64,000 nt of DNA from assembly GCF_032918005.1 (NCBI RefSeq), contig NZ_CP136628.1:5813501-5877500 (forward strand), given 5' to 3'. Positions 1 to 64,000 of this stretch are shown here, in pieces (the stretch's first letter is position 1; each line of letters starts with the position of its first letter). Below the pieces are notes generated by a model. It did not search any database. It saw only the letters and a list, made by a program, of their open reading frames with translations, and was not told the DNA's origin. Source of the DNA: Bradyrhizobium sp. NDS-1 (lineage in GTDB: Bacteria; Pseudomonadota; Alphaproteobacteria; Rhizobiales; Xanthobacteraceae). Both the position numbers and the translations under genes were made by a program.

Positions 1-1171
1 TCACCGCACCGCGCGGCGCGAGATTGCCCTGCAGGACAGCGAGGCCGCCCTCTTTCTTGATCGGATTGTCGCGCGAGCGGATCGCGTCCTGGCCGGGCAC
101 GTCCTCGGCATTCGCGACGACGTCGCGCAGCGCCTGGCCTGAGATGGTGTTGGCGTCGAGGTCGACGAGATCGCCGAGTTGCGCCAGCAATTTCGGCACG
201 CCGCCGGCGTGGTGGAAGTGCTCCATGTAATGTTCGCCGGACGGCTTGAGGTCGACAAGCACCGGCACCTCCCGGCCAATCTGGTCGAACACTTCGAGGT
301 CGAGCCGGTGTGGCGAGCGATGTGCCATCGCGGTCAGATGGATCAGGCCGTTGGTCGAGCCGCCGATTGCCTGAAGTACCACCTGCGCATTTTTGAAAGA
401 CGCCGGCGTCAAGAGCTCGCTCGGCTTCGGCCCTTTCGCCTTCGCCATCTCGGCCGCCACCTTGCCGCTCGCCTCGGCCAGGCGGAAACGCTCGGCATGC
501 GGCGCCGGGATCGTCGCGCTCATCGGCAGCGACAGGCCCATGGCCTCGATCATGCAGGCCATGGTCGAGGCCGTGCCCATCACCATGCAGGTGCCGACCG
601 ATGGCGCCAGGCGCCCGTTCACCGCCTCGATCTCAGCATCGTCCATCTCGCCGGCGCGATATTTGGCCCAGAGGCGGCGGCAATCGGTGCAGGCCCCTAA
701 CACCTCGCCCTTGTGATGACCGACGACCATGGGACCGACCGGAATGACGACGGTCGGCAGGTCAGCGCTGATCGCTGCCATCACCTGCGCCGGCAACGTC
801 TTGTCGCAGCCCCCGATCACGATCACCGAATCCATCGGCTGTGCCCGGATCATCTCCTCGGTGTCCATCGCCATCAGGTTGCGCAGATACATCGATGTCG
901 GATGCGCAAAGCTCTCGGCGATGGAGATGGTCGGGAACACGAACGGCATCGCGCCCGACAGCATCACGCCGCGCTTGGCGGCTTCGATAATCTGAGGGAC
1001 GTTGCCGTGGCAAGGATTGTAGTCGCTATAGGTGTTGGTGATGCCGACGATCGGGCGTTCCAGCGCGTCGTCGGAATAGCCCATGGCCTTGATGAACGCC
1101 TTGCGCAGGAACAGCGAGAAGCCGGCATCGCCATAGCTGGTCAGTCCCTTGCGCAAACCACTCGTCATCAT
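1..1171 (-). CDS. IlvD/Edd-family dehydratase (sugar-acid or dihydroxy-acid dehydratase), 3' end cut by window edge
   Basis: About 390 N-terminal codons are present and the frame runs open off the left edge. The family dehydrates dihydroxy acids or aldonates to 2-keto acids using an Fe-S cluster and Mg2+. The cluster-cysteine regions are visible: NPCHGN near residue 53, GGCDKT, and PSVGTCMVMGTASTM; GGSTNGLIHL follows. Two adjacent ATGs (1171 and 1168) follow an AAGGAG; the second has the better spacing. A uronate-dehydrogenase-like gene and a lactonase lie within 4 kb, so a sugar-acid substrate (for example arabinonate) is more likely than branched-chain amino-acid synthesis, but this is inference. 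The C-terminus is not visible, so the subfamily cannot be settled. Confidence 0.88.
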   Translation of the reverse strand, partial: MMTSGLRKGLTSYGDAGFSLFLRKAFIKAMGYSDDALERPIVGITNTYSDYNPCHGNVPQIIEAAKRGVMLSGAMPFVFPTISIAESFAHPTSMYLRNLMAMDTEEMIRAQPMDSVIVIGGCDKTLPAQVMAAISADLPTVVIPVGPMVVGHHKGEVLGACTDCRRLWAKYRAGEMDDAEIEAVNGRLAPSVGTCMVMGTASTMACMIEAMGLSLPMSATIPAPHAERFRLAEASGKVAAEMAKAKGPKPSELLTPASFKNAQVVLQAIGGSTNGLIHLTAMAHRSPHRLDLEVFDQIGREVPVLVDLKPSGEHYMEHFHHAGGVPKLLAQLGDLVDLDANTISGQALRDVVANAEDVPGQDAIRSRDNPIKKEGGLAVLQGNLAPRGAV

Positions 1172-2029
1172 GCCACTCCTTCCAGCTTACCATCGTGGTA
1201 TCCCCTCAGGTTGGATTGTCAATAAGATCGACCCAAACAGTCGCACGCTACGGCACCTTCCGTCGCTTCGAGCGCCAAGCGTTGATGATGCGGGCGCGGC
1301 ATCGTTCGCCACGAGAAACATGTCGCCGCAACCGTTGCGGTTCTACTCCACGGACGAAGGTGCGGCAGATCTTCGGGATCAGGAAGATGTCGACACGCAA
1401 CTGCCCGGAGCAATCGCATGAAGCACCCGGCTTCCCGATCGCAGCGGCCTTCAGCCCTTGCCGCGGAGTATGTCGGGTACGACCAGCCCGCTTTCATGAA
1501 TCCCGACGTCACGTTCAGCACATCCTCCTCGGAACATTTGAAAGCGCGCAGCAGTCGGACATGCGCTGGTCGATCCTGACAGGCCACATTCGAGGCATAG
1601 TGTTCAGTTGGGGCCGGCGCACCGGGTTATGTTTGCGGAGGTGTCGAGGCAAGAGACAAGTCCGGCCGGTTCAGCGCTCGCTTCGGTGGTCCCCACGCGC
1701 GCCAGGATCAATTTCCGTCTCGGCACCGGCGATCGCAGACCGGTCACAGAGTCGGTGCAGCCAGATTTCGGGTTCCTAATCAGGTCGGCCTCCGGGACCG
1801 GGCTTGCATGTCGTGCCTGGCGCGCCCCAGCCTCAGGCAAGCGATGGAAGCGGGAACCTACCCCCGGCAGCCGCGACATTTGAACGCAACTAAGAATGAC
1901 TCGCAACAATTGCATCACGGCCTGTTCCGTGGAATCTTTTGCGAATGACTTGCATTTGCATAGCTCCGGCTTGGCCTGGGAGCATCCCGATGCATGCATC
2001 GCGGAGATTTGGGTGAGGGTGGATCGTTC
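1172..2029. other. Long gene-free stretch between dehydratase and outer-membrane protein
   Basis: About 860 bases without a convincing gene. The open frames here are low-complexity Arg/Ser-rich or Cys-rich shadows without a ribosome site or a recognisable fold. Its only clear signal is the Fur-like box near 1941. It may hold decayed coding sequence, but I could not recognise a parent gene. Confidence 0.5.
1941..1959 (+). promoter_or_regulatory. Fur-like iron box upstream of outer-membrane protein gene
   Basis: The 19-mer GCGAATGACTTGCATTTGC matches the classical Fur consensus at 11 of 19 positions, including the inner AATGA and CATT blocks. It lies about 70 bases before the chosen start of the membrane-protein gene. 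Alphaproteobacterial iron regulators (Fur, Mur, Irr) recognise varied motifs, so the responsible regulator is uncertain. Confidence 0.4.
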
Positions 2030-2989
2030 GTGCCTAGAAAATTGAGCTTCCCACGCGCCGCTGCAGTCGCAGCGATGTTCGCTGGTCAACTGGCGAGCTG
2101 CGTTTCAGCCTTGGCCGAGGATAAGTCGAAGCCGGTGCCTGGCAGCTCGCAGAGCCATCGCACTCCGAAGCCGACGCAAAGCCTGCCATCAGCCCACGTG
2201 GACATCGACACCGAGCACATCTTCGGCTTCAGCATGGGCTCCGATATCGGCAATCCGGGAGACATCGAGGTCGAGTTCGAGAATGTCGGCGCGTTCGGAA
2301 AGCGTTCGGGCACTTACGCAGCCTGGGCCAATCTCAATCAGGTCAAATACACGGTGTCGGATAATTTCCGGATCGCACCCGGGTTTTCGCTGAGCGGACA
2401 GCACATCAAGGGCGTGCCGGGACTTGCCGATCATCGGGATATCGCTTTCAGCGGCGCAGCGCTCGAGCTGCGCTACAAGCTGGTCGACCGCACAGTCGCG
2501 CCGTTCGGATTGACCCTCCACGCGCAGCCCGGCTGGAGCCGGATCGACGACGGCAGCGGCATGCATATCGCCCAATATGGCGGTGAATTCGCCGCGCTGT
2601 TCGACAGCGAACTGATCAAGGACAGGCTGTTTGCGGCTTTCAACGTCTGGTACGCGACGGGCGGAACGCGCGAAATCGCGACGAACCTGTGGCGGCACGA
2701 TTCCGAGATGCAGCTCCAGTCCGCGATATCTTATGTGTTGACGCCCGACCTCGTGCTCGGCCTCGGCGTTCGCTACGCGCGGGCCTATGACGGTGGCGCG
2801 CTGAACCGCTACGTAGGCGATGCTGTCTTCGCGGGGCCCACCTTCTCCTACACCATCTCGAAGGAGGTCGGCATCTCCGGCACCTGGCAGATGCAGGTTG
2901 CGGGCAACGCCGTCGGCGACGGCCGCAGCCTCAATCTCGAGCAGTTCGAGCGGCATCAGGCGTTGTTGCGCATCAACCTGCATTTCTGA
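2030..2989 (+). CDS. Predicted outer-membrane beta-barrel protein
   Basis: A 319-aa protein of unknown function. A signal peptide (basic start, hydrophobic AAAVAAMFAG, small-residue SALAED region) is followed by a Pro/Ser-rich linker and alternating polar/aromatic segments ending in LRINLHF. A terminal aromatic is the usual C-terminus of an outer-membrane barrel. The GTG at 2030 is chosen because a purine-rich GAGGGTGGA precedes it and the signal peptide starts there; an in-frame ATG at 1994 would add 12 residues. A Fur-like box upstream suggests iron control. It has no TonB plug, so it is not a TonB receptor. It stands alone between genes on the other strand. Confidence 0.65.
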   Translation: MPRKLSFPRAAAVAAMFAGQLASCVSALAEDKSKPVPGSSQSHRTPKPTQSLPSAHVDIDTEHIFGFSMGSDIGNPGDIEVEFENVGAFGKRSGTYAAWANLNQVKYTVSDNFRIAPGFSLSGQHIKGVPGLADHRDIAFSGAALELRYKLVDRTVAPFGLTLHAQPGWSRIDDGSGMHIAQYGGEFAALFDSELIKDRLFAAFNVWYATGGTREIATNLWRHDSEMQLQSAISYVLTPDLVLGLGVRYARAYDGGALNRYVGDAVFAGPTFSYTISKEVGISGTWQMQVAGNAVGDGRSLNLEQFERHQALLRINLHF

Positions 2990-3066
2990 TGTCGACCGCC
3001 GCGACGCTGAAGGTTTTCTCCACTCCCGCCGACCGATCTGCGGGCCGGCTGGAGCGCTGACTATCG

Positions 3067-3492
3067 TCAATACCGTCTTAGCAGACCGCGCCCCACGCCG
3101 GCCTCGCCATAATCGGCGCAGGCTCTCCTTGGGTCTTTGATCAACTCTGCCCGAACGCGCCTGAACGTTTTGCTGGCCGCTTCGGACACCTCGGGGCGAA
3201 ACTTGGTGAAATCGTAAGTGTCGCCGTCACGCGCCTTGATGGCAGCCGAATAGGCGTCAATCATGGCCATCGCTGCATCAGGGCTGCCGAGCATCCGGGC
3301 GCCGAGTTGAACACTGCCGGCACCATCGACCTCGTAACCGACGCAGCGCTGCTCGAGCACCACGGACGCGGTGACGAGCTGGTCGAGAAACGTCGCCTCG
3401 GCATTGCTCAGCGTTGCGGCTTGCACCGGCCCGGGCACGAGTCCCGACACGATCATCGCGAGCATCGCGACATCAGACATTTTGATTTTCAT
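3067..3492 (-). CDS. Small secreted protein of unknown function
   Basis: A 141-aa protein starting MKIKMSDVAM with a hydrophobic signal segment and likely cleavage after GPVQA. The mature part is helical and charged, with two cysteines (QRCVGYE and RRACADYG) that could form a disulfide in the periplasm. It ends in a basic tail. The start at 3492 gives a compact signal peptide; an upstream in-frame ATG at 3522 would add ten polar residues. It converges on the outer-membrane protein gene. I do not recognise the family. Confidence 0.6.
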   Translation of the reverse strand: MKIKMSDVAMLAMIVSGLVPGPVQAATLSNAEATFLDQLVTASVVLEQRCVGYEVDGAGSVQLGARMLGSPDAAMAMIDAYSAAIKARDGDTYDFTKFRPEVSEAASKTFRRVRAELIKDPRRACADYGEAGVGRGLLRRY

Positions 3493-3613
3493 TGTCGTGG
3501 CACTCGAATTGCGCTCGCGCATATCGAGAACCCCAGCGATTCTTCGGTGTTGACCTAGATCAACGGGAACGCCGTGTATGTTTTGCCCGCGGCCAAGTCA
3601 TGCACCCGAACGC

Positions 3614-3690
3614 GTCATTGCGAGCGCAGCTAAGCAATCCAGAGTCGTTTGCCGCGGAGGGATTGAGGAGTGCTTTGCTGCGTTCGCAAT
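3614..3690. repeat. Intergenic palindromic repeat (GTCATTGCGAGCG family)
   Basis: GTCATTGCGAGCG...AAGCAATCC is answered about 30 bases later by GGATTG...GCTTTGCTGCGTTCGCAAT, an imperfect inverted repeat. A better-preserved member lies at 53234-53312. Such elements are common between genes in Bradyrhizobium and Rhodopseudomonas. Confidence 0.65.
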
Positions 3691-3712
3691 CAGGATGATG
3701 CTCCAGCGAGGA

Positions 3713-4537
3713 CTACCGCTTATTCCAGTCGATCACGCGACTTGTATCAGCGTCGAACTCCATGCTGCAGAATGTACCGCCCTGAAAGTAATCACCGACC
3801 GGGTCCGGCTTCAGCTTGGCCTGCTCCGCCATTGCATGCTCGCGGAAATCTTCGGCCCGGCCCGTGGGGCGATAGCCGAATTCGTAGGCACGGTGATTGT
3901 CCCACCAGGCGCGTTCGTTGAAGGAAGCGCCGTAGAAGACTTCGAAATGGATGTCGGGATGCTCGAGCCCGATGCGGCAGAGCTGCACGAGGTCATCGGG
4001 CTTGAGCCAGATCGAGAGCCGGCGCTGGTCGAGCGGCATGTCGCCGAAATTGCCGATGCGCAGGCAGGTGACCTTCATGCCGTGCTTGTCGGCGTAGAGC
4101 GCGCCGAGAGCCTCGCCGAACACCTTGCTGACGCCATAGCGGCCGTCGGGACGCGGGGTGACGTCGGCGCCGATCTTGTGGTGGCGCGGATAGAAGCCGA
4201 CGGCGTGGTTCGACGAGGCGAACACGACGCGCTTGACGCCCTTCCGGTAGGCGGCCTCGAACAGATTGTAGCCGCCGATGATGTTGGCCTGGAGGATTTG
4301 ATCCCAGGTACCTTCGACCGAATAGCCGCCGAAATGGAGGATGCCGTCGACGCCCTCGCAGATCGCCTCGCACTGCGCGAGATCGGCGAGGTCTGCCGCC
4401 TTGAACTTTTCGTTCGCGCCGAGATCGGCGGGCGGCTTGATGTCGGAAAGCAGGAGATCCGGATAGATCGGCGGCAGCAATTTCCGCAGGCTCGTACCGA
4501 TTCCGCCCGAAGCTCCCGTCATCAAAATGCGTGGCAT
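3713..4537 (-). CDS. NAD-dependent epimerase/dehydratase, uronate dehydrogenase-like
   Basis: A 274-aa short-chain dehydrogenase. The family oxidises hexuronates to aldarolactones with NAD+. Visible are the Rossmann motif GASGGIG near residue 8, the FASSNHAVGFYP segment, the catalytic YGVSK, the GNFGDMPLDQRR loop, and a late FYGASFNERAWWDN stretch. From memory, these blocks and the length closely resemble Agrobacterium uronate dehydrogenase. ATG at 4537 follows GAGGAAG at good spacing. It is divergent from an SMP-30 lactonase gene 88 bases away, which could hydrolyse the lactone product; with the dehydratase at the left edge this suggests an oxidative uronate route. Substrate is inferred, not shown. 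Confidence 0.8.
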   Translation of the reverse strand: MPRILMTGASGGIGTSLRKLLPPIYPDLLLSDIKPPADLGANEKFKAADLADLAQCEAICEGVDGILHFGGYSVEGTWDQILQANIIGGYNLFEAAYRKGVKRVVFASSNHAVGFYPRHHKIGADVTPRPDGRYGVSKVFGEALGALYADKHGMKVTCLRIGNFGDMPLDQRRLSIWLKPDDLVQLCRIGLEHPDIHFEVFYGASFNERAWWDNHRAYEFGYRPTGRAEDFREHAMAEQAKLKPDPVGDYFQGGTFCSMEFDADTSRVIDWNKR

Positions 4538-4625
4538 GTCTTCCTCACCTGTAGTGGCCGATTTGCGGACACGTGTCCCTAATGATAGCAGGATTGTCCA
4601 GAGGGAACGAAACGAGAGAACCGAC

Positions 4626-5603
<978 letters not shown>

Positions 5604-5618
5604 GCGCCTGCTCTTCCC

Positions 5619-5727
5619 CGTCATTCCGGGGCGCGCCAGCTTCGGCGCGAGCCCGGAATCCATCGTGCGACGGTCTCTGTGGATGAATGGATTCCAGGCT
5701 CGTCGCTTCGCGACGCCCCGGAATGAC
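5619..5727. repeat. Long imperfect inverted repeat, CGTCATTCCGGGGCG family
   Basis: CGTCATTCCGGGGCGCG opens the element and CGACGCCCCGGAATGAC closes it; the interior has a nested GGAATCCAT / ATGGATTCC pair. It lies between convergent genes and resembles widespread Bradyrhizobium intergenic repeats. As RNA it would form a long hairpin that could end or stabilise transcripts. Confidence 0.75.
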
Positions 5728-5801
5728 AAAGAGAGAGATGCGAAAATAAAACGCCGGAGCGGCTTCCCGCTCCGGCGCTATGTTTGTTCAGACGCTAAAG
5801 C

Positions 5802-7232
5802 TTACGCCGCGTTGAAGCCGGCGACCGCCTTCACTTCGAGGAAGTCCTCGAGGCCGTACTTGCCCCACTCGCGGCCATTGCCCGACTGCTTGTAGCCGCC
5901 GAACGGTGCGGTGCGGTCGTTGGGGACGCCCTGGAGATTGACGTTACCCGCACGGATCTGCCGGCCGACGCGCTTGGCGTCCTCGACCGAAGCGCCCGTG
6001 ACGTAGCCGGCGAGCCCATAGGGCGTGTCGTTGGCGATGTGCACGGCTTCGGCTTCGTCCTTGGCACCGATGATGGTCAGCACCGGTCCGAAGATCTCTT
6101 CACGGGCGATCGTCATGTCGGGAGTGACGTCGGCGAAGATGGTCGGACGGACATAGAAGCCCTTGTTGACGCCCTCGGGCAGGCCCGGGCCGCCGGCGAC
6201 GAGAGTTGCGCCCTCGTCGATGCCCTTCTTGATCAGGCCCTGGATCTTGTCCCACTGGCCGCGGTTGACGACCGGACCGATGGTGGTGCCTTCAGCGCGG
6301 GGATCACCGGCCTTGGTCTTGTCGGCGACGGCCTTCGCGATCGCGGCGACTTCCTTCATTTTCGACAGCGGCACAATCATGCGCGAGGGCGCGTTGCAGG
6401 ACTGGCCGGAGTTGTTGAACATGTGCATCACGCCGCCGGTCACCGCCTTCGTGAGGTCAGCACCTTCGAGGATGACGTTCGGCGACTTGCCGCCGAGTTC
6501 CTGGCTCACGCGCTTCACGGTCGGCGCAGCACGCTTCGCTACATCGATGCCGGCGCGGGTCGAGCCGGTGAAGGAGATCATGTCGATGTCAGGGTGCTCG
6601 CTCATGGCGGCGCCGACCTCGGGGCCGAGGCCGTTGACGAGGTTGAACACGCCCTTCGGCACGCCGGCTTCATGCAAGATTTCCGCGAAGATCAGCGCAG
6701 AGGTCGGCGTGAACTCCGACGGCTTCAGGATCATGGTGCAGCCGGCGGCCAGCGCGGGCGCAACCTTGCAGGCGATCTGGTTCAGCGGCCAATTCCAGGG
6801 CGTGATCATGCCGACCACGCCGATCGGCTCGCGCAGCACCATGGCGGTGCCGACCGGCTCCTCGAAATGATAGTTCTTGAGCACGTCGAGCGTGGTCATG
6901 AGATGACCGAGGCCGGCACCGGCCTGGAGCTTCTCCGCCATCGGCAGCGGCGCGCCCATCTCGTCGGAGACCGCAGCACCGATCTCCTTGAGACGGCCCT
7001 TGTAGATCTCGATGACTTTCGAAAGCAGCGCGACGCGCTCCTCGCGGCTGGTCTGGGAGAACGTTACGAAGGCGCGCTTGGCGGCGGCGACGGCCTTGTC
7101 CACGTCGGCCTTGGAGCCCAGCGCAACCTCGTACATCGCCTCTTCCGTCGCGGGGTTGACCACGGCGGTGGACTTCTTGACGGCGGGATCGACCCAGGCG
7201 CCGTCGATGTAGAATTGCATGCGATTGACCAT
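5802..7232 (-). CDS. NAD(P)-dependent aldehyde dehydrogenase
   Basis: A 476-aa aldehyde dehydrogenase superfamily enzyme of normal length. Visible motifs: TPWNWP and KPSEFTP (cofactor binding), FTGSTRAG, the general-base glutamate in ELGGKSP, and the catalytic cysteine in NNSGQSCNAPSR. The EEIFGPV motif follows. ATG at 7232 has an AAGAGG site; an upstream in-frame extension (to 7277) is Pro-rich and unlikely. Substrate is unknown. Proximity to sugar-acid genes could suggest a semialdehyde, but the gene stands alone between repeats and I would not assign it. Confidence 0.9.
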   Translation of the reverse strand: MVNRMQFYIDGAWVDPAVKKSTAVVNPATEEAMYEVALGSKADVDKAVAAAKRAFVTFSQTSREERVALLSKVIEIYKGRLKEIGAAVSDEMGAPLPMAEKLQAGAGLGHLMTTLDVLKNYHFEEPVGTAMVLREPIGVVGMITPWNWPLNQIACKVAPALAAGCTMILKPSEFTPTSALIFAEILHEAGVPKGVFNLVNGLGPEVGAAMSEHPDIDMISFTGSTRAGIDVAKRAAPTVKRVSQELGGKSPNVILEGADLTKAVTGGVMHMFNNSGQSCNAPSRMIVPLSKMKEVAAIAKAVADKTKAGDPRAEGTTIGPVVNRGQWDKIQGLIKKGIDEGATLVAGGPGLPEGVNKGFYVRPTIFADVTPDMTIAREEIFGPVLTIIGAKDEAEAVHIANDTPYGLAGYVTGASVEDAKRVGRQIRAGNVNLQGVPNDRTAPFGGYKQSGNGREWGKYGLEDFLEVKAVAGFNAA

Positions 7233-7377
7233 CGTTAACCTCTTCTTGGGGGCATGTGGGGGCGTTTCGGCAGGCATCCTTGCACGAAAGCGCCGGCAAT
7301 TGAACCCGCCATATGCGGGGCCAGCGTTGCGGCGGACGCGCGGAATATGGGACGCGATTTGGAGCGAAGCAAGCGGC

Positions 7378-7516
7378 CATGGGTCCCGGCTCGGCGTCGC
7401 GTCATTTCATGCCGCAACGCGTCCGGGACACGAGATTATAACGAGTCCAGACTCTCACGTGCCCCGGACGCAGCGCAGCGCTACTTCAGCGGTGCGCTGC
7501 AGAGCCGGGGCCCATG
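7378..7516. repeat. Intergenic inverted repeat bounded by GGGTCCCGGCTC / GAGCCGGGGCCC
   Basis: Outer arms (7381-7392 and 7501-7512) pair with one mismatch; the interior has a second imperfect pair built on CGCGTCCGGGACACGAG / GTGCCCCGGACGC. This is the mosaic repeat common in Bradyrhizobium. It lies between aldehyde dehydrogenase and the E1 gene, both on the minus strand. Confidence 0.65.
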
Positions 7517-7531
7517 CGGGGGTTACCCCGA

Positions 7532-9895
7532 CTACACCGCCATCTTCCGATGCAACACGGGCGCGCCGGTGGTGAGGCTTTCGGCCGCATCGATGATCGC
7601 ATTCGCATCGATGCCGTAGTGCCGGTACAGGTCAGCGATGGTGCCGGTCTGGCCGAACTGCTCGACGCCCAGCGCCTCGACGCGGTGGCCACGGACGCTG
7701 CCGAGCCAGCCGAGGGCGGAGGGATGCCCATCGATCACGGTCACGATGCCGCAATCGCGCGACAGCGGCGCCAGCAATTTCTCGATGTGGCTGAGATGCT
7801 GCACGCCGCGACGGTCGCGCCGCAATTTTCGCGCAGCGGTCCAGCCTGAATGGAGTCGATCTGCCGAGGTGATCGCGAGCAGGCCGATGTCGCGCCGGCT
7901 CTCGCCGATGAAGCCGGTCGCCTCGATCGCCTCCGGCGCGACCGCGCCGGTATAGGCGATCACGAGTTCGGCATTCGGCCCCGGCTTGCGCAGCCAATAG
8001 GCGCCCTCGGTGACGCCCTGCGCAAGCTCCGGCGTCATGATCCGCTGCGCCTGCTCGATGCTGCGCGTCGAGAGCCGCAAATAGACCGAGCCGCCCTCGC
8101 CCGGCTCGCGCTGCATATGGTTGAAGCCCCAACCCATGATCACGGCGAGCTCGTCGACGAAGGCCGGCTCGAACGCGGCGAGCCCGTCCTGTGCCATGCC
8201 GATCAGGGGCGTTGCGATCGACTGGTGCGCGCCGCCTTCAGGCGCCAGCGTGATGCCTGATGGCGTCGCGGCCACCATGAAGCGCGCATCCTGGTAGCAG
8301 GCATAGTTCAGCGCATCGAGGCCGCGCTCGATGAAGGGATCGTACAGCGTGCCGACGGGCAACAGCCGCTCGCCGTTGATCTGGTGCGACAGGCCGAGCG
8401 CCGAGAGCATGATGAACAGGTTCATCTCGGCGATGCCGAGCTCGAGATGCTGGCCCTTGGGTGAGGCGTCCCAGTTGTAGGTGGACGGAATTTTCTCACT
8501 GCGGAATAAGTCCGCCTTCTCGGCGCTGGCGAACAGGCCGCGCCGGTTCACCCAGGGGCCGAGATTGGTCGAGACCGTGACGTCCGGCGAGGTCGTCACG
8601 ATGCGCTTTGCCAGTTCGCTGTCGCCGCGGGCGATCTCGTTCAACACGAGGCCAAACCCCTGCTGGGTCGACATCTGCGGCGACGGCTTGAACGCGAGCT
8701 GCGGGGGCACCTCGACAACCGGCGCGGTCAGGCGGCGGCCGTCCTGGTTGAACGGCACGCGCGCGAGGAAGGCGTCAAGCTCGCCTGCGGATTGCGGGAG
8801 GCCCTCGTATTTGTCCCACTCATGACCGGGTCGAATGTTCTGGCTGTCGCGATATTTCTCCATCTGCGCGACCGTCATCAGGCCGGCATGGTTGTCCTTG
8901 TGACCCTGGAACGGCAGACCGACGCCCTTGATGGTGTAGGCGATGAAGCAGACCGGGCGATCGTGGTCGATGGACTCGAACGCCTCCAACATGCTCGCCA
9001 TGTCGTGGCCGCCCAGATTGGACATCAGCGCCAGCAATTCCTCGTCGCTGCGCTTGTCGATCAGTTGCGTGATCTGGCCCTGGTCGCCGATCTCGTCGTG
9101 CAGGTGCTTGCGGAACGCAGCGCCGCCCTGGAAGCACAGCGCGGCATAGAGTGCGTTCGGGCAATTGTCGATCCAGCGCCTGAGGGCCTCGCCGCCGGGT
9201 TCGGCAAAGGCCTCGCGCATCAGGCGACCGTATTTCACGATGACCACGTCCCAGCCGAAATTGCGGAACATGGTCTCGAACTTTTCCCAGAGACCTTCGC
9301 GCACCACCGCATCGAGCGACTGCCTGTTGTAATCGACCACCCACCAGGTATTGCGCAGGCCGTGCTTCCAGCCCTCCGCGAGCGCCTCGAAGATGTTGCC
9401 TTCGTCCATCTCGGCATCACCGACCAGGGCAATCATGCGCCCTTCGCGGCGATCCTTCATCCAGCCATGCGCCTTGACGTAGTCCTGCACCAGCGACGAG
9501 AACAGCGTCTGCGCGACGCCGAGGCCGACCGAGCCGGTGGAGAAATCGACGTCGTCGACATCCTTGGTGCGCGAGGGATAGGATTGCGCGCCCTTGAAGC
9601 CGCGAAAATTCTCAAGCTTCTCGCGGCTCTGCCGGCCGAACAGATACTGGATGGCGTGGAACACCGGGCTCGCATGCGGCTTCACCGCGACGCGATCCTC
9701 AGGTTTCAGCACGTGGAAATACAGCGCCGACATGATGGTCGCGAGCGAGGCGGACGAGGCCTGGTGGCCGCCGACTTTGAGGCCATCCGCGCTCGGGCGG
9801 ATGTGGTTGGCATGGTGGATGGTCCATGACGACAGCCACAGCGCCTTGCGGGCCAGAGCGTTCAGGGTGTCGAGACGGGTGGAATCAACGGGCAT
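7532..9895 (-). CDS. 2-oxoacid dehydrogenase E1 (AceE/MdeB-like, thiamine diphosphate enzyme)
   Basis: A 787-aa single-chain E1/transketolase-fold protein, about 100 residues shorter than E. coli AceE. The ThDP motif is GDAEMDEGNIFEAL...VVDYN near residues 190-220; HQASSASLA and the ELGIAEMN pyrimidine-domain block are present. The family decarboxylates pyruvate or 2-oxobutyrate and passes the acyl group to an E2. ATG at 9895 follows GGGAGC; the upstream frame crosses the promoter. The divergent Lrp/AsnC gene recalls Pseudomonas putida mdeR-mdeB, where MdeB is a 2-oxobutyrate dehydrogenase E1, but no methionine gamma-lyase gene is here. Substrate is inferred. Confidence 0.82.
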   Translation of the reverse strand: MPVDSTRLDTLNALARKALWLSSWTIHHANHIRPSADGLKVGGHQASSASLATIMSALYFHVLKPEDRVAVKPHASPVFHAIQYLFGRQSREKLENFRGFKGAQSYPSRTKDVDDVDFSTGSVGLGVAQTLFSSLVQDYVKAHGWMKDRREGRMIALVGDAEMDEGNIFEALAEGWKHGLRNTWWVVDYNRQSLDAVVREGLWEKFETMFRNFGWDVVIVKYGRLMREAFAEPGGEALRRWIDNCPNALYAALCFQGGAAFRKHLHDEIGDQGQITQLIDKRSDEELLALMSNLGGHDMASMLEAFESIDHDRPVCFIAYTIKGVGLPFQGHKDNHAGLMTVAQMEKYRDSQNIRPGHEWDKYEGLPQSAGELDAFLARVPFNQDGRRLTAPVVEVPPQLAFKPSPQMSTQQGFGLVLNEIARGDSELAKRIVTTSPDVTVSTNLGPWVNRRGLFASAEKADLFRSEKIPSTYNWDASPKGQHLELGIAEMNLFIMLSALGLSHQINGERLLPVGTLYDPFIERGLDALNYACYQDARFMVAATPSGITLAPEGGAHQSIATPLIGMAQDGLAAFEPAFVDELAVIMGWGFNHMQREPGEGGSVYLRLSTRSIEQAQRIMTPELAQGVTEGAYWLRKPGPNAELVIAYTGAVAPEAIEATGFIGESRRDIGLLAITSADRLHSGWTAARKLRRDRRGVQHLSHIEKLLAPLSRDCGIVTVIDGHPSALGWLGSVRGHRVEALGVEQFGQTGTIADLYRHYGIDANAIIDAAESLTTGAPVLHRKMAV

Positions 9896-9978
9896 GGCAA
9901 TGCTCCCGGCAACAGGTACCGCCGATGATACGCCCGCGGGCGGCGGTAAACTTCTCAATTTATCGCGCAATACCCGCT

Positions 9979-10003
9979 GATATTGGGATACCATACCAAT
10001 ATC
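9979..10003. promoter_or_regulatory. Palindromic operator between E1 and Lrp/AsnC genes
   Basis: GATATTGG-N9-CCAATATC is a perfect 8-bp inverted repeat with an AT-rich centre, in the 134-bp divergent promoter region and 27 bases before the Lrp start. Lrp/AsnC regulators typically bind such AT-rich palindromes, so it probably controls both genes. Confidence 0.65.
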
Positions 10004-10029
10004 GTCCAGAATATGCAGGTTTCATCCCA

Positions 10030-10491
10030 ATGCCAGAGCTCGACACCATCGACCGCAAAATCCTCGCGCTGCTCCAGGCCGACAGCCGCATGACCATGCA
10101 GGAGCTCGCCGACAAGGTCGGGCTATCGGTCTCGCCCTGCCACCGGCGGGTCAAGCTCCTGGAGGAGCGCGGCGTCATCTCGCGATACATTGCGACCGTC
10201 GACCAGAAGGCGCTCGGGCTGCACGTCAGCGTGTTCATCTCGATCAAGCTGGCGCGGCAGAAGGAGGAGGACCTCAACCGCTTCGCGCGCGCGATCTCGA
10301 AATGGGACGAGGTGCTGGAGTGCTATCTGATGACGGGCAACCGCGACTACCTGCTGCGCGTGGTGGCGGCCGATCTCGCCTCCTACGAGACGTTCCTGAA
10401 GACCAAGCTGACACGGCTCGACGGCATCGCCTCGATCGAGTCCAGCTTTGCGCTCAGCCAGGTGAAATATTCGATCGCGCTGCCGGTGTGA
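10030..10491 (+). CDS. Lrp/AsnC family transcriptional regulator
   Basis: A 153-aa regulator. The N-terminal winged helix reads LDTIDRKILALLQADSRM...LADKVGLSVSPCHRRVKLLEERGVI; the C-terminal half is an amino-acid-sensing RAM domain with the conserved CYLMTGNRDYLLRVVAADL block. These proteins form octamers that sense amino acids or 2-oxoacids. ATG at 10030 sits after a weak GCAGG. It is divergent from the E1 gene across an inverted-repeat operator, so it is probably its regulator and self-regulating, like MdeR. Confidence 0.92.
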   Translation: MPELDTIDRKILALLQADSRMTMQELADKVGLSVSPCHRRVKLLEERGVISRYIATVDQKALGLHVSVFISIKLARQKEEDLNRFARAISKWDEVLECYLMTGNRDYLLRVVAADLASYETFLKTKLTRLDGIASIESSFALSQVKYSIALPV

Positions 10492-10583
10492 CCGGCGTCA
10501 GCGGGATTGCACGTTGTCACATGGGCGCAACAAACCCCGCCGATGGTCGTTGTGACTGGTAATTCGAGCCGAGAGATGGACCC

Positions 10584-11504
10584 ATGACCGCATCCGATCG
10601 CAAATCCCAGATGTCCAAGCGCGAGCGCATCATCCAGGAACTGGCCGACGATCTCGACGAGGAGCTGGAGATGGAGCTGGATGATACCCGTCTCGACGAG
10701 CTCCTGGACGAGACCGAAACGCTGAGCCCGACGGTCGATCGCAGGCTCTATTTCCGGGAACTGCTTCGCCTTCAGGGCGAACTGGTCAAGCTCCAGGACT
10801 GGGTGCAGAGCGAGAAGAAGAAGGTCGTCGTGCTGTTCGAGGGCCGCGATTCCGCCGGCAAGGGCGGCGTCATCAAACGCATCACCCAGCGGCTCAATCC
10901 CCGCATCTGCCGCGTCGCGGCGCTCCCTGCTCCGAACGAACGCGAGCGAACGCAATGGTACTTCCAGCGCTACGTCGCGCATCTGCCGGCCGGCGGCGAG
11001 ATCGTGCTGTTCGACCGCAGCTGGTACAACCGGGCGGGCGTCGAGCGCGTGATGGGCTTCTGCACGGAGGACGAATATCAGGAGTTCTTCAAGACCGTGC
11101 CCGAGTTCGAGCGCATGCTGATCCGCTCCGGCATCATCTTGGTCAAATACTGGTTCTCGATCACCGACGACGAGCAGCAGTTCCGCTTCACCATGCGCAT
11201 CAAAGATCCGCTCAAGCAGTGGAAGCTGAGCCCGATGGACGTCGAATCCCGCAGCCGCTGGGAGGCATACACCAAGGCCAAGGAGACGATGCTCGAATAC
11301 ACGCACCTGCCGGATTCGCCCTGGTGGATCGTCGATGCCGTCGACAAGAAGCGCGCCCGCCTCAACTGCATCGCGCATCTGCTCAGCCAGATCCCCTACC
11401 AGGAGGTGTCGCGCGCGCCCGTGGTGCTGCCGCCACGCGTCCGCAATCCCGACTATCAGCGCGGTCCGGTTCCGCCGGAAATGTACGTGCCGGCGAAGTA
11501 CTGA
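10584..11504 (+). CDS. ppk2: Polyphosphate kinase 2
   Basis: A 306-aa single-domain PPK2, which transfers phosphate between polyphosphate and nucleoside phosphates. Walker A is FEGRDSAGKGG (about residues 90-100) and Walker B is VLFDRSWYNRAGVERVMGF; the lid motif follows in RMRIKDPLKQWKLSPMD-like sequence. The N-terminal 50 residues are acidic and helical. Length fits the one-domain class that phosphorylates nucleoside diphosphates. It stands alone on the plus strand and converges on an alcohol dehydrogenase gene across a hairpin. An internal ATG at 10614 would shorten the tail by ten residues. Confidence 0.93.
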   Translation: MTASDRKSQMSKRERIIQELADDLDEELEMELDDTRLDELLDETETLSPTVDRRLYFRELLRLQGELVKLQDWVQSEKKKVVVLFEGRDSAGKGGVIKRITQRLNPRICRVAALPAPNERERTQWYFQRYVAHLPAGGEIVLFDRSWYNRAGVERVMGFCTEDEYQEFFKTVPEFERMLIRSGIILVKYWFSITDDEQQFRFTMRIKDPLKQWKLSPMDVESRSRWEAYTKAKETMLEYTHLPDSPWWIVDAVDKKRARLNCIAHLLSQIPYQEVSRAPVVLPPRVRNPDYQRGPVPPEMYVPAKY

Positions 11505-11510
11505 GTAGGT

Positions 11511-11547
11511 CTTGTAGAGTGGGTAAAGCGCCTTTGCACCCTACAAG
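11511..11547. terminator. Hairpin between convergent ppk2 and alcohol dehydrogenase genes
   Basis: CTTGTAG and CTACAAG bracket an imperfect GTGGG/CACCC inner stem. There is no long T-run, so it may act as a weak bidirectional terminator or simply be a member of the GTAGGGTGGGCAAAG intergenic repeat family. Confidence 0.45.
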
Positions 11548-11551
11548 AGCG

Positions 11552-12631
11552 TCACCGCCACGGCTGCACGATGATCTTGGTGTGCGCCTCTGGGTTGGCA
11601 AGATCGGCGAACGCCTTTGCGACGCCGTCGATGCCGACCTCGGCCGTCACCATCGCCGCCGCGTCCACCTGCCCTTCCGCGATCAGCCGCAGCGAGCCTG
11701 CGAACTCCTCCGGCGTATAGCCCAGCACGTATTGGACGTTGAGCTCCTTCATGATGCCGAGCATCGGCTCGTTTCTGTCGCTCTCCATGCAGACGCCGAC
11801 CACGACGATTTTGGCATCGCGCGGGGCGCCCTCGAAAACCTGCTGCAACAGCCCGGGCACGCCGACGCATTCGAAGATGATGGCAGGCTTCAGCGCCGGC
11901 AGCATGGCCTGGAACGGCGGCCGCGCCGCTTTCTCCGCGTCGGACATCTGCGCGTGCTCCGCCCAGGTCGCATAGGGTTGCGACACCTTGGGATCGACGA
12001 CGATGTCCGCGCCAAGCTTGGCGGCGAGCGCGCGGCGCGCCGGCGAATAGTCGGCAGCGATGATCGGATGCAGGCCCTTGATCCTCAGCGCCGCAATCAC
12101 CGCAAGCCCGACCGGCCCGCAGCCGATCACCAGCGGCACCTCGCCGCCACGGATATTGGCTTTCGCCACAGCGTGGACGCCGACCGCGAGCGGCTCGGTC
12201 AGCGCGGCGTGTTCCGGCGCGAGACCGTTGGGCACTTCGAGCAGCAGCGCTTCGCTGAGCAGCATCGCCTCGGCATAGCCGCCGATATTGTCGTTGGAGT
12301 AGCCGATGCCCTCGATGCCCTGCGGCGTCACCAGCGCCGGCAGCGAGCAGACGCGCGTACCCGGCTTGAACTTGCGCGCGGTACCGGCTCCGTAGTCGAC
12401 GATCTCGCAGCAGAACTCGTGGCCGAACACGACGTCGCGCGACAGATCCATCGGCTTGCGCCCGGTCTTCCGCGCCATCTCCACCATGCGGTGAGCATGC
12501 TGACGCGCATGCAGATCGGAGCCGCAGATGCCGCAGGCGAGCGTCTTGACCAGCACCTGGCCGAGCCCCGGCGTCGGTTCGGCCATCTGTCCCACGACAA
12601 TCTCACCGTTCCTGAAAATCGCAGCGCGCAT
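11552..12631 (-). CDS. Zinc-binding alcohol dehydrogenase family protein
   Basis: A 359-aa medium-chain dehydrogenase/reductase. The catalytic zinc ligands are in CGICGSDLH (Cys36) and GHEFCCE; the nucleotide-binding motif is IGCGPVGLAVIAAL. The structural-zinc lobe, usually four cysteines, is replaced by ALVTPQGIEGIGYSND with no cysteine cluster, so only the catalytic zinc is expected. The family oxidises secondary alcohols or polyols with NAD(P). It has its own start after GGGAGG. Neighbours give no substrate clue. Confidence 0.85.
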   Translation of the reverse strand: MRAAIFRNGEIVVGQMAEPTPGLGQVLVKTLACGICGSDLHARQHAHRMVEMARKTGRKPMDLSRDVVFGHEFCCEIVDYGAGTARKFKPGTRVCSLPALVTPQGIEGIGYSNDNIGGYAEAMLLSEALLLEVPNGLAPEHAALTEPLAVGVHAVAKANIRGGEVPLVIGCGPVGLAVIAALRIKGLHPIIAADYSPARRALAAKLGADIVVDPKVSQPYATWAEHAQMSDAEKAARPPFQAMLPALKPAIIFECVGVPGLLQQVFEGAPRDAKIVVVGVCMESDRNEPMLGIMKELNVQYVLGYTPEEFAGSLRLIAEGQVDAAAMVTAEVGIDGVAKAFADLANPEAHTKIIVQPWR

Positions 12632-12690
12632 TCGGCTCCTCCCTTATCGTTGGAGCCGTTGATAGCACGAAGCGGACGCGCGGACTTGCG

Positions 12691-13632
12691 TCAGGGGTTC
12701 GGGGAACGCTCTTCCAGCACCAGCAGTTGGGCCCGACGCACTCGCTCGCGATGGGCGATGTAGAGGCCGCTCGCAACGATGAAGGCCGCGCCGACGATGG
12801 TCCAGAGATCAGGCACTTCGCCGAAGATAAAGAAACCCAAAATGCTGACCCAGAGCAGCTGCGTGTAGGAGAACGGCGCCAGCACCGAAGCATCGCCATA
12901 GCGGTAGGCCAGCACGATGATCCACTGGCCGACGGTCGAGGCAACGCCGATCACGATGCCGAGCCCGATTGCGGTCCAGCTCGGTGTGACCCAGACGAAC
13001 GGCACCATCACGCTGAGGATCACAACGCCCGTCAGCGCCGAATAGGCCATGGTGGTGAGGACGGCCTCTCGGCCGCTCATCATGCGCGTCAGGATCAGCG
13101 CGGCAGCCCAGCAGAACGCCGAGATGATCGGGAAGAATGCGGCGGCATGAAAAGCACTCGTGCCCGGCCGCAGGATGATCAGCACGCCGGTCAAGCCAAT
13201 GCCCGTGGCGATCCAGCGGCGCATGCCGACCTTCTCGCTCAGGAAGATGATCGACAGCGCGGTGACGAACAACGGCGAGACGAACCCGGTGGCGGAGGCT
13301 TCCGCGATGGGGAGGAAACTCAAGCCCGTGATGAAGAACAGCGAGGAGCCCAGCAACGCGGCGCCACGCATCAGCTGCAAGCCAAGACGCTCGGTGCGCA
13401 TCGCATGCAGCGGCGAGCCCGGCATCATCACCGGCGTGAACAACAGCGCGAAGGTGACGAAGCGGATCCAGGTGATCTCGATCGACGGCAGGCTGGTCGA
13501 CAGGTATTTCGCGGTGACGTCGGAGCAGCCGAGAAAGATCGTCGACAACAGCACCAGCGCAATGCCTTTGAAGGGATGATCGACGCGCGCGAGCGCGCGG
13601 CGAGCCTTCTGCTTCTTCTCCGGCGCGGGCAT
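12691..13632 (-). CDS. EamA/DMT-family transporter (RhaT/S-adenosylmethionine-uptake-like)
   Basis: A 313-aa inner-membrane protein with ten predicted hydrophobic helices in two EamA repeats and a short basic N-terminus. Typical blocks are the first helix GIALVLLSTIFLGCSDVTAKYL and the repeat-end ASATGFVSPLFVTALSI and YGDASVLAPFSYTQLLW. The family exports or imports small metabolites; the substrate is unknown. ATG at 13632 is chosen because the reading frame upstream is Cys/Arg-rich and not membrane-like; no strong ribosome site is visible, so the start is uncertain. Confidence 0.85.
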   Translation of the reverse strand: MPAPEKKQKARRALARVDHPFKGIALVLLSTIFLGCSDVTAKYLSTSLPSIEITWIRFVTFALLFTPVMMPGSPLHAMRTERLGLQLMRGAALLGSSLFFITGLSFLPIAEASATGFVSPLFVTALSIIFLSEKVGMRRWIATGIGLTGVLIILRPGTSAFHAAAFFPIISAFCWAAALILTRMMSGREAVLTTMAYSALTGVVILSVMVPFVWVTPSWTAIGLGIVIGVASTVGQWIIVLAYRYGDASVLAPFSYTQLLWVSILGFFIFGEVPDLWTIVGAAFIVASGLYIAHRERVRRAQLLVLEERSPNP

Positions 13633-13819
13633 GGGAATACTATCGAGCCTTGCGGCTACGGCGGGCGGCGGTGTCACTGTGGGAACCCGGCAAAATGCGA
13701 ATCGAGAACAGTCGTAAAAAACGACAATTGCGCCGCGTTCACAACTTCCGAAAACAGGATGCCGATATGCGCCGGCCGCCGCGCGCGTCAATGCTCCGTT
13801 AATAATGAGCCTTTGTGCA

Positions 13820-14659
13820 TTACAGCATGGGCAGGCCGCGCGGCTTCGGCCCGCGCGGAAACGCCGCATCGAGCGCGGAAATCTCCTCTTTCGTCAGCAC
13901 GAGATCACCGGCCCCGGCATTCTCGCCGGCATGTTCTGCGGACGACGCCTTCGGGATCGCGAACACCGTAGTTGCACGGGTGAGAAAGCTCAGCGCGACC
14001 TGACGCGGCGTCACGCGACGCGCCTCCGCAATCTTCGCCAGCACAGCGCCGCCCTTGCTGCGCGCATCCGGGAAATCGTCGTGGCCGAACGGTGAATAGG
14101 CAACCACGGCGACGCCATTCCGCTCGCACCAGGGGATCACCGCGTGTTCGATCGCGCGTTCCTTGAGGTGATAAAGCACCTGATTGCAGGCGATGCGGCC
14201 TTCGCCGGCGACCTCGAGAATCTCGTCGAGATCGTCGACGTCGAAATTGGAAACGCCCCAGGATTTGACCTTGCCTGACGTCACCAGCTCCTCGAACGCA
14301 GCGACGGTGTCTTCCAGCGGATAAGAACCGCGCCAGTGCAGGAGATAGCAATCGAGACGGTCGGTGTTCAGCCGCTTCAGTGAGCGCTCGCAGGCGGTGA
14401 TCGTTCCGCGGCGCGAAGCGTTGCTCGGCAGCACCTTGGAGACCAGGAACACCTCATCGCGCCGGCCAGCAATGGCGTCGGCAATCACGAGCTCTGCATC
14501 GCCATACATCTCGGCGGTGTCGATGTGGGTCATGCCGAGATCGAGCCCGCGCCGAAGGGCCGCGATCGCGCGCTCGCGATCGCCGTGGTCGAGATACCAG
14601 GTGCCCTGCCCGATCACGGAAACACTGGTGCCGGTCCTGCCGAAGGGTCTGGTGTTCAT
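13820..14659 (-). CDS. Aldo/keto reductase
   Basis: A 279-aa TIM-barrel NADPH-dependent carbonyl reductase. The catalytic tetrad is visible: Asp in HIDTAEMYG, Tyr in the same motif, Lys in LVSKVLP and His in LLHWRGS. The C-terminal cofactor motif reads FAIPKASS. ATG at 14659 follows GGAG; the 11 residues upstream in frame are polar and lack a site. The physiological substrate cannot be read from sequence. Confidence 0.92.
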   Translation of the reverse strand: MNTRPFGRTGTSVSVIGQGTWYLDHGDRERAIAALRRGLDLGMTHIDTAEMYGDAELVIADAIAGRRDEVFLVSKVLPSNASRRGTITACERSLKRLNTDRLDCYLLHWRGSYPLEDTVAAFEELVTSGKVKSWGVSNFDVDDLDEILEVAGEGRIACNQVLYHLKERAIEHAVIPWCERNGVAVVAYSPFGHDDFPDARSKGGAVLAKIAEARRVTPRQVALSFLTRATTVFAIPKASSAEHAGENAGAGDLVLTKEEISALDAAFPRGPKPRGLPML

Positions 14660-14704
14660 GTTCGCTCCGCTGTCGTTCTTCTGCTCAGGCAACCGTTACC
14701 AGGT

Positions 14705-14899
14705 TCAGGAGTTCAATCCGCTGACATCGGCGACCAGCACGCTGCCGGTCGACGACTCCGTGATGTAGGGCCTGTCTGTCCTGGCGCCACCATCACCGTT
14801 GGAGGCAAGGTGCAGATCGCCCTTGCGGCGGACCTTGTCGGGCATGGTGAAGCAGAGCCTGGTCTCGATCAGGCGCGGCGGCGTTTCCATATGCATCAT
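14705..14899 (-). CDS. Possible small protein of 64 residues
   Basis: An open frame beginning with two ATGs (14899 and 14896) and ending TGA at 14705. The sequence is mixed polar with no signal peptide, membrane helix or known motif, and no good ribosome site precedes it. It fills part of the 380-base gap between the aldo/keto reductase and nasC. It may be spurious. Confidence 0.25.
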   Translation of the reverse strand: MMHMETPPRLIETRLCFTMPDKVRRKGDLHLASNGDGGARTDRPYITESSTGSVLVADVSGLNS

Positions 14900-15040
14900 T
14901 GTTGTTGTGGTTGTTGGCTGGCGGGACGCGCAGCAGCATAGGACACAAACGAGCGCGCGTCGATTGGCGGCGGGCAAGGCCGGGTCCACGCTAGATCATG
15001 TCCCGGACGTGCTGCGCAGCATCCGAGGCACGAGACCTAC

Positions 15041-17743
15041 CTACCCCACCGCGCTTGCGATCTTCGCTTGCTTCATCGGCACGTCCGTCGTCGCGATCAG
15101 CCGCTTCAACTCGGGGATGCAGGAGCCGCAATTGGTGCCGGCCTTGAGCTTGGCCCCGATTTCGGCGGCCGTGCGTGCGCCGGTGGCGATGCTGTTGCAG
15201 ATGGTGTCGCGGCCGACGCCGAAGCAGGCGCAGACGATCGGTCCGCCAGAAGCGGCCCCCTCGCCGGACTTGCCCGACAGCAGCATGCGACGCTGATCGT
15301 CGGTGACGTGGTCGGCCACGAACAGGCTCTTCACCACCTCCCAATCGCCCGCATCATGCGCGGGTCCCACGAACAAGCAGGTTTCGATGCGGTCGCCCGC
15401 GAAAGACGCGGCGCGATAGACCCCGCCGCCGAAGTCGCGATAGTCGGCGACGTCCTCGCCGGCGACGCCCTCCAGCCAGGCCGGCCAGCGCGAAAGGTCC
15501 GCATTGTCGGCAAAGAGATAGCCGAAGCCGTCGGCGACAGTGACGCGGGTCCATAACAGGTTCGGTGGCAGATCGAGTTGTTTCCGCGACAAAGCAAAGC
15601 CGCGGAAGACATATTCGTAAGGTGCGATCGCGGCCGGCGTCGCCTTGGACTCGGGCTGGCCCGAGAACGGATCGGTGAACGACTGCACCAGCGACCCGAC
15701 GCGGCCATGCGAGCTATTCATCGCGCTCCAGTGGATCGGGACGAACAGCGTGCCGCGCTGCTGGCGGTCGCTGACCACGGCCTTCAGGATGCACTGGCCG
15801 TAGTCGGTGGTGATGCGGGCATAGCCATCATGGACGATGCCGTACTTGCTGGCGTCGTCGGGGTGGATCTCGACGAAGGGCTCGGGCAGATGCGCGCCCA
15901 GCCGCTGGCTGAGACCCGTACGCGTCATGGTGTGCCACTGGTCGCGGATGCGTCCGGTGTTGAGCCTGAGGGGACGTGAGGCGCCGGTCTCGCTCCGCAG
16001 CGACGGCACCTCCGGCGCAACGAAGCGGCCCTTGCCGTCATTGGTGAAGAAGCCGCCGCTCGCGAAGAAACGATCGCTCGGCGCGCCGCCTTCGCGTACC
16101 GGCCATTGCACCGGCTTCAACGCGTCGAAGGCTTCGTCGGACAGCAAGGTCAGTGCGCTGATGTCGAAATCACGGCTGCCGTCGTTCTCGAAGGCCGAGA
16201 GCGCGGCATGCTCGCGAAAGATGTCGGCGGCGGATTTGTAGTTGAAACTATCGCCGAAGCCAAGACGTTTGGCGGTCTCGCTCAAAATCCACCAATCGGG
16301 ACGTGCCTCGCCCGGCGCCGGCAAGAACGAACGCTGGCGCGAGATGCGGCGCTCGGAGTTGGTGACCGTGCCCGACTTCTCACCCCAGGCCAGCGCGGGC
16401 AGCAGCACATGCGGCCCCGCCTCGACGGTGTCGTTGGAGAGCACGTTCTCGGAGACCACGAACAGTTCGAGCTTCTTCAACGCCTCGCGCACAAAGTCCG
16501 CATCCGGCAGCGACACTGCCGGGTTGGTGCCCATCACCCAGAGCGCCTTAACCTCGCCGCGATTGATGGCCTCGAACAGCTGCACCGCCTTCAGCCCCTC
16601 ATGGGTGGCGATGTGCGGGGCCTTCCAGAACCGCCTGACGCGATCGATGTCAGGCGGCGTGAAGCCCATATGAGCAGCGAGCATATTGGCGAGGCCGCCG
16701 ACCTCGCGGCCGCCCATGGCGTTGGGCTGGCCGGTGAGCGAGAACGGCGAGGCGCCTGGCTTGCCGATACGCCCGGTGGCGAGATGGCAGTTCAGGATCG
16801 CATTGACCTTGTCGGTGCCCTGCGCCGACTGGTTGACGCCCTGTGAATAGAGCGTGACGACCTTCTCGGTGTCGCGGAACATCTTGAAGAAATCGGCGAC
16901 GTCCTGCTCGGAGAGGCCCGTGGCGAGCGCGGTCGCGGTGGCGCTGCCGGCAATGCTCCGGGCGCGCGCCAGCGCCTCGTCGAAGCCTGACGTGTTCTGC
17001 GCGATGTAGTCCCGGTCCAGCGCGCCGTTGTCGGCGAGATGGACCAACAGGCCACAGAACAGCGCGGTGTCGGTGCCGGGCTTGAGCCCCAGGAACAGAT
17101 CGACGTCATCGGCAGTGTCGGTACGACGCGGGTCGATCACGATCATGCGCGCGCCACGCTCCTGCCGGTTCTTCAGCATGCGCTGGAACAGCACCGGATG
17201 ACACCAAGCCGCGTTCGAACCGACGAAGACCAGCAAATCGGCGTGGTCGAGATCCTCGTAGCAGCCGGGCACGGTATCGGCGCCGAAGGCGCGGCGATGG
17301 CCGGCGACCGACGACGACATGCAGAGCCGAGAATTGGTGTCGACATTGGCGGTGCCGAGAAAGCCCTTCATCAGCTTGTTCGCGACGTAGTAGTCCTCGG
17401 TCAGGAGCTGGCCGGAGAGATAGAACGCGACTGCGTCGGCGCCGTCGCGCGCAACGATGTGCTGCATGCGATGGGCGACGTGGTCCAGTGCATCGCTCCA
17501 GGCGACACGCTCCAGCACGCCCTTGCAGCGGATCATCGGATAGAGCAGACGGCCTTCCAGCCCGACGGTCTCGCCGAGCGCGGAGCCCTTGGAGCACAGC
17601 CGGCCGAAATTGGCGGGGTGATCAGGGTCGCCGGCGATCGCAGCCCCGCCCTTGCCGTCCGGTGTTGCCAGCACGCCGCAGCCGACGCCGCAATAGGGAC
17701 AGGCCGTCCTGGTGGCACGAAGCGTGGGATCGATCACCGTCAT
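15041..17743 (-). CDS. nasC: Assimilatory nitrate reductase catalytic subunit
   Basis: A 900-aa cytoplasmic molybdopterin enzyme reducing nitrate to nitrite. The N-terminal [4Fe-4S] motif is CPYCGVGCGV...RLCSKG; the Mo-bis-MGD domains follow, with NSRLCMSSS placing the cysteine usual for Mo coordination and LNTGRIRDQWHTMTRTG in the C-terminal cofactor domain. The last 60 residues form a BFD-like [2Fe-2S] domain (CACFGVG...CGSCIPELKRL), the expected electron entry from the FAD partner. No Tat signal. ATG at 17743 lies 27 bases after flp. In Bradyrhizobium the operon narK-bjgb-flp-nasC is known to support nitrate growth. Confidence 0.95.
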   Translation of the reverse strand: MTVIDPTLRATRTACPYCGVGCGVLATPDGKGGAAIAGDPDHPANFGRLCSKGSALGETVGLEGRLLYPMIRCKGVLERVAWSDALDHVAHRMQHIVARDGADAVAFYLSGQLLTEDYYVANKLMKGFLGTANVDTNSRLCMSSSVAGHRRAFGADTVPGCYEDLDHADLLVFVGSNAAWCHPVLFQRMLKNRQERGARMIVIDPRRTDTADDVDLFLGLKPGTDTALFCGLLVHLADNGALDRDYIAQNTSGFDEALARARSIAGSATATALATGLSEQDVADFFKMFRDTEKVVTLYSQGVNQSAQGTDKVNAILNCHLATGRIGKPGASPFSLTGQPNAMGGREVGGLANMLAAHMGFTPPDIDRVRRFWKAPHIATHEGLKAVQLFEAINRGEVKALWVMGTNPAVSLPDADFVREALKKLELFVVSENVLSNDTVEAGPHVLLPALAWGEKSGTVTNSERRISRQRSFLPAPGEARPDWWILSETAKRLGFGDSFNYKSAADIFREHAALSAFENDGSRDFDISALTLLSDEAFDALKPVQWPVREGGAPSDRFFASGGFFTNDGKGRFVAPEVPSLRSETGASRPLRLNTGRIRDQWHTMTRTGLSQRLGAHLPEPFVEIHPDDASKYGIVHDGYARITTDYGQCILKAVVSDRQQRGTLFVPIHWSAMNSSHGRVGSLVQSFTDPFSGQPESKATPAAIAPYEYVFRGFALSRKQLDLPPNLLWTRVTVADGFGYLFADNADLSRWPAWLEGVAGEDVADYRDFGGGVYRAASFAGDRIETCLFVGPAHDAGDWEVVKSLFVADHVTDDQRRMLLSGKSGEGAASGGPIVCACFGVGRDTICNSIATGARTAAEIGAKLKAGTNCGSCIPELKRLIATTDVPMKQAKIASAVG

Positions 17744-17770
17744 ATCAGGCTGCCTTATCAAGCTGGCGTG

Positions 17771-18988
17771 TCATGCCGCCTTGGAGGGACGCGCGAGCGC
17801 GCGGCCGAACATCATGTCGGTGCGGATCGCCGCCACCTTGTCGCGATTGCGGATCAGCTCGAGATACCAGAGCGCATCGACGGTATCGCCGATCAGCACG
17901 GCGCCGGTGAGCCGTCCGTCCGCGATGACGAGCTTCTTGTAGGTTCCGCGCCTGCGATCGGTCAGCACGAGGCTTTCGCTGCCCTCCCCGCCCATGAAAT
18001 CGCCGGCGGAAAACACGCTGACGCCGGAGACCTTCAGATTGGTCGAAACCACGCTGCCCTGATAGGAAGCAGGACGTCCGGCGAGATGCCGCGCTAGCAC
18101 GCGCGCCTGCTCGTAGGCGGGCTCGACGAGGCCGTAGCAGGTGCCGTGATGCTCGGCGCATTCGCCGAGCGCGAAGATGTCGGGCGAGGACGTCTGCATG
18201 ACGTCGTTGACGACGATGCCGCGATTGACCGCGATCCCCGCCTCTTTCGCCAGCGCCGCGCTCGGTTTGATGCCGGCCGCGAAGATCACGGCATCGGCCT
18301 CGATGCGGCTGCCGTCGGCAAGCTCGACGGCTTCGACATGATCATCGCCATGGATGCGTGCGGTCGAGGCGTTGAGCAGGATGCGGATGCCCTTGCGCTC
18401 GACCAGCGTCTTGAGCAGGTCGGCGGCCGGCCCGTCGAGCTGACGCTCCATCAGCCGGTCCATGAGGTGCAGCAGCGTCACCGGCGCGCCGGCCTTGGCG
18501 AGGCCGTAAGCTGCTTCAAGTCCGAGCAGGCCGCCGCCGACGACAACGACGCGCTTCTTGGCCGCGGCAAGCGTCAGCAACAGGTCGACGTCGCGGGTGT
18601 CGCGAAAGGTGTGCACGCCGGCGAGATCGGCGCCCGGCACCTTGAGCCGCAGCGGCGTCGATCCCGTGGCAAGCACGAGCTTGGAATATTCCATGCTCTC
18701 TTCGCCTTCGATCTTCAGCTCGCGGCGGCCGACATCGATCTCGGTGACGCGATAGCCGTAACGCACGGTGACGCCGCGATTCCGCCACCAATCCGCCGGC
18801 CGGAGTTCGATCTCGTGCGAGCCGGTCTCGCCGGCCAGCACGGATGAGAGCAGCACGCGATTGTAAGCGAGCCGCGGCTCCTCGCCGATAACGGCGACCG
18901 CGTAGCGGCCGAGGGCGGTCTTGGCGAGCTCGTCGACCAGACGCGCGGCCGCCATACCGTTACCGACGATGACCAGCGGTTCACTCAC
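17771..18988 (-). CDS. flp: FAD-dependent NAD(P)H oxidoreductase, electron donor for nitrate reductase and haemoglobin
   Basis: A 405-aa flavoprotein of the NirB-N-terminal/rubredoxin-reductase type. FAD motifs: VGNGMAAARLVDEL at the N-terminus and DIFALGECAEH late; the NAD(P)H motif is VVVGGGLLGLEAAYGLAKAG. It lacks the Fe-S and sirohaem domains of NirB, so it should carry electrons only. Its place between the haemoglobin gene and nasC matches the described Flp of Bradyrhizobium, proposed to reduce both NasC and Bjgb. It follows bjgb by 10 bases and is probably cotranscribed. Confidence 0.92.
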   Translation of the reverse strand: MSEPLVIVGNGMAAARLVDELAKTALGRYAVAVIGEEPRLAYNRVLLSSVLAGETGSHEIELRPADWWRNRGVTVRYGYRVTEIDVGRRELKIEGEESMEYSKLVLATGSTPLRLKVPGADLAGVHTFRDTRDVDLLLTLAAAKKRVVVVGGGLLGLEAAYGLAKAGAPVTLLHLMDRLMERQLDGPAADLLKTLVERKGIRILLNASTARIHGDDHVEAVELADGSRIEADAVIFAAGIKPSAALAKEAGIAVNRGIVVNDVMQTSSPDIFALGECAEHHGTCYGLVEPAYEQARVLARHLAGRPASYQGSVVSTNLKVSGVSVFSAGDFMGGEGSESLVLTDRRRGTYKKLVIADGRLTGAVLIGDTVDALWYLELIRNRDKVAAIRTDMMFGRALARPSKAA

Positions 18989-18998
18989 GAGGCATCTC

Positions 18999-19427
18999 CT
19001 ATTCAGCGGCCTGCGGCTGCGCGCCGTAGGCTTCGGACATCATGTAGCCGGACAGCACGCCGTAGACATCGGTCCACGCTTTTGCGAGTTCGGGCGTCCA
19101 GTCTTCACCGAGCCCCTTCTCCAGGGTCCACAGCAGGGCCGCGCCGACCACGGGGTAGTGCTCGGCCTTGGCGCCATAGGCGACATGGCGCTTGGCGAGC
19201 ACCGAGGCTGAGGGAAGGATCGAGTTCAGGTTCGACAGGCCACCGACAACGGCAGCGAGCATGCCCATCAGCTTCTTGCGCTGCTCGGTCATGTCCTCGG
19301 GAAACATCGTGCGCACGGACGGCGCCATCTCGAAAAGACGATCGTAGAACAGCACCGCAGCCTGCGCTGAAATCGGTGCGACCTTGGCGAAGCTCTGCTG
19401 GACGAGGGCGATCTGTTCTGGCGTCAT
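18999..19427 (-). CDS. bjgb: Single-domain haemoglobin (nitric oxide detoxification)
   Basis: A 142-aa globin without a reductase domain. The proximal haem ligand is the histidine of AKRHVAYGA; FYDRLFEMAPSVRTMFP is the typical B-C corner, with Tyr and Phe as in flavohaemoglobins. In Bradyrhizobium this protein (Bjgb) removes NO made as a by-product of nitrite chemistry, with Flp as its reductase. It lies between narK and flp, separated from narK by 122 bases holding a palindrome. Confidence 0.93.
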   Translation of the reverse strand: MTPEQIALVQQSFAKVAPISAQAAVLFYDRLFEMAPSVRTMFPEDMTEQRKKLMGMLAAVVGGLSNLNSILPSASVLAKRHVAYGAKAEHYPVVGAALLWTLEKGLGEDWTPELAKAWTDVYGVLSGYMMSEAYGAQPQAAE

Positions 19428-19507
19428 GCTGTTCTCCTGTCTGTTTCGGTCTGCCTTCGCCCGCGCCGTTGCGGAAGAAGTTCATGGGTCAAACGTCATC
19501 AGAGGGA

Positions 19508-19531
19508 CTTCTCCCCGCGTACGGGGAGAAG
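19508..19531. repeat. 24-bp palindrome between narK and bjgb
   Basis: CTTCTCCCCG-CGTA-CGGGGAGAAG, ten-base perfect arms. This core is a common rhizobial intergenic palindrome. Here it sits inside the operon, so its RNA hairpin could alter the ratio of narK to downstream message or protect an mRNA end. Confidence 0.75.
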
Positions 19532-19549
19532 CGAGATTCGTACCAAGTA

Positions 19550-20929
19550 TTAGACCCTTGCTTCGGCAAGGCTTGCCGCCCCTTCACCCTGCGGGCTGCG
19601 ACGCAGGTAGAACCACCAGGTCAGAGCGAGACAGGAGGCGTAGAAGGCGAGATAGATCGCGAGCGCGAGCTGCGGCCCGCCGGTGATGGCGATCGACTTG
19701 CCGAAGCCGGTCGGGATCAGATAGCCGCCGACGGCCCCGATGGCGCCGATGAAGCCGACCGCTGCACCGCTCTCGATGCTCGCCGTCTTGAGCGCCAGCG
19801 CGCGCGCCGTGTCGCCCTTGCCGCGCACCTTGAACAGATTCTCCTCACGGAAGATCGAGGGGATCATGCGATAGGTCGAGCCGTTGCCGATACCGGTCGT
19901 CACGAACAGGATCAGGAACATCGACAGGAAGCCGATGAAATCCTTCTGCCCGACGAAGTAGAGCACGCCGACCGTCGCGCCCGCCATCACGATGAAATTC
20001 CAGAACGTGATGATCGAGCCGCCGATCTTGTCCGCAAGCCAGCCGCCGAGCGGACGCGACAGCGAGCCAACCAGCGGGCCCAGGAATGCGATGGCAATCG
20101 TGACCTGCGGGAACTGGGTCTTGATCAGCAGCGGAAATGCAGCGGAATAGCCGATGAAGGATCCGAACGTGCCGATATAGAGGTATGCCATGATCCAGGT
20201 GTGCTTGCGCTTCACGATCGCTAGCTGGTTCTTCACCGACGATTTCGCCGTGGTGAGATTGTTCATGAAGAACACGGCGCCGAACACCGCGATCGCGATC
20301 GGCAGCACCCACATCAGCCCGGCGTTCTGGAGGAAGATGCCGTCGACCGGCGTTGCCTGGAACAGGTTGAAGACGGCGAGCGTCATCAGGATCGGGGTCA
20401 GGAGCTGTACGCTGGAGACGCCGATATTGCCGCCGGCGGCGTTGAGGCCCAGCGCCCACCCCTTCATCCGGTCGGGGAAGAAGAACGAGATGTTGGTCAT
20501 GCTGGAGGCGAAATTGCCGCCGCCCAGACCCGCGGTCGAGGCGACCAGCAGCATCAGCCAGAACGGCGTATCGGGCTGGCTCACGAAATAGGCAAGCGAC
20601 AGCGTCGGAATGAACAGGATCGCCGCACTGAAGATGGTCCAGTTGCGACCGCCGAAGGTCGTCACAGCGAAAGTGTAGGGAAAGCGCATCAAGGCGCCGA
20701 TTAGGCCTGGCACCGCCACGAGCTGGAACAGCTGGTCGGTGGTGTAGTGGAAGCCTGCCTGCGGCAGCTTGGTGGTGACGATGCTCCAGATCAGCCAGAC
20801 CGAAAAGCCGATATGCTCGGCGACGATCGACCAGATCAGATTGCGTCGCGCGATAGACTTGCCAGTCGCATTCCAGAATGCCTCATCTTCGGGGCGCCAG
20901 TCTGAAATCCAAGTTGGATTCTTCGTCAT
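19550..20929 (-). CDS. narK: NarK-type nitrate/nitrite transporter
   Basis: A 459-aa MFS protein with about 12 predicted membrane helices. Both nitrate-signature regions are present: GGGNFASSMTNISFFFP and GIGNGSTYRMIPSIF. The SRPLGGWLADKIGG loop is the MFS motif A. It could import nitrate or exchange nitrite. Its ATG at 20929 follows AAGGGA. A 135-base leader precedes it, with a hexaloop hairpin at the predicted +1 and a sigma-54-like element. It heads the nitrate assimilation operon. Confidence 0.95.
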   Translation of the reverse strand: MTKNPTWISDWRPEDEAFWNATGKSIARRNLIWSIVAEHIGFSVWLIWSIVTTKLPQAGFHYTTDQLFQLVAVPGLIGALMRFPYTFAVTTFGGRNWTIFSAAILFIPTLSLAYFVSQPDTPFWLMLLVASTAGLGGGNFASSMTNISFFFPDRMKGWALGLNAAGGNIGVSSVQLLTPILMTLAVFNLFQATPVDGIFLQNAGLMWVLPIAIAVFGAVFFMNNLTTAKSSVKNQLAIVKRKHTWIMAYLYIGTFGSFIGYSAAFPLLIKTQFPQVTIAIAFLGPLVGSLSRPLGGWLADKIGGSIITFWNFIVMAGATVGVLYFVGQKDFIGFLSMFLILFVTTGIGNGSTYRMIPSIFREENLFKVRGKGDTARALALKTASIESGAAVGFIGAIGAVGGYLIPTGFGKSIAITGGPQLALAIYLAFYASCLALTWWFYLRRSPQGEGAASLAEARV

Positions 20930-20953
20930 TGAGTATCCCTTCCAGGCTCACCG

Positions 20954-21062
20954 CTGCGTCGTTGCAGGCTCTGCCTCACATGGAGGCGCGCTCCGAGGCT
21001 TCACCCCGGTGGCGAGTTCACGATGCTGATTGATGGTGTTGAGGGACGTCGTCGTTGGCGTC
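20954..21062 (-). promoter_or_regulatory. narK leader with two ANNGNN hexaloop hairpins (ANTAR/NasT-type target)
   Basis: On the minus strand, hairpin P1 (21062-21045) is GACGCC-AACGAC-GACGTC, a 6-bp stem with one C-A mismatch. Hairpin P2 (20967-20954) is CTGC-AACGAC-GCAG. Both loops are six bases with A at 1 and G at 4, the features ANTAR antiterminators recognise. P1 starts within two bases of the predicted +1. The 77-base gap between hairpins is longer than usual, P2 is short, and no T-run terminator was seen. Confidence 0.5.
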
Positions 21063-21074
21063 GCGCAAAGACGT

Positions 21075-21091
21075 TTCAATTTCCGTGCCAA
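21075..21091 (-). promoter_or_regulatory. Sigma-54-like -24/-12 element of narK
   Basis: Minus strand TTGGCACG-GAAA-TTGAA. The -24 half is a perfect TGGCACG; the -12 half has TTGAA instead of TTGCA, losing the usual GC. The nrtA promoter has the same variant. Predicted +1 is about 21064, just before the P1 hairpin. The first T of TGGCACG is 111 bases from the centre of the upstream palindrome. Confidence 0.5.
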
Positions 21092-21171
21092 TTGCGCGCA
21101 TGCTGGAAATCCAGGGATTTCAGCACGTTATTCGTATTGCCAGAATTCGTTGCGAAGCGTTTCCGCTCGCT

Positions 21172-21218
21172 AAATTTGCGATTCGCTCAATCCTTGTGCG
21201 CCGCACAAGGATTGAGCG
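21172..21218. promoter_or_regulatory. Upstream activator-like palindrome of narK
   Basis: A perfect 35-base palindrome (21184-21218): arms CGCTCAATCCTTGTGCG around a single central base. Its core TTGTGCG-N-CGCACAA and the flanking AAATTTGCGATT recur upstream of nrtA (24633-24669) with 35 of 37 bases identical. The position suits an enhancer-binding protein acting with sigma-54. The regulator is unknown; the orientation GTGC..GCAC is opposite to the classical NtrC palindrome. Confidence 0.65.
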
Positions 21219-21264
21219 GGATGTCGATTATTTGGGCGCAAGCATTCTCGCGTTAGCCGTTCGC

Positions 21265-22059
21265 TTACGCGGCCTCGACGAAGCGATGACGCTCGTAGAG
21301 GAATTCGAGCACACGCTGCCGGCACTTCAGATAAGTGGCGTTGGTCGCGAGCTCGAGCCGCCGTCGCGGCCGCGCCAGCGGCACCTCCAGCACCTCGCCG
21401 ATCCGCGCGCTCGGCCCATTGGTCATCATCACGATGCGGTCGGACAACAGCACGGCCTCGTCGACGTCATGGGTGATCATCAAAATGGTGTTGCCGAGCT
21501 TCTGATGCAGCGCCATCACGGAGTCCTGCAGGTGAGCGCGCGTCAGCGCGTCGAGCGCGCCGAAGGGCTCGTCCAGCAGCAGCACCTTCGGCTCCATGGC
21601 CAGCGCCCGCGCAATGCCGACACGCTGCTTCATGCCGCCGGAAATCTCCGAGGGCCGCTTGTCCCGGGCATGGGCCATCTGCACGAGATTGAGATTGTGC
21701 ATCACCCAGGCGTCGCGCTCGGAACGGGACTTGGTCTTGGCGAAGACCTTGTCGACGCCGAGCCTGACGTTCTCGTAGACGGTGAGCCACGGCAGCAGGC
21801 TGTGGTTCTGGAACACCACGGCGCGGTCGGGTCCCGGCGAATTCACCTCGCGGTTCTCCAGCAGTACGCCGCCGGTGGTGGCATTTGTCAGGCCCGCGAT
21901 GATGTTGAGCAGGGTCGACTTGCCGCAACCGGAATGGCCGATGATCGAGACGTACTCGCCCTTCTCGATCGTCAGGTTGATCTCCTTGAGCACCTCGGTG
22001 CTGGCGGCGCCGCGGGTGAAGACCTTGTCGATGTGGTCGAGCTTCAGATAGGCGGTCAT
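21265..22059 (-). CDS. nrtC: Nitrate ABC transporter ATP-binding protein
   Basis: A 264-aa ABC ATPase of the NrtC/SsuB family. Walker A is GHSGCGKST, the signature is SGGMKQRVGIARA, Walker B is VLLLDEPFGALDA, and the switch histidine is in ITHDVDEA. It lacks the C-terminal NrtA-like regulatory domain found in cyanobacterial NrtC. ATG at 22059 follows GAGGAGAG; the longer open frame upstream overlaps nrtB in another frame and is a shadow. It is the last gene of nrtABC. Confidence 0.93.
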   Translation of the reverse strand: MTAYLKLDHIDKVFTRGAASTEVLKEINLTIEKGEYVSIIGHSGCGKSTLLNIIAGLTNATTGGVLLENREVNSPGPDRAVVFQNHSLLPWLTVYENVRLGVDKVFAKTKSRSERDAWVMHNLNLVQMAHARDKRPSEISGGMKQRVGIARALAMEPKVLLLDEPFGALDALTRAHLQDSVMALHQKLGNTILMITHDVDEAVLLSDRIVMMTNGPSARIGEVLEVPLARPRRRLELATNATYLKCRQRVLEFLYERHRFVEAA

Positions 22060-22070
22060 GTGCTCTCTCC

Positions 22071-22967
22071 TCAGTTCTGCGCGGTGCCGCGGGTGACGAC
22101 CTTGCCGAGGCCCGCGATCAGGCGGTCCAGCACGAAGCCGATGATGCCGACATAGAACAGCGCCAGGATGATCTCGCTGATATGCGACGAGTTCCAGGCG
22201 TCCCAGATGAAGAAGCCGATACCGACGCCTCCGATCAGCATTTCCGCGGCGACGATCGCGAGCCAGGACAGGCCGATGCCGATGCGAAGGCCCGTGAAGA
22301 TGTAGGGCGCGGCCGCCGGGATCATGATCTTGGAGAAGAACTCGAGCGGATTGAGCTGCACGACGGCAGCGACGTTGCGGTAGTCCTGCGGGATGTTGCG
22401 GATGCCGACAGCGGTGTTGATGATGATCGGCCAGATCGAGGTGATGAAGATGACAAAGATCGCCGAGGGCTGGCCGTCGCGGAAGGCCGCGAGCGAGAGC
22501 GGCAGCCATGCCAACGGCGGAATGGTGCGCAGCACCTGGAACAGCGGATCGAGCCCGCGCATCGCCCAGACCGATTGCCCCACGAGAACGCCGAGCGCGA
22601 TGCCGGCGATCGCCGAGAGCGAATAGCCAAAGGCGACGCGCTGGAGACTGGCGGACAGATGCCAGAACAGACCCTTGTCGATGCCGCCATGGTCGAAGAA
22701 CGGATCGAGGATCAGCTCCTTGGTGTCAGTGAACACCTTCGACGGCGGCGGCAGAGCCGAGCCGGCTCGGCGGCAGACCAGCTCCCATATAAGCGTAAGC
22801 AGCGCGATCACGACCAGGGGCGGGATCACGCGCACGGCCGTCTCCCGCGCCATGCGCGCGTAAGCTTCCGTGCGCGGGGGGCGCTTCGGCGTCAGCGCGA
22901 CGACCGGCGCGGCGCTGGCCGCAGGCGTCGCAGTTTCAATCTCAATCTTGGCGGCAGTCATGTTCAT
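22071..22967 (-). CDS. nrtB: Nitrate ABC transporter permease
   Basis: A 298-aa inner-membrane permease with about six helices; the coupling-loop region includes AAEMLIGGVGIGFFIWDAWN. The N-terminal 40 residues are Ala/Pro-rich and cytoplasmic. Two ATGs (22967 and 22961) are possible. It lies 60 bases after nrtA and 11 bases before nrtC, so the three genes form one operon. Confidence 0.92.
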   Translation of the reverse strand: MNMTAAKIEIETATPAASAAPVVALTPKRPPRTEAYARMARETAVRVIPPLVVIALLTLIWELVCRRAGSALPPPSKVFTDTKELILDPFFDHGGIDKGLFWHLSASLQRVAFGYSLSAIAGIALGVLVGQSVWAMRGLDPLFQVLRTIPPLAWLPLSLAAFRDGQPSAIFVIFITSIWPIIINTAVGIRNIPQDYRNVAAVVQLNPLEFFSKIMIPAAAPYIFTGLRIGIGLSWLAIVAAEMLIGGVGIGFFIWDAWNSSHISEIILALFYVGIIGFVLDRLIAGLGKVVTRGTAQN

Positions 22968-23027
22968 CGCAATATTTCTCCGGCTGCAAAGGACGACGCG
23001 GCCGCCCGAAGGCGGCCGCTGGCTACA

Positions 23028-24350
23028 TCAGACTTCGACGCGCTTGATCGCGAGCGACTTCAAATAGGCAGCCGGGTTTTCCGGATCGAACACCTTGCCG
23101 TCGAAGAAAGTCTCCTTGCCGCGCGAGGTGGATGTCGGGATCTCAGCGGCCGCGACGCCCAGCGTCTTGGCCGCATCGCGCCACATGTCCTCGCGATTGA
23201 CCTTGGCGATCAGCGCCTTGGTATCGAAACCGGCTTCGTACTTGCCCCAGCGGATGTCCTCGGTGAGGAACCAGAGATCGTGGCTCTGGAAGGGGTAAGA
23301 GGCGAAATCCCGCCAGTACTTCATGATGTGCGGCGAGTTCTCGACCACCTTGCCGGGAATGCCGTAGTCGAACTTTCCGGCAGTGCGGTCGAGCACGTCT
23401 TCGACCGGGCAGTTCATCCACTGCCGCTTGCCCATGATCGCGGCGAGCTCGGCCTTGTTCTCGGCCTTGTCGGCCCATTGCTGGGCTTCCATCACTGCCA
23501 TCAGCAGCGCCTTGGCCGCCTTGGGATATTTGTCGACGAAGGCGGCGCGCATGCCGAAGGATTTCTCGGGATGCTTGTTCCAGAGCTCGCCGGTATTGAT
23601 TGCGGTGTAGCCGATCTTCTGATGGATCAGCTGCAGATTCCAGGGCTCGCCGACGCAGAAGCAGTCCATGGTGCCGACCTTCATGTTGGCCACCATTTGC
23701 GGCGGCGGCACCACGATGGTCTCGATGTCCTTGTCGGGATCGATGCCGCCGGCGGCGAGCCAGTAGCGGATCCAGAGGTCGTGCGTGCCGCCGGGGAAAG
23801 TCATCGCGGCCTTCACGGCCTTGCCCGACGCCTTCTTCTTCTCCAGCGCCGCCTTGAAGGGCGCTGCATCGACGCCGAGCTTGAGGTCGGCATATTCGTT
23901 GGCAACGGAGATGCACTGGCTGTCGAGATTGAGCCGCGCCAGGATGTACATCGGGGTCGGCTGGTTGTTCTGCGTCACCTTGCCCGCCGAGATCAGGTAC
24001 GGCATGGGCGTGAGGATATGGGCGCCGTCGATGCCGTTGCCTTCGGAGCCGAGCACGAGATTGTCGCGCGTCGTGCCCCATGAGGCCTGCTTCTGCACGT
24101 CGGTGTCGGGCATGCCGTATTTGGCAAACAGGCCCTTGTCCTTGGCGACGAAGAGCGGGCCAGCATCGCTCAGCGCGATGAAGCCGAGCTTGGCGCCCTT
24201 GACTTCGGGACCTGCATCCTGGGCGAAGGCGCCGGCGGGGAAATTCAGTTTTGCGGCGGCGAGAAGTGCGGCGGTGGAGCCGGTGGCTTTCAACAATTGA
24301 CGGCGGCTCAGGCCAGTCGATTCCGAGGGCCGGCGGGTGCGCTTGGTCAT
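23028..24350 (-). CDS. nrtA: Nitrate ABC transporter substrate-binding protein
   Basis: A 440-aa NrtA/CmpA-family binding protein. The N-terminus carries a Tat signal (SRRQLLK followed by a hydrophobic stretch and GAFAQDA), so it is exported folded. Nitrate-binding-type blocks include ALSDAGPLFVAKDKGLF and NMKVGTMDCFCVGEPWN. ATG at 24350 follows AAGGAC; ATG at 24371 is an alternative. A leader of about 175 bases with hexaloop hairpins precedes it, behind a sigma-54-like element. First gene of nrtABC. Confidence 0.93.
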   Translation of the reverse strand: MTKRTRRPSESTGLSRRQLLKATGSTAALLAAAKLNFPAGAFAQDAGPEVKGAKLGFIALSDAGPLFVAKDKGLFAKYGMPDTDVQKQASWGTTRDNLVLGSEGNGIDGAHILTPMPYLISAGKVTQNNQPTPMYILARLNLDSQCISVANEYADLKLGVDAAPFKAALEKKKASGKAVKAAMTFPGGTHDLWIRYWLAAGGIDPDKDIETIVVPPPQMVANMKVGTMDCFCVGEPWNLQLIHQKIGYTAINTGELWNKHPEKSFGMRAAFVDKYPKAAKALLMAVMEAQQWADKAENKAELAAIMGKRQWMNCPVEDVLDRTAGKFDYGIPGKVVENSPHIMKYWRDFASYPFQSHDLWFLTEDIRWGKYEAGFDTKALIAKVNREDMWRDAAKTLGVAAAEIPTSTSRGKETFFDGKVFDPENPAAYLKSLAIKRVEV

Positions 24351-24423
24351 AGGCAGTGTCGTCCTTTGCATCGTTGCAGAATTGATTGGCGTCTGTGCAC
24401 ACGAGCAGCCCGTCCGTCCGGCG

Positions 24424-24524
24424 GCGCCATCTTTGGCGCATGCGAACGCACGACGGGGGAGACCCCCGTCTGGTGGCGTCAGCAAATCGGATGAGAAGTC
24501 TCGCGGGACGGCTTCAATGGCGTC
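24424..24524 (-). promoter_or_regulatory. nrtA leader with two ANNGNN hexaloop hairpins (ANTAR/NasT-type target)
   Basis: On the minus strand, P1 (24524-24507) is GACGCC-ATTGAA-GCCGTC with one C-C mismatch at the same stem position as the mismatch in narK P1. P2 (24439-24424) is GCGCC-AAAGAT-GGCGC, a perfect stem. Both loops have A1 and G4. Between them lies GACGGGGG-TCT-CCCCCGTC (24470-24452), a strong GC hairpin without a T-run. P1 starts at the predicted +1. Confidence 0.55.
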
Positions 24525-24535
24525 GACTGGAACTA

Positions 24536-24552
24536 TTCAAGCTTCATGCCAA
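24536..24552 (-). promoter_or_regulatory. Sigma-54-like -24/-12 element of nrtA
   Basis: Minus strand TTGGCATG-AAGC-TTGAA. The spacing is that of sigma-54 promoters; the -12 half is TTGAA as in narK. Predicted +1 is about 24525. The first T of TGGCATG is 111 bases from the centre of the palindrome at 24662. Confidence 0.5.
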
Positions 24553-24632
24553 GCCCGACACCGTGAAAAGGACAAAATTTTCAATGCGTTAAAGAGTTCA
24601 CGCCAGAATGTCGCAGGCCTGCGCCGCATGCG

Positions 24633-24669
24633 AAATTTGCGATTTGCTCAATCCTTGTGCGACGCACAA
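24633..24669. promoter_or_regulatory. Shared activator-like palindrome between nrtA and the nitrite-channel gene
   Basis: AAATTTGCGATT-TGCTCAATCC followed by TTGTGCG-A-CGCACAA, nearly identical to the narK element. The core palindrome is centred at 24662, about midway between two divergent sigma-54-like promoters (111 bases to nrtA, 110 bases to the channel gene). One bound activator could therefore serve both operons. Confidence 0.65.
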
Positions 24670-24771
24670 ATGTTATGCAATAGCTCACGCAAGAGGCCGA
24701 GCGCGTACCAGGATCAGTTCAAGAGATCGCGCATCAGATTGATATCACTGCGTCTTTCCTGCGCCCTCGGC

Positions 24772-24787
24772 CGGCACGCAACTTGCA
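24772..24787 (+). promoter_or_regulatory. Sigma-54 promoter of the FNT-kinase operon
   Basis: CGGCACG-CAAC-TTGCA has the GG and GC dinucleotides at exact sigma-54 spacing, the best match of the three in this island. Predicted +1 is about 24798, where the first leader hairpin begins. Confidence 0.65.
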
Positions 24788-24795
24788 TTTCCTTT

Positions 24796-24880
24796 GGCGT
24801 CAACGAAGACTGCGGCTTGCCGCATTGTTGCAGCCTCTGGCGGCTGCATCCCGGAAGCTCAACTGCTTCGCGGCCTTTTT
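24796..24880 (+). promoter_or_regulatory. Leader of FNT gene: hexaloop hairpins plus intrinsic terminator
   Basis: P1 (24797-24813) is GCGTC-AACGAA-GAC-t-GC with one bulged T. P2 (24819-24834) is GCCGC-ATTGTT-GCAGC with one C-A mismatch. Both loops read ANNGNN. P2 shares its 3' arm with an alternative hairpin, GCAGCC-TCTGGC-GGCTGC (24830-24847), so the two cannot coexist. A terminator follows at 24851-24880. This is the layout expected for ANTAR-controlled antitermination. Confidence 0.55.
24851..24880 (+). terminator. Intrinsic terminator inside the FNT leader
   Basis: CCG-GAAGC-TCAACT-GCTTC-g-CGG, an eight-pair stem with one bulge, followed by CC and five T. It lies about 50 bases after the predicted start of transcription and 140 bases before the coding sequence, a place suited to attenuation. 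Confidence 0.6.
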
Positions 24881-25020
24881 GGTCCTCGTGACGCGATTCC
24901 CAAGGCTTCCAAACTCTCAATAGCTCTCGTGCGCGGCCGGCCAGCCCGCACGGCCCAAGACGTTCAGCCGCGCTCCTGAGGGGCGTGTCGATCTCACTTA
25001 CGAAGCAAAAGGAACCATTG

Positions 25021-25860
25021 ATGTCGTATCTCGCGCCTTCGGAATTCGTCACCAAGATGGTGGATGCAGGCGAGTCCAAGATCTTCATGTCCACCCGGGA
25101 TACCATCATCCGCGCCTACATGGCCGGTGCCATCCTGGCGCTGGCGGCCTGGTTCGCCGTCACCATCACCGTGAACACGGGCCAGCCGCTGGTCGGCGCG
25201 CTGCTGTTTCCGGTCGGCTTCGTCATGCTCTACTTGTTGGGCTTCGACCTCCTGACCGGCGTGTTCGTGCTCTCGCCGCTGGCCCTGATCGACAAGCGCC
25301 CGGGCGTCACCTTCGGCGGCGTGCTGCGCAACTGGGGCCTCGTCTTCGTGGGCAATTTCGCCGGCGCGTTCACCGTGGCCTTCATGATGGCCTTCGTCAC
25401 CACCTTCGGCTTCACCCAGGCGCCCGACAAGGTGGGCGCGGCGATCGGCAACATCGGCGAGGGCCGAACGCTTGGCTACGCCGCCCACGGCGCGGCCGGC
25501 ATGGCGACGCTGTTCCTGCGCGGCATGCTCTGCAACTGGATGGTCTCGACCGGCGTCGTCGGCGCCATGATCTCGACCTCGGTGCCCGGCAAGGTCATTG
25601 CGATGTGGATGCCGATCCTGGTGTTCTTCTACATGGTGTTCGAGCATTCGGTCGTGAACATGTTCCTGTTCCCGTCGGGCATGCTCCTCGGCGCGAAGTT
25701 CTCGATCATGGACTATCTGATCTGGAACGAGATCCCGACCGTGCTCGGCAACCTCGTTGGCGGCCTCGCCTTCACCGGCATGACTCTCTATGCGACGCAC
25801 GTCATGACAAAGCCGAAGCGCCAGATCGACAAGGTCGCGAAGCCCCGCGTTGCGGCCTGA
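25021..25860 (+). CDS. Formate/nitrite transporter family channel (NirC/FocA-like)
   Basis: A 279-aa FNT-family membrane protein with six helices, forming pentameric anion channels for nitrite or formate. Family hallmarks: RNWGLVFVGNFAGA, GMLCNWMVSTG and FEHSVVNMFLFPSG, whose histidine corresponds to the gating His of FocA/NirC. ATG at 25021 is decided by AAAGGAACC just upstream; a GTG at 24985 lacks a site. Its position next to nrtABC and its ANTAR-type leader point to nitrite. It is followed by the phosphatase-kinase gene on the same strand. Confidence 0.9.
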   Translation: MSYLAPSEFVTKMVDAGESKIFMSTRDTIIRAYMAGAILALAAWFAVTITVNTGQPLVGALLFPVGFVMLYLLGFDLLTGVFVLSPLALIDKRPGVTFGGVLRNWGLVFVGNFAGAFTVAFMMAFVTTFGFTQAPDKVGAAIGNIGEGRTLGYAAHGAAGMATLFLRGMLCNWMVSTGVVGAMISTSVPGKVIAMWMPILVFFYMVFEHSVVNMFLFPSGMLLGAKFSIMDYLIWNEIPTVLGNLVGGLAFTGMTLYATHVMTKPKRQIDKVAKPRVAA

Positions 25861-25880
25861 TCGAACACGTCTCGACAGGG

Positions 25881-25907
25881 GAGCCTCGCCCAGCCAGGGT
25901 GAGGCTC
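25881..25907 (+). terminator. Hairpin between FNT and phosphatase-kinase genes
   Basis: GAGCCTCGCC-cagccag-GGTGAGGCTC, ten pairs including one G-T. It is followed by CTCTCTCC rather than a T-run, so partial termination or mRNA processing is more likely than a full stop. It could set a low kinase level relative to the channel. Confidence 0.5.
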
Positions 25908-25920
25908 CTCTCTCCTGGTG

Positions 25921-27657
25921 ATGACGATGCCCCTCGGTCTCCTGATCTCGGTCGGCCAGCACTCCGACAAGGGCCGCAAGCCGGTCAACCAGGACTTTCA
26001 CGGCGTTCTCATTCCCGAGGAGCCGCTGCTCAGCCTGAAGGGCATCGCCGCGGTCCTTGCCGACGGCATCTCCTCCAGCACGGTGAGCCAGATCGCCAGC
26101 GAGTCGGCGGTCAAGAGCTTCCTGATGGACTATTATTGCACGTCGGAATCCTGGACGGTGAAGACGTCCGCCCGCCGCGTGCTGGACGCAACCAATTCCT
26201 GGCTGCACGCGCAGACGCGCAAGAGCCAATACGCCTATGACCGCGACAAGGGTTATGTCTGCACCCTGACCGCCATGGTCATCAAGGCGACCACGGCGCA
26301 CATCTTTCATGTCGGCGACTGCCGCGTTTACCGCGTGGCGGGCAAGGCGCTCGAACAGCTGACCGACGATCACCGGATCATCGTGTCGTCGGAGCAGACC
26401 TATCTCGGCCGCGCACTCGGCATCAATCCGCAGCTCGAGATCGATTATCAGGCGTTCGAGGTCGAGGCCGGCGACGTTTTCCTGCTGGCGACCGACGGCG
26501 CCTACGAATTCGTCGACGCGCGCTTCGTCACGAGCGCGCTGAGCGAGCATGCAGGCGGGCTCGACGGAGCGGCCAAGGCCATCGTCGAGGAAGCCTACCG
26601 GCGCGGCAGCGACGACAACATCACCGTCCAGATCCTGCGCATCGACGCGGTGCCGCAGCGCGAGCCGGCCGGCATCTTCAATCAGACGTCACAATTGCCG
26701 CTGCCTGCGCTGCCGGAGCCGCGCGCGATCTTCGACGGCTACCGCATTGTCCGTGAGATTCACGGCAGCAGTCGCAGCCACATCTATCTCGCGGTCGACG
26801 TAGAGACCGAGGAGCCGGTCGCGCTCAAGCTGCCGTCGGTCGATTTGCGCGACAATGCCGCCTATCTCAAGCGTTTCCTGATGGAGGAATGGATCGCGCG
26901 CCGGATCGACAGCCCGCACGTGCTGAAGCCGCTGTCACAGTCCAGGCGGCGCAGTTACCTCTACGTAGCGACCGAATTCGTCGAGGGGCAAACCTTGAAG
27001 CAATGGATGACCGACAATCCACGCCCGGATCTCGAAACCGTGCGCGGACTGATCGAGCAGATCGCCGCCGGGCTGCGCGCCTTCCATCGTATGGAGATGC
27101 TGCATCAGGACCTCAGGCCCGACAACATCCTGATCGACAAGACGGGCACCGCCAAGATCATCGACTTCGGATCAGTCAAGGTGGCCGGCGTCGCGGAAGC
27201 GGCGCCGCCGGACGAGGCCGACGAAATCCTGGGCACCGTCCAGTATACAGCTCCGGAGTATTTTCTTGGGCAGGGCGGCACGCCGCGCTCCGACATGTTT
27301 TCGCTGGCGGTGATCTGCTACCAGATGCTGACCGGAAAACTGCCTTACGGCACACAGATTGCCAGGATCCGGCGCAAGGCGGACGTACGAAGGCTCAAAT
27401 ACCGCCCGGCCGACGACGATCGCAACGTGCCTGCCTGGGTCGACGGCGCGCTCAAACGCGCGCTGCATCCTGATCCCTACAAGAGGCATGAGGATCTGTC
27501 CGAATTCGTCTTCGAGCTCCGCACGCCCAACCCCGTCTATCTCGACACGCGGATCACGCCGCTGTTGGAGCGCAGTCCGTTGATGTTCTGGAAGCTGACG
27601 ACGGCGGCACTCGCCTGCGCGGTCGTCGTGCTGCTCGCGTTGCTGCACACGCGTTAA
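25921..27657 (+). CDS. Fused PP2C-type phosphatase and Ser/Thr protein kinase with C-terminal membrane anchor
   Basis: A 578-aa bifunctional protein. The PP2C half (about 5-245) keeps its metal ligands: PVNQDFHG, LADGIS, TDGAYE and SDDNIT. After a Pro-rich linker the kinase half (about 275-540) keeps VALKLP (ATP lysine), HQDLRPDN (catalytic loop, residue 394 region), DFGSVKV and YTAPEY. The last 25 residues form one hydrophobic helix ending HTR, so both domains face the cytoplasm. ATG at 25921 is used; a GTG at 25918 and an ATG at 25927 are alternatives. Similar kinases adjoin nitrate genes in Pseudomonas. It may control the FNT channel or NrtABC by phosphorylation; the target is inferred. 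Confidence 0.9.
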   Translation: MTMPLGLLISVGQHSDKGRKPVNQDFHGVLIPEEPLLSLKGIAAVLADGISSSTVSQIASESAVKSFLMDYYCTSESWTVKTSARRVLDATNSWLHAQTRKSQYAYDRDKGYVCTLTAMVIKATTAHIFHVGDCRVYRVAGKALEQLTDDHRIIVSSEQTYLGRALGINPQLEIDYQAFEVEAGDVFLLATDGAYEFVDARFVTSALSEHAGGLDGAAKAIVEEAYRRGSDDNITVQILRIDAVPQREPAGIFNQTSQLPLPALPEPRAIFDGYRIVREIHGSSRSHIYLAVDVETEEPVALKLPSVDLRDNAAYLKRFLMEEWIARRIDSPHVLKPLSQSRRRSYLYVATEFVEGQTLKQWMTDNPRPDLETVRGLIEQIAAGLRAFHRMEMLHQDLRPDNILIDKTGTAKIIDFGSVKVAGVAEAAPPDEADEILGTVQYTAPEYFLGQGGTPRSDMFSLAVICYQMLTGKLPYGTQIARIRRKADVRRLKYRPADDDRNVPAWVDGALKRALHPDPYKRHEDLSEFVFELRTPNPVYLDTRITPLLERSPLMFWKLTTAALACAVVVLLALLHTR

Positions 27658-27752
27658 ACGTATGATGGCATCGACGTCAGCCCTGTGGGGAGCAAGCGGA
27701 AGCATTGTGCTCGCCGGAGCATCTGGTGATCTGGCCGGCTGTTCGGCGTGGA

Positions 27753-27783
27753 TTGCCCCTGTCGCAGGTATAGGGTCCATATG
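27753..27783 (+). promoter_or_regulatory. Possible MerR-type operator/promoter of the P-type ATPase
   Basis: CCCCTGTC (27756) and TATAGGGT (27769) form an imperfect 21-base dyad resembling CadR/PbrR-type sites. A TTGCCC (27753) and a CATATG/TATGGA hexamer about 20 bases downstream would make the long-spacer promoter typical of MerR control. No merR gene is adjacent, and the match is imperfect. Confidence 0.3.
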
Positions 27784-27816
27784 GAGCGTCATGCCGACGA
27801 AATCGAGGTGACCGTC

Positions 27817-30036
27817 ATGACGGTATCTGTGCCGAACGAGTCCGCTGGCGCTGCCGGCAATGCGCTCAATCTGCGCGTTGAAGGCATGGACTGCGGCGCC
27901 TGCGCGATCAAAGTCGAAAACGCGCTCAAACGGCTGCCCGGCGTGAGCCACATCAATATGAACTATTCGACCGAGACGCTCTCGGTGCGCCTCGACGAGG
28001 ATCGAACCTCGCGAGAGATCATCGAGGGCAAAATCCGGGCGCTCGGCTACACACCGAAGCCGCTGAGCGGAGCGTTCCTCGGCACGTCCGACGCCACGGC
28101 CACGCACGAGCAGGCGCCGGGTGCAGAGCCCTGGTGGAAGACGCGCAGGGGCCGAATGGTTCTCGGCCTGGGCGGCCTCCTCGCGTTTGCGTTCGCCATC
28201 TCGACAGCAAGTCCCGAACTCTCGTTTTGGGGCTACGGCGCTGCAGCGCTCATCGGGCTCGTGCCGGTCGCGCGGCGGGCTTTCGTGGGCGCTCTATCCG
28301 GCACGCCGTTTGGCATCGAGACTCTCATGACCGTTGCCGCCGCCGGGGCCATCGCGATCGGTGCCGCCGAAGAGGCGGCGGTCGTCATAGTCCTGTTCGC
28401 GATCGGCGAGCTTCTGGAGACCGTGGCGGCGGGGCACGCCAGGGCGGGAATCAAAGCTCTGGTTGATCTCATGCCGCGAACCGCCCGGATCGAAGAGGGC
28501 GGCCAGGTTCGAGAGGTCCCCGTCGAGCGTTTGCGTGTGGGCGACATCATCGCGGTTCGTGCGGGCGACAGGGTGCCTTCCGATGGCGCCGTGATCGAAG
28601 GCCAATCCGAGGTTGACGAGGCGCCCGTTACTGGCGAGTCAACTCCGGTCGCAAAGGGCGTCGGCGATCAGTTATATGCCGGGAGCATCAATGCGAATGG
28701 AACGCTGCGCGTTCGGCTCACGCGCACTGCCGCTGACAATACGATTGCACGCATCATTCATCTGGTTGAAGAAGCGCAGGGATCGAAGGCGCCCACCGCG
28801 CGTTTCATCGATCAGTTTTCGGCACGATACACGCCGGCTGCCATGGCAGTGGCAGCGCTCATCATGGCCGGACCACCTCTCGTCGCCGGAGCTGATTGGT
28901 ACACCTGGATTTATCGCGGATTGGCGACCCTGCTCATCGCGTGCCCCTGCGCGCTCGTGATCTCGACGCCCGCGGTAATCGCCTCCGGCCTTGCATCGGG
29001 TGCACGGCGCGGGCTTCTCATCAAAAGCGGAGCAGCCCTGGAAATCCTGGGCAAGGTCAGGACCATCGCCTTCGACAAGACAGGCACTCTGACCGTCGGA
29101 AGGCCGCAGGTGACCGACATCACTGCGGTCGAGGGAACCGAGAACGATGTTTTGGCGAGAGCAGCGGCGGTCGAAGGCCACTCGAGCCATCCGCTCGGCC
29201 TCTCGATCGTCGCGGCGGCGAAAGCGCGCGGTCTCGCAATTCCGCAAAGTTTCGGCGGTATTGCTATTCCCGGCAAGGCCGTTACCGCGCGTCTTCGCGA
29301 GAGCTTCGTTTCCGTGGGTTCGCCGCGTTATGCGGCCGAACTCGGGCTATTGCGCGACGATGTCGCATCCGGCATCGAGGCATTCGAGCGTGAGGGGAAA
29401 ACCATCGTTGTTGTACTCGCCGGCAAGCGCGTCATTGGGTTCATCGCTCTGCGAGACGAACCACGCGAAGATGCGGCGGCCGGTATCGCTGGGCTGAAGG
29501 CGCTCGGAATTCGAACCGTCATGCTGACGGGGGACAATCGACGCACTGGCGAGGCCATCGGAAGGGCTCTCGACCTCGAAGTGCAATCCGAGCTTCTCCC
29601 CGACGCCAAGCTCGCGATCATCAATGACTTGAAAACGGCCGGTCCGATCACGATGATTGGCGATGGCATCAACGATGCCCCGGCGCTTGCGGCTGCTGAT
29701 GTCGGCGTGGCCATGGGCAACGGTACAGATGTGGCGCTGGAGACCGCAGATGCAGCGCTCCTCAGGGATCGCGTACTCGGGGTGGCCGAATTGGTCGCGC
29801 TCTCACGAGCGACGCTGTCCGTTATCCGGCAGAACATCATCATCGCGCTCGGGCTCAAGGCCGTCTTTCTAGCGACCACGGTGCTCGGCGTCACTTCGCT
29901 CTGGATGGCGATCTTGGCCGACACGGGCGCCACTGTGCTGGTCACGGCAAATGCCTTGCGCCTCTTGCGCATGGGGATCAGCTTGGAAAGCGGGACGCTT
30001 CCGAAGAAGCGGTCCCCTGAGGCATGTTTGTTATGA
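27817..30036 (+). CDS. Heavy-metal P1B-type ATPase (Zn/Cd/Pb exporter, ZntA-like)
   Basis: A 739-aa metal exporter. The N-terminal metal-binding domain has GMDCGAC (about residue 20); the membrane motif is ACPCALVIST (CPC), typical of Zn/Cd/Pb or Cu pumps; phosphorylation motif DKTGTLT, ATP-site EGHSSHPLG and the hinge GDGINDAPALAAAD follow. The motif set, including MAILADTGATVLVTANALRLL at the end, fits the Zn/Cd class. ATG at 27817 is chosen for its GAGGTGA site; ATG at 27781 would add 12 residues and overlap the proposed -10. It ends 3 bases before the end of the convergent gene. Confidence 0.92.
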   Translation: MTVSVPNESAGAAGNALNLRVEGMDCGACAIKVENALKRLPGVSHINMNYSTETLSVRLDEDRTSREIIEGKIRALGYTPKPLSGAFLGTSDATATHEQAPGAEPWWKTRRGRMVLGLGGLLAFAFAISTASPELSFWGYGAAALIGLVPVARRAFVGALSGTPFGIETLMTVAAAGAIAIGAAEEAAVVIVLFAIGELLETVAAGHARAGIKALVDLMPRTARIEEGGQVREVPVERLRVGDIIAVRAGDRVPSDGAVIEGQSEVDEAPVTGESTPVAKGVGDQLYAGSINANGTLRVRLTRTAADNTIARIIHLVEEAQGSKAPTARFIDQFSARYTPAAMAVAALIMAGPPLVAGADWYTWIYRGLATLLIACPCALVISTPAVIASGLASGARRGLLIKSGAALEILGKVRTIAFDKTGTLTVGRPQVTDITAVEGTENDVLARAAAVEGHSSHPLGLSIVAAAKARGLAIPQSFGGIAIPGKAVTARLRESFVSVGSPRYAAELGLLRDDVASGIEAFEREGKTIVVVLAGKRVIGFIALRDEPREDAAAGIAGLKALGIRTVMLTGDNRRTGEAIGRALDLEVQSELLPDAKLAIINDLKTAGPITMIGDGINDAPALAAADVGVAMGNGTDVALETADAALLRDRVLGVAELVALSRATLSVIRQNIIIALGLKAVFLATTVLGVTSLWMAILADTGATVLVTANALRLLRMGISLESGTLPKKRSPEACLL

Positions 30037-30039
30037 TGA

Positions 30040-30513
30040 TCAGAGCTTGCCTTCCATGACCAGTTCGCGGGTCCGCTTCAGCGTCGACAGCAGGGCGGCC
30101 TTGTAGCCCTGGTCGCTGTCGAACTGCGCCTGCTCGGCTTGCTCTTCGGGGCCGAACGGCTTCTTGCCGCGCAAGCCGGTGTAGCAATAGAACCGCAGTT
30201 GCAGACCCCCGGCTTCATCTTCGAACAGTTCGTTGATGATCGCGCCCTCGCGCGGACCGGTGGCCTGAAAGAAGGTCACCTTGCGCTCCGGCTCGAAGGT
30301 GATGATCTCGCGCAGATCGCTGCCTGCGATGGTAGCTTCGCGCACGATGTGCGTTGCGCTCTCCTCCACCACCTCGCAACGGGTACAGAGATCGGGTGGA
30401 AGAAACAGCCGGGCATCGCGGGCCTTGAGAACCAGGCCTTGCCAGACCTGAGCGCGAGTCAGCAGTGTCGCGCCTTGCCGATTTACAGGAACGGTGGCGG
30501 TCGAATAGATCAT
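30040..30513 (-). CDS. SRPBCC/START-like protein (DUF1857, AtaL-like)
   Basis: A 157-aa protein with the sequence style of the DUF1857/AtaL-like group of the START superfamily: N-terminal VPVNRQGATLLTRAQVWQGL, then TFFQATGPREGAIINELFED and a C-terminal long helix. These form a hydrophobic ligand pocket; the ligand is unknown. It lies 42 bases downstream of the NmrA-type SDR gene and is probably cotranscribed. Confidence 0.75.
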   Translation of the reverse strand: MIYSTATVPVNRQGATLLTRAQVWQGLVLKARDARLFLPPDLCTRCEVVEESATHIVREATIAGSDLREIITFEPERKVTFFQATGPREGAIINELFEDEAGGLQLRFYCYTGLRGKKPFGPEEQAEQAQFDSDQGYKAALLSTLKRTRELVMEGKL

Positions 30514-30555
30514 GATGGAATTCCTTGTTATCGTGATCGGAGAATGCCGTTGGCC

Positions 30556-31425
30556 TCAGGCGGAGGCAGTGATCTCGGAGACGAAGTCCCGATAGGTGCG
30601 CAAGGGGCGGCCCAGGATCTCGGTCAGACGTTCGACGTCGCCGGCATCGGGGATCATTCCCAGGGTTAGGAAACGCTCGCTCATCAGCCGCATGTCGAAC
30701 GCCATCCAGCTCGGCATGAACTGCCTGAGGTTCTTCTCGAAGCCGGCGGTCTCGTCGCCGGGATAGGCGACGGTGCGCCCCAGCACCTCGGACCAGATGC
30801 CGGCCGCCTTTCCGCCGGTCAGCACATCGGGACCAACGAGATTGATGCGCGCGAGCGGAAGCGGCGTTGCAGCCTGCTCGCGACGAACGAGCTCGATCGC
30901 GGCGATCTCGCCGATGTCGCGGGCGTCGATCATGGCGAGGCCCTTGCTGCCGATCGGCATCGGATAGACGCCATAACCAAGCACGACGTCCTTGATCGTG
31001 ACATCGTTATTCATGAAGTAGGCCGGGCGCAGAATGGTGGCGTTGAAGCCCATCTGCTCGATCTTGCGTTCGACACCGAACTTGCCGGCAAGGTGCGGGA
31101 CGTTGACGTAGCGATCGCTGTGGATCACCGAGAGGTAGACGACCTGTGCGACGCCGGCCTCGCGGGCGAGATTGAGCGCGATCAGCGCCTGCGTGAATTC
31201 GTCCGGGACCACGGCGTTGAGCAGAAACAGCGTCGAGACGCCTGACAAGGCGCCGCGCACGGAATCAACGTCCAGCAAATCGCCCTGGGAGACGGCGACG
31301 CCTGCCGGCAAATTGGCCTTCGCGGGATCTCGGACGAGCGCGCGCACATCGGCGCCGCGCTTGACGAGCTGTTCGACGACGTGGCGGCCAATCGTGCCGG
31401 TCGCACCTGTCACGAGGATGGTCAT
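30556..31425 (-). CDS. NmrA/SDR-type NAD(P)H-binding protein
   Basis: A 289-aa atypical SDR. The Rossmann motif is TGATGTIGRHVVEQL at the N-terminus. It lacks the canonical YxxxK at the usual place, as in NmrA-like and QOR2-type proteins that act as quinone reductases or redox sensors. ATG at 31425 follows GGAGTG. It is divergent from a LysR regulator, a usual arrangement for a LysR target. Confidence 0.85.
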   Translation of the reverse strand: MTILVTGATGTIGRHVVEQLVKRGADVRALVRDPAKANLPAGVAVSQGDLLDVDSVRGALSGVSTLFLLNAVVPDEFTQALIALNLAREAGVAQVVYLSVIHSDRYVNVPHLAGKFGVERKIEQMGFNATILRPAYFMNNDVTIKDVVLGYGVYPMPIGSKGLAMIDARDIGEIAAIELVRREQAATPLPLARINLVGPDVLTGGKAAGIWSEVLGRTVAYPGDETAGFEKNLRQFMPSWMAFDMRLMSERFLTLGMIPDAGDVERLTEILGRPLRTYRDFVSEITASA

Positions 31426-31527
31426 TGGGATCACTCCGGTTTGGGTCAGAAGACACCCCGAAATTAGTGATCCACATGCGAACCGATAGGCGCTATATAT
31501 GGACAGACCGTCTCATTGTTGGAACAG

Positions 31528-32418
31528 ATGGATTTACTTGCCCTCGCCGATTTCAATCTCGTCGCCCGCCACGGCGGGTTCGGAAAGGCCGCGCGCGCAA
31601 CGGGACGTCCGAAAGCAACCTTGTCCCGGCGCGTGTCCGAACTCGAGAGCAGCCTCGATTTGCGTCTCTTTGAGCGCGGGGGACGCACTCTCAAGCTGAC
31701 CCAGGAAGGACGAGCGCTCCACGAGCGGACGGGCGCACTCCTCACCGAGCTCGACGAGACGGCGGCAGCGATCGCCTCGGGCGGGGACAAGCCGAAAGGC
31801 AGGTTGCGGATCAGCGCTCCCCTGCTCTTTTCGCAAGCTGCCATGGGCAGGCTCGCGGCCGGCTTCGCCCTCAGGCATCCGCAAGTCCGGCTCGAGGTCA
31901 CGACGGATGATCGCTACGTCGACATGATCGAGGAAGGTTTCGACCTCGCGATCCGGGTCAATCCCGATCCCGACGAAAGCCTGGTCGGCCGCATCTTCTT
32001 GCGCGACCGACTGGTGGTCGTCGCCAGCCCCACGCTGAAGCGACCCAAGGGCCATCTCGCCATTCCGGTCGTCGTGCGCGGAACGGAGGACGAGGCGGCC
32101 TGGGTCATCAGGCGGCCAAGCGGTACATCGCGTATAGCCGTCGATCCCGTGCTTCGCCTGTCATCGCTGATGATGGTTCGCGACGCAGTTCGGGCCGGCG
32201 GCGGCGCTGCACGGCTGCCGCTGTCGCTCGTCAGTCACGACCTTGCCGCCGGCACACTGGTGCGCTGGGGCGACGTCCAGGGATCCGACATCGCCCTTTG
32301 GACGCTCTATCCCTCGCGGCGATTGCTGAGTGCGCGCGTCTCCGCCTTCCTCGATTATCTGAAGGAAGCTTTTCCGAAGGGAACGCCCGACGAGTTGGCG
32401 GCCTACATCGGGGGATGA
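31528..32418 (+). CDS. LysR family regulator, divergent from NmrA/SDR gene
   Basis: A 296-aa regulator of the CrgA-like subgroup. The winged helix reads DFNLVARHGGFGKAARATGRPKATLSRRVSELES; the effector domain spans about 90-290. ATG at 31528 gives the usual short lead into the helix; two TTG codons lie just upstream. The 102-base divergent region has a TATATA -10-like box. Probable targets are the SDR and DUF1857 genes. Confidence 0.9.
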   Translation: MDLLALADFNLVARHGGFGKAARATGRPKATLSRRVSELESSLDLRLFERGGRTLKLTQEGRALHERTGALLTELDETAAAIASGGDKPKGRLRISAPLLFSQAAMGRLAAGFALRHPQVRLEVTTDDRYVDMIEEGFDLAIRVNPDPDESLVGRIFLRDRLVVVASPTLKRPKGHLAIPVVVRGTEDEAAWVIRRPSGTSRIAVDPVLRLSSLMMVRDAVRAGGGAARLPLSLVSHDLAAGTLVRWGDVQGSDIALWTLYPSRRLLSARVSAFLDYLKEAFPKGTPDELAAYIGG

Positions 32419-32513
32419 GCGCATCTCCCGCAATTCACCAATAGCCCCAGCTTGCCGATTAGCTTAGACATTTCGCACGAGCGAGAAGGCCTAAGCACGG
32501 ATTGGAGCCAAAA

Positions 32514-33020
32514 GTGAACGACGTCGAACGAACCGTCAGCCCGGACGCTTTGCGAGGAAAGCTGATTCCACTGACCTCATATCGTCAGCTTCTTGACGGC
32601 CCTGAGCTGGTATCTGGCTGGCAGACGGTCAACCAATCCATGATCGACATGTTTGCCGATGCGACACATGATCATCAGTTTATTCATACGGACCGCCAAC
32701 GCGCCGAGCAGGAAACGCCATTTGGAGGCACGATTGCACACGGCTTTCTTACGCTGTCGCTTCTTTCAGCTCTCGCCTTCGACGCGATGCCCGGGGTGGA
32801 GGGAACGCGAATGGGCGTGAACTATGGCTTCGAGCGGGTCCGCTTCCTTAGCCCGGTCAGGTCTGGAGCTCGGGTCCGAGGCAAGTTCCGGTTGGCAGCA
32901 CTGACAGAGCGCGCCGTGTCGATCCAGTCCGCATGGGACAGCATCATAGAGGTCGAGGGTGCGATCAAGCCTGCCCTCGAGGCACACTGGATTACCTTGG
33001 CGCTGCTCGATCAGAAGTAG
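32514..33020 (+). CDS. MaoC/NodN-like (R)-specific enoyl-CoA hydratase
   Basis: A 168-aa hot-dog-fold protein. The active-site pattern is clear: the catalytic Asp and His in DATHDHQFIHTD and the GGTIAHGFLTLSLL helix. Related NodN proteins occur in rhizobia, but this copy is not in a nod cluster. The GTG at 32514 is chosen because GGAG precedes it by seven bases; a TTG at 32502 would lack a site. It converges on the dioxygenase gene, ending 16 bases from it. Confidence 0.88.
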   Translation: MNDVERTVSPDALRGKLIPLTSYRQLLDGPELVSGWQTVNQSMIDMFADATHDHQFIHTDRQRAEQETPFGGTIAHGFLTLSLLSALAFDAMPGVEGTRMGVNYGFERVRFLSPVRSGARVRGKFRLAALTERAVSIQSAWDSIIEVEGAIKPALEAHWITLALLDQK

Positions 33021-33036
33021 CTGAAGCGGAGATCCC

Positions 33037-33954
33037 TCACGCCGGCTCCTCGGCTCGCACCCCGAGCGGTTTCGGCGCCATGCCGCCGCCGGGCTTGAGG
33101 TGGAATTCATAAGTCATCAGGTGCCACTTTCCACTTGCCCTGGTGCCGTCGGGCATCGCGGGATCATTACGCGGCTCGACCTTGGCAATGAGGTCGTCCT
33201 TGACTCCGAACACCACGTCGGAATCCAGATATTTGTCGCCGTCCATGAAGACGTGAGTGATCAGCGGCTCATAGCCCTTCGCGTTGACCAGGAAATGCAC
33301 ATGCGCCGGGCGCATCGGGTGGCGGCCGGTCTGCACGATCATTTCACCGACCGGGCCGTCGGTCGGGATCGGATAGCTGCACGGCAAGATGGTACGGAAG
33401 AAGAAGCGGCCGTCGCTGTCGGTGATGAAGCGCGCCCGCGCCGAGGCGCCGATCTCGTCGTAGTTTGGCTTCTGGGAATCATAGAAGCCGTCATCGTCGG
33501 CATGCCAGACGTCGACCGGGACATTGGCGAGCGGCTTGCCCTTGAGGTCGGTGACACGGCTCTGCACGAACATCCGCTCGCCGGTCTGGTTGTTCGGCGA
33601 GATATCGGCACCGTGCGCGGTCACCTTGTGCTCGCCGACATAGAACGGGCCGAGCACAGTGGTCTGAGTGGCTCCGTCGCGGTCGCGATGGTTGACTGCG
33701 TCGACCAGCATGGAGACGCCGAGCACGTCGGACAGGAGAATGAATTCCTGGCGGGTGTCGGTGCATTTCTGCCCGGTCCGGGTCAGGAAATCGATGGCGT
33801 AGTCCCACTCCTCGAAGGTGAGGCCGGTCTTGCTCACGTAATCGTGCAGCGACTTCACCAATTCCTGAAGCAGGAATTTCGCGCGCGGATCGGGCGTGCT
33901 GTCGAAGCTCCTGATGACGGCTTCGGTGAGATCCGTCTCGTTGAACTGGGTCAT
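33037..33954 (-). CDS. Intradiol ring-cleavage dioxygenase (catechol/hydroxyquinol 1,2-dioxygenase)
   Basis: A 305-aa non-haem Fe(III) enzyme that opens catechols between the hydroxyls. The four iron ligands are visible: Tyr in DGFYDSQ, Tyr in CSYPIPTD, and two His in RPAHVHFLV. The N-terminal 100 residues form the helical dimer domain, and VLGPFYVGEH starts the catalytic domain. Similarity is closer to hydroxyquinol-type enzymes, but I cannot separate these by eye. No other aromatic-pathway gene is adjacent. Confidence 0.9.
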   Translation of the reverse strand: MTQFNETDLTEAVIRSFDSTPDPRAKFLLQELVKSLHDYVSKTGLTFEEWDYAIDFLTRTGQKCTDTRQEFILLSDVLGVSMLVDAVNHRDRDGATQTTVLGPFYVGEHKVTAHGADISPNNQTGERMFVQSRVTDLKGKPLANVPVDVWHADDDGFYDSQKPNYDEIGASARARFITDSDGRFFFRTILPCSYPIPTDGPVGEMIVQTGRHPMRPAHVHFLVNAKGYEPLITHVFMDGDKYLDSDVVFGVKDDLIAKVEPRNDPAMPDGTRASGKWHLMTYEFHLKPGGGMAPKPLGVRAEEPA

Positions 33955-34116
33955 GGTGGCTTGCCCTGTGTTTTTTCTCGTTCGCCCGTGGGGGCTCCTC
34001 GGAGGCGCTCCAGGAGCAGCCTACACCAGCCGGCCCCCTTGCGTTAAGCGCGAGCGGCTTGGAATGGGGCCGTCATTTGGCTATCAACGAACCGACAGAA
34101 CTGCCCGGAGGAACTG

Positions 34117-35391
34117 ATGCTCGCGCCCACCCCCGCCTCGCCCGAATCCGTCGGCATGTCCAAGGCCGCACTCGACCGAATCGATGCGCATCTGAAGAGC
34201 CGCTACATCGATGCCGGCCGCTTCCCCGGCACGCATCTTCTGGTCTACCGGCGCGGCAAGGTCGCGCACAGCTCGGTTCAGGGCCTTGCCGATGTCGAGC
34301 GCAAGCTGCCGGTCAAGGACGACACCATCTACCGCATCTATTCCATGACCAAGCCGCTCACCAGCGTCGCCTTCATGATGCTGGTCGAGCAAGGCCTCGT
34401 CGCCATCGACGAGCCCGTCGCCAAGTACATTCCGGAATGGAAGGATCTCGGCGTCTTCGTCGCCGGGACCTATCCGGCCTTCCTGGCCCGACCGCCGTCC
34501 CGGCCGATGCTGATCGTCGACCTCCTGCGGCACACCTCCGGCCTCACCTACGGCTTCCAGCAGCGCTCCAATGTCGATGCCGCCTATCGCGCCGAAAAGA
34601 TCGGCGAGGTCGAGAAGTCTGGCACGCTGCAGACCATGATCGAGGGCCTTGCCAAGATCCCGCTGGAATTCTCTCCCGGTGAATCCTGGAACTATTCGGT
34701 CTCGACCGACGTGCTCGGCTATCTCGTCGGCAAGATCTCCGGGGTGCCATTCGAGCAGTTCCTGAAATCACGCATCCTCGATCCGCTCGGCATGACCGAC
34801 ACCGATTTCCATGTGCCGGCCTCCAAGGCGCATCGGTTTGCGGCCTGTTATTCCGCCGATCCCGGCGGCGGCATGACCTTCCATGCCGGCCAGCGGCGCG
34901 AGGGCCTGACGCTCCAGGACGATCCGGCGACGAGCTCGTTCCTCACCCCGCCCTCCTTCATCTCCGGCGGAGGCGGGCTGTGCTCGACGGTCGCCGACTA
35001 TCTCACCTTCTGCCGTGCCCTGCTCAACGGCGGCGAGCTCGGCGGTGTCAGGCTGATCGGGCCGAAGACGCTGGCACTGATGACCAGCAACCACATTCCG
35101 GGCGGCCAGGCCCTGCCCGAAGTCTCCCGCTCGCTGTTCTCGGAGGCAACCTACAACGGCATCGGCTTCGGCCTCGGCTTTGCCGTCACAATGCGTCCGG
35201 CCGAGACACTGATCGCCGGCAGTCCGGGTGAATACAGTTGGGGCGGCGCGGCCACGACGTCGTTCTGGATCGACCCGGCCGAAGAGCTCATCACCATCTT
35301 CATGACGCAGGTGCTGCCGTCGAGCGCCTACCCGATCCGCCGCGAGCTGCGCAGCATGGTCTACGCCGCGATCACCGAGAGCAATCTGTAA
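34117..35391 (+). CDS. Serine hydrolase of the class C beta-lactamase/esterase family
   Basis: A 424-aa penicillin-binding-like hydrolase without a signal peptide, so cytoplasmic and probably an esterase. The nucleophile motif is SMTK (near residue 78); the second motif is the tyrosine in WNYSVSTD, and the C-terminal block is YSWGGAATTSFWIDP in place of KTG. ATG at 34117 follows GGAGGAA. It is divergent from the dioxygenase gene over 160 bases, so the two could be coregulated. Confidence 0.9.
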   Translation: MLAPTPASPESVGMSKAALDRIDAHLKSRYIDAGRFPGTHLLVYRRGKVAHSSVQGLADVERKLPVKDDTIYRIYSMTKPLTSVAFMMLVEQGLVAIDEPVAKYIPEWKDLGVFVAGTYPAFLARPPSRPMLIVDLLRHTSGLTYGFQQRSNVDAAYRAEKIGEVEKSGTLQTMIEGLAKIPLEFSPGESWNYSVSTDVLGYLVGKISGVPFEQFLKSRILDPLGMTDTDFHVPASKAHRFAACYSADPGGGMTFHAGQRREGLTLQDDPATSSFLTPPSFISGGGGLCSTVADYLTFCRALLNGGELGGVRLIGPKTLALMTSNHIPGGQALPEVSRSLFSEATYNGIGFGLGFAVTMRPAETLIAGSPGEYSWGGAATTSFWIDPAEELITIFMTQVLPSSAYPIRRELRSMVYAAITESNL

Positions 35392-35442
35392 CCCATTTGA
35401 CGGGGTCCCGCAGCCGTCGGTGCGGGACCCACTGTCAGACGC

Positions 35443-36762
35443 TCATTTGAGCATCTCGGGTACAATCAGGCGCGGCAGGAACAGCGACACGCTGGGCCAA
35501 ACAATGACGGCCGCCAGCACGAGCAGCATCGGGATCAGCATGATCACCGTGTCCTTCAGCGCATAGCGTAGCCGCACACCGGCGATCGAACAGGCGATCA
35601 TCAGACACAGGCCATAGGGTGGCGTCACCAGTCCGAAGGCCAGCGAGACAATGGAAATGATCGCGAACTGGACCGGATGGAGATCGACGGACTTGGCGAG
35701 CGGCTCCAGCACCGTGCCGACGATGATGATGGCCGGGATGGCGTCGAGGAAGCAGCCCACCACCAGAAAGCAAAAGGAGATGAAGAAGCCGGCGGCAACA
35801 GCGCCCATGCCCCATGTCGACACATTGGCCAGCAGCTCTTGCGGGATCTTGTAGTAGGCAAGCAGCCAGCCGAACGCACTGGCGGTACCGACGCAGAACA
35901 GCGCCACACCGGCGAGACGTCCGGTGTCGAGCAGGGCCTTGTACAATTCGCGCAGACCCGTCTCGCGGTAGAAGAACGCCGAGAGCACGACGGAATAGAG
36001 CACCGCGACGCAGGCGGATTCCGTCGCGGTGAACCACCCGAGCAGAATGCCGCCGACAATGATGAACGGCGTCATCATCGCCGGTATCGACCGCCAGATG
36101 GCGCATCGCATCTCGACCCAGCTCGACTTGGGATAGGTCGGGTAGCCGCGGCGCACCGCGTAGACGTGCACCGTCGCCATCTGCGCGCCCGCGATCAACA
36201 GGCCCGGCACGATGCCGGCCAGATACATCGCCGCAATCGAGGTCGAGATCAGCCCACCCCAGACGATCATGAGGATCGACGGCGGTATGATGACCGCCAG
36301 AACCGCCGACACCGCCGTGATGGCGATGGAGAACGAGAGGTCATAGCCCTCCTTCGTCTGCGCATCGATGAAGATCTTGGACTGGCTCGCCGCATCGGCG
36401 GTGGAGGAGCCCGAGATGCCGGCAAAGAACACCGACAGCACGACGTTGATCTGCGCCAGCGACCCCGGCCAATGTCCGACCATCGAGCGCGACAGGGACA
36501 CCAATCGGTCGGTGATGCCGCCGATGCTCATCAGGTTCGCCGTCAGCAGGAAGAACGGCACCGCGAGCAGGATAAATGAATTGTAGGCGTTGAACGTCTC
36601 CTGCGCGAGCGTCATCAGCGACAGACGCGGCTCGATCAGCAGGATCGGCACGCAGGCAAGGCCGAGCGCGAAGGCGACCGGCACGCGCACGATGAGCAGG
36701 CCGACGAAGACCCCGAACAGCACCATCGCGGCCTGTCCGGCAGAAAGCACATTGCCGCTCAT
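35443..36762 (-). CDS. dctM: TRAP transporter large permease
   Basis: A 439-aa inner-membrane protein with about 12 helices, the sodium-coupled transport subunit of a TRAP system. Typical blocks: AVPFFLLTANLMSIGG, SGSSTADAASQSKIF and IVSLAFGLVTPPYGLCL. Start overlaps the end of the small permease by four bases, indicating translational coupling. Substrate is set by the binding protein and is a carboxylate in most families. Confidence 0.93.
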   Translation of the reverse strand: MSGNVLSAGQAAMVLFGVFVGLLIVRVPVAFALGLACVPILLIEPRLSLMTLAQETFNAYNSFILLAVPFFLLTANLMSIGGITDRLVSLSRSMVGHWPGSLAQINVVLSVFFAGISGSSTADAASQSKIFIDAQTKEGYDLSFSIAITAVSAVLAVIIPPSILMIVWGGLISTSIAAMYLAGIVPGLLIAGAQMATVHVYAVRRGYPTYPKSSWVEMRCAIWRSIPAMMTPFIIVGGILLGWFTATESACVAVLYSVVLSAFFYRETGLRELYKALLDTGRLAGVALFCVGTASAFGWLLAYYKIPQELLANVSTWGMGAVAAGFFISFCFLVVGCFLDAIPAIIIVGTVLEPLAKSVDLHPVQFAIISIVSLAFGLVTPPYGLCLMIACSIAGVRLRYALKDTVIMLIPMLLVLAAVIVWPSVSLFLPRLIVPEMLK

Positions 36763-37274
36763 CGCCCTGCCCCAACCAGAATCCGCACTTCATCGATGAT
36801 CTGTTCGCCGGCAAAGACGATCCACGTCACGCCGGCCACAGGCCAGGCAACGTGAATCAACCAAAGCGGCAGATCGGCCAGCTCAGACGTCCTGTTCCAG
36901 GCAAAGCGTGTGAACTCGAGGCCGGCCAGCACGAACACCAGCGCCAGCGCCAATATGCCGATCCGCGCGAGAATCCGCACCGCAGCCTCCGACCGCCGCG
37001 ACAGGTCCGGCCACACGTCGACTTCGAAATGTTGCGCTTCGCGCACGCCGACCATGGCCCCGATCATTATCGTCCAGATGAACATGAAGCGCGCCATCTC
37101 CTCCGTCCAGATGTAGGACGGAATGAAGGGCGTGTAGCGCGAGATGATCTGCAGCGTGACCGGGATAACCAGAATGCCGACACAGGCCGCCAGCAGGAAT
37201 TGCAGCAATTTCGCATAGGCCGCCGTGACGCGGCGCCACAGCGAGGGTGTGGACGGGACGGGCATGTCAGACAT
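36759..37274 (-). CDS. dctQ: TRAP transporter small permease
   Basis: A 171-aa membrane protein with four helices; the family block WTEEMARFMFIWTIMIGA is present at about residues 55-75. ATG at 37274 follows GGAG. It overlaps dctM by four bases and follows the binding-protein gene by 83 bases. Confidence 0.92.
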   Translation of the reverse strand: MSDMPVPSTPSLWRRVTAAYAKLLQFLLAACVGILVIPVTLQIISRYTPFIPSYIWTEEMARFMFIWTIMIGAMVGVREAQHFEVDVWPDLSRRSEAAVRILARIGILALALVFVLAGLEFTRFAWNRTSELADLPLWLIHVAWPVAGVTWIVFAGEQIIDEVRILVGAGR

Positions 37275-37357
37275 TGGGACTCCGTGCGGCAGCACATCCG
37301 CCAGGTCCGGGCAGGAAGCGGGGCCTGCCCGGAAGATGATCGGCGGTCCGAGCGACC

Positions 37358-38356
37358 TCAGACGACGTTGATCTTCTCGAAGATGCCTTCCGCACCGATT
37401 TCCTTGGCGTAGGCCGCCATGACGGGATCAGCGAGCTTCTTCATGGCGTCCCGCTCCTCGAAGGGAACGCGCTTGAGCTTGCCGGCCTTCTCGAGCGTGT
37501 CGAGCTTGACCACCTCTTCGCTCGACTCGAGCTGACGGCCGTAGTCGCCAGCCTCCTTGCCGGCCTTCATGATCGCGTCCTGCAAATCCTTCGGCAAGGT
37601 CTTCAGCGTCTTCACCGAGAAGCAGATCGGCCGGATCGACACGGCGTGCTGGGTCAGGTTGAGATGCGGGGCCACTTCGTAGAACTTCATCGCCTCGACG
37701 CCGGCCGCCTCGTTCTCGCCGGCCGATATCACCCCGTTCTGGATCGCGTTGTAGACTTCGTTATAGGCGATCACCGTCGGGCTCATGCCGACGGCCGCAA
37801 AGGTCTTCGACCAGATCGGCGCGCCCTGCACGCGAACCTTGAGCCCCTTGAGGTCGGCGAGATTCTTGAGCGGCTTGTTGGCGAAGATGTTGCGGATGCC
37901 GCCGCCGGCATAACCGATCAGAACGACCTCGGCCTTCGCTGCGACCTCATCGGCCACCGGCGCCAGGATATTGGCCTCGACGACCTTGTTCATGTGCTCG
38001 ATGCCCTTGAACACGAAGGGCGCATCGATGAACGGGGCCGCCTTGGCGAAGGTCGACATGTGGGCCGGCGACACGATGCCGTAATCGACCGCCTTGCCTT
38101 GCGACATGTATTCGAAATACTGCTTCTCGAGGCCGAGTGAGGAATTCCTGTGCAGGGTGAAGTTGACGGGCTTGCCGTAATACTTCTTCACCAACTCCTC
38201 GAACCGTAGCAGTGCCCGGTTGAAGGCGTGGTCGTCGTTGAACTGGACCGCACCGTTCAGCGTGACGGGCGCTTGCGCCCTGAGGATCGACGGCATGCCG
38301 ATCGCAGCCGCCGCAGTGGTCGCCCCGATCCCAGCGAGAAATGTCCTTCGCTTCAT
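37358..38356 (-). CDS. dctP: TRAP transporter substrate-binding protein
   Basis: A 332-aa DctP-type periplasmic receptor. The signal starts MKRRTFLAGIGATT with an RR pair and cleavage likely after ILRAQA. Binding-site elements include KGLKVRVQGAPIW, whose arginine normally bridges the substrate carboxylate, and NEVYNAIQNGVISAGENE. ATG at 38356 follows GGGAG; the long frame upstream is spurious. First gene of the operon, divergent from a sensor kinase. Confidence 0.93.
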   Translation of the reverse strand: MKRRTFLAGIGATTAAAAIGMPSILRAQAPVTLNGAVQFNDDHAFNRALLRFEELVKKYYGKPVNFTLHRNSSLGLEKQYFEYMSQGKAVDYGIVSPAHMSTFAKAAPFIDAPFVFKGIEHMNKVVEANILAPVADEVAAKAEVVLIGYAGGGIRNIFANKPLKNLADLKGLKVRVQGAPIWSKTFAAVGMSPTVIAYNEVYNAIQNGVISAGENEAAGVEAMKFYEVAPHLNLTQHAVSIRPICFSVKTLKTLPKDLQDAIMKAGKEAGDYGRQLESSEEVVKLDTLEKAGKLKRVPFEERDAMKKLADPVMAAYAKEIGAEGIFEKINVV

Positions 38357-38651
38357 CGTCTCCCCTCCCTTTGATGCTCCGCCCCTGTCGCCGGGGCGTA
38401 AGCGCAGCCGGTCTACGGCCGGCGTTCGGGAAGGGTATGAAAAACTACGGCGGGACGGAAGTGATTTCGGCTGGGCTAAGGCAACTCCTTCGTCGCAGGG
38501 TGACCTGCTGTTGCACTGCAACTCGGGCTCCTGCCAGCACGCACTCCTGTCCCTTGCTTGGAGATCTGAAAATCTGTGCCCGATATGAAAATCGTGGCGC
38601 CGCGCAAGCCCCGCCCGTATGGTCTCCCCAAAACCATAATCCGGCGCCGCT

Positions 38652-40184
38652 GTGCCGGAACCGGGACGCCTGCGTTTGTCAAAGCTCACCCTGCCGGTCC
38701 GGCTCGCTCTTCTCGTCACGGGAACCATGTTGCCGCTGATCGTTTTTGCGGTTGGCATTGTTGTCTACAATTACCAGCAGGATCGAAGCGACGCGACCCG
38801 TCGCGTGCTGGAGAATGTGCGCAGCATGCGCCTGGTGCTGGATTCCGAGGTGCAGCGGATGACCGGCGGCTTGCAGGTGCTCGCACTGACCAATTCGCTG
38901 CGCCAAGACGACTTCGAAACTTTCCGCCGCATCGCGCTTGGTTTCGTCGAGCAGTACGGCAAGGGCGGCGTCGTGCTGATCTCCGACCGCAAGGGTCGGC
39001 TGTTGTTTTCCTCCGCGACGGAGGACGCCGCCAGCCTGCCGCAACGCGGCCATCGCGAGATCATCGACAAGGTGTTTGCAACCCGATCGCCGCAGTACTC
39101 CGATCTGTTCGCCAGTGCTATCGACGGGCGACAGGTGCTCACCGTCGAGGTTCCGGTGTTCCGCGACGGCGAGGTGATCTACGACCTCTCCTTCAGCCCG
39201 CCAATCCGCGTCTTTCAGGAGCTTGTGGAGAAGCAGCGGCCCGACCAGTTCTGGACCGTATCGCTGCTCGACACCAAGGGCTTCATATTCGCGCGCGTGC
39301 CCAACCCGGGCGAGACGGTCGGCAAGCAAGCCTCCGGCCCGTTATACGAGGCCATGTCTCGAACCGCCGAGGCCGCCCTTTCCACCGTTTCGCTCGACGG
39401 CGTCGCGCTGTCATCCGCCTTTACCAGATCGCAGCTGACCGGCTGGACGGTCGTGGCCGGCGTCGCCGAAAGCTCGTTGAGCGCGCCGCTCTGGCGCAAC
39501 ATCGCCATCACCAGCCTGATCGGCGGCGTCCTGCTGCTGACCGGACTGACGTTCGCGATCAGGATGGCTGCGACGATCGCGCGCGGCGAGATGCTGCACA
39601 ATCTCCTGATCGACGAGCTCAACCATCGCGTCAAGAACACGCTGGCTCTGATGCAGGCGATCGCGGTGCAGACCTTCCGCAGCGCCAGCCGTGACGAGCG
39701 GACGAAGTTCGAGGGTCGGCTCGGCGCGTTGGCGGAGGCGCATAACCTCTTGAGCCAGGAGAAATGGGCGGGCTCCGAGCTGAGGGACGTGATCGCCCGC
39801 GCGCTTCAGCCGTTCCTTTTAAGCAACCCCGACCGCATCCGCATGGCGGGCCCTGCGGTGCCGCTGTCGCCGCGGCTCGCCGTGGTGATGTCGATGATCG
39901 TCCACGAGATCGCCACCAACGCCGCGAAATACGGCGCGCTGTCCAATGAGACCGGCCGGGTGACGCTGGACTGGGAAGTCATCAGTGAAGCGCCCAAGCC
40001 TCGGCTGCGGCTGATCTGGACCGAGGTGGGCGGACCGCCGGTGACGGCGCCGGTGCAGCGCGGCTTCGGCTCGCGCCTGATCGAGCGCAGCGCACGCGAC
40101 CAGCTCGGCGGTGAAGCAACCGTCGACTTCCTGCCGCGCGGCGTCGTCTGTACCGTAACCTGCACGCTGGACGAGACGCGGTGA
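38652..40184 (+). CDS. HWE/HisKA_2-type sensor histidine kinase with periplasmic sensor domain
   Basis: A 510-aa membrane kinase. Helix 1 spans about residues 15-37, a periplasmic Cache-like domain about 38-285, and helix 2 about 290-312. The phospho-acceptor block is DELNHRVKNTLALMQ (His near 325); the N-box is HEIATNAAKYGAL and the G-region is RGFGSRLIERSA. WTEVGG is the HWE-family variant near the second G box. The start is GTG at 38652; a TTG at 38676 is an alternative. No response regulator is adjacent. The divergent TRAP operon hints that it senses a related solute. Confidence 0.9.
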   Translation: MPEPGRLRLSKLTLPVRLALLVTGTMLPLIVFAVGIVVYNYQQDRSDATRRVLENVRSMRLVLDSEVQRMTGGLQVLALTNSLRQDDFETFRRIALGFVEQYGKGGVVLISDRKGRLLFSSATEDAASLPQRGHREIIDKVFATRSPQYSDLFASAIDGRQVLTVEVPVFRDGEVIYDLSFSPPIRVFQELVEKQRPDQFWTVSLLDTKGFIFARVPNPGETVGKQASGPLYEAMSRTAEAALSTVSLDGVALSSAFTRSQLTGWTVVAGVAESSLSAPLWRNIAITSLIGGVLLLTGLTFAIRMAATIARGEMLHNLLIDELNHRVKNTLALMQAIAVQTFRSASRDERTKFEGRLGALAEAHNLLSQEKWAGSELRDVIARALQPFLLSNPDRIRMAGPAVPLSPRLAVVMSMIVHEIATNAAKYGALSNETGRVTLDWEVISEAPKPRLRLIWTEVGGPPVTAPVQRGFGSRLIERSARDQLGGEATVDFLPRGVVCTVTCTLDETR

Positions 40185-40252
40185 TCCACCGCCCCCCGAC
40201 CGAATATTGCAACGCAGCATGCGTCTCCTGCGACAATTACGCTCGCCTCTCC

Positions 40253-40283
40253 CAATCATCCGATGTTAAACATCGGATGATTG
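40253..40283. promoter_or_regulatory. 31-bp perfect palindrome, operator of the GntR gene
   Basis: CAATCATCCGATGTT-A-AACATCGGATGATTG: fifteen-base perfect arms around one base. It lies 55 bases before the GTG start at 40338 and would overlap any start at 40281. FadR-type regulators bind shorter palindromes of this kind, so this is a strong autoregulatory operator candidate. Confidence 0.75.
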
Positions 40284-40337
40284 TCGCCGATGCGACATGA
40301 GAAAAGAACAGGCCGAAACAGGCTGGCAGGGAGAGAC

Positions 40338-41165
40338 GTGCGGGTGGCAAGAGCACGGCCTAAGCCAACTGACAAGTTGATCAAGCCCGGCCGCATTCGC
40401 GCCGTACTGACGACGCTCGGGCGTGAGATCGCCCAGGATCTCATTCCCGTCGGGACGACCCTGCCGCCGGAGCCGGAACTTGAGGCCCGTTTCGGCGCGG
40501 GGCGCGGCGTGGTGCGCGAGGCGATCAAGTCGCTCGCGGCCAAGGGCCTCGTCAGCGTCAGGCCGCGCCATGGCACGCAGGTGCTGCCGCGCCACGAATG
40601 GAGCTTGCTCGATCGCGACGTGCTGAGCTGGCTCGTTGGCCAGGACGAACCGGATCGTGACCTCCTGCTGGCGATCCAGGAGGTGCGCTCGATCATCGAG
40701 CCGGCAGCCGCAGCACTTGCCGCCGAACGGGCCACCAAGAACGACCTCTGGCGGATCGACACCGCCTTGGCTGCGATGCAGACCGCAAAGGACCAGGCGA
40801 GCGCCCTCGCCGCCGACAAGGCTTTCCATCTCGCCATCCTGGATGCGACCCGCAATCCCGTCCTGCAGGGCTTCCGAGGCGCGATCGACACCATCCTCGG
40901 CACCGTCTTCACCGTCGCTGTCGGAGGCCCCGGCGGCTGGTTCAAGGATAATCTGCCGAACCACGTTGCGGCGGCTCGGGCCATCGAGAGCGGCAAACCG
41001 GAAAAGGCGCGCGCCGCGATGGAACGCCTGCTCGGCTACACGCGATTGAGGCTTGCGAACCGGAAGACAGTCACCGCGGCGGCAGCGCGCAAAAAGGACG
41101 GATCGGCCGTGCGCATGACGAAGAAGTCGGGCGTCAGAAGCAGGAGAAAACATCGTGGACCTTGA
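40338..41165 (+). CDS. GntR/FadR-family transcriptional regulator
   Basis: A 275-aa regulator. Its winged helix contains LPPEPELEARFGAGRGVVREAIKSLAAKGLVSVRPRHGTQVLPR; the C-terminal FCD domain has the metal-site pattern EVRSIIEP...DKAFHLAILDATRNP...NHVAAARAIESG, with Asp and His ligands. GTG at 40338 is chosen for GGGAGAG just upstream and because the palindrome must lie outside the gene. The C-terminal 30 residues are a basic tail (RKTVTAAAARKK...), unusual for the family. It probably represses the ABC cassette that starts 87 bases downstream. Confidence 0.88.
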   Translation: MRVARARPKPTDKLIKPGRIRAVLTTLGREIAQDLIPVGTTLPPEPELEARFGAGRGVVREAIKSLAAKGLVSVRPRHGTQVLPRHEWSLLDRDVLSWLVGQDEPDRDLLLAIQEVRSIIEPAAAALAAERATKNDLWRIDTALAAMQTAKDQASALAADKAFHLAILDATRNPVLQGFRGAIDTILGTVFTVAVGGPGGWFKDNLPNHVAAARAIESGKPEKARAAMERLLGYTRLRLANRKTVTAAAARKKDGSAVRMTKKSGVRSRRKHRGP

Positions 41166-41252
41166 CCAAAGGTCTGCACGTCATCGTCGCGATGTCAGGA
41201 ATAATCAGCGTGAGATGCCGGGACAGGCATAGCTGAGCGCCAGGGAGGTCAA

Positions 41253-42074
41253 ATGCAGGTGACGGGCAGTCTGAAGGGCCGATCGTCGCGACTGATCCGC
41301 AGCGTCAATGCGCTGGCGGGAGCTGCGATGTTCGTTGCGCCGCTGCTTGCACTGGTCGCAATCTGGGCCATCGTCGTCCCGCTGTTCAACGTCAATCCGC
41401 GCGTGTTTCCCTCGGTCGGTGCGGTCGGCGGGGCGGCCATGGAGTCGATCCGTGACGGCACGTTGTTCGCCCATGTCGGTGCCAGCCTGGTGCGCGTCGG
41501 GCTTGGCACGCTGATCGGCATCGTCACGGCCGTGCCGCTCGGCATCGCCATGGGTGTGAGCCCGACAGTTGCAGCCTTCCTGACGCCGCTGTTCCGCTTC
41601 TTCTCGGTACTCGCAGGCATCGCCTGGATCCCGATCGCGACGCTGTGGTTCGGCTACGGCTTCGGCGCGATCGTCTTCGTGATCTTCAACGCGGTGTTCT
41701 TCGTCGTCGCCTACAACACCCTGCTCGGCGTCCGGACCATTCCGCACACGCTGCGCAATGCTGCCGCCGCGCTCGGCGCCGGCCGCTGGGCGCTGCTGAC
41801 CGAGGTGCTGCTGCCGGGCGCGCTGCCCAACATCGTCACCGGCATCCGTACGGGCCTCGGCTTTGCCTGGCGCGGGCTGATTGCCGCCGAGATGATCGCG
41901 ACCAATGTCGGGCTCGGATACATGCTGTTCGTCGCACGCGACTTCTACCGCACCGAGGTGATCGTGTTCGGCATGGTCGTGATCGGCGTGCTCTGGCTTC
42001 TGATCGACCGTCTGCTGCTGGTCCCGCTGGAACGCGCGACCATCGAGCGCTGGGGCATGGTGAGGCGCGCATGA
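41253..42074 (+). CDS. NitT/TauT-family ABC permease, first of two
   Basis: A 273-aa SsuC/TauC-type permease with about six helices. The coupling loop is AAAALGAGRWALLTEVLLPGALPNIVTGIRTGL. It overlaps the next permease by four bases (ATGA). Two different permeases in one operon suggest a heterodimeric channel, unlike the usual homodimer of this family. Confidence 0.92.
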   Translation: MQVTGSLKGRSSRLIRSVNALAGAAMFVAPLLALVAIWAIVVPLFNVNPRVFPSVGAVGGAAMESIRDGTLFAHVGASLVRVGLGTLIGIVTAVPLGIAMGVSPTVAAFLTPLFRFFSVLAGIAWIPIATLWFGYGFGAIVFVIFNAVFFVVAYNTLLGVRTIPHTLRNAAAALGAGRWALLTEVLLPGALPNIVTGIRTGLGFAWRGLIAAEMIATNVGLGYMLFVARDFYRTEVIVFGMVVIGVLWLLIDRLLLVPLERATIERWGMVRRA

Positions 42075-42877
42075 ATCTGATGCTGCAAGTCTGGGCTGGC
42101 TATACCCGCCTGACCCGGCGCTGGCCGGGGATAGCCGCCATCATTCCATTCATACCGGTGCTCGCGCTGTGGACGGCGGTCAGCGAGGCCGGGTTGTTTC
42201 CGCGCGCATTCTTCCCGGGACCTGCCGACGTCGTACGCGCCTTCTTCACGCTGACCTACAAGGGCATCCTGCCCGATTATCTCCAGGACAGCCTGATCCG
42301 CCTCGCCACGGGCGCCGCCGTCGGCATGGCGCTCGGCATTCCCTTAGGGATTCTGATCGGCACCAGCCGCTGGGCGCACCGCATCTGCTGGCCGGTGCTG
42401 CTGTTCTTCCAGGCGATCGGCGACATTGCCTGGCTGCCGATCCTCCTGATCTGGTTCGGCTTCGGCCTCACGACGATGACCTTCGTCATCGTCTACACCG
42501 TGCTGTTCCCGGTCGTGCTCAACACCGTGCTCGGCGTCGAATCCGTACCGCGCGACCTGTCGCGCGCCGCCCTCAGCCTGGGCGCCTCTCGCGCGCGCGT
42601 GCTCTGGGAGGTGACACTGCCGGGCGCGTTGCCGAACATCATCACGGGCCTGCGCAACGGCCTGGGTTATGGCTGGCGCGCGCTGATCGCGGTCGAGATG
42701 ATCGTCGGCACGTCGGGCATCGGCTTCATGATGTTCGACGCCCGCCGCGCCGGCTCGACCGTCGAGATCGTCCTCGGCATGATCATTCTCGGATTGCTCT
42801 GGTACATCGTGGACGCCTGGATCCTCGCGCCCCTCGAGCGCGCGACCGGCCAGCGTTGGGGATTGGTGACATCATGA
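42071..42877 (+). CDS. NitT/TauT-family ABC permease, second of two
   Basis: A 268-aa permease, clearly related to its neighbour (the ALSLGASRARVLWEVTLPGALPNIITGLRNGLGYGWRALIAVEM region aligns block for block). Translational coupling by four-base overlaps at both ends. The pair probably arose by duplication. Confidence 0.92.
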   Translation: MNLMLQVWAGYTRLTRRWPGIAAIIPFIPVLALWTAVSEAGLFPRAFFPGPADVVRAFFTLTYKGILPDYLQDSLIRLATGAAVGMALGIPLGILIGTSRWAHRICWPVLLFFQAIGDIAWLPILLIWFGFGLTTMTFVIVYTVLFPVVLNTVLGVESVPRDLSRAALSLGASRARVLWEVTLPGALPNIITGLRNGLGYGWRALIAVEMIVGTSGIGFMMFDARRAGSTVEIVLGMIILGLLWYIVDAWILAPLERATGQRWGLVTS

Positions 42878-43632
42878 AGACGCTCTCGCTGCGCAATCTC
42901 GGCAAGACCTATTTCGATCCTTACGCAGGCGCGCATGTCACCGCCGTCCACGACGTCTCGCTGGACGTCGAGCCCGGCGAATTCATCTCGGTGGTCGGCC
43001 CCTCCGGCTGCGGCAAGACGACGATCCTGAACATGATCGCCGGTTTCATCCCTTATTCGAAGGGAGACATTCTGCTCGACGGCAAGCCGGTGCACGGGCC
43101 CGGCCCCGAGCGGGGCGTCGTGTTCCAGTCGTTCGCGCTGTTCCCCTGGAAGACGGTGCTCGACAATGTCGGCTTCGGCCCGAAGATGCGCGGCGTGCCG
43201 AAGGCCGAGCGCGACCGCATCGCGCGCGAATACCTCGCGCTCGCCGGACTTTCGCACGCGGCGCACCGCTACCCCAACGAACTTTCCGGCGGCATGCAGC
43301 AGCGCGTCGGCGTGGTGCGTGCACTCGCCAACAATCCCGATGTCCTGCTGATGGACGAGCCGTTTGCGAGCGTCGATGCGCAGACGCGCATGACGCTTCA
43401 GGAGGAACTGACCCGCATCTGGCAGGAGCGCAAGCCGACGGTGATCTTCATCACCCATGACGTGCAGGAGGCCGTGTTTCTCGCCAATCGCGTGGTCGTG
43501 CTGTCGAAGGGACGCGTGCTCGACCAGATCGCGGTCGACCTTCCGCGCCCGCGCGTCTGGGACGATCTCGTCAAGGACGACGACTTCAAGCAGCTCTCCG
43601 CGCGGGTGCTTCAGATGGTGCGCGCGGCATGA
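42874..43632 (+). CDS. NitT/TauT-family ABC transporter ATPase
   Basis: A 252-aa ATPase. Walker A is GPSGCGKTT, signature SGGMQQRVGVVRALA, Walker B VLLMDEPFASVDA, switch ITHDVQEA. ATG at 42874 overlaps the preceding stop by four bases; the longer open frame upstream is a shadow of the permease. It overlaps the next small gene in the same way. Confidence 0.93.
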   Translation: MKTLSLRNLGKTYFDPYAGAHVTAVHDVSLDVEPGEFISVVGPSGCGKTTILNMIAGFIPYSKGDILLDGKPVHGPGPERGVVFQSFALFPWKTVLDNVGFGPKMRGVPKAERDRIAREYLALAGLSHAAHRYPNELSGGMQQRVGVVRALANNPDVLLMDEPFASVDAQTRMTLQEELTRIWQERKPTVIFITHDVQEAVFLANRVVVLSKGRVLDQIAVDLPRPRVWDDLVKDDDFKQLSARVLQMVRAA

Positions 43633-43961
43633 GCATCGCCTCCGACGTCCTGCGCTCTTCCAAAGGCCGCGTCGTGCTCGGCGCCATTGCCGCATGGGCG
43701 CTGTTTCAACTCTGGCTGACGATGGCCGCACCGGGAAAGATCTCCCCGGAGCTCAAGGGCTCCTCGGAAAAGGTGAACGTGCAGATCGAGCTGCCGTTCA
43801 CGCCGGAGCGCTTCCACGTGCTCGCGTTCCAGCAATATGGACGCGTCTCGGGCACCGACGAGCATTCGATCGAACTTCGCGGCGTCAAAAGAACGGACCT
43901 CAAGGCCGTTGCCCGCCCCTATTGGGTGACGGCGGTGGGGCCGATAAAAGAGGGAGGCTGA
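43629..43961 (+). CDS. Unknown 110-aa membrane-anchored protein inside ABC cassette
   Basis: One N-terminal hydrophobic helix (about residues 14-33, GRVVLGAIAAWALFQLW) follows a short basic start; the remaining 75 residues are polar and predicted periplasmic. There is no lipobox and no cleavage motif, so it stays anchored. The motif LPFTPERFHVLAFQQYGRVSG is distinctive but I do not recognise it. The ATGA overlap with the ATPase and the five-base gap to the binding-protein gene show it is a true operon member. It may tether the binding protein or couple it to the two permeases. Confidence 0.8.
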   Translation: MSIASDVLRSSKGRVVLGAIAAWALFQLWLTMAAPGKISPELKGSSEKVNVQIELPFTPERFHVLAFQQYGRVSGTDEHSIELRGVKRTDLKAVARPYWVTAVGPIKEGG

Positions 43962-43965
43962 AAAT

Positions 43966-45021
43966 ATGAAACGGTTCGTGTTGCTTGGATTCGCGCTGCT
44001 CGCCGGCATGGTGCCGGCAAGCGCCCAGACCCCGACGAAACTCAAGGCCGGCATGGTCACCGGCATCGACCAGATCGGCCTGCCGATCGCCCTCGAGCGC
44101 GGCTTCTTCGAGAAGTACGGGCTCGACGTCACGATCGCGCGCCCCTACGCGACCGGCGTCGACGCGCTGAACGCATTGCAGGCCGGCGAGAGCGAGATCG
44201 TGCAGGTCGGCGTGCCCATGATCGGCGCCGTGCTGCGCGGCATGGACCTCGTCGCCCTCGGCAATTACAGCGGCAACGCCACAAAGGCCGGCTCCGACGC
44301 CACCATGGCGATCATCGCGCGCGAAGGTTCAGGCATCGTCAAGGGCGATCTGTCGACGCTGAAGGGCAAGAAGATCGCGGCCTCCTTCGGCACGATCAAC
44401 CATCTCTACATCCTGGCGACGCTGGAGAAGGCAGGGCTGAAGCCCGACGACGTGACATTGGTCAACACGCCGCCGCCGGACATGACCGTCGCCCTGCTCG
44501 CCAAAGGCATCGATGCGTTCTCGGGCTGGGATCCCTGGCCGATCGTCGCCGGCAAGGACGTGCCGGGTGCCGTCGAGATCATCCGTGGCGGCGATGTGAT
44601 CTCCTACATCGGCTTCAACGTCGCGCTCAGGCCCTGGGTGCAGGCCAATGGCGAGACCATCGAGAAATTCCTCGCGGCCGTCTCCGAGGCCGACCAATGG
44701 ATGCGCAAGAACCCGAAACAGGCAGCGCAGGTTGCCACGCGCTGGATTCCGGGACTCAAACAGGACGTCGCCGAGACAGCGATGCAGTTCAACGTCCAGC
44801 AGGCCGACCGCCGGCTGTCGGCGAACAATTACCGCGCGCTCTGGAGCGCCGAGGACCGGCTCTCCCGCCTCGGCATCCTCAAATCGACCTTCGACGTCAA
44901 TGCGCATATCGAGCCGAAGCACATTCTCAAGGTCATGAAGGACCGTCCCGAACTGTTCGCCGACCTGCCGCCGATCCCGGAGGCTGCGGCGATCTCGCCG
45001 GGCTACGTGTTCAAGCCTTGA
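43966..45021 (+). CDS. NitT/TauT-family substrate-binding protein
   Basis: A 351-aa periplasmic binding protein with a Sec signal (MKRFVLLGFALLAGMVPASA-Q). Family blocks: GIDQIGLPIALERGFFEKYGL, NALQAGESEIVQVGVPM and FSGWDPWPIVAG. Substrates in this family include sulfonates, nitrate, pyrimidine precursors and aromatic acids; the ligand here is unknown. Last gene of the cassette and followed by a strong hairpin. Confidence 0.9.
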   Translation: MKRFVLLGFALLAGMVPASAQTPTKLKAGMVTGIDQIGLPIALERGFFEKYGLDVTIARPYATGVDALNALQAGESEIVQVGVPMIGAVLRGMDLVALGNYSGNATKAGSDATMAIIAREGSGIVKGDLSTLKGKKIAASFGTINHLYILATLEKAGLKPDDVTLVNTPPPDMTVALLAKGIDAFSGWDPWPIVAGKDVPGAVEIIRGGDVISYIGFNVALRPWVQANGETIEKFLAAVSEADQWMRKNPKQAAQVATRWIPGLKQDVAETAMQFNVQQADRRLSANNYRALWSAEDRLSRLGILKSTFDVNAHIEPKHILKVMKDRPELFADLPPIPEAAAISPGYVFKP

Positions 45022-45035
45022 TCTGTTGCAAACCT

Positions 45036-45066
45036 CTGGACCGGCGCGCTCGGCGCGCCGGTCCAG
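45036..45066 (+). terminator. Strong hairpin after the ABC cassette
   Basis: CTGGACCGGCGCG-ctcgg-CGCGCCGGTCCAG, thirteen perfect pairs, 14 bases after the last stop codon. The T-run is broken (TCGTTCGTCT), as is common in high-GC genomes. Confidence 0.7.
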
Positions 45067-45135
45067 TCGTTCGTCTACAACGCCGGAAACGTCTCCAGGC
45101 TCGCCTTCATCGCCGCAACCGGCGATCGCGAGCGT

Positions 45136-45229
45136 CTCAAGCGCGATGAGATTTGGATGAACCATCATCGCGCTTGAGGTTGTTGTTTACGCGTGATCTT
45201 TCCGGAAAATCGCTTCGCACTTTTCCGGA
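45136..45229. repeat. Double-hairpin intergenic repeat
   Basis: First hairpin: CTCAAGCGCGATGA / TCATCGCGCTTGAG, fourteen perfect pairs. Second: TCCGGAAAA / TTTTCCGGA around CGCTTCGC-like loop sequence, extended by GTGATC / GATCAT. The pair of motifs, with the CGCTTCGCACTTTTCCGG segment, is one of the commonest repeats in Bradyrhizobium and related Rhizobiales. Confidence 0.75.
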
Positions 45230-45241
45230 TCATGCTTTGGT

Positions 45242-46789
45242 CTACACGGTCGAGATACCGTCGATCGGGCTGATATCGCCGACGAAGCGCAGCAAGTCCG
45301 CCATCGTGAATTCGCCTGGCACTTGCGACGGAAGTGTCGGCTTCCAGCTCTTGCCTTTGACCCAGAGATACGACTGGTGATCGCCATGGACGAGGCCGAC
45401 GAAGACCTCGGCAAGCAGCGTCGCGCCAACCGGTCCGAGCCGTTCCCCGCCGCCCCGCTGCTCGGCCTCCTTGAGGATGTAGTACCAGAGCGGCGTATGC
45501 TGGTGCAGGCCATGCTTCCTCGCCACGGCACCGTCGCTCCCCTTCGAGATTTCTTCCGGCGTCAGCGGATTCTTGATCTTCATGGCCTTGGCAACGTCCT
45601 GCCCTGACGGCAATCCCAGCAACACGCCGCGCTTGAGGTTGCGGAACGGCAGGCTGCCGCCATCACCAGGCAGGGTATGCAGTTGCGGCACGACGAATGG
45701 GTCGATCTTGCGAGATGGATTGAGCGCCACACCCGGCGGATTGGCCGACAGGACCTGATAGAAGCGGCGCCAGTCGATGATCCAGTTGCTTGAAAGCACC
45801 GGAAGCGGAAGCGGCGGCTGAACCGGATTAGGTGCGAGATCTCCGATGATTCCTCCCGAAAGCCCCGTAAACCTGAACAGCAGGTCGAGAGTTGCAGGAA
45901 TGCCGCCCGGCCCGGGCGTGAAGATCCTGTTGTGGCTATAGACCTGACGAACCATGCTGTGGCCGAAACGATAGACGGCCGCGGAAAACTCGACAGGCAT
46001 ATAAGGGATCTTCTTGAATCGATAGAAGCGCCGTCCCTGCTCTAGGATCTTGGCCACCAGCCCCTTCTCGGTGATCCGCTCCACGAAATCGTGCAGAACC
46101 ATCCATTGATAGTGCCAGGTCACGATCTGGCGCGCTTCCTCGAATATCTCTCCCGGCGGCTTCCCTGACGCCGCGAGCCGATCGCAGACCTTGTTGTGAA
46201 ATTTGAGCATCGCCAGATGGGTCTGCGCGACAAGCAAATTCTCATCGTTGCGATGGTCGCCGATCAGGGCAAACCCTTCGGGGCTGCGCGGAAGATCGTT
46301 ACGATGATCACCCGTGATGCTATCGACGTTGACCGTTTTGCCGATCAGCAGCTTGGGCCCCGGTGTCTTGCCGTTGTCGGTGGCCGAGTTGCGCGCATAC
46401 AAGTGGCGGCTTCCGTCGGGACCGAGACCATAGACGCAGTCGAGATCGAGCGCCGGCGTGCGAAAATTCTGCACGCCCATGGGATCGGCCTGCTTGTCGC
46501 CAAAGGAGGTCAGGTCAAGCGTGATGTCATGATCGACGAATTGGCCGAGATAGGTGAAACCCGCCGGGACGTTGAGATTGTTTCCCGCGGCGTCGCCGGG
46601 GGCGGGGTCCTTCATCGCGTCAGCGAGCTCACGCAGCGGACCGTCGTCGACAGCCAGCGGCTCCAAGGTCGGAAACATCCGGCCAAACATGCCCGGATCG
46701 TCGTGTCCGGAAAGCGTATCCAAAAATTGTCGCGTCGGTTGACGTCCGGCCTTGCCGTGACCGGGATGAACATTCACGTCGGTTCCCAT
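45242..46789 (-). CDS. Animal-type haem peroxidase (peroxidasin/cyclooxygenase superfamily)
   Basis: A 515-aa haem enzyme. The distal site is LGQFVDHDIT: Gln83, Asp86 (a possible covalent haem ester residue, as in myeloperoxidase), His87 and Asp88 as calcium ligand. The proximal histidine is in AAVYRFGHSMVR. No signal peptide is seen, so export is uncertain. Members occur in bacteria but are uncommon; activities range from halide oxidation to fatty-acid dioxygenation. ATG at 46789 follows AGGAGC; the frame upstream is spurious. It has no operon partner. Confidence 0.88.
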   Translation of the reverse strand: MGTDVNVHPGHGKAGRQPTRQFLDTLSGHDDPGMFGRMFPTLEPLAVDDGPLRELADAMKDPAPGDAAGNNLNVPAGFTYLGQFVDHDITLDLTSFGDKQADPMGVQNFRTPALDLDCVYGLGPDGSRHLYARNSATDNGKTPGPKLLIGKTVNVDSITGDHRNDLPRSPEGFALIGDHRNDENLLVAQTHLAMLKFHNKVCDRLAASGKPPGEIFEEARQIVTWHYQWMVLHDFVERITEKGLVAKILEQGRRFYRFKKIPYMPVEFSAAVYRFGHSMVRQVYSHNRIFTPGPGGIPATLDLLFRFTGLSGGIIGDLAPNPVQPPLPLPVLSSNWIIDWRRFYQVLSANPPGVALNPSRKIDPFVVPQLHTLPGDGGSLPFRNLKRGVLLGLPSGQDVAKAMKIKNPLTPEEISKGSDGAVARKHGLHQHTPLWYYILKEAEQRGGGERLGPVGATLLAEVFVGLVHGDHQSYLWVKGKSWKPTLPSQVPGEFTMADLLRFVGDISPIDGISTV

Positions 46790-47048
46790 CGCTTGCTCCT
46801 GCTCAAAATGCTGTAAGGGAGAGGGGCGCCGAATATGCCGATTGGTCTCAAATTCTCGTTTCAGTATACGTTCAGAAGAATTGCCCCTCAGGGTGCAGTA
46901 AAATGAAATATTACTACAGATTGCATTCTGTGGGTGGGTCCTACCGCGAGGCTTTTTGCCCCACCAGCCACACAGGCTTTTGATCGCCCGGAGCTTGAGC
47001 AAGAAAGACTAAGGCGCGATCAACGCGCCGGCTCGATCTCTCAGCGCT

Positions 47049-47321
47049 TCAGTGTTTGGCAGCGAACCGCGACCAGATCTCGGCGTCGGTGTAGAAGTCC
47101 ACGCCGCCATCGAGATCTCTCACCAGCCACTCGCCGAGATAGACGATCTGAGTGCCGCTGCGCCGCTCGTGCCGAAGCTCGAATTTCCCGTCGGCATCCT
47201 TCTGCAACGAGCAATTCGACTGAACCCAGCTCGGCCATTCCTGCAACGGCTGTCCCAAAAATTGCCAGGCAACCAAAGCCGCGTTGTCCGACAGGGGTTC
47301 TAAGCGCAGTGTCTTGGTCAC
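47049..47321 (-). CDS. Small conserved-looking protein of unknown function
   Basis: A 90-aa acidic protein rich in tryptophan (WQFLG, EWPSWVQ, IWSRF). It has one cysteine and no signal or membrane helix. GTG at 47321 is chosen because GGTGGAG lies just upstream; an ATG at 47354 would add 11 His/Gly-rich residues. Alternating strand-like segments suggest a small beta fold. Function unknown. Confidence 0.6.
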   Translation of the reverse strand: MTKTLRLEPLSDNAALVAWQFLGQPLQEWPSWVQSNCSLQKDADGKFELRHERRSGTQIVYLGEWLVRDLDGGVDFYTDAEIWSRFAAKH

Positions 47322-47463
47322 GTGATCTCCACCATGCGAGTTGTCCCCGTGCAACGCCTCGGGACCGGAAAGGTTTGGAATCGTCGTTCCGTGACAGCAT
47401 GCCTGACGGGATTCAACGGTTCCTCTACTTTTCCGCCCGTGAAAACCCGGCCCCCCCTGCGCT

Positions 47464-48195
47464 CTATCCGATCGTCTGCAACGCCGGGAACGTCTCCAGC
47501 AGCCAGATGCTCACATTCGTGACTGCACCGGTGAGGAAGCCGATACCGGTGATGACCATCAAGACGCCCATGGCGCGCTCGACGTTGACGAGATGGCCTT
47601 TCATCCGCGCGAACAGCGCAGAAAACTGTTCGATCATCAGGGCCGCCAGCAGGAAGGGAATACCTAGGCCCAAGGAATAGACGGCGAGCAGACCTGCACC
47701 CTTGGTCACCGTCGCCTCGGCTGCGGCGATCGAAAGAATCGCCGCGAGGATCGGGCCGATGCAGGGGGTCCAGCCGAAGGCGAAGGCGAGGCCCATGATG
47801 TAGGCCCCCCAGAGCCCGACGGGCTTGGGGATAGGCAGCCGCCCCTCGCGCATCAGCAGGCCGATGCGCGTCAGGCCCAGGAAATGCAGGCCCATGACGA
47901 TGATGACGAGGCCAGCGAGGATCGACAGCTCTGCCGACCAGGCCCGGATCAGCCCGCCGACCAGCGAGGCGCTGGCGCCGAGCGCGACGAACACAGTGGA
48001 GAAGCCGAGCACGAACAAGAGCGCCGACAACATGATCGCGCGCTTCGACGCCGCGGCCGGCTCGTCGCTCTCGACATGCTCGATCGTGGCGCCCGTGAGG
48101 TAGATCAGATAGGGCGGGACCAGCGGCAGGACGCAAGGCGAGAGGAAGCTGACGAGGCCGGCAATCAGCGCCGCCGGGATCGAAACATTTTGCAT
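47464..48195 (-). CDS. ccdA: CcdA-type cytochrome c biogenesis/thiol-disulfide transport protein
   Basis: A 243-aa membrane protein with six helices, moving reducing equivalents from cytoplasmic thioredoxin to the periplasm. The redox cysteines are in LSPCVLPLVPPY (helix 1) and GWTPCIGPILAA (helix 4). Used in c-type cytochrome maturation. No ccm gene or periplasmic thioredoxin is adjacent. Confidence 0.93.
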   Translation of the reverse strand: MQNVSIPAALIAGLVSFLSPCVLPLVPPYLIYLTGATIEHVESDEPAAASKRAIMLSALLFVLGFSTVFVALGASASLVGGLIRAWSAELSILAGLVIIVMGLHFLGLTRIGLLMREGRLPIPKPVGLWGAYIMGLAFAFGWTPCIGPILAAILSIAAAEATVTKGAGLLAVYSLGLGIPFLLAALMIEQFSALFARMKGHLVNVERAMGVLMVITGIGFLTGAVTNVSIWLLETFPALQTIG

Positions 48196-48321
48196 GATGC
48201 CGTCTGAGCCATCTCAGGCGCCGGTAGGCGCGCAGGATATGCGCCCGGCCGGAGCCGAACCGGCTCTGGTGTAGCCGATGCCGGAAAATGCGCAACAGAG
48301 GCGCACGAAACCAGGGCTCCT

Positions 48322-48357
48322 CCCGATGCCGTCTGTGATCACAGGTGCGGCATCGGG
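48322..48357. terminator. Nested palindromic hairpin between unknown gene and ccdA
   Basis: Outer arms CCCGATGCCG / CGGCATCGGG are perfect; inside them CTGTGATCACAG is itself a perfect palindrome. It lies between the 115-aa gene and ccdA, both on the minus strand, so it could end the upstream transcript. There is no T-run. Confidence 0.5.
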
Positions 48358-48399
48358 ACGCGCACAAGTCTCGCCAAAAAGCGAGACTCGGCGGCGCGG

Positions 48400-48747
48400 C
48401 TACTTCACCACGCGGAGCAGCGGACGCCGGGGCTGGTCCTGCGTCTGCTTGGAAGGGGACGGCGGCTCGCTCGCAGCGCTCCGCAACATTTCGTCGCACA
48501 GTGCCTTGAGATCGGCACTGTCAATTCCTTTGAGCTTCATCCTGACGTCGAGGATGACGATGGACAGCAGCTCGGCCGATTCACGGCTCTCGCACGCGTT
48601 GAGCACCCTGCGGCACTCCTCGAGCGTTTTCAGCACCGACTGCAACTGTTCGTCTGAATGCGACACCGGCGTTCTTTCCGTTAATTCGGCCTGCGAGACG
48701 TGGTTGCGGCGCCCCCTTCGGCCCCCATGGTGTACCGAGGATAGCAT
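48400..48747 (-). CDS. Small helical protein of unknown function
   Basis: A frame of 115 codons. The central part (EQLQSVLKTLEECRRVLNAC) is strongly helical with two cysteines and could form a short coiled coil. The first 27 residues look non-protein-like, so translation may start at the GTG at 48666 behind GGAAAG, giving 88 residues. The end is Pro/Ser/Arg-rich. No motif recognised. Confidence 0.5.
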   Translation of the reverse strand: MLSSVHHGGRRGRRNHVSQAELTERTPVSHSDEQLQSVLKTLEECRRVLNACESRESAELLSIVILDVRMKLKGIDSADLKALCDEMLRSAASEPPSPSKQTQDQPRRPLLRVVK

Positions 48748-49149
48748 GAGGCCGCGGCGCCTCCGAACCTGATTTCAAGCGGTTTCAGCCCAGGAACCGA
48801 GAGTCCAGCCAACACCGCTGCGCTGCGTAGTTGGCCATTGTCGAAGCGGTCCGGGAGCAAACGCCTGGCGTACTGTGATTGATCCGTCGAGGGAGACGGC
48901 GGTGCCTTTCGCGCAAAGTCATTCCTTGCGGACAGCGCCTGCAATCCCGCAGCCATTTGGCGGCTCGCAACGGAACTCACGCCACACCCCTCATCCGGGC
49001 AAACAATGCGCCCGATTCCCCAGCCTTGGCAGCACTCGGATACCACCCACGAGGTAGTAAGGATGACGTTCAAAACTCATCATCCCCCAACCCGCAGTGG
49101 TTGTGGTTTGCGCCAGATTCTGCCAGTTTAGCCGCCCGAAGGGAATTGT
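48748..49149. other. Gene-free stretch upstream of LysR regulator
   Basis: Four hundred bases without a supported gene; the frames present are antisense shadows. It must carry the promoter of the LysR-XRE pair. I see an imperfect dyad, GATGACGTTC...ACTCATCATC near 49058-49083, but no clear LysR box. Confidence 0.4.
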
Positions 49150-50199
49150 ATGCACTCCTTAGCGGAAAGGGGCGTTCGTCAGGTGGAACGCCCAAAAGCA
49201 AATCTCAGCGGCCTCTCTGATTGGGATACGGCCCGCATATTTCTGGAAGTCGTCCGATGCGGAAGTTTCCGCTCGGCGGCCGAGCGCTTGTCGCTGTCGA
49301 TCAACGCCGTGCGCCGGCGGATCGACGATTTCGAACGTCAAACCGGCACGACGCTGTTCACCCGCGACGTTCACGGGACCCATCTGACCGATGAAGGCGC
49401 GCTGGTGGTCTCCGCCGTCGAGCGCATGGAGGCTGCCACCTTCGATGTGCTGCGCGCCAGCGATTCGATGGCCAATGCTTTGTCCGGCGAGGTTCGGGTC
49501 GCCGTCACCGAGGGGCTCGGCACGTTCTGGCTCGCCCCGCGCCTGGTTGAATTCCAGCAGGCCTATCCGAAGATCCTGGTCGACCTGCATTGCGCGATGC
49601 GTTCGGCCGACGTCTCGCGTCACGAGGCCGACGTCGCCATCCATCTATCGCGTCCCTCGGCGCTCGACATCAAGCTGGTGCGGCTCGGCCGCATGCACCT
49701 GATGTTCTGGGCCTCCGAGAAATACATCGAAAAGCACGGCGCGCCGCGTTCGGCAGCGGAATTGATCAAGCATCGCCTGGTGCTGCAATTCGCAGATCAG
49801 CTCGCCGCCAAGGAATCCTTCGAGAGTTTCTTCCCGGGCGTTTCGGAACGTGACCTTCTGGTCATGAAGACCAACGTCTCGAGCGCCAACTATTGGGCGG
49901 TCGCAAATGGCGCCGGCATCGGCGTCTTCCCCAGCTACGCCATCGCGCTCGGCGGGAAATTGATTCCACTGGAGGTCGAGCTGAACCGGCCGCTGGATAT
50001 CTGGTTGTCCTACCACCCCGGTAGCGGCCGTATTCCGCGCGTGCGGCACATGATTGACTGGCTGATCGAAGCTTTCAGTCCAGCTCGTTTCCCGTGGTTT
50101 AAGGAAGAGTTCGTGCATCCGCATGAATTCAAGGACTCCTATATGGGCGAACCCCTGACCCAGCTCTTCGGGGGATTTTCAACCGAAGAACAAAGGTGA
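49150..50199 (+). CDS. LysR family transcriptional regulator
   Basis: A 349-aa LysR protein, longer than usual. The winged helix (about 25-85) contains FLEVVRCGSFRSAAERLSLS and AVRRRIDDFERQTGTTLF; the effector domain follows. A C-terminal extension of about 40 residues after the usual end (FPWFKEEFVHPHEF...) is notable. ATG at 49150 follows AAGGGAA. Its stop overlaps a GTG of the next gene, suggesting the two regulators are made together. Confidence 0.9.
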   Translation: MHSLAERGVRQVERPKANLSGLSDWDTARIFLEVVRCGSFRSAAERLSLSINAVRRRIDDFERQTGTTLFTRDVHGTHLTDEGALVVSAVERMEAATFDVLRASDSMANALSGEVRVAVTEGLGTFWLAPRLVEFQQAYPKILVDLHCAMRSADVSRHEADVAIHLSRPSALDIKLVRLGRMHLMFWASEKYIEKHGAPRSAAELIKHRLVLQFADQLAAKESFESFFPGVSERDLLVMKTNVSSANYWAVANGAGIGVFPSYAIALGGKLIPLEVELNRPLDIWLSYHPGSGRIPRVRHMIDWLIEAFSPARFPWFKEEFVHPHEFKDSYMGEPLTQLFGGFSTEEQR

Positions 50200-50207
50200 G
50201 AACGAAG

Positions 50208-50600
50208 ATGAAAGCAGCGGCGAAAAGAATGAAGCAGCGCAGTGCCGGCAAGCCGGACATTGAGCTTGGCAAGCGGATCCGCTTGCGGCGCGTCGAGATG
50301 AAGATCTCGCAGGCCGAGCTCGGCGAGAAGCTGGGCGTCAGCTTCCAGCAGGTGCAGAAATACGAGAAGGGCGTCAATCGCGTCGGCGCGGCTCGGCTTC
50401 AGCAGATCGCCTCCGCCCTCGATGTGCCCGTGACCTTCTTCTACGACGGCGACAACAAGGCCCGCGAAGTCGAGAGCCTGCTGTTCCTCGATAGCGCCTT
50501 CAGCCTCCGCCTGCTGCGCGCCTACAGCAAGATCAAGGACCAGACGGTGCAGCGTCAGCTCGTCTCGCTGATGGAATCGATCGCGGCGAACGAAAGCTGA
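50208..50600 (+). CDS. XRE-family helix-turn-helix regulator (PraR/SinR-like)
   Basis: A 130-aa repressor-type protein. The HTH spans about residues 20-75 (IRLRRVEMKISQAELGEKLG, VSFQQVQKYEKGVNRVGAARL) and DVPVTFFYDG closes it; this layout matches rhizobial PraR-like proteins. The C-terminal helix may dimerise. ATG at 50208 follows AGGTGAG; a GTG at 50196 overlaps the LysR stop. Confidence 0.88.
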   Translation: MKAAAKRMKQRSAGKPDIELGKRIRLRRVEMKISQAELGEKLGVSFQQVQKYEKGVNRVGAARLQQIASALDVPVTFFYDGDNKAREVESLLFLDSAFSLRLLRAYSKIKDQTVQRQLVSLMESIAANES

Positions 50601-50875
50601 GACCGATCGACGGTCTGCATTTGCCGCCGACCTTCAATCCGCCGCGTCACCGGGGCGCGGCGGGATTGAACGAGACCGGACGGCATACGGCTCGCGCGCT
50701 TGCGCGCGGCCTTTCCGGGGGCGGTTCGACCGTCCCTTTTTCCTTGCGGCACGATCCGAGGACCACGCGCCATGCGATCCCGGAACAGGCGGATGCAGAC
50801 TCGCGCGCCCTGCCCCGGTTGACCCCGCTGGCGCCCGCGCAGCACATTGTCCCTCGCACATGACGAGCGAGCGCG

Positions 50876-51697
50876 ATGTCCGACATCTTCAGCACGACCG
50901 AAACGCCTTACGCCGACGGCAAGATCCTCAGGCACGCAGCCGGTGGCGTCGGGGTGATCACCTTCAACAATCCCGACAAGCGCAACGCGATGTCGCTGGA
51001 GATGTGGGAGGGATTTGGCGAGGCGCTGACGGCCTTGCGCGACGACGAGACCGTGCGCGTCCTGATCCTGCGCGGCGCCGGCGGCAAGGCGTTCGTATCA
51101 GGGGCCGATATCAGCCAGTTCGAGAAGACGCGCCATAACGCAGCGGCGTCCGAGGAATACGCCAAGCGCAGCGCGGCACAGCGCGCGCTGCTCGCCGACT
51201 TTCCCTTACCGACCATCGCCTGCATCGAGGGCTTTTGCCTCGGCGGCGGCATGCAAGTCGCGGTGCTCGCCGACATCCGCCTCGCCGCACACGGCAGCCA
51301 GTTCGGGATTCCCGCGGCCAGGCTCGGCATCGCCTATGGCTATGACGGTCTGAAGCATCTGGTGTCGCTGGTCGGCCCGTCCTGGGCGCGCCTCTTGATG
51401 TACACGGGCATGCGGATCGATTCCGCAGAGGCACTGCGCATCGGTCTCGTCGAGCGCGTGTTTCCGGAGGGCGAGCTCTGGGGAGAGACCATGACGATCG
51501 CGAAGGCCATCTCCGAGAACGCTCCGCTCGCAATCAAGGCCGCCAGGATCACCATCGCGCAGGTGCTGAAGGACGAAAGCCAGCGTGACATGGAGGCGAT
51601 CAAGGCGATCGGCCATGCCTGCATGGACAGCGCGGATTTCCGCGAGGGTCGCCGAGCCTTCATGGAGAAGCGCCGACCCAAATTTCAGGGGCGCTGA
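50876..51697 (+). CDS. Enoyl-CoA hydratase/isomerase family protein
   Basis: A 273-aa crotonase-fold enzyme. Oxyanion-hole motifs are SGADISQFE and IEGFCLGGGMQVAVLADIRLA. The usual hydratase glutamate positions are not clearly both present, so hydratase, isomerase or decarboxylase activity is open. It stands alone, preceded by 275 bases without a gene. Confidence 0.88.
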   Translation: MSDIFSTTETPYADGKILRHAAGGVGVITFNNPDKRNAMSLEMWEGFGEALTALRDDETVRVLILRGAGGKAFVSGADISQFEKTRHNAAASEEYAKRSAAQRALLADFPLPTIACIEGFCLGGGMQVAVLADIRLAAHGSQFGIPAARLGIAYGYDGLKHLVSLVGPSWARLLMYTGMRIDSAEALRIGLVERVFPEGELWGETMTIAKAISENAPLAIKAARITIAQVLKDESQRDMEAIKAIGHACMDSADFREGRRAFMEKRRPKFQGR

Positions 51698-51801
51698 GTC
51701 TGAACCTTCATTCAGGAAGATTAAATCCGCGCGCGGCCGCAGCTCGGTAGCAACCAGTTGATCTGTTGGAAGTTCTCCCGCCACCAACGAGGGAGATTGC
51801 G

Positions 51802-52089
51802 ATGAAATTCAAACTTGCTTTTCTTGGTCTGGCCGCCTTGGGCGGTGCAGCGCTCGCCTCGGGCTCGGCATTCGCGGCAATGCCGAACGGCATTCCACAA
51901 GCGGACCGAATCGCGAGCGGCCCGGCCGCTGACGTCGATCAAGTACGCTGGGTCTGCAACCCCTGGGGTCGTTGTTTCTGGCGCCCGAGCTATTACGGCG
52001 CCTACGGCTATTATGGCGGCCCGCGACGATTCTACGGACCCCGTCCTTGGGGGTGGGGTCATCGCCACCACCACTGGCGCCGCTGGTGA
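51802..52089 (+). CDS. Small secreted Gly/Tyr/His-rich protein
   Basis: A 95-aa exported protein: Sec signal (MKFKLAFLGLAALGGAALA, cleavage after AFA), then a short acidic part, a two-cysteine motif VCNPWGRCFWRP, and a tail of Tyr, Gly, Arg and His (GHRHHHWRRW). Similar short proteins are numerous in Bradyrhizobium; role unknown. The His-rich end could bind metal. ATG at 51802 follows GAGGGAG. Confidence 0.8.
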   Translation: MKFKLAFLGLAALGGAALASGSAFAAMPNGIPQADRIASGPAADVDQVRWVCNPWGRCFWRPSYYGAYGYYGGPRRFYGPRPWGWGHRHHHWRRW

Positions 52090-52094
52090 ACGAC

Positions 52095-52116
52095 AAAGGG
52101 GCCGCGAGGCCCCTTT
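52095..52116. terminator. Bidirectional intrinsic terminator
   Basis: AAAGGGGCC-gcga-GGCCCCTTT followed by TCCTT. It separates the small secreted protein gene from the convergent dehydrogenase gene and has A/T runs on both sides. Confidence 0.8.
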
Positions 52117-52123
52117 TCCTTGA

Positions 52124-53203
52124 TTACACCGCCGCGAGCACAGCTTTCGTGATGTCGGCGGTGCCGTTGCTGCCGCCAAACTCCATTGGCTTGATGCCGC
52201 CTGCATAGATCTGATCCACCGCACGCTCGATCGTCTCGCCGGCTTCGGCCGCGCTCTCGATGCCATGCTTGTCGGCGAGCCAGTCGAGCATCATCGCCGC
52301 CGACAGGATCATGCCGGTGGGATTGGCCTTGCCCTGCCCCATGATATCGGGCGCGGTGCCGTGACAGGGTTGGAACACGGCGTATTTGTCGCCGATGTCG
52401 GCCGACGGCGCCATGCCGAGGCCGCCGATCAGGCTCGCGGTGATGTCGGAGACGATATCGCCGAACATGTTCTCCATCACCATGACGTCGAAATCCCAGG
52501 GCCGCTTCACCAGCATTGCCGAGCAGGCATCGACATAGAGACGATCGGTCTTCACCTCCGGATGCTTCTTGGCGATCTCGTCGAAAATGCCGCGGAAGAA
52601 GGCAAAGGCCTTGAACACGTTGGCCTTGTCGACGCAGGCGAGCGCCCCCGGCTTGCCGCGCGCCTTGCGCCGCTCGGCGAGGCGAAACGAAAACTCGAAC
52701 AGGCGCTCGGACGTCTTGCGCGTGATCACCATGGTTTCACGCGCGTCCTCATGGGTGACGACACCCTTGCCCATCGAAGCGAACAGGCCCTCGGTGGATT
52801 CGCGGATCACGACGAGATCGATGCCGCGCTGGTCGGCACCGACGATCGGGCTCGGCACGCCGGGAATGAGACGCGCGGGCCGCACGCCGGCATAGAGATC
52901 GAAGATGAAACGCAGCTCGATCTGCGGCGCGATCTCGGTATTGTCGGGGTAGCGCACCGACGGCAGACCGCAAGCTCCGAGAAGTATGGCGTCCGCCTCC
53001 TCGCACAGCTTGATCGTGGTATCAGGCATCGACTTGCCGGTCGCGAGATAGTTGTTGGCGCCGGCCGGAGCCTCGGTGAAGCGAAAACGCAAATCTGATT
53101 TCTGCTCGATCTTGCGCAGCACCTCGATGGCCGGCGCCATGACTTCGGGACCGATGCCGTCACCGGCGAGCACGGCAATATGGAAGGCGTTGTTTGCGGA
53201 CAT
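52124..53203 (-). CDS. Isocitrate/isopropylmalate dehydrogenase family enzyme
   Basis: A 359-aa beta-decarboxylating dehydrogenase. Visible: GDGIGPEVM, substrate-site VIRESTEGLF and ITRKTSERLFEF, catalytic Lys in ACVDKANVFKA, metal Asps in MENMFGDIVSDITASLIGGLG, and HGTAPDIMGQGKANPTG. The sequence around residues 90-110 differs from classical LeuB, so tartrate, D-malate or homoisocitrate-type activity is equally possible. ATG at 53203 follows AGGAAA. Confidence 0.9.
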   Translation of the reverse strand: MSANNAFHIAVLAGDGIGPEVMAPAIEVLRKIEQKSDLRFRFTEAPAGANNYLATGKSMPDTTIKLCEEADAILLGACGLPSVRYPDNTEIAPQIELRFIFDLYAGVRPARLIPGVPSPIVGADQRGIDLVVIRESTEGLFASMGKGVVTHEDARETMVITRKTSERLFEFSFRLAERRKARGKPGALACVDKANVFKAFAFFRGIFDEIAKKHPEVKTDRLYVDACSAMLVKRPWDFDVMVMENMFGDIVSDITASLIGGLGMAPSADIGDKYAVFQPCHGTAPDIMGQGKANPTGMILSAAMMLDWLADKHGIESAAEAGETIERAVDQIYAGGIKPMEFGGSNGTADITKAVLAAV

Positions 53204-53233
53204 GGGTTTCCTGCGCGTAGGACGAAGACGGTC

Positions 53234-53312
53234 GTCATTGCGAGGAGCGAAGCGACGAAGCAATCCAGATTGTTTCCGATGAGGAATTCTGGATTGCTTC
53301 GCTCGCAATGAC
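53234..53312. repeat. Intergenic inverted repeat (GTCATTGCGAGCG family)
   Basis: GTCATTGCGAGGAGCGAAGC...CAATCCAGA (53234-53269) pairs with TCTGGATTGCTTCGCTCGCAATGAC (read 53288-53312) apart from a small insertion. Same family as 3614-3690. It lies between the alcohol dehydrogenase and IPMDH-family genes. Confidence 0.8.
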
Positions 53313-53328
53313 GGAAGAGAGAGCGAGA

Positions 53329-54396
53329 TTACGGCGTCAGCACCGTTCGGCCGACCACCGCGCCCTGCTGCAATTGCACCAGGGCGTCATTGGCCTTGCT
53401 GAGCGGTGCCGTCGTCACCGGGATCGGCGGCACTTTCTTCGTTCGCACGAGATCGAGCAGCTCCTGCGTCTCACGCAGATTGCCGACATAGCTGCCCTGA
53501 ATCGTAATGGCCTTGATCGGAATCAGTGGCAGCGCCCAGGTCGCGCCGCCCCCGAACAGGCCGACGATGACCAGCTTGCCGCCCTTGGTGAGGCAATCGA
53601 AACCGAGCTGTGTCGTCGCGGCGTTGCCGACGAGATCGATCACGGCGCGAATCGGCCCGCCTGCCTTCTTCGCAAGCTGCTCCAGCGCATCCGGGGCCTT
53701 GGGATCGACGGTGGCGAGCGCGCCGGCCTTCTCCGCCGCCTCGCGCTTTCTGGCATCGATGTCGACCATGATGGCGCCCTTGCCGCCCATCGCCTTCAGG
53801 AGCGACAGCGCCATCAGGCCGAGACCGCCGGCACCGAACATCACGATCGGCGTGTCGAAATGCTGTTCGACCTTCTTCAGCGCGCTGTAGGTGGTGACGC
53901 CAGAGCAGGCATAGGGCGCGGTCGTCGCCGGGTCGAGGCCCTTCAGATTGAGCAAATAGCGCGGATGCGGCACCAGCATGTGATCGGAATAGCCGCCGTC
54001 GCAATAGACGCCGAGCGAGCGCGGCGTCAGGCACATGTTCTCGTCACCCGCCAGACACGTGGCGCACTTGCCGCAGCCGATCCAGGGATAGACGAGGCCG
54101 ACATCGCCAGGCTTCAGGTCGCCCTGGTCGGTCGGCTTCACGTCCGGACCGAACGCCAGGATTTCACCGACGGTCTCATGGCCCATGGTCAGCGGCAGGT
54201 TGATGCCGCGGTCCTTCAGCGACAGCGGTTTGCGGCCATGGCCGAGATCGTAGCCGCCTTCCCAGATGTGGAGATCACTGTGGCAGACTCCGGCCGCCTT
54301 CACCTTAATCAGCACCTGCGTGCCCGACGGTTGCGGCGTCGCCTCGTCGAACTCCTGTAGCGGCGCCTTGAAATCGGCAACCTTGAAACTCTTCAT
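53329..54396 (-). CDS. Zinc-dependent alcohol dehydrogenase
   Basis: A 355-aa medium-chain dehydrogenase. Catalytic zinc: CHSDLH and GHE; structural zinc: CGKCATCLAGDENMC, complete here, unlike the enzyme at 11552. Rossmann motif GAGGLGLMAL. ATG at 54396 follows GGGAGGAC; the 21-residue upstream extension is not supported. It lies 75 bases after the peptide-transporter operon on the same strand and might be its last gene. Confidence 0.92.
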   Translation of the reverse strand: MKSFKVADFKAPLQEFDEATPQPSGTQVLIKVKAAGVCHSDLHIWEGGYDLGHGRKPLSLKDRGINLPLTMGHETVGEILAFGPDVKPTDQGDLKPGDVGLVYPWIGCGKCATCLAGDENMCLTPRSLGVYCDGGYSDHMLVPHPRYLLNLKGLDPATTAPYACSGVTTYSALKKVEQHFDTPIVMFGAGGLGLMALSLLKAMGGKGAIMVDIDARKREAAEKAGALATVDPKAPDALEQLAKKAGGPIRAVIDLVGNAATTQLGFDCLTKGGKLVIVGLFGGGATWALPLIPIKAITIQGSYVGNLRETQELLDLVRTKKVPPIPVTTAPLSKANDALVQLQQGAVVGRTVLTP

Positions 54397-54471
54397 CGGC
54401 GTCCTCCCGCATGGTTCTTGTTGTCGCGCCACCATGCCACGGCCGGCGAGGCGAGACAAACCGGTCTTAGT

Positions 54472-55443
54472 TCAGGCCAGCGGATGGTGGCAAGCCGCGA
54501 ACTGGCCGGGTACGACCTCGCGCAACTCCGGTATCTCCGCGCTGCATTGCTGATCGGCGCGCGGACAGCGGGTGCGGAAGCGGCAGCCGGACGGCGGCGC
54601 AATCGGCGATGGTGGCTCGCCGGCCGCCACACTCTCGGCGGGACGCACATCCGGATCGGGCACCGGGATCGCCTGCAGGAGCAGCCCGGTATAGGGATGC
54701 GCCGGCCTTGCAAACAATTGCTCCGAGGGCCCGACCTCGCAGAGTCGGCCGAGATACATCACCGCGACCCGGTCGCTGACTGCTTTGACGACGGCGAGAT
54801 CATGCGCGATGAACAGCAGCGTCAGACCGAAGCGCGCCTTCATCTCTTCCAGCAGATTGAGGATCTGCGCGCGGATGGAGACGTCGAGCGCCGACACCGG
54901 CTCGTCGCAGACGATGAACTCGGGATTGAGCACCAGCGCGCGCGCGATGCAGATGCGTTGGCATTGCCCGCCGGAGAATTCATGCGGCAGGCGGCCCGCG
55001 ACGAGATCGGGGTCGAGCCCGACCGCGGAGAGCACCTCGTGAACGCGTCGTCTGCGCTCGGCAGTATCCTTGACGCCGGCGATGATCAGCGGCTCGGCGA
55101 CGATGTCGCCGATACGCCGGCGCGGATTGAGTGAGGCGATCGGATCCTGGAAGATCAGCTGCACGCGCCGGCGCATCCTGCGCAGCGCCTCGCCCTGCAT
55201 TGCCGTCAGATCCTCGCCGTCGAACATGACCCGGCCGGAATTGGCGCGGCGCAGTTGCAGGACCGCGCGCCCCAGTGTCGACTTGCCGCAGCCGGATTCG
55301 CCGACCAATCCCAGCGTCTCGCCGCGCGCGACCTGGAGGCTGACGCCGGAGACGGCATGCACGGTCTTGTTGCCGAGGCCATATTCGACCACGAGATTGT
55401 CGACGTTCAGCAGCGGCTCAGGACGCACGGCAAGTTGCATCAT
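54472..55443 (-). CDS. Dpp/Opp-type ABC transporter ATPase (F subunit)
   Basis: A 323-aa ATPase. Walker A GESGCGKST, signature SGGQCQRICIARAL, Walker B FIVCDEPVSALDV, and the C-terminal oligopeptide-transporter domain with CRFRTRCPRADQQC, whose four cysteines bind an Fe-S cluster in homologues. Overlaps the D subunit by four bases. Last ATPase gene of a dipeptide/nickel-type cassette. Confidence 0.92.
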   Translation of the reverse strand: MMQLAVRPEPLLNVDNLVVEYGLGNKTVHAVSGVSLQVARGETLGLVGESGCGKSTLGRAVLQLRRANSGRVMFDGEDLTAMQGEALRRMRRRVQLIFQDPIASLNPRRRIGDIVAEPLIIAGVKDTAERRRRVHEVLSAVGLDPDLVAGRLPHEFSGGQCQRICIARALVLNPEFIVCDEPVSALDVSIRAQILNLLEEMKARFGLTLLFIAHDLAVVKAVSDRVAVMYLGRLCEVGPSEQLFARPAHPYTGLLLQAIPVPDPDVRPAESVAAGEPPSPIAPPSGCRFRTRCPRADQQCSAEIPELREVVPGQFAACHHPLA

Positions 55444-56432
55444 GCGCCGATCCCCTCGGCCATCCGGATCGGATGGAAGCAGGCATAGAGATGATCAGGC
55501 ATCTCGGCGCCCCTCAGCTCCGGCTTGGCCTCGTGGCAGCGTCCCGACGCATAGCGGCAGCGCGGCGCAAACGAGCAGCCCTTCAGGGGCCGCGTCGGAT
55601 CGGGCGGACGGCCGGAGATCGCCGGCAGCGGCGTATGCGGCGCGGCCTCGAGCTTGGGGATCGCCGCCAGCAGCGCCTCGGTGTAGGGCATGTGCATGCG
55701 CTTGAACAATGCCGACGTCGGCGCCCGCTCCACCACCCTGCCCGCATACATCACCGCGACCTCGTCGGCGCGGCCGGCGACGACGCCGAGATCGTGGGTG
55801 ATGATGATCATCGCCATGTGGCGGCGGCGCTGCTCGCGCGCCAGCAGATCGAGGATCTGCGCCTGGATGGTGACGTCGAGCGCCGTGGTCGGCTCGTCCG
55901 CGATCAGCAGCTTCGGCTCGCACGACAGCGCGATCGCGATGGCGATGCGTTGGCGCATGCCGCCGGAACATTGATGCGGATATTGCACCAGCCGCTGCTC
56001 CGGCGCCGGAATGCCGACGGCCGCCAGCAGCTCGACGCTGCGCTTCTTCGCCGCCGGGGCATCCAGCTCGAGATGCTCCTGGATCGTCTCAATCAGCTGG
56101 GTGCCGATGGTGAGCACCGGGTTGAGGGAAGTCATGGGATCTTGGAACACGACTGCGAGATCGCGCCCGCGCAAGCGCCGCAGGCGTTCCGCATCGAGCT
56201 GCACCAGATCCTGGCCATCGAACATCACACGTCCGGTGAGTTTTGCCTTTTTCGGCAGCAGCTGAAGCACCGCGCGCGACAGCATCGTCTTGCCGCAACC
56301 GGATTCGCCGACGATGCCGAGCGTGCGGCCCGCGTCCAGCGAGAGATCGACATGATCGACGGCGCGCAAATTGCCGCGCGGCGTCGGCAGCTCGACCGCG
56401 ACGTCCTCGATGGTCAACAGCGCGGTGTTCAC
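55440..56432 (-). CDS. Dpp/Opp-type ABC transporter ATPase (D subunit)
   Basis: A 330-aa ATPase. Walker A GESGCGKT, signature [14 protein letters not shown], Walker [15 protein letters not shown]-terminal [14 protein letters not shown] cysteine motif. Overlaps both neighbours by four bases, so strongly coupled. Confidence 0.92.
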
Positions 56433-57298
56433 AGCGCCCCCTGCCGCGGGTCGGTCAGCGCCCGCAAGGTGTCGCCGACGAGGTTGAAGGCCAGCACGGT
56501 CAGGAACAGTCCCGCCGCCGGCAGGAAGGCGAGCCGCGGCGCGATGTCGAGGCTCTCGCGTCCCTCGCCGATCATGCTGCCCCAGCTGGCCATCGGCGGC
56601 GGCACGCCCAGACCGAGGAACGACAACGCGCCTTCGACGACGATGGTGACGGCAACGCCGAGCAGGAAGAAGGCGAGCAGCGGCAGGATCACGTTCGGCA
56701 GCAGCTCGCGCAGGATGATGCGGGCATGGCTGGCGCCGAGCGCCTCGGCAGCGATCACGAATTCGCGCCGCGCCAGCGTCAGCGTCGCCGCGCGCGCCAC
56801 GCGCATGAAGGCGGGAATGCCGAGCACGCCGAGGATCAGGGTGAGATTCTGAACGGATTGGCCGAGATAGGCGGTCACCGCGAGCGCGAAGATCAGCGGC
56901 GGAAAAGCCAGCAGCACGTCCATGCCGCCGACCACCAACGTCTCGAACCGGCCGCGAAAATAGCCGGCAAAGAGACCGAGGGCGCCGCCGAAAACGAGGC
57001 TGATCATCGGCGCGATCAGCCCGACCGTCAGGGAGACGCGCGCGCCGAAGATCAGGCGAGCGAGCTCGTCCCGCCCGAGCCCGTCGGTGCCGAGCCAGTG
57101 CTCTCCAGAGAACGCCGCGCGGCGCTCCAGCATGTCCATATCGGTCGGATTCTGCAGCGGCAGCACCGGCGCGAGGATTGCGAGCGTGAGGATGATCGCA
57201 AGCCAGCCGCTCGCGAGCCAGAACAGGACGCCGAGCTTGCGCCGGCGAACGGGCGCCGGCACGGCTTCGTCTTGAAGTGACAGCTCAAGCGTGGCCAT
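56429..57298 (-). CDS. Dpp/Opp-type ABC permease (C subunit)
   Basis: A 289-aa permease with about six helices. Block LGTDGLGRDELARLIFGARVSLTVG is characteristic of DppC/OppC, as is EALGASHARIILRELLPN. Its start overlaps the B-subunit gene by 14 bases. Confidence 0.92.
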   Translation of the reverse strand: MATLELSLQDEAVPAPVRRRKLGVLFWLASGWLAIILTLAILAPVLPLQNPTDMDMLERRAAFSGEHWLGTDGLGRDELARLIFGARVSLTVGLIAPMISLVFGGALGLFAGYFRGRFETLVVGGMDVLLAFPPLIFALAVTAYLGQSVQNLTLILGVLGIPAFMRVARAATLTLARREFVIAAEALGASHARIILRELLPNVILPLLAFFLLGVAVTIVVEGALSFLGLGVPPPMASWGSMIGEGRESLDIAPRLAFLPAAGLFLTVLAFNLVGDTLRALTDPRQGAL

Positions 57299-58235
57299 GG
57301 CGGATCCTGGGGTCGAGCACGGCGTAGAGCATGTCGACGATGAAGTTCACGATGACGAAGCCGCAGGCGACCAGCAGCACCACGCCCTGGAGGATGATGA
57401 GGTCGCGGGTGTAGATCGCGCCGACCAGCAGCCGGCCGAGTCCCGGCAGCGCGAAGATCGATTCCACGATCAGCGTCCCGCCGAGCAATCGGCCGATATT
57501 GATACCCGTCACGGTCACGAGGGTCAGCGACGATGGCTTGAGGGCGTGCACGAACAGGATGCGCGCCGGCTTGAGGCCTTTCGCCTTGGCGAGCGCGATA
57601 TAGTCCTCCTGCAAAGTCGCGATCATGTCGGAGCGCAGCACCCGCATGATGCCCGGCCATTCCGCCAGCGCCAATGTCAGCGCCGGCAGCACGAAGAAGC
57701 GCAGATTGGCGAGCGGCGCCTCGGTGAACGGCACATAGCCGGTCGCCGGCAGCCAGCGCAGCTCGACCGCGAACAGATAGATCAGGAGGATCGCGGTCAG
57801 GAAAGACGGCATCGACAGCATGGCGAAGGCGCTGCCGGTCATGAAGCGATCGAACGCGCCGCCGGCGCGCGCGGCGCAGGCGATCGCGAGCGGCACCCCG
57901 ATCAGGAGCCCGATGAACTCGGCCATGAGCATCAGTTGAAGCGAGACCGGGAAGCGTTCGGATACCGCCTCCAGCACAGTCTGCCCGGTGCGAAAGGAAC
58001 GGCCGAGATCGCCTTGCAGGACGTGACCGAGCCAGCTCAGATAGCGCCACCAGAGCGGCTGATCGAGCCCCATGTCATGGCGCAGTGCCGCGACATTCTC
58101 CGGCGTTGCCTGATCGCCGAGGATGACGAGCGCCAGATCACCCGGCAACAGCGAGGCGATCAGGAAGGTCAGCAGGGACACGGCGAGCAGAACCGGCAGC
58201 ATGGCAAGCAGCCGCCGAACGACGAAGTTCAGCAT
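57285..58235 (-). CDS. Dpp/Opp-type ABC permease (B subunit)
   Basis: A 316-aa permease. Typical start LNFVVRRLLAMLPVLLAVSLLTF and GLDQPLWWRYLSWLGHVLQGDLG; the loop MIATLQEDYIALAKAKGLKP is the coupling site. ATG at 58235 is used; a TTG at 58250 would overlap the preceding stop. Downstream of the binding-protein gene. Confidence 0.9.
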   Translation of the reverse strand: MLNFVVRRLLAMLPVLLAVSLLTFLIASLLPGDLALVILGDQATPENVAALRHDMGLDQPLWWRYLSWLGHVLQGDLGRSFRTGQTVLEAVSERFPVSLQLMLMAEFIGLLIGVPLAIACAARAGGAFDRFMTGSAFAMLSMPSFLTAILLIYLFAVELRWLPATGYVPFTEAPLANLRFFVLPALTLALAEWPGIMRVLRSDMIATLQEDYIALAKAKGLKPARILFVHALKPSSLTLVTVTGINIGRLLGGTLIVESIFALPGLGRLLVGAIYTRDLIILQGVVLLVACGFVIVNFIVDMLYAVLDPRIRHGHA

Positions 58236-58242
58236 CGCGCGT

Positions 58243-59778
58243 TCATTCAAGCCAGGTGGTGGAGACGTCGATCACGCCGTTGTAGATCTTCGGAAAGCCT
58301 TTCAGCTTGGTGCTCGACAAAGCGTAATAGGTGTTCTGGAAGGTCCAGAACCAGATCGCCTCCTTGTTGATCAGGCGGCTGATCGCGCAATAATCCTCGG
58401 TGCGCTGGCCGAGATCGGCGGTGACGCGGGAATGGTCGAGCAGCCGGTCCAATTCCGGATCGCTGAAGTTGGACAGCGCCAACGGGCTGCCGCTACGGAA
58501 GTTCGCATACATCTGCGGATCGGGATCGGCGAGGTCCACGATGCGCCACGGTGTCAGCTGGAACTGGCGGGTGAAGGCGCGCGAGGGAATGGTGGCCTGG
58601 TCGACCTGCTCGATCTCCATGTTGGCCCCGACGCGCTTCCAGAACTGCTGCAGCACCTGGCCGACCATGCGGCCGCGCGGCGTCGCGGTCACCAGCATCT
58701 TGAACTCGACCGGCTTGCCGTAATCCTTGATCAGGGCCTTGGCCTTTTCGACGTCGAACGGCAGTGCGCCGTCGTCCTTGCACTTGACCCAGGATCCGTC
58801 GCCATAGGGATTGCTCGCGGGGCGGCTCAGCCCGTTGCTGATCGCCTGTGACATCTTCGGACGGTCGATCGCCATCACCAGCGCCTGTCGCACGCGGACA
58901 TCGTCGAACGGCGCCACTTTGGTGTTGAAGGCATAGACCTGCGCGCCCGAGCCCTTGTAGGTGTGCACGGTGAGCTTGGAGTCCTTCTGCGCCCTCATGA
59001 TATTGTCGGCGTCGTTCTCGTCGTCCCAGATGATGTCGGCCTCGCCCGATTGCAGCGAGGCGAAGCGCGACTGCGCGTCGGGCAGCGGCTTCAGGATGAT
59101 GCGATCGAGATACGGGCGGCCCTTGTCCCAGTAATTCGGGTTCTTCTCCAGCACCATGCGGTCGCCGGCGGTCCAGGATTTCAGGATGTAGGGACCAGTG
59201 CCGACGGGATTGCGATTATAGTCGTCGCCCTTGCTCTTCCAGGCCGTGGGCGAGTGCACGACGTTGTTCTGGCTCTGAATGGTGATCACCGCCGGAAGGT
59301 TCACCGAGGGATCGGTGAGATTGTAGACGAGCGTGTAATCGTCAGGCGCCAGCACTTCCTTGACGTTGGTGATGTAGAAGGCGCAGCGACACTTGTTGGC
59401 CGGGTTCTTCTGCCGGTCGAAGTTTTCCTTGAAGGCCTGCGCGTTGAACGGCGTGCCGTCGTGGAATGTCACGCCCTGGCGCAGCTTGAAAGTCCAGCTC
59501 ATGTAGTCGTCGGAATGGGTCCAGGACACCGCAAGTTTCGGCGCCGCCTCGCCTTTCTCATTGAGCGTGGTCAGCGTGTCGAAGATTGCGGCGGCGGCGG
59601 TGAAAGTCGAAGTGTCGTAGACGCCGACCTTCAGCGGGTCGAAGCCGGCGATTTCCAGCTCCTGGCCGACGGTGATGCTGCCGCCTGATTTCTGCGCCTG
59701 TGCCGGCGCGACCAGTGCAAATGCCGCAGCAAGGAAAATCGGCACGCGCTTGCGTGCAACGGCAGCCGCCTTCGTCAT
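58243..59778 (-). CDS. Dpp/Opp-type periplasmic substrate-binding protein
   Basis: A 511-aa family 5 solute-binding protein with a Sec signal ending PAQAQ. Family motifs: LAVSWTHSDDYMSWTFKLRQGVTFHDGTPF and GTGPYILKSWTAGDRM. A CRC pair in NPANKCRCAF is notable. Substrate may be peptides, opines, glutathione or nickel; it cannot be read off. ATG at 59778 follows GGGAGGAA. Confidence 0.92.
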   Translation of the reverse strand: MTKAAAVARKRVPIFLAAAFALVAPAQAQKSGGSITVGQELEIAGFDPLKVGVYDTSTFTAAAAIFDTLTTLNEKGEAAPKLAVSWTHSDDYMSWTFKLRQGVTFHDGTPFNAQAFKENFDRQKNPANKCRCAFYITNVKEVLAPDDYTLVYNLTDPSVNLPAVITIQSQNNVVHSPTAWKSKGDDYNRNPVGTGPYILKSWTAGDRMVLEKNPNYWDKGRPYLDRIILKPLPDAQSRFASLQSGEADIIWDDENDADNIMRAQKDSKLTVHTYKGSGAQVYAFNTKVAPFDDVRVRQALVMAIDRPKMSQAISNGLSRPASNPYGDGSWVKCKDDGALPFDVEKAKALIKDYGKPVEFKMLVTATPRGRMVGQVLQQFWKRVGANMEIEQVDQATIPSRAFTRQFQLTPWRIVDLADPDPQMYANFRSGSPLALSNFSDPELDRLLDHSRVTADLGQRTEDYCAISRLINKEAIWFWTFQNTYYALSSTKLKGFPKIYNGVIDVSTTWLE

Positions 59779-59908
59779 GGTTCCTCCCGGGATCCTCGTC
59801 CGATGTTTCGGATCGTTGAATGACTGGAAAGCGAGATTGACGACAAATACACGGGACGGCAAGAGGAACGGACGCGGGCTCGAGCGCGGATGTGCGGCGC
59901 AATGTGAT

Positions 59909-61105
59909 TTAGTTTGTCGCGGCCGTCTTGCCCGGCGAAACCGGCGCATCGCTCGCGGGGCCGATTTCATCGCGCAACGCGTCCGTATGCTCGCCGAGCA
60001 CAGCCACCGTCCTGGCGGGCGTGGTGTCGGCGCCCGACATCCGGAACGGCAGATTGAGCACCTGAAAGGAGCCGGCCTCGTCGCGCACCTCGGAGAGCGC
60101 CTGCCGGTGCGCGAGCTGCGGATCGGCCAGCGCCTCGGACACTGTCCGATAGGCCGAAGCCGGGACGCCGGCCGCGCCGAGCGCGGCAAGGCATGCGTCG
60201 GTCCTGAGCTGCCGTGACCAGGCCTCGACGCCATCCATCATCTCGACCCAGTTCTCGCGGCGCGCGGCGTAGGTCGAGAAGCGTGGATCAGAGATCCAGG
60301 CGGGGCGGCCGATCACGCCCATCAAGCCTTGAAACGTCTTCTCGCTGGCGACAGTGATCATGACATAGCCGTTTTCCGTCTCGGTTGGCCCGAACATCGG
60401 GCGCGCGGTGGGTTTCACCGCGAATTGCGAGGTCTGCAACTCGGTCAGCGTCAGCGACAGCATCGTTTCCATCATGGAGACATCGATGTGCTGGCCAACC
60501 CCTGTCACCGTGCGCTGATAGAGCGCGGACGCGATTGCGCCGAAGCCGTAGGTGCCGGTGACGACGTCGGCATGATAGATGCCGCAATGATCGGGGCGGC
60601 TGCGGCCGGGCTGATAGGACAGATGCGCCATGTCGTAGCCGGAGGCCGCGTGGACCACCGGCGCATAGGCCGGCAGCTCGGCCGAGGGGCCGGTCTGGCC
60701 GTAGCCCGAGATCGAGCAGTAGATCAGCTTCGGGTTGATCTGGCGCAGGCTGTCGTAGTCGAGACGCAGCCGCCGCATCACGCCGGGGCGGAAATTCTCG
60801 ACCAGGATGTCTGATGTCGCCGCCAGCCGGCGCACCGTCTCCTTGCCGTCCTCGGATTTGAGGTCGAGCACCAGGCTCTTCTTGCCGACATTGAGCTGGC
60901 CGAACGCCGTGCTGCACCCCTGGCGCAGCGGTGGTCGGGTCCGCATCGTCTCGCCGCCATCGGTCTCGATCTTGATGACCTCGGCGCCCATGTCGGCCAG
61001 CATCCGCGTGCAATGGGGACCGGCGATCGTGGTCGAAAAATCCAGCACCCGCAGGCCCGCGAAGGCTTTTGTCGTCGTCCCCTCATGCTTATCTGCTAGC
61101 TGCAT
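59909..61105 (-). CDS. Family III CoA-transferase (CaiB/BaiF type)
   Basis: A 398-aa CoA-transferase. The N-terminal block is GLRVLDFSTTIAGPHCTRMLADMGAEVIKIE; ENFRPGVMRRLRLDYDSL and CSISGYGQTGPSAE follow; the nucleophile Asp is in IYHADVVTGTYG. These enzymes move CoA between carboxylic acids. It lies upstream of the ABC cassette (130 bases) on the same strand and could be its first gene, linking uptake of an acid to its activation. Confidence 0.92.
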   Translation of the reverse strand: MQLADKHEGTTTKAFAGLRVLDFSTTIAGPHCTRMLADMGAEVIKIETDGGETMRTRPPLRQGCSTAFGQLNVGKKSLVLDLKSEDGKETVRRLAATSDILVENFRPGVMRRLRLDYDSLRQINPKLIYCSISGYGQTGPSAELPAYAPVVHAASGYDMAHLSYQPGRSRPDHCGIYHADVVTGTYGFGAIASALYQRTVTGVGQHIDVSMMETMLSLTLTELQTSQFAVKPTARPMFGPTETENGYVMITVASEKTFQGLMGVIGRPAWISDPRFSTYAARRENWVEMMDGVEAWSRQLRTDACLAALGAAGVPASAYRTVSEALADPQLAHRQALSEVRDEAGSFQVLNLPFRMSGADTTPARTVAVLGEHTDALRDEIGPASDAPVSPGKTAATN

Positions 61106-61300
61106 GCCTGCCTGCGTCCTTGGGCTCTCTTAGGAACTATCGAAGTTCTCTGTTGTTGATGCGGCGACCCTAGAGGGCGGCGGCTGAGTAGGAAAGTGTT
61201 TACCGAACGGACGCGCCGCGTGGGCGGGCTTTAAGATTTCCAGGACAACTGGACCTGTTCTTGCATAGCAGCAGACGGGATCGACAGAGGGCAGCTGTTC

Positions 61301-62716
61301 TTGAGGGTCTTGTTCGTCACGACAGAGATGGACGACTTCGTCCGTGTCGGCGGCCTTGGAGCCGTTTCCGCTGCCCTGCCCCGCGCCCTTCGCTCTTTTG
61401 CCGATATCCGGATCATGCTGCCCGGCTATCGCGACATCATCGAGCAACTCACGCATATTCAGGTCGTCGGCCGCTGCCCGGCTTTCGCGGAGATGCCGGC
61501 CTGCTCGCTCGGGCGAGCCGCGACCAAGGACGGCCTGCCGGTTTACGTGCTGTTGTGCTCACAGCTCTACGACCGGCCCGGTAACCCCTATGGCGACGAG
61601 TCCGGGCGCGATTGGCCGGACAACGACATACGCTTTGCGCGCTTTGCCTCGGCAGCTGCTGAGCTGGCCATGGGCAAGCTGGACAAGAATTGGGCAGCAG
61701 ACCTGATCCATGCCAATGACTGGCCAGCCTCGCTCGTGCCGGCCTATCTCGCCTGGCGCGGCGCCAAGCTGCCGTCGATCCTGACCATTCACAACCTCGC
61801 CTATCAGGGTCTCTTCCCGAAGGACGCGCTGCGGCGGATCGGCGCACCGGAGAGCTCCTTCCACATCGACGGCGTCGAATTCTACGACCAGGTCTCCTTT
61901 CTCAAGGCCGGGCTGGTCTATGCCTCGCACCTCACCACCGTCAGCGGCACCTATGCGCGGGAGATCACGACGGAGGAATTCGGCTGCGGCCTCGAAGGCC
62001 TGCTTCGCGTCCGCTCCGACGCTTCCGAACTCACCGGCATCCTCAACGGCATCGACGAGAGCTGGGACCCGCGCTCCTGCGCCCAGCTTGCCCAGCAGTT
62101 CGGCGCCGGCGACTGGATCGGCAAGAAGGCCAATGCGGATTACGTCCGCAAGCAGTTCGGCCTCGCGGTGTCGCGTGGGCCGATGTTCGGCATCGTCGCC
62201 CGCCTCGTACATCAGAAGGGCATCGACCTCGTGCTGTCGGCCGCCGACGAGATCGTCGATGCCGGCGGACAGATCGTCGTGACGGGCTCGGGTGAGCCGG
62301 CGCTCGAGCAGGCCCTGATCGACGCCCATCGCCGCCGCCCTGACGCCATCGGCGTGGTGATCGGCTTCAACGACGCCCAGGCGCGCCGCATCTTCGCCGG
62401 CAGCGACTTCACGCTGATGCCCTCGCGCTTCGAGCCGTGCGGCCTCAGCCAGATGTACGCCCAGCGCTTCGGCTCGCTGCCGATCGGCCACCAGACCGGC
62501 GGCCTCGCCGAGACCATTACCGACGGCGAGACCGGCTTCCTGTTCTCGAAACCCTCGCGCGAGTCTTTCCTGGGCGGCGTCCGCCGCGCCTTCTCGGCTT
62601 TCGTGGCGCAAGACCAGCTCGACACCATGCGCCGCAGCGCCATGGGACGCTCGTTCTCCTGGAGCATCTCCGCCGGCAGCTACAGCGCGCTGTATCGGAA
62701 GCTGGCGTCCGTGTGA
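61301..62716 (+). CDS. Glycogen synthase-like glycosyltransferase (GT5)
   Basis: A 471-aa GT-B enzyme of GlgA length. Motifs: TTEMDDFVRVGGLGAV (the KxGGL site with Arg15 in place of Lys), HANDWPASLVPAYL, TIHNLAYQG, GIVARLVHQKG and PSRFEPCGLSQMYA. The family extends alpha-1,4-glucan from ADP-glucose. No other glg gene is near. It begins with TTG at 61301 behind a distant GAGGG; no better start is visible. The Arg substitution may alter donor use. Confidence 0.87.
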   Translation: MRVLFVTTEMDDFVRVGGLGAVSAALPRALRSFADIRIMLPGYRDIIEQLTHIQVVGRCPAFAEMPACSLGRAATKDGLPVYVLLCSQLYDRPGNPYGDESGRDWPDNDIRFARFASAAAELAMGKLDKNWAADLIHANDWPASLVPAYLAWRGAKLPSILTIHNLAYQGLFPKDALRRIGAPESSFHIDGVEFYDQVSFLKAGLVYASHLTTVSGTYAREITTEEFGCGLEGLLRVRSDASELTGILNGIDESWDPRSCAQLAQQFGAGDWIGKKANADYVRKQFGLAVSRGPMFGIVARLVHQKGIDLVLSAADEIVDAGGQIVVTGSGEPALEQALIDAHRRRPDAIGVVIGFNDAQARRIFAGSDFTLMPSRFEPCGLSQMYAQRFGSLPIGHQTGGLAETITDGETGFLFSKPSRESFLGGVRRAFSAFVAQDQLDTMRRSAMGRSFSWSISAGSYSALYRKLASV

Positions 62717-62777
62717 GACGCGACGGCGCTTCCACGGCCTCCGTTAATACGAGCCCCACCCCAACACCGTTTAGCCC

Positions 62778-62796
62778 GAGAGCTTCACAAGCTCTC
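62778..62796. terminator. Hairpin between convergent genes
   Basis: GAGAGCTT-cac-AAGCTCTC, eight perfect pairs, between the glycogen-synthase-like gene and the MpaB gene. No T-run follows on either strand. The flanking AGGATGACGGGG is typical of local intergenic repeats. Confidence 0.5.
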
Positions 62797-62832
62797 AGGA
62801 TGACGGGGCTAGTCTAGAAGCAGCGGAGATCC

Positions 62833-63783
62833 TCACCCCTTCCCGCGCACCTCCATCTGCGGCCGACCGATCCAGGCGCGGTTCAGGCAGCGGATCATCC
62901 AGTCGGGCTTCGGCTCGCCCCGCAAGCGCGCCTGCGCTTCCTGATAGGGGCCGACATAGCGCAGCCGGTTCGGCAGTCTTGGATAGACGCGCCGGATCCA
63001 TCTCACCGCACGGTCAGCAGATCTGGTGTCGCGCTCGTCGAGCACAAACCCGAAGCCCGCACGCAACCGCTCCGGCAACATCCTCGCCGTGAGCGCGCGA
63101 TACCAGCGCGGCGGCCGCAACCATGGACGCGCACCGCCAAAGATCTGCGTCGCGATCTCGCGTGCCGCCGGGCTCACGGTCAGCGTCTCCGATTGCACCA
63201 TCCCCGCGGTGTAGGCTGTAAAGCCCGACCAGTCCGCCGGCAGGTCGTCCGCCGTCAATCCGAACAAGGCGCCGAACAGCCGGCTCTCGGTCCAGTAGCG
63301 CTCGCGCTCCTCCGCCGAGAGAGGTGGCAGCACCAGGTCGTGCGCCATGAGCGCGGACTCAACCAGCGTCGCGTACACCCACCGCAGCGACGGGATGTCG
63401 TTGGCACAATAGCGCGAGCCTGCCGCGAAGGGACCGACCGTCTCGGGCATCTCGCCGACGATCACGCCGTGGCGCCGATGCAATTGCCGAGACGACAGCA
63501 AGGCCCGGTCGAGCGAGCCGAACACCATGGCAAAGACGATGTCGAAGGTGCGATGGAAGCGGCCGATCGGGTCGGCCAAGGTGCGGGAATGCTCGGCGAT
63601 GGCGGCGGCGACCCAGGGATGCGCCAGTTGCAGCAACAGCGCGCGTCCTGCGCCGAGAAAGATGACGGCCTCCCGGTCGATCCGCCAGGTCACCGTGTCA
63701 GGACCGAACACACCGGCAACCGGTCCCGCCGCGTCGGCGCGGACCCGATCGAGTGTTGCTTCGAGATCCTTCTCAGCGACCAA
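62833..63783 (-). CDS. MpaB/DUF2236 family oxygenase-like protein
   Basis: A 316-aa protein of the DUF2236 family, named after the fungal MpaB oxygenase and related to the latex-clearing protein Lcp. The family's first block is visible: FLGAGRALLLQLAHPWVAAAIAEHS, with a conserved Arg and His, then RWVYATLVESALMAHDL with a second His. These positions suit haem or iron coordination. No signal peptide. Function unknown. Confidence 0.82.
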   Translation of the reverse strand: MVAEKDLEATLDRVRADAAGPVAGVFGPDTVTWRIDREAVIFLGAGRALLLQLAHPWVAAAIAEHSRTLADPIGRFHRTFDIVFAMVFGSLDRALLSSRQLHRRHGVIVGEMPETVGPFAAGSRYCANDIPSLRWVYATLVESALMAHDLVLPPLSAEERERYWTESRLFGALFGLTADDLPADWSGFTAYTAGMVQSETLTVSPAAREIATQIFGGARPWLRPPRWYRALTARMLPERLRAGFGFVLDERDTRSADRAVRWIRRVYPRLPNRLRYVGPYQEAQARLRGEPKPDWMIRCLNRAWIGRPQMEVRGKG

Positions 63784-63874
63784 GTGCAGGCCTCGTGACG
63801 AAGAGACGGCAACAGTAACCCAGACGGCGCCCTCGGGAAATCGTCATCGCTCAAGACAATGAGCGACGAGGCCT

Positions 63875-64000
63875 TCACTCCGCCGCAATCGGCAGCACGT
63901 CCATGTGCTCGTGCAGCACCACCCCCGCGAGCGGATCGAATTCGCCGATCCACGGTTTGCGTTCGAGCACGGACCTCGTGTGAGCATAGCCGGCGTCCCA
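63875..64000 (-). CDS. C-terminal fragment of an unidentified gene at the window edge
   Basis: Only the last 41 codons are inside the window, beginning WDAGYAHTRSVLERKPW and ending HEHMDVLPIAAE before TGA. The WxAGYxxTR pattern recalls the C-terminal region of patatin-like DUF3734 proteins, but that is a weak resemblance. The start lies beyond the right edge. Confidence 0.55.
   Translation of the reverse strand, partial: WDAGYAHTRSVLERKPWIGEFDPLAGVVLHEHMDVLPIAAE

Follow-up and report, generated by a model that had tools for sequence, protein, structure and literature searches.

We analysed a window of 64,000 nucleotides from Bradyrhizobium sp. NDS-1 and found that the palindrome upstream of three nitrate operons is not the site of a single activator: two NtrC-like boxes meet there with their inner halves, and its letters are also exactly those of a PhaR site. 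We consider it quite probable that all three operons are controlled by NtrC/sigma-54 initiation from the tandem enhancer combined with NasT read-through control. What is new is the identity of the palindrome at the nitrate enhancers with PhaR sites; PhaR may compete with NtrC there, tying carbon storage to nitrate assimilation. The features are listed in Table 1.

Table 1. Operons and predicted control elements, in window coordinates.
Feature	Position	Strand	Sequence	Remark
narK-bjgb-flp-nasC operon	15041-20929	-		narK 19550-20929; globin bjgb 18999-19427; flp 17771-18988; nasC 15041-17761
nrtABC operon	21265-24350	-		nrtA 23028-24350; nrtB 22071-22967; nrtC 21265-22059
FNT-phosphatase/kinase operon	25021-27657	+		FNT formate/nitrite channel 25021-25860; PP2C phosphatase-kinase fusion 25918-27657
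narK enhancer, 35-bp tandem NtrC-like box	21184-21218	.		GC-N11-GC twice; NtrC consensus from papers
narK junction palindrome	21194-21208 (centre 21201)	.	TTGTGCGCCGCACAA (15-mer TTGTGCGNCGCACAA)	PhaR 12-mer, both strands
nrtA/FNT common enhancer, 35-bp tandem NtrC-like box	24645-24679	.	TGCTCAATCCTTGTGCG-A-CGCACAAATGTTATGCA	
nrtA/FNT junction palindrome	24655-24669 (centre 24662)	.	TTGTGCGACGCACAA (15-mer TTGTGCGNCGCACAA)	PhaR 12-mer, both strands
narK sigma-54 element	21075-21090	-	TGGCACGGAAATTGAA	+1 at 21064 by usual sigma-54 spacing
nrtA sigma-54 element	24536-24551	-	TGGCATGAAGCTTGAA	+1 at 24525 by usual sigma-54 spacing
FNT sigma-54 element	24772-24787	+	CGGCACGCAACTTGCA	+1 at 24798 by usual sigma-54 spacing
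narK leader hairpin	21045-21062	-	GACGCC-AACGAC-GACGUC	hexaloop A1, G4
nrtA leader hairpin	24507-24524	-	GACGCC-AUUGAA-GCCGUC	
FNT leader hairpin	24797-24813	+	GCGUC-AACGAA-GAC(U)GC	
nrtA leader, strong GC hairpin	24453-24469	-	ACGGGGG-UCU-CCCCCGU	no U-run 3'

The exact TTGTGCG-N-CGCACAA palindromes were found, with the sigma-54-like elements of narK, nrtA and FNT lying 111, 111 and 110 bases from the palindrome centre. The initial annotation had counted these as three independent agreements in distance; the distances hold, and their independence was overstated, because nrtA and FNT use one palindrome in common and there are two palindromes, not three. Each enhancer is built of two abutting GC-N11-GC boxes (17+1+17 bp) whose centres are 18 bp apart, and the inner 33 bp of the narK box (21185-21217) form a perfect palindrome around 21201. 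The exact palindrome occurs three times in the 7.65-Mb genome, twice here and once at a phasin gene, against no copy in the backward control; with up to 2 mismatches there are 27 copies versus 18 in the control. Of 60 genomes of the genus, 55 carry the exact palindrome, with 105 copies in all; the backward control gave 3 copies, each in a different genome. Of the 105 copies, 78 were classified by a 700-bp, 65%-identity rule as lying at phasin genes (30), nitrate-type (46) or neither (2), locus L218, labelled "none" by the rule, being counted as nitrate-type by its half-sites and sigma-54 element. GC-N11-GC is present on both sides of all 46 nitrate-type copies, but on both sides of none of the 30 at phasin genes, where L211 alone has it on one side.

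Selection by gene gave 41 physical boxes, each counted once (34 distinct; L035-L037 and L041 have a single box common to narK and FNT), and the outer GC of GC-N11-GC is present in 82/82 halves. This box consensus agrees with published NtrC sites of Sinorhizobium meliloti (TGC-N11-GCA), E. coli and P. stutzeri, and the genome encodes an NtrC with GAFTGA that scores above the curated cut-off. Among 80 FNT loci fetched, the same box was not found outside Bradyrhizobium. The palindrome as a general NtrC site was ruled out, since the promoter alignments of PII and nirA lack it.

The proposed TGGCAYG-N4-TTGxA element is present at all three operons, except that the FNT copy starts with CGG. GGCAYGN4TTGNA matches nowhere else in the window (shuffles average 0.19 matches, and 0/100 reach three), figures that overstate the case because the pattern was fitted to the three elements. 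A genome scan with TGGCACGN4TTGCW, used for orientation only, gave 14 sites. With respect to GG-N10-GC, the FNT element is complete (TTGCA), while narK and nrtA read TTGAA, which is kept in footprint rows L016-L034, apart from a TTGAC on the nrtA side of L033. The missing GC had been named as a weak point; other promoters ease it, as nirA reads TTGAA or TTGTA (17 rows) and a PII gene TTGAT in 24/24 rows. The 110-base spacing proved preferred in other Bradyrhizobium, not fixed (range 110-142): among 62 palindrome/sigma-54 pairs it is 110-114 in 51, 125 in 5, 136 in 4 and 141 in 2. At 22 of 23 Bradyrhizobium loci (L016-L037, L041) the two elements lie 109-113 or 136-142 bases apart, with 124 in L033.

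A hexaloop hairpin at the implied +1 was confirmed for narK, nrtA and FNT, with stems starting at +3, at +2, and at -1 or +2 (with or without two pairs past a bulge), respectively. By the published ANTAR-type definition of the hexaloop (A1, G4; PMC8934654), such a loop stands at +8/+9 in 19/19 nrtA and 21/21 narK rows and at +5 to +7 in 21/23 FNT rows; the remaining two show A1 at +9 in one case and a loop chosen in an earlier register (AACGTC) in the other. The L041 row is narK, and L033, where no narK was found, was left out of the narK count; alignment A1 holds 19 nrtA and 4 narK rows (L035-L037, L041), of which L035-L037 are also in A2. The support for these predicted hairpins is comparative and not energetic. 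Their folding energy is unremarkable: the hairpin is the minimum-energy fold of the short narK and nrtA pieces (z -0.23 and 0.17), a different fold is preferred in the short FNT piece (z 0.29), and for the longer leader pieces the minimum-energy fold is never one of these hairpins. Within one promoter the pairs of P1 never vary, so P1 has no covariation support there. A P1 pattern search of the genome was unspecific and was set aside (241 forward versus 61 backward-control matches at up to 1 mismatch), the known narK and nrtA copies being absent among the matches listed. An Rfam scan of 20000-26000 returned six matches, all under gathering scores. In the leaders, no second A1/G4 ANTAR hexaloop was clear by eye and no U-run terminator was recognised; the strong GC hairpin of the nrtA leader is a possible terminator. 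The genome encodes a NasT-like ANTAR protein (domain match) adjoining a NasS-like gene, before nirA.

In footprint alignments of 24 and 21 rows, the box, the -24/-12 element and the hairpin are conserved and the spacer sequence is not; the control plan is conserved over much of Bradyrhizobium. The claim of one regulon with initiation and elongation control stands as to the shared plan in relatives, with the identity of the palindrome and the fixed spacing corrected. The phosphatase-kinase gene is assigned to this putative regulon solely by its position, 57 bases after FNT.

From the anatomy, the conservation and the PhaR 12-mer identity, we infer which proteins bind and all of the dynamics, as follows. 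Under nitrogen limitation, phosphorylated NtrC would occupy the 35-bp tandem enhancer, about 110 bp upstream of the -24 element, and open sigma-54 RNA polymerase at GGCAYG-N4-TTGNA, one enhancer serving both divergent promoters at nrtA and FNT. Nitrate would free NasT from NasS; NasT would then bind the A1/G4 hexaloop hairpin at the transcript start and set read-through into narK-bjgb-flp-nasC, nrtABC and FNT-phosphatase/kinase.

This two-level logic of NtrC and NasT is largely known already, and the narK hairpin for NasT has been published as a prediction; for B. diazoefficiens, a study reportedly addresses NtrC and RpoN in the expression of nitrate and nitrite reductases. In Klebsiella oxytoca, nasF combines an NtrC/sigma-54 start with NasR antitermination. 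As proposed here, nitrogen acts there at initiation and nitrate at elongation through an ANTAR protein, but NasR itself senses nitrate and one operon is involved. The same genes are described under NasST in B. diazoefficiens as narK-bjgb-flp-nasC and nirA (PMC6759348, PMC4724949), where NasT-type hairpins were predicted in the leaders of narK, bjgb and nirA (PMC6759348); the accessible text of these descriptions, however, contains no tandem NtrC box, nrtA/FNT hairpin or PhaR site. NasT antitermination via leader hairpins is also described for the B. diazoefficiens nosR leader, whose genes differ (PMC6712156). Two-level control with an NtrC box and NasT leader hairpins is likewise described for nasTS-nasABGHC of Paracoccus denitrificans, where the accessible text reports the NtrC box at nasT, does not locate the nasA site and describes no palindromic junction (PMC5424462). 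Contrary to simple antitermination, narK is up in a B. diazoefficiens nasT deletion mutant under denitrifying conditions, and an opposite nasT effect under nitrate assimilation is cited (PMC6759348).

The junction of the two boxes is identical to TGCGACGCACAA and TGCGTCGCACAA of B. diazoefficiens phaP1, which are DNase-footprinted by PhaR (PMC6201568). The PhaR operator TGCRNYGCASMA lies inside 41/41 nitrate boxes, 34 of which match the PhaR site at 14/14 positions, versus 1/24 PII and 0/17 nirA upstream regions. The fourth half-site position, which PhaR needs, reads T in 82/82 inner and 23/82 outer halves, and the PhaR gene is present as a single copy. Since the junction is an exact PhaR 12-mer, PhaR is probably able to bind it as well. 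On this basis we advance, as an addition to the NtrC/NasT core and with a chance somewhat below even, that PhaR, the sensor of stored polyhydroxybutyrate (PHB), sits on the junction and keeps NtrC inactive there until accumulating PHB releases PhaR from the DNA; stored carbon would then gate nitrate assimilation. PhaR binding at phaP1 is lost with PHB (PMC6201568), and the exact copies divide between phasin genes and nitrate-type loci. In S. meliloti, one promoter, that of mmgR, is reportedly under negative AniA (PhaR) and positive NtrC control (cited in PMC12542648), although mmgR encodes a small RNA and belongs to PHB control. The 12-mer is shared with the phasin-gene operators (PMC6201568, PMC12542648), but those lie near the -35/-10 of ordinary promoters, whereas the junction lies between NtrC half-sites, about 110 bp upstream of the sigma-54 element, and the main text of two Bradyrhizobium PhaR papers, as available, does not mention narK. 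The published phaR transcriptome was obtained on TY medium, in which NtrC is presumably inactive. Moreover, the rows counted are related by descent, and the core TGCRNYGCA alone occurs in 6/24 PII and 3/17 nirA regions.

There is about an even chance that NtrC alone accounts for the junction, its PhaR likeness being a coincidence of two strong NtrC half-sites, TTGTGCR, lying side by side at 18-bp centre spacing. The half-sites of the two proteins look alike, and PhaR is unnecessary to the core model. At nine loci of other Bradyrhizobium with the FNT promoter and hairpin, the 12-mer is found in 0/9, while the inner halves read GTGCA/TGCA in 7/9 (by eye); strong inner halves may therefore be NtrC's own. 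Against NtrC alone stand the exactness of the match in the nitrate boxes and the lack of the palindrome in the aligned PII and nirA promoters. That the palindrome belongs to a different activator (a further enhancer-binding protein, a LysR-type regulator with T-N11-A, or RegR) is improbable: the 15-mer is compatible with T-N11-A, the genome encodes several more enhancer-binding proteins, and RegR and FixK-type boxes have been claimed upstream of narK and bjgb (PMC6759348), but GC-N11-GC lies on both sides and in all outer halves, and the RegR box was rejected, with at least 3 mismatches from the RegR consensus even at its best position. Least credible of all is that the promoters of narK and nrtA arose by duplication, their spacing being a relic of inheritance rather than selection. 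Next to the palindrome, over 30 bases are similar between the two; however, the spacer has diverged where the control elements were kept, and FNT has the same plan in a different sequence. The footprint alignments have largely refuted this idea.

Even if PhaR plays no part, the enhancer is recognised as tandem NtrC-like boxes, two divergent sigma-54 promoters lie at equal distance from a single such enhancer, and the candidate NtrC-NasT targets grow by nrtABC and the FNT-phosphatase/kinase operon. If the PhaR reading is true, carbon storage would directly gate nitrate assimilation in Bradyrhizobium, atop ammonium (NtrC) and nitrate (NasT) control. The 35-bp element would then weigh carbon reserves against nitrogen need before electrons go to nitrate, which would be relevant to root-nodule physiology and to nitrite and NO handling in soil.

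The promoter plan shared by narK, nrtA and the FNT gene is real and conserved. The first operon encodes NarK, a globin, a NirB-like FAD protein and NasC; the second is nrtABC, with NrtB and NrtC above the NCBIfam cut-offs; and the third encodes FNT and a PP2C-kinase fusion, directly followed by a gene for a ZntA-like heavy-metal P-type ATPase. The motif GGCAYGN4TTGNA matched only three times in the 64-kb window, at the narK, nrtA and FNT elements, which lie 111, 111 and 110 bases from the centre of an exact palindrome. These positions bear out the initial annotation, although one palindrome serves both nrtA and FNT. The hairpins it had placed near +1 were also recovered, with hexaloop hairpins beginning at most three bases from the implied +1 at all three genes. 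Its doubt about the -12 halves of narK and nrtA (TTGAA, without GC) is eased by the PII gene and nirA promoters, whose -12 elements also lack GC (TTGAT in 24/24 PII rows; TTGAA or TTGTA in the 17 nirA rows). Both promoters carry sigma-54 elements and NtrC-like boxes, and the palindrome was not found in either alignment.

Features and their coordinates (window numbering unless a retrieved locus, L, or the strain's own genome, C1, is named)
Feature	Position	Remarks
Exact palindrome	21194-21208	TTGTGCGNCGCACAA
Exact palindrome	24655-24669	TTGTGCGNCGCACAA
ZntA-like ATPase gene	27796-30033	
nirA promoter	L246:5926-6004 (C1:4108925-4109003)	TGGCACGCAACTTGAA; NtrC-like boxes not abutting; conserved in 17 aligned rows
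nirA leader hairpin	from about +40	CAGC-AACGAA-GCUG; 17 aligned rows
Second ANTAR-domain protein besides NasT	L198 (C1:5210501-5210650)	open frame 331 aa
Phasin promoter, own genome	L001:1501-1544 (C1:3625349-3625392)	two PhaR-type sites 29 bases apart: one exact palindrome, one with two mismatches

Eighty FNT loci were retrieved from named genomes. In 22 of 23 Bradyrhizobium loci (L016-L037, L041), a sigma-54-like element lies 109-113 or 136-142 bases from a palindrome that has no more than two mismatches; the exception, L033, has 124 bases. This pairing is absent at those distances from nine more Bradyrhizobium loci (L038-L040, L047, L055, L076, L082, L087, L093), whose FNT promoter is of a different, TGGCAYRTCSATTGCT type; in L047 and L055, NtrC-like boxes abut as TGTGCA-NN-TGCACA 5' of FNT. 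In a genus scan, 62 box-promoter pairs gave spacings of 110-114 in 51, 125 in five, 136 in four and 141 in two, so the 110-base spacing holds as a preference but not as a fixed distance. In alignments of 24 regions 5' of FNT and 21 regions 5' of narK, conserved islands cover the box, the -24/-12 element, the hairpin and some of the leader, and the spacer separating the box from -24 changes in sequence. The first loop base (A1) of the hexaloop falls at +8 or +9 in 19/19 nrtA and 21/21 narK rows; for FNT, 21/23 rows place it at +5 to +7. Therefore, the free variation among close relatives that would have spoken against the plan is not seen in the aligned Bradyrhizobium rows.

The narK, nrtA and FNT leaders all start with the hexaloop hairpin, whose stems vary by operon (GACGCC/GACGUC, GACGCC/GCCGUC, GUC/GAC), while loop A1 and G4 are constant; the hexaloop search demanded both bases, and the nirA, narK, nrtA and FNT alignments display them directly. 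In the nine divergent loci, the FNT leader carries GUC-AAUGAC-GAC at +3 or +4 (9/9). Taken alone, the three hairpins have unremarkable folding energies, and a different fold is favoured for the FNT leader piece. Neither a further hexaloop nor a terminator with a U-run could be discerned in the leaders. By sequence, the hexaloops match the ANTAR target definition in the available part of PMC8934654, and the own genome encodes NasT, with a NasS-like gene and nirA as its neighbours. The logic leading from NtrC through sigma-54 to an ANTAR leader is already known. In the sections available, NasT controls the nosR leader (PMC6712156), and both narK and bjgb have a predicted NasT hairpin (PMC6759348). 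The latter source found narK expression raised under denitrifying conditions when nasT was deleted; for nitrate assimilation, it refers to the opposite result.

The palindrome lies within a conserved 35-bp block, TGCTCAATCCTTGTGCG-A-CGCACAAATGTTATGCA at nrtA/FNT, each side of which is a 17-bp GC-N11-GC box. These halves fit the NtrC sites in the published excerpts for S. meliloti (TGC-N11-GCA), E. coli (TGCACCAnnnTGGTGCA) and P. stutzeri (GC-N11-GC), with a related motif in P. denitrificans, and the own genome's NtrC contains GAFTGA. The outer GC is retained in 82/82 halves of 41 physical boxes that were picked for their genes rather than for the motif; in L035-L037, a different outer half-site restores GC-N11-GC beside a 23-base insertion.

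The palindrome also has the same letters as sequences in B. diazoefficiens phaP1, TGCGACGCACAA and TGCGTCGCACAA, spanned by PhaR DNase I footprints in the available text of PMC6201568, and the own genome's third exact copy lies 5' of a phasin gene. Sixty genus genomes hold 105 exact copies (in 55 genomes) versus three backward-control copies. Phasin genes account for 30 of the 78 classified and nitrate genes for 45; L218 has nitrate-type flanks and no gene start by the labelling rule, and neither kind of gene accompanies L139 or L243. These last two exact palindromes, at L245 and L139 (centre) and at L243 (centre), are possible further PhaR sites. Nitrate-type copies are flanked by the two outer halves and paired with a sigma-54-like element in 46/46; among phasin copies, the two outer halves together occur in 0/30 and a sigma-54-like element in 0/30. 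The PhaR 12-mer occurs within 41/41 boxes (palindrome exact in 34), and half-site position 4, needed by PhaR and tolerated by NtrC, is T in 82/82 inner and 23/82 outer halves; these counts are not independent trials, because the rows are related by descent. In control regions, the 12-mer occurs in 1/24 PII and 0/17 nirA rows and the looser core TGCRNYGCA in 6/24 and 3/17.

A preference for strong inner halves may come from NtrC by itself, since the nine divergent loci, with the 12-mer 5' of FNT in 0/9, mostly keep inner half-sites GTGCA / TGCA (7/9, by eye). The half-sites of PhaR and NtrC are alike, and therefore the coincidence is not very costly. The nitrate junction is also placed differently from PhaR sites near -35/-10, and narK is absent from the available main text of two Bradyrhizobium PhaR papers. 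In favour of PhaR, AniA (PhaR) acts negatively and NtrC positively on S. meliloti mmgR, according to the title of a cited paper; PhaR binding is lost in vitro in the presence of PHB (PMC6201568, available part); and the published phaR transcriptome was recorded in TY medium, in which NtrC targets would be expected to be silent. The literature searched, which lacked most subscription papers, yielded no description of NtrC and PhaR sharing a site at nitrate enhancers. A composite switch, wherein PhaR would bind the nitrate boxes and block NtrC until PHB draws it off, is a serious possibility that falls somewhat short of even.
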